From a virus: a DNA stretch of 20,068 nt. This document shows positions 1 through 20,068 of the stretch, in pieces. Positions within the stretch are counted from its first letter, which is position 1. The number at the start of each line of letters is the position of its first letter. The stretch covers positions 1-20,068 of IMG/VR virus record IMGVR_UViG_3300010354_000907; one strand, 5' to 3'. Below the pieces are notes generated by a model, which saw only the letters and a program-made list of their open reading frames with translations, did not search any database and was not told the DNA's origin. The translations under genes were made by a program, and so were the position numbers.

Positions 1-812
1 ATTGTAAAATTAGCAGACAACTGCCAAACGTCATCGGTGGCTCCAACCATAGTTTGTGTACCGGAATCGGCAAGTATAATTGACCCTGCTTTAATTTTAA
101 TTTGTATTGTGTCGTTATTTTTAAATGATGCAACACCTCCAAAATCCGCCCTAAAACTATCACCAATACTAAAACCATTTGCGGGTATTGTGAGAGTCCC
201 GGCACCACCATTTATTAATGTGGATTCAACTGTAGTTGCACTAATAACAGTGCTATTACCTGTTTGAGCAAATAACCCATAAACTGTTGGTCCTGGAATT
301 TGTCTTACTTTAACTTCTCCGGTGGAAGAATCTCTTGTTAGAAAATTTATAGGTATGTTAGTATCAGTACTTGGAGTTGTGGAAATATTTAACGTGGATG
401 CTGTTGTTGATTCTAAATGGGTATTACCTGTAACAGTTAAATCACCATTTATGGTTAATCCAGTCATTTCGTTTATTGTTGCACTATAAATTGAATTGTC
501 ACTTTGTGTTATGTTAAAAGTGTTTTGTCCATAAGTGAAACCAGTTACATACACATCAGTAGAACCGGTATAAAATCCTGATATATTAATAGTTCCTCCG
601 GTATTATTTGTTAGAATCAAAGTTCCATTAGAATAAGTTCCTCCGGTTATAAAGGTGTCTGTTCCTCCAGAAAAGAGATCTATGATTTGACCAAGTGTTG
701 CCTTATATGAAGAACCAGCAGGATTTTGTGATGTATCTCCGGTTATTACAATGTGTACGAGATCATCTAAAGTAAGACTAGTTGCTAATGTTCTATCAGT
801 TAAAAAAGACAT
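1..812 (-). CDS. Tail fibre / receptor-binding structural protein, N-terminal part (runs off window)
   Basis: The reading frame is open from an ATG at 812-810 to the left edge, giving 270 codons without a stop; the C-terminus lies outside the window. The N-terminus (about residues 1-50) is hydrophilic to mixed and contains DDLVHIVITGDTSQNPAG followed by SYKATLGQI, a short attachment-type segment of a kind I associate with fibres of phages of Bacteroidetes. The rest is rich in Thr, Ser, Asn and Gly with short beta-strand repeats (INISGFYTGSTDVYVTGF, LTINGDLTVTGNTHLEST), typical of trimeric beta-structured fibres. After residue 190 a segment with TLTIPANGFSIGDSFRADF looks like the start of a globular or beta-prism domain. 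It is the last gene seen in the tail operon, 25 bases after the 99-residue gene, a usual place for adhesin genes. Fibre is the best call; the receptor-binding tip is not visible. Confidence 0.72.
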   Translation of the reverse strand, partial: MSFLTDRTLATSLTLDDLVHIVITGDTSQNPAGSSYKATLGQIIDLFSGGTDTFITGGTYSNGTLILTNNTGGTINISGFYTGSTDVYVTGFTYGQNTFNITQSDNSIYSATINEMTGLTINGDLTVTGNTHLESTTASTLNISTTPSTDTNIPINFLTRDSSTGEVKVRQIPGPTVYGLFAQTGNSTVISATTVESTLINGGAGTLTIPANGFSIGDSFRADFGGVASFKNNDTIQIKIKAGSIILADSGTQTMVGATDDVWQLSANFT

Positions 813-818
813 ATTTTT

Positions 819-830
819 TATTTATAAATA
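819..830 (-). promoter_or_regulatory. TATTTATAAATA element before the fibre gene
   Basis: The 12-base palindrome TATTTATAAATA lies in the 25-base gap before the fibre ATG. On the minus strand it includes TATAAATA (826-819), identical to the T4 late promoter core, six bases (AAAAAT) from the ATG. If used as a promoter it would give an essentially leaderless message, so the element may instead be an A/T-rich translation leader. Only the sequence identity is certain. Confidence 0.3.
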
Positions 831-837
831 TTTCATT

Positions 838-1137
838 TTAATTTTGGAATTGATAAATCTCTAAATCCATAAAGAAAAACTCATTTCCGTCTTGGAATTG
901 TTTTGCAATTTCAATTTCTCCACTACACACAACTACCTCTATTTTTTCACAACCTGTTGTATCAACTAATTTAAGTCCTATCGCTGGGACTAAATCAAAT
1001 TGTGGTGGAAGTGTGATTACTGTTGGTATGACATTTATAAGTCCTAAATAGTAACAATTGTTTCCATACACATCACATGCGTAACCACTAAATGGTGGTA
1101 CAAACCCTATTACTCCATTTATTGTTATTTGCGTCAT
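838..1137 (-). CDS. Small cysteine-containing virion protein, function unknown
   Basis: This 99-residue protein starts at an ATG three bases after the stop of the 745-residue gene, so it is probably translated by coupling. I do not recognise a named family. Four cysteines (21, 28, 63, 71) sit in the pattern ACDVYGNNCYYLG and TTGCEKIEVVVCSG, within a compact, mostly beta sequence. The proline- and hydrophobic-rich middle (TVITLPPQFDLVPAIGLKL) suggests an Ig-like or beta-sandwich fold. There is no signal peptide, membrane segment or coiled coil. Its position between a repeat-rich tail protein and the fibre suggests a small adaptor or connector for the fibre, but this is inference from location only. 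An alternative is a fibre-assembly chaperone, though the sequence shows nothing specific for that. Confidence 0.72.
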   Translation of the reverse strand: MTQITINGVIGFVPPFSGYACDVYGNNCYYLGLINVIPTVITLPPQFDLVPAIGLKLVDTTGCEKIEVVVCSGEIEIAKQFQDGNEFFFMDLEIYQFQN

Positions 1138-1140
1138 TTC

Positions 1141-3378
1141 TTATTCACATTCTACACATGATATTTCATATGTTATTATTGTATTTACCACAAATCTTGT
1201 ATCGTTCAATAAATTGTAGTTTTCAAACCCACAATTTTTTTGAATCTCTTCACAATCATTTGTAATTTTGACTGAATTGTTTGTATAATCGATAATAACA
1301 TCTCCCACACCATAGAATGATTCTAACATAGTTTCAATTGTTTGACCCCATAATAGATCAGTTGGATAATCATTTAGTGTCGTTGAAGAGTAAAACACAT
1401 TTTCAACTTCACTGTCTCCCACTTTAACAACGAGTTTGAAAGATGCAAAATCTAAAATACAATTAGTATCTCCAGATGTTAAATCAAAAAAACCTTCATT
1501 AAACATTTGCTTTATCCCTCGTTTTCCTATTATGTTTGCGTTTTGAAATGTTTTTGAACAGATTGTTGTAGTTGAAAAAGTTCCTAATAATTCAGTACCT
1601 CCTAATGTGATATTTTGTGTTTTAGTACATCCATCACTATCAACAATTGTTAATGAATAACTACCACTTGTTAAACCTGTTATCGTAGTTCCAGTTTGTC
1701 CACTGACATTTCCACCCCAAATAAGTGAAAAAGGAGGAACTCCGCTTGTTATAAGTGCTTGTATTTCTCCATCATTTCCAAAAACAGGATTTATACCATA
1801 AAGTGTGAAGTCCATTGGTTGTGATGGTGGAACAAATATCGTTGTTGATTGAATACATCCGCTAGCATCAGTAACACTCAAAATATAGTTTCCTGATTGT
1901 AGATTCAAAAAGTTACCGGTAGGTTGAGTTATTGTTTGTAAATTATATGATGGTCCAACCAACGTATATGTCACGGGAAAACTTGCCGAGTTTGAAACAA
2001 AAGCATTTAAAGATCCAAATTTCCCGCCACATGTTGTTCCTGAAACATATGTGATTATATTGAACTTATCGATGTTATTAATTTCTACTAGTTCAGAATA
2101 TTGACAATCGGATTGATTCTCCACTGTAACCAAATATGTTCCAGACTGAAGGTTGCTAAATGTGTGTTGTAGTCCGTTATATATTGTTTGGATTGGTCCT
2201 CCAGTAGTTCCAGATAAATAATATGTGTAATTACCGACTCCAATTCCATTATTAATAAGAACTGTTATAGATCCATTATTTGAACTACAAGAAGAGTCAG
2301 CCCCTTGTATACTTATACTACCAAATGAATTTGGCGTTACAAGTGTTGCTTGTGTGGTAAATGTACAAAATCCAGCGTCAGTGACTGTAAAACTATATGC
2401 ACCACTACTTAATCCTGTAAATGTATATGAGGTGTTAAAACTTATTTCAGATTGTCCGTTTGATCCGAAATAATAGTATGGTGCTGTACCTCCACTAACT
2501 ACCAAATCAACAGTACCATTACTTTGGAAACAACTAGGTTGTGTTATTATTAAAATCGCCTCTCCGACTGGAGGTATATTATCTATTGGTATTGATTGAG
2601 TATTAACGCAACCGTTTTGGTTTGTTACCTCAACCGTATATAATCCTTGTGTTAAACCTGTTACTGTTGTTCCGGTTTGTCCATTAACATTAGATAACCA
2701 GTTAATTGTATTGGCACTAACTGGATTTGTTAATCCGGTAATGAATATTTTTCCACTTCCTTGTCCAGGAATACAACTAGCATCATCAACCGTATAATAA
2801 CCAAAAGTAAAAGTAGAACTTGATTTTACAACAACTGATTCACTTCTTCCAGAACATCCCCCTTCATTGAATGCTTCAACATAATAACTACCTGGACTTA
2901 AATTATTAAACTCAAAAAAGTTTTGGAAAGTACCTACGTTAAATGATGTTTGACCACTACTAATAAATCCGCCACCAACATTATATAGATTAAAGTCGGT
3001 TGGCATGATTTGAGTTGACACATCAATTTGTGTAAATCCAGTAATAGATCCATTTTGTAATTGACAAGTTGTATCTTGAGCGACCGCTGATACGGTTAAT
3101 CCGCTTGAAAGATAAAAACCATAAGTAATTTGAGCAGGTGTTGCTGGTGGTATTACAGTTTCTGTAACAGTAATACCGTAAAGTCCTGATGGTAAATTTT
3201 CAACATAATAAGAGTTATTCGATGGTGTTAGAGCACTTGTTGGTAAAAGTCCTGAAATGGTAACTTCTGTTACAATCCAGTTTGGTGAATCTCCGGTTAC
3301 GTCAAAATACAACGCTCCGGTAGATCCTCCGGAACAATCTCCGGTAATTGAAATGTTATAGTTATTTAGGTAACTCAT
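1141..3378 (-). CDS. Tail protein with seven SprB-like repeats and a C-terminal docking-type domain
   Basis: This 745-residue protein consists of seven repeats of roughly 60-100 residues spanning residues 14-585. Each ends in a signature like GLTQGLYTVEVTNQNGC, GLSSGAYSFTVTDAGFC or GLTSGSYSLTIVDSDGC. The pattern (G/N)L.SG.Y...V.....C is that of SprB repeats, known from the giant surface adhesin SprB that drives gliding in Flavobacterium and from other Bacteroidetes surface proteins. Residues about 632-745 form a different domain that resembles the C-terminus of the 999-residue neighbour. The ATG overlaps the stop of the upstream gene by one base (TAATG). I see no signal peptide, which fits a virion protein and not a secreted adhesin. 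The likely role is a baseplate-attached side fibre or adhesin made of Ig-like modules. The repeats are clear; the function is inferred from location and composition. Confidence 0.75.
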   Translation of the reverse strand: MSYLNNYNISITGDCSGGSTGALYFDVTGDSPNWIVTEVTISGLLPTSALTPSNNSYYVENLPSGLYGITVTETVIPPATPAQITYGFYLSSGLTVSAVAQDTTCQLQNGSITGFTQIDVSTQIMPTDFNLYNVGGGFISSGQTSFNVGTFQNFFEFNNLSPGSYYVEAFNEGGCSGRSESVVVKSSSTFTFGYYTVDDASCIPGQGSGKIFITGLTNPVSANTINWLSNVNGQTGTTVTGLTQGLYTVEVTNQNGCVNTQSIPIDNIPPVGEAILIITQPSCFQSNGTVDLVVSGGTAPYYYFGSNGQSEISFNTSYTFTGLSSGAYSFTVTDAGFCTFTTQATLVTPNSFGSISIQGADSSCSSNNGSITVLINNGIGVGNYTYYLSGTTGGPIQTIYNGLQHTFSNLQSGTYLVTVENQSDCQYSELVEINNIDKFNIITYVSGTTCGGKFGSLNAFVSNSASFPVTYTLVGPSYNLQTITQPTGNFLNLQSGNYILSVTDASGCIQSTTIFVPPSQPMDFTLYGINPVFGNDGEIQALITSGVPPFSLIWGGNVSGQTGTTITGLTSGSYSLTIVDSDGCTKTQNITLGGTELLGTFSTTTICSKTFQNANIIGKRGIKQMFNEGFFDLTSGDTNCILDFASFKLVVKVGDSEVENVFYSSTTLNDYPTDLLWGQTIETMLESFYGVGDVIIDYTNNSVKITNDCEEIQKNCGFENYNLLNDTRFVVNTIITYEISCVECE
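1624..3339 (-). repeat. Seven SprB-like protein repeats (within the 745-residue gene)
   Basis: Approximate units by residue: 14-72, 104-176, 200-257, 282-338, 363-425, 449-508 and 524-584. The units are diverged from one another, so this is a protein-level repeat and not a DNA tandem array. The third and seventh units are the closest: W227-C257 and W554-C584 match at 17 of 31 residues by eye, and an identical 14-base stretch (tgttaaacctgtta) occurs at 1669-1682 and 2650-2663. The first two units are the least typical. Confidence 0.7.
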
Positions 3379-6377
3379 TATTGATTACAAAGTATTGAAA
3401 AGTTTATACCGACATTAATTTCAAAAATATCTTCATCATCTACAGGAATACAATTAACATTATAAATTGCAACTGTATCGTTTTTACTATCAATATCATA
3501 ATCAAAACCAAATGTTTGTAAATCATTTAAACTATCGGTTAATGCAGTTAACCAGTCATTTGCCGATGGGAAATTTTGATATCCAACGGTTGTTGCAAAT
3601 AAATTCGAAACAAGTGAAACCCCTCCGTATTTTAAATCTACATACCAATTTGATGTTACTGTGTTTAAAATACAATCGTTTGTTGTTAATCCACTAGATT
3701 GTAAGTAATTCACTAGTGTATTTGCAAATATTGTTCCAAATGATAACAAGTCAGGATCTGCGTCCCAAGGATATATAGGACATTCAACTATTTGTACAGG
3801 ACAATCAAAGTCAAATAATTGTGTTGTTAACTCACACGGATTACAAGGAATAGGAACAATTTGACAACCAAATTGTCTTCTCCAAACAAATTTTTGTCTG
3901 TGAAATATTGAATTTTCAAGTCTTATCCCTGTATTCCAAATTGTGGTTGCCGGAACCATTTGTTCAACCAATCTAACCCAGTAATCACCCATACCGTTTA
4001 AGTAATCGATAATTGGTTGGTAGTTAAAATTGTCATTCTGAACCCCTATCAATTTTTCTGACTCTAAATATTTCCAATATATTGATGATAAAGTTGGGTA
4101 TCCTCCTGTTTTACCATCTGTAATAAATTGTCTGTTTCTAACATTTATCATATTTCTCCAAAAGGTTTGTAAAAATTCAAAAAATGTTTTTTCTTTTGGT
4201 TTTGGTATTATTACAGTCCAATCAATTCCTCCCGGTGATGGATAAACTGGTCTAGGATTTGGGTTACAATATGTTGGTTTGATATAGAATAATCCCTCAT
4301 TTGGTATTGGGAAGTTATATGTATTAGACATTGACCAAACATCGTATGCCAACCCTAAACTTGGATTTAACATAATGTCTACGTTTTTAACGTTTAATAC
4401 TAAACACTCATCTGGTGCTTGATAATATGCGTTGAAATTTCCATCAAAACTACTTCTTTGATCTACATTACTGTCGGTCCAACTTTTTTTGTTATCATTT
4501 ATTCTTCTCAATCTGAACCCTAAATCCATATATGGAAATTGTCTATATCTTTGTAGATATTCTTCACCATAGTTGAATGGTAATAATGAAGTTTGATATG
4601 TTGGGTTTTCTCCTGTAAAAACAGATGTTGTTATGTCGATCTGTTCTGGCATTCTATGTTGAGGTGTGGATTCAAACCACCCACCTCCTATTTGGAAAAA
4701 ATAACTGTCACTTTCAACTGGCATACTTGGACACCCAAATTCATCTAATGGATAATCAACTGATGTTGCACTTATATCTTTTGTAACGCTAGATAATGTG
4801 ACTCCAGTGTATTGTACACCCATGATTGAGTAGACATCGGTTAAATCTAATACCGGAACTTCTTGTGTGTAAGTACCTCCAGATATTTTAGCGTATTGTG
4901 TTTCAAAATCATTTATATTAATTCTTTGATCCGCAACGTAAACATATTCATTAAAATCTATTAAAAATTCTGGAGCCCCGATAAACTTCATTAAAATTTC
5001 TATTGATTTTCTAGTACCTTTTGACTTAAAAAGGTAAGCGGAGTTCATTATTAAATTTCTATAAAATTGATAATTCAACTCGTCTGGGGTTTGTCCAACC
5101 GCCAATCCAGAAAAATTTGACTTACTTCTTTTGAAAACAGAATTCAAAAAGTCTGTTTCCGTAATAGGTGAAATATTTGTTTGCCAACCTAGAGTTTCTG
5201 AAAGATTTTTTAATAGTTGTGAAGGTATGTCGTTTTTTATTGTGTAATTTACAGAGTTCATATTTGCTAAAGCTCCGATGAACTTTCTAGTTTCGTCAAA
5301 ACTTCTACCGTAAATTTGTAATATCTTATCATATTTTCTATCAATAGTATCAAATTCTTTTAAAGCTGATGTTGTATAAAATCTAGATATTAAATTTGTA
5401 CTGTAATTATCAAGATTTGTTGCAAATTCATTTAACTTACTTATGTAATTTTCAAACGACAATGTTCTAATATCCAAATTCCAGAAACCATCAACGGGAA
5501 ACTTTAAACTTTCATAAGTGAAGGTATAAGTTCCGTCTTCATTTTCTCTGGGTACTTGAAAATACGCCATATAAATCGGTGTTATTTGTCTATTTAGTAA
5601 GAAGTTTTCAACCGCATCAAAGTTTTCATTGAATACTTTATTCACTTCCAAATCATTTGGTCGAATTAAAAAGTTTGCGGATGAAAAATATTCATTAGGA
5701 AAAACCTCACCTTCAACAAAAATTTTAAAAGTTGTACTATTTGGATTTACAACAACAATATCATTTATGGGATATTCATTATTACTTATGAAAATAGAAT
5801 ATTTGGCATAATTCTTTTTCATGTTTCTTAATTCAGATGTTGAAAATTCGTATGCCGCCACGTTTTTTTCAGCATTCACCGAAAAATCAATTGCGAATGG
5901 ATTTTTAATCGCATCCATTAGAATTTCCATGGTTGTTTCGTTTTCAACACTATCATAACTTATATTAACAACTGTATACCCTGTACTAAAATCTGGTCTT
6001 GTTCTAGAAATTTCTAAACCAGCAGGAAAAAAGTTGATAATTTTAGTTATCGATGCGGACAATCTTGTAACCAAGGACCCATAAAGTGTAAAGTTTGTTA
6101 TTTGTGATAAGTCATAATTTGGATATACTTGAAAGTTTTTTGCAACAATCATCTTGGACTCCTCAATATTACTAATATTCATACTTTCTAATGAAATTAG
6201 TGATGAGAAACTTCCTATTTGGAATGATCTGTTTTGTTTTTCAACAACTCCAGATGAAAATTCAAAATTTCCTAGCGTAAATCCTCCACCATCAACAAGT
6301 TGGTTTCCAACCAAATTATCCGAAAATGTTGGTCCTCCGGTTGATTGAGGTGGACAAGTAAATTTTTTAATTGCCAT
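3378..6377 (-). CDS. Probable baseplate wedge protein with P2 gpI-like segment (T4 gp7 counterpart)
   Basis: This 999-residue protein has three visible parts. The N-terminal third is beta-rich. Residues about 340-475 are helical and end in FYRNLIMNSAYLFKSKGTRK, matching the 'xxxKGTxxxxExxL' signature of phage tail protein I (P2 gpI), whose relatives in contractile systems include T4 gp7 and TssG. Residues 794-839 carry a Trp/Arg-rich block (GDYWVRLVEQMVPATTIW, then FHRQKFVWRRQFGC). A cysteine-rich linker (CNPC at 845-848 and further Cys to 866) leads to a C-terminal domain of about 108 residues (892-999) resembling that of the following gene. T4 gp7 is of similar length (just over 1000 residues). 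The gene overlaps its neighbours by one base on both sides. It would act in wedge assembly with the gp6- and gp25-like proteins. The gpI-like match is by eye; the gp7 equivalence is inferred. Confidence 0.68.
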   Translation of the reverse strand: MAIKKFTCPPQSTGGPTFSDNLVGNQLVDGGGFTLGNFEFSSGVVEKQNRSFQIGSFSSLISLESMNISNIEESKMIVAKNFQVYPNYDLSQITNFTLYGSLVTRLSASITKIINFFPAGLEISRTRPDFSTGYTVVNISYDSVENETTMEILMDAIKNPFAIDFSVNAEKNVAAYEFSTSELRNMKKNYAKYSIFISNNEYPINDIVVVNPNSTTFKIFVEGEVFPNEYFSSANFLIRPNDLEVNKVFNENFDAVENFLLNRQITPIYMAYFQVPRENEDGTYTFTYESLKFPVDGFWNLDIRTLSFENYISKLNEFATNLDNYSTNLISRFYTTSALKEFDTIDRKYDKILQIYGRSFDETRKFIGALANMNSVNYTIKNDIPSQLLKNLSETLGWQTNISPITETDFLNSVFKRSKSNFSGLAVGQTPDELNYQFYRNLIMNSAYLFKSKGTRKSIEILMKFIGAPEFLIDFNEYVYVADQRININDFETQYAKISGGTYTQEVPVLDLTDVYSIMGVQYTGVTLSSVTKDISATSVDYPLDEFGCPSMPVESDSYFFQIGGGWFESTPQHRMPEQIDITTSVFTGENPTYQTSLLPFNYGEEYLQRYRQFPYMDLGFRLRRINDNKKSWTDSNVDQRSSFDGNFNAYYQAPDECLVLNVKNVDIMLNPSLGLAYDVWSMSNTYNFPIPNEGLFYIKPTYCNPNPRPVYPSPGGIDWTVIIPKPKEKTFFEFLQTFWRNMINVRNRQFITDGKTGGYPTLSSIYWKYLESEKLIGVQNDNFNYQPIIDYLNGMGDYWVRLVEQMVPATTIWNTGIRLENSIFHRQKFVWRRQFGCQIVPIPCNPCELTTQLFDFDCPVQIVECPIYPWDADPDLLSFGTIFANTLVNYLQSSGLTTNDCILNTVTSNWYVDLKYGGVSLVSNLFATTVGYQNFPSANDWLTALTDSLNDLQTFGFDYDIDSKNDTVAIYNVNCIPVDDEDIFEINVGINFSILCNQ

Positions 6378-7285
6378 TACGCTGTTATGTTATTAAATGC
6401 TTTACTAAAATCTATATTTACCCCTCTATCTTGTCTAACTTCATATAATAACTCATTAAACTGATCACGAATTTCATATAGATTGTATTGTTTATAAATG
6501 TTATTTTGATTATCATAGATTGTGTAAATACCATCATCAATTGATTTGGTTTGATTACCATAAAGAGCAATAGCCAGAGTTGATATGTCTTGGTCAACAA
6601 TTTCAATTTCTGTGGTAATTGGATTAAAGAATGTATTTGTTATTATAATATTTTGATTTGGTTGACCTATAAAAGGTGTTGCATTTGGTTTGTTTGTTGG
6701 TGATGCGGATGGTGATAAAGTACAAAATATTAAATTTGTCGTACCTTCCACATATCTATATCTTATTGATTTTTGTGATGTGTTGGTAAGATTAACATAT
6801 ACCGGTTCGCAATAAAAGGCCGATGTAATTAATCTAAAAAAGTTCGGTATTTTTGTTCCGTTATCATTAAGATATTCAACTCTAAAACCTACCAAACCTT
6901 GATTAACAAATTTATTTCTAAACTCTGCCGGTACATTATTGATATCTATAACAATACCTTTCACATTTGGAAGTGATGATAAAACACCACAATCTGTGAT
7001 CTTTGTTCTTATTTCTGCAGGTCTTATGTATAGAGTATAAATTCCTAGTTTATTAAACACATTTGCCGGTAATTTTAAATTATATAAACCGCCCAAAATT
7101 TCTATATTAGCATTTCCACCAGTATCATTATTATGAAAATAAGGTTTTAATACGCTTTTAGCGTCCAGTTTAGTTAACAAAAAATTATCTGTGTTATCTC
7201 TTGTTGCAGTATAGTTTAAGATAATTTCTACGTCATCTGGACTTACGTCTGCCGGTCTTATTGTTCCGTATGTACCTGTTGCCAC
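6377..7285 (-). CDS. Baseplate/tail structural protein, family not named
   Basis: This 302-residue protein starts with GTG at 7285-7283. An in-frame TAA lies at 7291-7289 and there is no further methionine in the protein, so GTG (or the very rare ATT just before it) must be the start. The N-terminus (ATGTYGTIRPADVSPDDVEI) looks like a strand-exchange or docking segment, followed by beta-rich sequence (LYTLYIRPAEIRTKI) and a C-terminal helical tail with YEIRDQFNELLYEVRQDRG. I recall similar proteins beside gp6-like genes in environmental tailed phages but cannot name a Pfam family. There is no catalytic motif, signal peptide or membrane segment. It follows the 390-residue gene after the only gap of the 11 kb operon and overlaps the 999-residue gene by one base. 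A structural role in the baseplate is inferred from context. Confidence 0.72.
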   Translation of the reverse strand: MATGTYGTIRPADVSPDDVEIILNYTATRDNTDNFLLTKLDAKSVLKPYFHNNDTGGNANIEILGGLYNLKLPANVFNKLGIYTLYIRPAEIRTKITDCGVLSSLPNVKGIVIDINNVPAEFRNKFVNQGLVGFRVEYLNDNGTKIPNFFRLITSAFYCEPVYVNLTNTSQKSIRYRYVEGTTNLIFCTLSPSASPTNKPNATPFIGQPNQNIIITNTFFNPITTEIEIVDQDISTLAIALYGNQTKSIDDGIYTIYDNQNNIYKQYNLYEIRDQFNELLYEVRQDRGVNIDFSKAFNNITA

Positions 7286-7309
7286 AATTTATTCTTTACA
7301 ATGTTTATT

Positions 7310-7329
7310 ATTTCTATAAATACAGAAAT
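7310..7329 (-). other. Small hairpin after the 390-residue gene
   Basis: ATTTCT and AGAAAT form a 6-bp stem around GTATTTAT, beginning at the last base of the TGA stop region and lying in the 43-base gap before the GTG-started 302-residue gene. There is no T-tract after it, so transcription probably continues. It could be an RNA processing or stabilising element; the stem is short and could be chance. Confidence 0.3.
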
Positions 7330-8501
7330 CATGTTTTTTTGATCTTGAAAAATTTATATCCGTATTTAATTAAATCTCCAAGATTATCAACTTCCCCTAA
7401 TCTTTCTATAGTTTCTATTGGGGACATCTTACCCCTTTCCACAAATATGTTCGATTGAAGTTGGGGTTCGTCTATTATATTTAACAAGGCTTCATCTTTT
7501 GTTATCGCCGATAACACATAGTCACTTGTATTGATACCATCAGATGATACAAAATAAAGGGTTGACCCATCTTTCATATCCCAGTACAGAATATTATTAA
7601 CCGTATATGCTGTGTAGTCATTAGTGAAGTTAGGTCCATACACTATACCAACACACCCAGAAGTTCCTGTTACCGGAACGTTTAGTCTGTATTTACCATT
7701 AAATAAGTTGTATTTCGGTCCATATTGTGTAAGATCGCTTAAACTACTTTTTGTGTATCCTGTTATCAAGAATGGTGTTGTTGTGTAATTACTTGAATCA
7801 TAGTCGTTAAGTATGTAGTTAGAATCACCAGTGAAAATATAGTCATAACTTATCGGTGTTCCGCTCCAATAACATCCTGCTGGCTGAAAGTTTGCAGTTC
7901 CTTGTGGGTTATTAATTGTAACTCCGGTCAGTGGTAGTTTGATTGGTTTTTCAACAAATGATATACCCCACGGTGAATAACAGGTCATTTTAATAACATA
8001 ATCTGCCGGTGTGGAAACATAAGTGTGTGTCACTGGAGTTTGACTTGTTAATGTAACAAGTGGTGTGTTATCACCCCAGTCAACCACATAAGTACAAAGT
8101 GATAAAAATTTAATAAAGCTTTCATCACTTGTGTTATAAAAAACAATATTATATGGCGATAATGTATTTCCTGACCATAAAAAGTTTACAATTGTTTCTT
8201 TTTGTAAAACCGCACCATCAAAAGGTGTGTAGTACCCCAAATCGACCGTATTTTCTGTAAATAATAATGGAACAGATACACACTCAAGTAAGGATTCGCC
8301 ATCGGTTCCTCCACTTAAAACATATTGTAATGGTAGATAAAACCCAGTATCTCCAGTAATTTGAGTTATTGTAGTTGCCGTTATTGGACAACATGGATCG
8401 ATAAATGTTGATATATCTGTTGAGCCAGTATAGTCACCATAAAAAATATCACCTTGTATGTTTCCTGGAGATATTTTGAAATAATACTTTTGTTCTTCCA
8501 T
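7329..8501 (-). CDS. Tail structural protein with a PKD/Ig-like domain
   Basis: This 390-residue protein contains one recognisable motif. Residues about 137-175 read YVVDWGDNTPLVT and then VTHTYVSTPADYVIKMT, matching the PKD-domain pattern (D-W-G-D, H-T-Y, then an alternating strand). PKD domains are Ig-like beta-sandwiches used for protein or polysaccharide contacts. The N-terminal part has CC at 37-38 and Thr/Gly-rich strands. The C-terminal 45 residues (IFVERGKMSPIETIERLGEV, then LGDLIKYGYKFFKIKK) are charged and helical, unlike the rest, and probably dock the protein to the baseplate. The ATG overlaps the stop of the upstream gene (TAATG). There is no signal peptide. I infer a peripheral baseplate or fibre-connector protein; the PKD assignment is by motif, the role by location. 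Confidence 0.72.
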   Translation of the reverse strand: MEEQKYYFKISPGNIQGDIFYGDYTGSTDISTFIDPCCPITATTITQITGDTGFYLPLQYVLSGGTDGESLLECVSVPLLFTENTVDLGYYTPFDGAVLQKETIVNFLWSGNTLSPYNIVFYNTSDESFIKFLSLCTYVVDWGDNTPLVTLTSQTPVTHTYVSTPADYVIKMTCYSPWGISFVEKPIKLPLTGVTINNPQGTANFQPAGCYWSGTPISYDYIFTGDSNYILNDYDSSNYTTTPFLITGYTKSSLSDLTQYGPKYNLFNGKYRLNVPVTGTSGCVGIVYGPNFTNDYTAYTVNNILYWDMKDGSTLYFVSSDGINTSDYVLSAITKDEALLNIIDEPQLQSNIFVERGKMSPIETIERLGEVDNLGDLIKYGYKFFKIKKT

Positions 8502-9313
8502 TATGGGTTTACATATTCATACCAACGAATTGGGTTTATTTCGTCTCCGACTCTATTATTAGTTAAGGTTGAAAATACCTCATAGGTTTTGTTTGTGTAA
8601 TCTAATTTCATTTTATAGTAAAAGTAATTATCACTATCAAAGTTGTAATAGTTACCAGGGAAATTTGATTGTGTTGTGTTCATCATTCTAACAAATATTC
8701 CAAGTCTTGCGTCAAAAAATTTAGCACTCATGTAGAATTCGTCTAGATCTATGTATCCGGTATCTCTTAACCAGTAGATAAAAAATCCTTCTTTATCTCC
8801 AACAAAATCTAATCCCATTTTGGGTTTTCTGATTTGAACATTTTGTAAATAATTAGATATTGTGACAATGTCAAAATATCCTTGTTGTACTGGAAGTATT
8901 ACTGTAAAATATATTGTTTGATCTGAATCTTCTTTTTTATCATAAAAGTCTAATTTAAAAAAAGATTTGGTGAAAGGTTTTGAATATGAATAAACATCTA
9001 ACGAACTAAACCCTTCAGTTAGATAACTATTGATCCAGGATGCTGAATTACTTAACGTTTGTCCCGTATCAAAAAAGTAAAATTCATAAAATATTTTTGT
9101 CACTTGTGAATTAGTGTTTGCCGACAAGTATGAATTATGTGAAAATCTTACAAGTTCAAAATCACTTGGTGCTCCAATTATGTCTTGAACCACTCCAGCT
9201 TGGTATACATCAATAGCCTGATCTCTATCAGTAAAATCCCATTTTATTTCAATAGGAATATCAACTTGTCGGTCATCAGTTGGTACCAGTAATTTATATT
9301 TATTCACACTCAT
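8501..9313 (-). CDS. Baseplate/tail structural protein, family not named
   Basis: This 270-residue protein is rich in aromatic residues and beta-strand pattern (KIFYEFYFFDTG, FFKLDFYDKKEDSDQTIYFT, GFFIYWLRDTGYIDL, NYFYYKMKLDYTNKTYEVF). I do not recognise a named family. The sequence suggests two beta-sandwich halves, with the second (about residues 160-270) resembling a jelly-roll or lectin-like fold, which is a guess from strand pattern only. The reading frame overlaps the end of the 585-residue gene by 14 bases and ends one base into the next gene, so the three are probably translated together. There is no signal peptide, membrane helix or catalytic motif. Its context places it among peripheral baseplate proteins, possibly a carbohydrate-contacting one. 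Confidence 0.7.
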   Translation of the reverse strand: MSVNKYKLLVPTDDRQVDIPIEIKWDFTDRDQAIDVYQAGVVQDIIGAPSDFELVRFSHNSYLSANTNSQVTKIFYEFYFFDTGQTLSNSASWINSYLTEGFSSLDVYSYSKPFTKSFFKLDFYDKKEDSDQTIYFTVILPVQQGYFDIVTISNYLQNVQIRKPKMGLDFVGDKEGFFIYWLRDTGYIDLDEFYMSAKFFDARLGIFVRMMNTTQSNFPGNYYNFDSDNYFYYKMKLDYTNKTYEVFSTLTNNRVGDEINPIRWYEYVNP

Positions 9314-11057
9314 CTATTAATGGATCTTCTATTGTTGTTATGTTTTGAACTCCTATACCTTCAGAAAATACTCTAAAAATTGTATTTTTAAATGGATAAT
9401 GTGTTCCGTTTGTGAATGGGTAATCTACACCAAAACCGTCAGAATCTATATACCCATATGGATATATATCTCTAAATCTAAACCCGTCCGATAAATTTGA
9501 ATAGAAGGCGTATGATGGTATGTTGATCACGTTAAGTGCGTCTGCTTCTTCAACATATGGTGAGTAATCTCTTATTTTAAGTTCAGAGTGTGGGTAGTAA
9601 TAGTAACCATATTTGTTATTTGGTGGTGATGGGTTTGAAGGAACAAAATAATTTTGGTTGAATGTGAACTTATGTATTTTTTTAGATATGACTCTTTCTA
9701 ACTGTTCATAATCGTTCCATTCACAAAAATCTCCTTCAATTGTGTCTCCACTTATCAAGTCGTTTGTATAAAAACAAGGAAATAAACCAGTAGGGTTATT
9801 TGGAAAATAAGATGAAAATGATAATGTACTATCAGATAAATTGTTGGTTGTGTCCCACCACCAATTCGGATTTGGTCCATCAAGATACCCGTTAAATGCG
9901 AATCCTTCTTTTAATTTATTAGTCCAACCAAAATATCCTTTCCATACTGTTGTAAAAAATAATTCGGTAACTGGTCTTTTTTGATTATCAATAAGGTTAT
10001 TAATATCAAAGTCGATGTTGAAAGAAAGTGTATAATTTTGACTTCCTTCTAATACCGAGGTTCTTGGGCAAGATGGGGGACTTAAAGCTTGTAATGGTGT
10101 TCCACCAGAATAAACTAGTTCTTTTTGTTTTATTATATTGTATATGCTTTGTTCATACCCACTATTCACAAGAGTCGCGTCCTGTGGGTTAGATATAATT
10201 TTATGTATTTTAACATAATATTTTGATGTGGTTTCAGATATGTTATCCAAATTTAAAACTTTTTTTAGTGTACCTGTAACACCAACACTAAATGTTGCAC
10301 CAAGGTAGCCTACATTATCTATACTGAATATATATTCATCACTTCCGTATCCAGTACCTCCAAGACTCGACACTTCAAAATAGTTATTACCATTATACGT
10401 TATTGTAAGTTCAACAAAATTACTAACTGCTAGTCCGTGTTTTATTGGACATTTAAAAACAATGAAATCATCATTTACATCTAATATATAAAAAGGTATC
10501 CCATCGCCAGCAACCCAAAACCAAGTAATTATTTTTTCAGGGTCGTTTAAATATAGAACTTTTGAAAAGTCATTATCAAATGCATATGATATATAATGGT
10601 TCCAATTGTACGTGGAAGCACTTTTATTAACAAATAATTGATGGTTAACAGGACCAGATGTATATCCGTACAACGAATTATCGTTTCTTATAAAATCAAA
10701 TTCAGTATACTGTGGAAATCCAGACCAACTGATCGGTGCGTTTGGAAAACAAACCGAATTTTGAGTGTTTTCTATTAAATTACTATAATATAGATAATTG
10801 TAATACGGAAAATATGACGTTACACCCGAATAAGCATTTTTGAAAATCATGCTAAATTTTGTGATTGGTCTGAAAGTTGTTGACTTTTGTCTTTCATAAT
10901 CAAACACCTCTTGTAAGTTAACGTCCAAGTATCTTTCATATTCCACTTGTTCTTTTACTGTTTGTTCTAGCACAACTTTTTCAGATCCATCAAGATTGAT
11001 GCTCCCTTGGAATCTTTTATTACCTAATATTATTTTACTTGTTTCGTCGACTGCCAT
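9300..11057 (-). CDS. Large aromatic-rich baseplate/tail structural protein
   Basis: This 585-residue protein starts with a short charged segment (about residues 1-50, including EKVVLEQTVKEQVEYERYLD), possibly a helical docking arm. It continues with very aromatic, beta-rich sequence (SYFPYYNYLYYSNL; GYYYYPHSELKIRDY). A block around residues 441-470 (EGDFCEWNDYEQLERVISKK) and the C-terminal region DGFGVDYPFTNGTHYPF look strongly constrained. I recall similar proteins in environmental tailed phages next to gp6-like genes, but no named family. The ATG lies 13 bases after the stop of the 1865-residue gene and the 3' end overlaps the next gene by 14 bases. The acidic end (IDECE) resembles the end of the 745-residue protein (VECE). 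Structural role inferred; no enzyme motif seen. Confidence 0.72.
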   Translation of the reverse strand: MAVDETSKIILGNKRFQGSINLDGSEKVVLEQTVKEQVEYERYLDVNLQEVFDYERQKSTTFRPITKFSMIFKNAYSGVTSYFPYYNYLYYSNLIENTQNSVCFPNAPISWSGFPQYTEFDFIRNDNSLYGYTSGPVNHQLFVNKSASTYNWNHYISYAFDNDFSKVLYLNDPEKIITWFWVAGDGIPFYILDVNDDFIVFKCPIKHGLAVSNFVELTITYNGNNYFEVSSLGGTGYGSDEYIFSIDNVGYLGATFSVGVTGTLKKVLNLDNISETTSKYYVKIHKIISNPQDATLVNSGYEQSIYNIIKQKELVYSGGTPLQALSPPSCPRTSVLEGSQNYTLSFNIDFDINNLIDNQKRPVTELFFTTVWKGYFGWTNKLKEGFAFNGYLDGPNPNWWWDTTNNLSDSTLSFSSYFPNNPTGLFPCFYTNDLISGDTIEGDFCEWNDYEQLERVISKKIHKFTFNQNYFVPSNPSPPNNKYGYYYYPHSELKIRDYSPYVEEADALNVINIPSYAFYSNLSDGFRFRDIYPYGYIDSDGFGVDYPFTNGTHYPFKNTIFRVFSEGIGVQNITTIEDPLIDECE

Positions 11058-11070
11058 TATAAATTGTTGT

Positions 11071-14000
11071 TTAACCCTCTAAATTAACATAAAGTTTTAT
11101 AAATTTATCTACCGCTGTTGTTCCATTATTCAAACCAAAATAAAAATGGAATGGAGCTCCAACAACAATCGCCTTTCCTTTTGGTACTCCATTCAAAACA
11201 TTATTTGTTTGTGAATAAGGTTGTCCATTTAAATCAAAATTCGATATAAAACCAAAGTTGGTTGTACTTGTTTGGTAATATTCGTTCAAATTATCAAAAT
11301 CTAAATTCTGATAATACTGACTATAGAATCCGGATGAGGTTGCGTTTTGATCTGCCGTTGTAACCCAGTTATTATCTTCAGATCCAAAAATGTTAGTTGA
11401 CGCTCCAGATATTTGCCATTTGTAGTGTGGGACAATTTGATCTGTACTGTACCCAAAAAATCTAACAACAGTACAATTATTATTATTTGTAAATGTTTCG
11501 ATTCCAGGTGTTAACTTTCTTCTATAGTTTTGATATTCAGTGGATGAAGAGAAGAATACCCCAAATACCGGTCTAGTATCACTTGTACTATCGTTTCCAA
11601 AAAACAAAAAGTTAGATGGATAATTTTCTTCAATATAAGGGCTAACCTTCCATTCAGAGTTTATTGACAATGCTTGTGCGAAGTCACCATCAATTCTATC
11701 TCCCTTTCTATTACTATTGAAAAATTGTACAAGTCCTTTACCTTCACTATTTCCACCACTTGGTGTTCCAATAGGTAACATCTGTTGAATAAAAGTTGAA
11801 TTTAAAATTCTAGATAAGAACCCCATTTGAATCAAGTCTGAATTATCCTGGTAAGATGTTGATTTCATTTGATCAATAATATAAGATCCAAAATTTTGAC
11901 TATCACAAATTGCTGAAATAAACTCATCTCTTGGTCCCATATCCATTACGGTCGTTGGAAATTGAATTTGTTTAACATTATAAGCTCGATTTCCATTTGG
12001 ATCTACGGGGGAGTCTTTTCCAATAAAGTTATTTCCGTCCCATGGTGAACTTCTATAGTAAAAACCATTTGTGATGTCGTTATAAACAACAACATCTTTA
12101 CAATATTCATAAGTTGGGTCACTTAAATTATTTGACAAGTATAAACTGTTTTTATTAAATGCAAACATATAAAGAACCCCATTAATCCAATTGTTTTGAT
12201 ATGTTTGAGCAAATACGCCACGACACATTGCAAACATTAATGTAAATCTTGTTTTCCACTCCATTAGTAGTTTAGCGTCTTTGAAAAACTCTGGGAAAAG
12301 GTATATTTTTTTGAATATAGGTCCGTCACTTTCTTGGTAGTTCAATAGACAATAACATCCGTTTACCACTCTATTTGGTGGAACTACACAATTTGGGTCA
12401 ACTCCGACATTCACTCCAGTACCGGTATAACATTGTAATGATACCAAGTTTTCACAAGTTAACGTTGAGGTTAGACTTTGAAGGAATTGTGATTGATCTT
12501 CTGATTCTTGACCTAAATTCAAGTCTGAACTAAAACTATTGGTTGGGTCTGTAGGTAACTCTGCACTGTAATACGTAAAATTGTTATTTTGGTGAAGACC
12601 AAAACTTGTTTGATTAAAACAATCTTCAGTTTTAGTTGATGTTGGTATTCTATCACTTCTCATAACTAATCTTTGACTCACCAAGGCCGTTGGGTTGGGG
12701 TAGTTAATCGGTGTTGGGTTGTACTTGAAATAAGCTGGGGAATAAATTGCAAATTTTCTGATACTTGGTAATGGCCAGTATCGAACTTTATATGATGAGT
12801 TATTAACAAATGGACCAGAATAATACCCACCACTAGCGGAAGTGTATGTTGCGGTAAATGAACCACCAGCGAAGTAATAATTTGATGTTGTGTTTGTAGG
12901 TAAAGGATTCTGTGCTGTTAAAAGCGGTAAAAATAAATTTCTTGATGGATTACCAGAGTTCATTATATATTGTCCTGTGGTATTCAATTGAGCTATGGTA
13001 TTATAACCAACGGTTGGGGTGTACCCAGCGGCTAGTGGTTCGTCCGGACATAGATAATAATATGGTAAATTAGATGTAAACGCACTATACTGATTTCTAA
13101 TGAATCCATTTGTGTCCACATAACTAGGACTTATTCTAAAGTTATAAGAATTAAAATATAAACTTGTTGCGGTTGTGTTTGAAGTTATTAAATGACTTGC
13201 GGGTTTTATACCACCAGGTATACCTTTAATTGGTATATTCAGATAATACTCTCCTTCAACAACTGCGGAACCATTTTCACTGTTTTGACCAAATATTCTT
13301 GATATATCGTATCTATTTTGATGTTTACCGGAGTGAGGGTCCACACCTCTTGTTAATATTAATATTTCGTAATCTTCATAACCTTCAATTTGGGTTATTG
13401 TATTTGGGGTTGTTTTAAATATTGGTGTCACTGAAGCTGGGAAATATGGTGGATCACATTCCCACTCATAAAAGTATACAGTTCCATGGTTTAGATATTT
13501 TTTAGGAAATCTGTTGTTGTTCAAACTATACGCCGAATTACTTATAAACTCACTATACGTATAACCTGTTATAATTTGGAAGTACTCAATGTCTGTAACA
13601 TTTTTCAAGTACGTTTCAGTTTGTCCCGTGTTTGTAATAAAATACTGAACCGCCTGATTAGACGTATTGGTTGTTGCGTAAGTTACGGTTATGTTTGTTG
13701 CGGAAAATGATGTCCCGGTAAGTGCATTATTTCCAAATTGATTTTTAGTATTCGCGGTGATTGAGTTGAAAAAGGTCGCCCCGGTTAAATTTTGATTACA
13801 AGTTGATAACGACGGATCTTGGAATGAAAATAATTTTCCAACACCAATACTTTGTAAGGTACCTTTTCTTGCTAAAATAACTAAAGGTTGATCAAAGTGG
13901 TGTGCCGCGTTTTGTGGGTAGTTAAAACTTGCTTTAATTTTATTTTCATTTAGGAAATATTTTTGTCTATAGTTAAACTCGTTTAGTTTTTGTGAAAATG

Positions 14001-16668
14001 TTTCTGTTTGTGGAAATGCCAACCATCTATGGTTATTATTTAGGTATCTATCCACAGAAAATAAAAATGGGGTTGGGGCGTGTAATGATGACTTTGCAGG
14101 TATACCTGTTAAATCATTTCCAGGATCTAGAGATTCACTTCCGGAAAATATCCTATTAAAGTTCATGGTTGCAGCAACTACTACATTTGATGAAATCTCT
14201 TGTTGACCTAGATTATATGTAAATGATTTGTATTGATTAGTCATTTGTAGACCTGTTGAGTTACAATAGAATCTACCTAATGATGGATCAGTTGGGTCAT
14301 CATCAAGATTTATTTGATTTGTATTTGGGTGTTCAATTGCATATGAATTAACTTCATTTATAGGTGCTAAAAAAGAATTAGACGTACTGGCCGATGTTGG
14401 CATACCTCCAATTGTACCTCCAACACCTTCTTGTGCGTCTGCGATATTTTGATTTATCGAGTTTTCATCAAAATCATCAGATAATGTTGCATTTCCACAA
14501 TCACAATCGCATGATGCACAATCTGGATAAGTGATCATAGGTAGTCCTATCCTTGGAAATCCGGTTATCCTCAAGGCGGCAAAAATTGATGCTGCTAGAA
14601 ATGTTAAAGACAGGGCGACAAAAAACGCACATTTTAATGCATAGTAAATCAAAAGAAATGTTAATCGAATTATTTCTAAAATATTTGTTACATTCACAAC
14701 AAACCCCGCACCTGCACTTACTATACCAGAAATTTCATTTATTTGGTGTACTGTTTCTGATATGGCATCTCTACAAAATTCAATAGATAATCTTAATAAC
14801 AATATTCCTAAATAAATTAACACAAATTTTAAAATTGGCCACATAAGTGCAACAAAATGTGCAACAAATAATATAACTAAAAGTGGTATGGATAATATAT
14901 TAATTAATAAATTGAATGTGAAAAATTGTGCATCAAAGTTTCTTATGATATCATTAACTGGAAACGTATTTACATTAGATTTACAAGTCCTGTTATCAAT
15001 TTCCTTAATACCTAAATGTTTTGCCCTCCCTCTACCATTTTTATATCTATCGATAAACAATGCTGTTGTGTAAACCTTATTATAATGGTATTCATAAAAC
15101 GTGTCTTCACAATCAATCGCCGATTGGGGATCAACATAATCGTCCCAATCTAAACTAAAACTATATGAACGAAGTAGGTCAAAATAGTCCTGACCATAAA
15201 AATTGTACTCAATCTGTGATGGTTGATTTGGATCTGTTTTAGTGATTGTAATTTGTATTATATCACCAATGTTAATCGGAATTAAACTTATATCACCAAA
15301 ATATGGTTGTGAATTAATTGATATTAATATAGAACTGACATTTTGTGTATTTGATAAATGAAACCCACCGTTTCCTATAAGTGGTGTCACCAAATAAGAA
15401 ACTGATAATGTTCCAACCGGGAAATTAATAGTAACGCTTGGCGGTGCTATTGGTGCATTAATTAATGGATCACTGTTCGATGTAGTCCATCCATGTTCTT
15501 TTATATTTGGGACTAAAAAGTTTGCTCTTTGAACCTCGTTTTGAAGTCCTCCTTCATTATTCCATTTAAACTTTAATCTATATTTTCCTTTTGTGGGTAT
15601 ACCGACTTTTGGATCCAAAGAAATTGCTGGTTCACCAAATTCATTTGTGTAAACATAATCCATGTTCATAGGTATATTAATCACATATGATCCATCTCCG
15701 TCGATAAGTTTACCATCTTGTTCAAACTTATATTGTTCCAGAATTGGAAGTCCTTGGTCGTCCAGGTTAATTGTTTGTCTTATTGCCAAAACTTGTCCTG
15801 GACCGGCAACCATTTCACATAAATTTCCAGTATTATTTTTTGGTTTACATGATTTTGCTCTTATCGCATCATCATCCGCATTTGACATAATTGACCCCAT
15901 AAGAATCGCCTTGGGTTCAATTTTAATATTCGATTCTTTTGTTAAGTCAAAATCAACTCTTGTTATACCTAATTGACAAATATCTTCCTCACCCCACAAT
16001 GGTGAAATCTCTACAATCTTTGTGAGACTTTTTACTTGTGGTAACTCATTTAGATTTGATGAGGTTTTGAACTGATTTCCGTCAACTTGTGACTCTGTTG
16101 CCATACCGGCTTGTATCAAATCTTGTGGTGTAAAAGAAAAACAACCAATATCAGATAAATCAACATCCATAAAGATTGTTTGAGTTCCTATTGGAACTCC
16201 AAAAATCATGAAGTCTCCACTTTCATTTGTTTTTGTCGTGAACTTATAGTATTTGTCATAAACTTCAATATAACTTTGGTCTAAAAGTGTTTCTTCTTTT
16301 GTTGGAAATGATCCGGTAGCGTTGTGACCAACATATGATGGTTCTTTGGACAGTAAGTTATATCTATAACCTTCTTCTGTTGTGTCAGAAATTGACGTGT
16401 AAGGGTATAATTCAGTTATTATTGGGTTTGTTGAGTCTTGTGGTGTGATTGGTAAAAAAACCGAAACTTTTGCATTTGGTAATCCAAAACCACCGTTTAC
16501 AAAAACTCTTCCAACAACAACACCATAATCAGAACATTGTCTTGTGTATATATCTTGTTGTAATATTTTTAAAGATAGTATGTTGATACCTTCAAAGTCT
16601 TGTTGTAAGTTAACTTTGATTGCTTTATCAACACCCACTTGTGTTCTTATTCTTTGTGATTTTGGCAT
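11071..16668 (-). CDS. Giant baseplate/tail structural protein with Ig-like N-terminus and internal membrane-type helices
   Basis: This 1865-residue protein is the largest in the window. Residues about 48-170 resemble a carboxypeptidase-regulatory/CNA-B-like beta-sandwich (YGVVVGRVFVNGGFGLPNAK ... TTKTNESGDFMIFGVPIGTQ). Residues about 583-700 are strongly hydrophobic, with three or four possible membrane helices (e.g. LLINILSIPLLVILFVAHFV and FVLIYLGILLLRLS). A cysteine cluster (CASCDCDCG, 717-725) follows. The remaining 1100 residues are Asn/Thr/Ser/Tyr-rich and beta-structured, ending in APFHFYFGLNNGTTAVDKF. It follows the gp6-like gene after 72 bases and precedes the other tail genes. There is no N-terminal signal peptide, so it should be made in the cytoplasm and assembled into the tail. 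Possible roles are a baseplate hub, a tip, or a membrane-contacting ejection protein. The structural role is inferred; the hydrophobic block is directly visible. Confidence 0.75.
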   Translation of the reverse strand: MPKSQRIRTQVGVDKAIKVNLQQDFEGINILSLKILQQDIYTRQCSDYGVVVGRVFVNGGFGLPNAKVSVFLPITPQDSTNPIITELYPYTSISDTTEEGYRYNLLSKEPSYVGHNATGSFPTKEETLLDQSYIEVYDKYYKFTTKTNESGDFMIFGVPIGTQTIFMDVDLSDIGCFSFTPQDLIQAGMATESQVDGNQFKTSSNLNELPQVKSLTKIVEISPLWGEEDICQLGITRVDFDLTKESNIKIEPKAILMGSIMSNADDDAIRAKSCKPKNNTGNLCEMVAGPGQVLAIRQTINLDDQGLPILEQYKFEQDGKLIDGDGSYVINIPMNMDYVYTNEFGEPAISLDPKVGIPTKGKYRLKFKWNNEGGLQNEVQRANFLVPNIKEHGWTTSNSDPLINAPIAPPSVTINFPVGTLSVSYLVTPLIGNGGFHLSNTQNVSSILISINSQPYFGDISLIPINIGDIIQITITKTDPNQPSQIEYNFYGQDYFDLLRSYSFSLDWDDYVDPQSAIDCEDTFYEYHYNKVYTTALFIDRYKNGRGRAKHLGIKEIDNRTCKSNVNTFPVNDIIRNFDAQFFTFNLLINILSIPLLVILFVAHFVALMWPILKFVLIYLGILLLRLSIEFCRDAISETVHQINEISGIVSAGAGFVVNVTNILEIIRLTFLLIYYALKCAFFVALSLTFLAASIFAALRITGFPRIGLPMITYPDCASCDCDCGNATLSDDFDENSINQNIADAQEGVGGTIGGMPTSASTSNSFLAPINEVNSYAIEHPNTNQINLDDDPTDPSLGRFYCNSTGLQMTNQYKSFTYNLGQQEISSNVVVAATMNFNRIFSGSESLDPGNDLTGIPAKSSLHAPTPFLFSVDRYLNNNHRWLAFPQTETFSQKLNEFNYRQKYFLNENKIKASFNYPQNAAHHFDQPLVILARKGTLQSIGVGKLFSFQDPSLSTCNQNLTGATFFNSITANTKNQFGNNALTGTSFSATNITVTYATTNTSNQAVQYFITNTGQTETYLKNVTDIEYFQIITGYTYSEFISNSAYSLNNNRFPKKYLNHGTVYFYEWECDPPYFPASVTPIFKTTPNTITQIEGYEDYEILILTRGVDPHSGKHQNRYDISRIFGQNSENGSAVVEGEYYLNIPIKGIPGGIKPASHLITSNTTATSLYFNSYNFRISPSYVDTNGFIRNQYSAFTSNLPYYYLCPDEPLAAGYTPTVGYNTIAQLNTTGQYIMNSGNPSRNLFLPLLTAQNPLPTNTTSNYYFAGGSFTATYTSASGGYYSGPFVNNSSYKVRYWPLPSIRKFAIYSPAYFKYNPTPINYPNPTALVSQRLVMRSDRIPTSTKTEDCFNQTSFGLHQNNNFTYYSAELPTDPTNSFSSDLNLGQESEDQSQFLQSLTSTLTCENLVSLQCYTGTGVNVGVDPNCVVPPNRVVNGCYCLLNYQESDGPIFKKIYLFPEFFKDAKLLMEWKTRFTLMFAMCRGVFAQTYQNNWINGVLYMFAFNKNSLYLSNNLSDPTYEYCKDVVVYNDITNGFYYRSSPWDGNNFIGKDSPVDPNGNRAYNVKQIQFPTTVMDMGPRDEFISAICDSQNFGSYIIDQMKSTSYQDNSDLIQMGFLSRILNSTFIQQMLPIGTPSGGNSEGKGLVQFFNSNRKGDRIDGDFAQALSINSEWKVSPYIEENYPSNFLFFGNDSTSDTRPVFGVFFSSSTEYQNYRRKLTPGIETFTNNNNCTVVRFFGYSTDQIVPHYKWQISGASTNIFGSEDNNWVTTADQNATSSGFYSQYYQNLDFDNLNEYYQTSTTNFGFISNFDLNGQPYSQTNNVLNGVPKGKAIVVGAPFHFYFGLNNGTTAVDKFIKLYVNLEG
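14569..14922 (-). other. Membrane-helix block within the 1865-residue protein
   Basis: Residues about 583-700 contain, in order, a helix of about 27 residues ending in VALMW (584-610), a second after a proline (611-631, with FVLIYLGILLLRL), a Gly/Ala/Val-rich amphipathic stretch (648-664), and a long hydrophobic run (665-700, with LTFLLIYYALKCAFFVALSL) that could cross a membrane once or twice. Flanking sequence is polar. Topology and helix count are estimated by eye. Confidence 0.7.
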
Positions 16669-16740
16669 TAATAGATTTTTTTGATAAATAGTTTATTTCC
16701 TATTTTCAAAAAATAATAAGAATTTTAGAAAAATAAATTA
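16669..16740 (-). promoter_or_regulatory. 72-base gap between the gp6-like and giant protein genes, possible promoter
   Basis: This is the longest gap in the tail block. It is almost pure A/T and contains TATTTATC (16690-16683) 14 bases before the ATG of the giant gene. No convincing terminator stem or Shine-Dalgarno was found. It is the most natural place for a second late promoter in the tail block, but no start point can be shown from sequence. Confidence 0.3.
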
Positions 16741-18579
16741 TCAGAAAAAGTTAACGGTTTTGAAGTTCAATACTCTCACATTAATATCTTTATTTGGGAA
16801 CCTAACTTGATAAGTTTGTGTTGGTTCTGCAAATATTGTATCGGCAACTAATTCGATTTGTCTTGTCTGTGGGTCGGAATATTTTTGAGAAGTTTGAGAT
16901 GATGAATATTGACCCCCAACGTTATTAAAAAATAACATATCAGAAATACTTATAACTCCGTCTAATTGTTGTATTTGTTTTCTAATTTCTGAAACATAAA
17001 CATTTTCACCTAACTGACGGTTGCTTGGTGAAAAATAATTTGTGATTATTTCAATTACCTTTGTAACCAATGAACCTTGATTTTGTGTTGAGTCTAAAAC
17101 AACATCAACAGTTACCGAAAGATCAATAACATTTGCACTTTCAACTGAAATGTAATCATTAATCATTCTGTAGTTTGATAAGTAATTAGCAATATTTGTT
17201 TTAAGTGTGTTTGAAGATATTTCGGTTAGTTTACCATCATTATCATATGATAATAATTTGATTTTAATTTTATTGTTCTCTTCTGTAATACTTACTTTAC
17301 CTGGGGCTCCAAATTGTGATGGCATTGTTCTTATGATCGATTCATAATCATTAATTGTAACTGCTCTGTTTTGTGCCGCAAAATTAAAGGACACCATTTG
17401 TCTCACTTCTTCTGTTGTTGGTGGATTGGCTCCTCCAATTGCTGCGGTTAAGTTGTTACATCTTAATGAATTGATAACAGTTCTATTAACACTTTCTGAT
17501 GGTCCGTTTACCGCAAATGATACAATTCCTATTTGATTAATAACACCAATACCTAAATTACTCGATTGTCCACCACCAACTCTATATTGTACAAACATAG
17601 TTGTATTTGGTCTTAACGCACTTCCAAGTGTTAAATTATTTGAGTATTTGGAAAGATTAAACCCGTAACCATCTCTTGTAAATTCTCGAAGTTGTTCTTC
17701 TGCAGATGTATTACCACCACCAAATGTCATTTTGAAAAATCCTTCTGGTGTATATTCGGTTATAAACTTGTTATTAGTCATTATGTATTTTCCAACTTTA
17801 ACACCTGGATTATCAGATACTTTTGTTGGGTCTTCGACAAATACCCTGTCTTCCATAAGGGCTTTTACTTCATACCATCTGTTTTCCAAACCTAAAAATT
17901 CTTGAGGTTGGGGTACTGTGGTATATTGTGTTCCTTCTTTAATCAAAACACTAGTTATACCTAAAACATTTTTTTCCGGTAAAAACATCTCAAAAAATGG
18001 TTTCACGTCATTTGCTGTGATTACTCTTTTGAAAACTTTTGTACTTCCGTTTACAACCACTTCTCTTTTAGTGATTGTATAATTCAACAATTTTCCGGAT
18101 GAATCAAAATTTGGTGTTTTTAATCTATTTGGGAATCCTTCTGAATTTATTGCAGATGAAAAATCAATATCATAAACCGTTTCAAATGGTTGTCCACCAC
18201 CGTTAACTTGAGCACCTCTTCTTAATATTCCACAATATCTTAAATCTTCCTTATCTCCAAAAGCTGGAACAGTTATGGAAAAATCTACCAGAGCCACTGA
18301 TGGTCTTTGTCCTGGTATTTTTAAACCATATGTTCTTGCTATATTATAAATTGATGATCTTTGTTGTGCAAATTGCAAAACGGTTTCTTGGATACTTCTG
18401 TCTATGTGAAATTGTAGGTTATCAGTTACCGCAGCGTTGATATCCATCAAAACTGAAAATATACCAGCATCATTAAAGTTTTGGACTAAATCTGGATAAT
18501 ACTGTCTTGTAAAATTAATAAGTTCAGTTCTAATCCCCTGAAAATCTCTGGTTGTATATGATATTTTTTTTTCTGCCAT
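16741..18579 (-). CDS. Baseplate wedge protein, gp6 / baseplate-J family
   Basis: This 612-residue protein matches the T4 gp6 / phage Mu-P2 baseplate-J type by several blocks: TTRDFQGIRTELINFTRQYY near the N-terminus, FNDAGIFSVLMDINAAVTDN (35-54), RSSIYNIARTYGLKIPGQRP (74-93), and the central LTAAIGGANPPTTEEVRQMV (377-396) followed by NFAAQNRAVTINDYESII (399-416), the usual J-type core. T4 gp6 is of similar size (about 660 residues). gp6 dimers form the ring that holds the baseplate wedges together. The gene starts six bases after the stop of the gp25-like gene, the classic gp25-gp6 order, and the start is supported by the N-terminal match and AACAA before the ATG, without a Shine-Dalgarno motif. 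Family call is firm; the T4 comparison is from general knowledge. Confidence 0.93.
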   Translation of the reverse strand: MAEKKISYTTRDFQGIRTELINFTRQYYPDLVQNFNDAGIFSVLMDINAAVTDNLQFHIDRSIQETVLQFAQQRSSIYNIARTYGLKIPGQRPSVALVDFSITVPAFGDKEDLRYCGILRRGAQVNGGGQPFETVYDIDFSSAINSEGFPNRLKTPNFDSSGKLLNYTITKREVVVNGSTKVFKRVITANDVKPFFEMFLPEKNVLGITSVLIKEGTQYTTVPQPQEFLGLENRWYEVKALMEDRVFVEDPTKVSDNPGVKVGKYIMTNNKFITEYTPEGFFKMTFGGGNTSAEEQLREFTRDGYGFNLSKYSNNLTLGSALRPNTTMFVQYRVGGGQSSNLGIGVINQIGIVSFAVNGPSESVNRTVINSLRCNNLTAAIGGANPPTTEEVRQMVSFNFAAQNRAVTINDYESIIRTMPSQFGAPGKVSITEENNKIKIKLLSYDNDGKLTEISSNTLKTNIANYLSNYRMINDYISVESANVIDLSVTVDVVLDSTQNQGSLVTKVIEIITNYFSPSNRQLGENVYVSEIRKQIQQLDGVISISDMLFFNNVGGQYSSSQTSQKYSDPQTRQIELVADTIFAEPTQTYQVRFPNKDINVRVLNFKTVNFF

Positions 18580-18585
18580 TTGTTA

Positions 18586-19047
18586 TTAAATATTTAAGAT
18601 TACGAAATCACTTGAATCTAAAGCCCCTGAAGTGATTTTATAATCAATTCTTACTTTAGCGGTGTATTCTTTTTCCGCTAGTCCTGGAACTCTATATTCT
18701 CTTGAGCCATCTGGTGTTATATAAGTTGCTCCCGGATCTTCGTAATTCGCGGTTGCAGGTTTAATTTCAATGTTTGTTATTAATATACCCGGTAAATATT
18801 CACCAACACTATCTCTTATTTCAGTTTCTATTTCTGAAAAGGTTGGTCCGTCAAGTGGTTCGAAAATATATTCGTAAAGTCTGGTACCGAAATCTGGTAA
18901 AAAATATCTGGTTCCTTTTTTTGTTAAAAGTAAGTGAACTAGATTACTTCTTATTTCTGATGATGTAGTTTGAGTCGCATAAAGATATCTACCATCTTCA
19001 GAATCATAAAACGGAAAGTTAATACCATATGTGAATCCATTTGCCAT
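18586..19047 (-). CDS. Baseplate wedge protein, GPW/gp25 family
   Basis: This 153-residue protein shows the signature of the GPW/gp25 family: hydrophobic helix IRSNLVHLLLTKKGTRYFLP at residues 32-51, then DFGTRLYEYIFEPLDG at 52-67. The Glu-Pro at 63-64 lies in the conserved 'EPR'-type loop of gp25/TssE, which contacts the sheath and the gp6-type protein. T4 gp25 is about 132 residues, so this copy is slightly longer, mainly by an insertion around residues 101-124 with DPGATYITPDGSREYRVPG. It is the first gene of the tail block, begins downstream of a strong terminator, and so needs its own promoter. In contractile tails gp25 joins the wedge to the first sheath ring. Family call is confident. 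Confidence 0.93.
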   Translation of the reverse strand: MANGFTYGINFPFYDSEDGRYLYATQTTSSEIRSNLVHLLLTKKGTRYFLPDFGTRLYEYIFEPLDGPTFSEIETEIRDSVGEYLPGILITNIEIKPATANYEDPGATYITPDGSREYRVPGLAEKEYTAKVRIDYKITSGALDSSDFVILNI

Positions 19048-19085
19048 ATAAAATAAATATATTATTTTGGATTTTTATATAAATA

Positions 19086-19351
<266 letters not shown>

Positions 19352-19352
19352 C

Positions 19353-19378
19353 TAACAATACTCGATAAATTATTGTTA
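19353..19378 (-). other. AT-rich hairpin just after the HNH gene
   Basis: On the minus strand TAACAATA (19378-19371) pairs with TATTGTTA (19360-19353) around a 10-base loop ATTTATCGAG, starting three bases after the HNH stop codon. No T-tract follows (GATTTC), so it is a weak terminator at best. It may instead stabilise the 3' end of the HNH message or structure the leader of the next gene. Confidence 0.4.
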
Positions 19379-19380
19379 AA

Positions 19381-19992
19381 TCATTTCCCCAAGTTTGTTT
19401 CATAATATTTCGTATTTAAACCCCATTTAAATTCATCGATTTTTTTAATATCAAAATCAACTAATTTGTTATTTTTTGTCACTTGATTACATAAGAAAAT
19501 AAACATGTCTTGACTGAAGATATTTTTCATTACATTTATGTGTTTATGAACCCATTGTACATTCCCAATAACATAACCATTTTTACTATCTATTCTATCT
19601 AATGATGCGGTATATGATTTATCATTCCAACTAATTGGTAATCTAATGTTAATTCCTGATAAACTACATTTTCCGTTTTGTTTTTTAAATAATTCATGAA
19701 TATATTCTTTGGTTAAATTAAAATTTAAATTTTTTCTATTTAATCTTTTGGATGTTTTATATCTAGTTATGTTATACCATAAATCACCATTAATACCCCC
19801 TTCTTTATTGATTCTATTTTTACAACCACAAGAAATTATAGTGCCGCTACGTAGGTGAGTCCCAAAAACTTCTGTTATATTACCACATTCACATTCACAC
19901 CTATATCTTATGTGACCATTTTTATTCTTTTTTAGTTCTTCAACAACTTTAAGTTTTCCAAAAACTTTACCAATCATTTCAATTTTTTTCAT
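19381..19992 (-). CDS. Free-standing HNH endonuclease with N-terminal Cys zinc-finger-like domain
   Basis: This 203-residue protein has two parts. The N-terminal 60 residues (IGKVFGKLKVVEELKKNKNG, then CECECGN at 32-38 and SCGC at 54-57) match the cysteine-rich DNA-binding module found in many phage HNH and AP2-type endonucleases; five cysteines could bind zinc. Residues 107-156 contain a typical HNH nuclease core: GKCSLSG, then SLDRIDSKNGYVIGNVQWVH (130-149) followed by HINVMK, with D132, D135, N144, H149 and N153 at the expected places. Such genes are usually homing endonucleases that cut allele-lacking relatives near their own insertion site. It lies between two terminator-like hairpins, outside the tail operon. 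The ATG abuts one arm of a leader hairpin. No frameshift is seen, so it is probably intact. Cleavage site unknown. Confidence 0.88.
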   Translation of the reverse strand: MKKIEMIGKVFGKLKVVEELKKNKNGHIRYRCECECGNITEVFGTHLRSGTIISCGCKNRINKEGGINGDLWYNITRYKTSKRLNRKNLNFNLTKEYIHELFKKQNGKCSLSGINIRLPISWNDKSYTASLDRIDSKNGYVIGNVQWVHKHINVMKNIFSQDMFIFLCNQVTKNNKLVDFDIKKIDEFKWGLNTKYYETNLGK

Positions 19993-20035
19993 ATTTCACA
20001 AGTATTTGTTATTATATATAAATATATTGTGAAAT
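19993..20035 (-). promoter_or_regulatory. Leader hairpin of the HNH gene, abutting the start codon
   Basis: The 9-base arms ATTTCACAA (minus strand 20035-20027) and TTGTGAAAT (20001-19993) are perfectly complementary, with a 25-base AT-only-like loop between them. The second arm ends directly at the ATG at 19992, so folding would cover the translation start region. The loop contains TATATAATA, which could be a -10-like element. Some T4 homing endonuclease genes are controlled by a similar hairpin that hides the ribosome site. The pairing is visible; the regulatory role is inferred. Confidence 0.5.
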
Positions 20036-20068
20036 AAAAAAAGTAAGGAATTTATTATAAGTTCCTTA
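20032..20068 (-). terminator. Probable rho-independent terminator of the gene upstream of the window
   Basis: On the minus strand TAAGGAA (20068-20062) and TTCCTTA (20050-20044) form a 7-bp stem with an 11-base AT-rich loop, followed after one C by seven T residues (20042-20036). The stem could be longer beyond the window edge. It would end the transcript arriving from the right and isolate the HNH gene. Confidence 0.6.

Follow-up and report, generated by a model that had tools for sequence, protein, structure and literature searches.

A very hydrophobic block lies inside a giant protein encoded beside the baseplate wedge genes of this virus, and the block is real and conserved among the protein's homologues. 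The window, a 20,068-base virus fragment, carries its tail genes on the minus strand, and judging from sequence and gene order the 1865-residue giant protein is probably an extra component of the baseplate in a widespread, uncultured lineage of large phages with contractile tails. Because no cultured member was found, we can only infer that the protein is located in the virion. What looks new is the place, a membrane-type segment in a protein encoded next to contractile-phage wedge genes, and the arrangement is unusual also for the small hydrophobic gene linked to it. Under our favoured reading, which we rate at roughly two chances in five, the helices would be shielded in the baseplate and then exposed and inserted into the host membrane at infection. 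The route of contractile-phage DNA across the inner membrane is still poorly understood, and the block is a concrete candidate. It suggests that in these phages the tail base itself may engage the host membrane or open it. The analysis also gives a common family to hundreds of unannotated giant proteins from an abundant uncultured phage group.

The giant protein and its locus

The tail genes that frame the giant protein, and the two conserved modules within it, are the following.

11071-16668, minus strand: giant baseplate-module protein, 1865 residues (open reading frame with homologues in IMG/VR; family unnamed)
16741-18579, minus strand: gp6-like baseplate wedge protein (Baseplate_J; PHROG 219, E = 2.6e-24; Pfam PF04865)
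18586-19047, minus strand: gp25-like baseplate wedge protein (Pfam PF04965, PHROG 261)
3378-6377, minus strand: gp7/gpI-like wedge protein, 999 residues, with a YLFKSKGT motif (short homologies, and the P2 gpI motif read from the sequence)
15469-16668, minus strand: N-terminal conserved module of the giant protein, residues 1-400, common to the whole family (alignment A1, family hmm, tree, AF2)
11074-12216, minus strand: C-terminal module of the giant protein, residues about 1485-1865 (NxWINGxLY), conserved across clades

In minus-strand order the gp25-like gene is followed by the gp6-like gene, the giant gene and then open reading frames of 585, 270, 390, 302, 999 and 745 residues. The giant gene had been described as lying directly after the gp6-like wedge gene, and the coordinates bear this out (11071-16668 beside 16741-18579, minus strand). 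As expected for a baseplate protein of a contractile phage, the giant gene is linked to gp25-, gp6- and gp7-like wedge genes, with a sheath gene in the same genome. The giant protein itself returned no match in Pfam, PHROG, NCBIfam or PDB sequences. Its residues 1-400 include a transthyretin/CarboxypepD_reg-like piece, with a weak, sub-cutoff CarboxypepD_reg match in distant members, and in the shorter members of the family the C-terminal module comes almost directly after the hydrophobic block.

An assignment of the giant protein as the gp7/gpI equivalent was unsupported. It has neither the gp7/gpI-type motif (xKGTxxx) nor a PHROG or Pfam match of this type. The motif is present in the 999-residue protein of the same window, which fits this role. 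PDB profile searches with the giant protein gave no match, and the fold searches, dominated by Ig/FN3 domains, say little about a fold shared with the solved gp7/gpI/TssG structures. That protein has short homologies to a 1336-residue protein of Microcystis phage Mel-JY01 (E = 3e-6) and a 1265-residue protein of Flavobacterium phage immuto (E = 9e-5), and over a short stretch it also resembles a large wedge-region protein of LR756508. As the 999-residue protein carries the gpI/gp7-type motif, the giant protein would be an addition to the gp25/gp6/gp7 set.

Two other genes of the window deserve mention. The 745-residue tail-module protein (1141-3378, minus strand) has matches to SprB repeats and Por_Secre_tail-like sequences, which are typical of Bacteroidota surface proteins and hint at the phylum of the host. 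A 203-residue open reading frame (19381-19992, minus strand) that lies upstream of the gp25-like gene resembles an HNH-type homing endonuclease, judged by eye only (CSLSG...LDRIDSKNGY).

The hydrophobic block and its conservation

Positions 14569-14922 of the minus strand correspond exactly to residues 583-700 and form the most hydrophobic stretch of the giant protein. The best 118-residue window has a mean hydropathy of 1.58, compared to shuffle maxima of 0.40 +/- 0.13 (z = 9.3), and none of 2000 shuffles scored as high, ruling out chance hydrophobicity and confirming the very hydrophobic block that the sequence-only reading had described. Two hydrophobic regions can be distinguished, residues 580-633 and 649-704, with 19-residue Kyte-Doolittle (KD) maxima of 2.66 and 2.29. 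Charged residues account for 6-9% within the helices, compared to 21% and 14% in the two halves of the protein, and none of the window's other wedge genes or downstream genes has a comparable segment. The elements of the block and its surroundings are as follows.

14719-14931, minus strand: hydrophobic helix 1, residues 580-650 (hydropathy, alignment, AF2)
14563-14703, minus strand: hydrophobic helix 2, residues 656-702, a clade-specific enlargement (hydropathy, alignment)
14998-15018, minus strand: HLGIKEI motif, residues 551-557, directly before the block, invariant in alignment A1
14983-14985, minus strand: Cys562, before the block, invariant in 34 of 34 homologues
14497-14520, minus strand: Cys motif after the block, residues 717-724, with C717, C720 and C722 invariant and C724 mostly so

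The first part of helix 1, to about residue 615, corresponds to the block of the other clades, in which the HLGIKEI motif has an HxGIK-like counterpart. Helix 1 contains conserved polar positions at N586, N590, H604 and K614 and an invariant P611. Across the block N586, H604, W610, P611 and K614 are invariant or nearly so, as are the flanking cysteines C562, C717, C720 and C722. As in integral membrane proteins, the segments are of transmembrane length, carry few charges and are conserved in the homologues.

Three or four helices had been proposed for the block. The AF2 model of residues 1-745, which is weak (pLDDT 61, pTM 0.39), draws one long helix (580-649) and one other (660-700), both at modest confidence; the block stands, and the proposed number of helices may not. 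For the complete 1148-residue homologue L307 (69 sequences) the model reached a pLDDT of 71 and a pTM of 0.70, with one helix, residues 459-488, predicted at the position of the block (pLDDT about 84-89). Given this single helix, the block seems to have started out as one helix of about 30-45 residues, which the window's clade looks to have enlarged to about 100 hydrophobic residues. The flanking parts are polar, as previously described, and the two models support the beta-rich structure ascribed to them. Using Foldseek, the N-half model gave no match with E below 1e-3, while the matches of L307 below this value were nearly all to Ig/FN3-type domains, chiefly in its C-terminal part and including a T1 tail-tip chain; for the remainder of L307, a part barely tested by this search, no known family was named. 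The sole full-length relative in BFVD was A0A8S5LA66 (Myoviridae sp. ctPuP5), which is 39% identical to L307 with a TM-score of 0.67-0.76. It belongs to the same family as the giant protein, and is unannotated and uncharacterised.

No cultured relative of the giant protein was found among 50,697 phage records, even at E = 10. The genes around gp6 in immuto, Mel-JY01, LR756508 and BRock, which have related gp6-like proteins, encode no such hydrophobic protein. Hundreds of relatives were present in IMG/VR, encoded beside the gp6-like genes of uncultured large contractile phages, with at least 593 relatives of the gp6-like gene and at least 586 of the N-terminal half confirmed. When distant members found on MAG contigs (L115, L116) served as queries, the family grew to include proteins of 728 to 3022 residues on contigs of up to 412 kb.

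The block is found at the same place, after the HxGIK-like motif, in 189 of 192 distinct complete homologues. One of the exceptions, L061, is a split open reading frame with the block in the next one, and leaving it out gives 189 of 191; L118 is incomplete. Checked in this way, as the sequence-only reading had proposed, the hydrophobicity is conserved across the family. Homologues without the block, which the sequence-only reading had named as grounds for rejection, occur only at the family edge: L115 and L117, the true absences, are divergent, long-branch proteins from bacterial bins (MAGs). Within the window's clade the block is retained in all 143 homologues long enough to include it, although the second helix is largely gone from L073, L172 and L175. 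Charged residues make up 0.5% of columns 582-609 in this clade. The second half of the block is only 37-39% identical yet keeps a mean KD of 1.4-1.7, a level that similarly divergent stretches of the N-terminal half, never above 0.57, do not approach. In the alignments of two clades the hydrophobicity repeats with a helical period of 100-105 degrees and leaves a conserved polar stripe (p = 0.0002 each), which is compatible with helices that turn one face to lipid and the opposite face to neighbouring helices or a lumen. Cysteines are enriched after the block throughout the family (3.9 per 60 residues, compared to an average of 1.05, in 189 homologues). Only the first part of the block is detectably homologous between clades, and across the family the hydrophobic sequence ranges in length from about 20 to 130 residues.

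In a 296-kb relative, G001, the orthologue is the only one of 25 open reading frames of at least 600 residues to carry a long hydrophobic block. Two others of this size, outside the tail module, have one hydrophobic segment each, and no long block is present in the large tail-module proteins that are candidates for the tape measure. Some further features of these contigs were also recorded. The giant gene of L061 is split in two (4721-6634 and 6749-10120) just before the block, through a frameshift, an interruption or an assembly error, and the L025 homologue is divided into two adjacent frames (10001-13225 and 13251-15593) at about residue 1074. G001 (220166-220549) and G005 (86790-87173) each encode a 127-residue protein with N- and C-terminal hydrophobic segments, possibly a lysis or membrane protein. 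In the 595-kb phage L114, a 674-residue frame (27980-30004) with Cys/Pro/Ser repeats (PSFDCISFCxP) lies downstream of the gp6-like match, about 7 kb away.

Two clades with a short block have an additional gene, for which three examples are given here.

L312, 9755-9991: small hydrophobic protein, upstream of the giant gene
L197, 7604-7978: small hydrophobic protein, upstream of the giant gene
L207, 7556-7990: small hydrophobic protein, upstream of the giant gene

In these two clades the gene for this small protein of 76-178 residues immediately precedes the giant gene at 103 of 123 loci, and in the window's clade it is found at none of 111 (96 of 116 and 0 of 90 in a relaxed count), statistics that should not be over-read, as the complementarity of small gene and long block may be a single evolutionary event in the tree. 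The block of the window's clade is about twice as long (median 98 hydrophobic residues versus 46). The small protein begins with a CxC or CxxC motif in 101 of 104 cases, contains a hydrophobic segment of about 40 residues with proline in all 104, and matched no known family. Its presence next to the giant protein in the sister clades lends indirect support to a membrane association of the block. The idea that the small protein had been fused into the block of the window's clade was not supported. The profile alignment looked suggestive, with a hhalign single-comparison E of 0.011 and, in both sequences, a proline with Q/H nine residues later, but when the hydrophobic segment was compared by itself, 205 of 250 column permutations scored as high.

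Possible roles of the helices

In the reading we favour, six or more copies of the giant protein would hold their helices shielded in the unfired baseplate. A rearrangement on infection might then expose the helices, which could enter a membrane of the host envelope and anchor the tail or line or seal the DNA path, similar to the role proposed for the transmembrane segments of tape measure or megatron proteins. Insertion is favoured by the near-universal presence of the block after the same motif (189 of 191 complete homologues), by the 0.5% charge in columns 582-609, by a second half that stays hydrophobic despite divergence and by the helical periodicity with its polar stripe in two clades. 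The L307 helix (pLDDT about 84-89), the tape-measure candidates of G001 that lack a block when the orthologue has a long one, and the small hydrophobic gene, present upstream where the block is short and never where it is long, point the same way, although this last pattern may be one event in the tree. There are also precedents in T5 pb2, the R4C megatron and the diffocin and P2 tape measures, and in the membrane anchoring of a CIS by Cis13. Against insertion stand L115 and L117, which lack the block, and the weak N-half model (pTM 0.39), and the main warning comes from T4 gp7, a wedge protein with a membrane-annotated segment that is nevertheless soluble. The polar stripe would also fit helices buried in a protein bundle, and it is possible, if somewhat unlikely, that the helices pack together and against wedge or hub proteins in the baseplate ring and never touch lipid, like the (gp6)2-gp7 core bundle. 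Such core bundles are standard in contractile baseplates, and the narrowness of the stripe, the single high-confidence helix of L307 and the membrane-type segment noted in gp7 would all suit one. However, the hydrophobicity over 118 residues is far above that of any T4 or P2 baseplate protein tested, a charge of 0.5% over 28 columns and an adjoining small hydrophobic gene in the sister clades are not readily explained by a core, and an amount of hydrophobic sequence that varies from about 20 to 130 residues would be odd for one that is precisely packed.

The block, together with the small Cys-motif protein in the sister clades, might instead serve to tether baseplate assembly to the inner membrane or to keep the giant protein in solution until its incorporation, with no role in ejection. 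The small protein, whose gene adjoins the giant one at 103 of 123 sister loci, would then be a natural partner in the membrane. The tCIS, fixed to a membrane by tail-fibre and baseplate extensions, shows that such attachment occurs. Yet the window's clade has no small gene (0 of 111), and a released virion would still need to hide its hydrophobic helices, and we consider a pure assembly anchor unlikely. The location of the giant protein is read from gene order only, and it could be a membrane-bound assembly or host-interaction factor merely sharing the operon, but its size, its beta-rich domains and the linkage to gp6-like genes across many contigs fit a structural protein and make this very improbable. 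Insertion at infection could also be taken a step further: the membrane-penetrating function may have moved from the tape measure or hub into the giant wedge-associated protein, in several clades with a dedicated small membrane protein, such that the baseplate ring forms or seals the passage. We regard this extension as fairly unlikely.

Comparison with known systems

The suggestion of an undescribed mechanism, made when only the sequence had been read, went too far, because segments that insert into membranes are already known or proposed in other tail proteins (T5 pb2, the R4C megatron, the diffocin tape measure). In the open-access literature we found no transmembrane-bearing wedge protein in contractile phages. 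T4 gp7 is a soluble wedge protein in the baseplate and, like gpI/TssG-like proteins, shares with the giant protein a large size, a gene next to gp6 and a hydrophobic stretch. Its record (NC_000866, 83060-86158) notes a 'predicted integral membrane domain' at the C-terminus, where we observed one 29-residue stretch, residues 879-907, with a KD of 2.07 and a 118-residue mean of only 0.11. Gp7 differs in having just these 29 residues, and its role in the window fits the separate 999-residue protein. The view that baseplate proteins normally lack such segments is broadly right for the tested wedge, hub, sheath and tube proteins of T4 and P2, with 118-residue means of at most 0.35, but does not hold for the short stretch in gp7.

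The megatron of roseophage R4C, the hub of a siphophage/GTA, is also a baseplate protein with hydrophobic helices proposed to enter the outer membrane on infection, and it is proposed to form a pore (PMC10276861). It differs in being a hub trimer of a non-contractile tail, and no sequence relation to the giant protein was found. A contractile system anchored in the membrane of the producing cell has been described as tCIS (PMC8894136), and the Cis13/Cis12 proteins of the thylakoid-anchored CIS are likewise baseplate-associated with membrane-contacting extensions. Cis13, again without a detectable sequence relation, differs as a fibre-like trimer whose C-terminal transmembrane helix anchors the machine in the producing cell. 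The published 'moraphages', aquatic phages with Bacteroidota hosts in which a tape measure was not found (PMC12619734), resemble the lineage of the window.

Tape measures offer the remaining comparison. P2 gpT, T5 pb2 and diffocin CD1366 are likewise tail proteins with a block of membrane-type helices, proposed to insert into the host membrane. In T5 pb2 a 46-residue stretch reaches the outer membrane (PMC10038345), and the diffocin, TP901-1 and P2 tape measures have transmembrane regions (PMC10996793). The giant protein has the helix block and otherwise does not resemble a long, mainly helical, tube-filling protein encoded between the tube and hub genes. Its gene comes after the gp6-like one, the AF2 models are mainly beta outside the block, and no tube-filling coiled coil was predicted. 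Over 118 residues the tested part of T4 gp29 reached 0.55 and P2 gpT 1.40, the latter nearly equal to the 1.58 of the giant protein. In character the block is closer to the transmembrane region of P2 gpT than to any of the baseplate proteins examined from T4 and P2.
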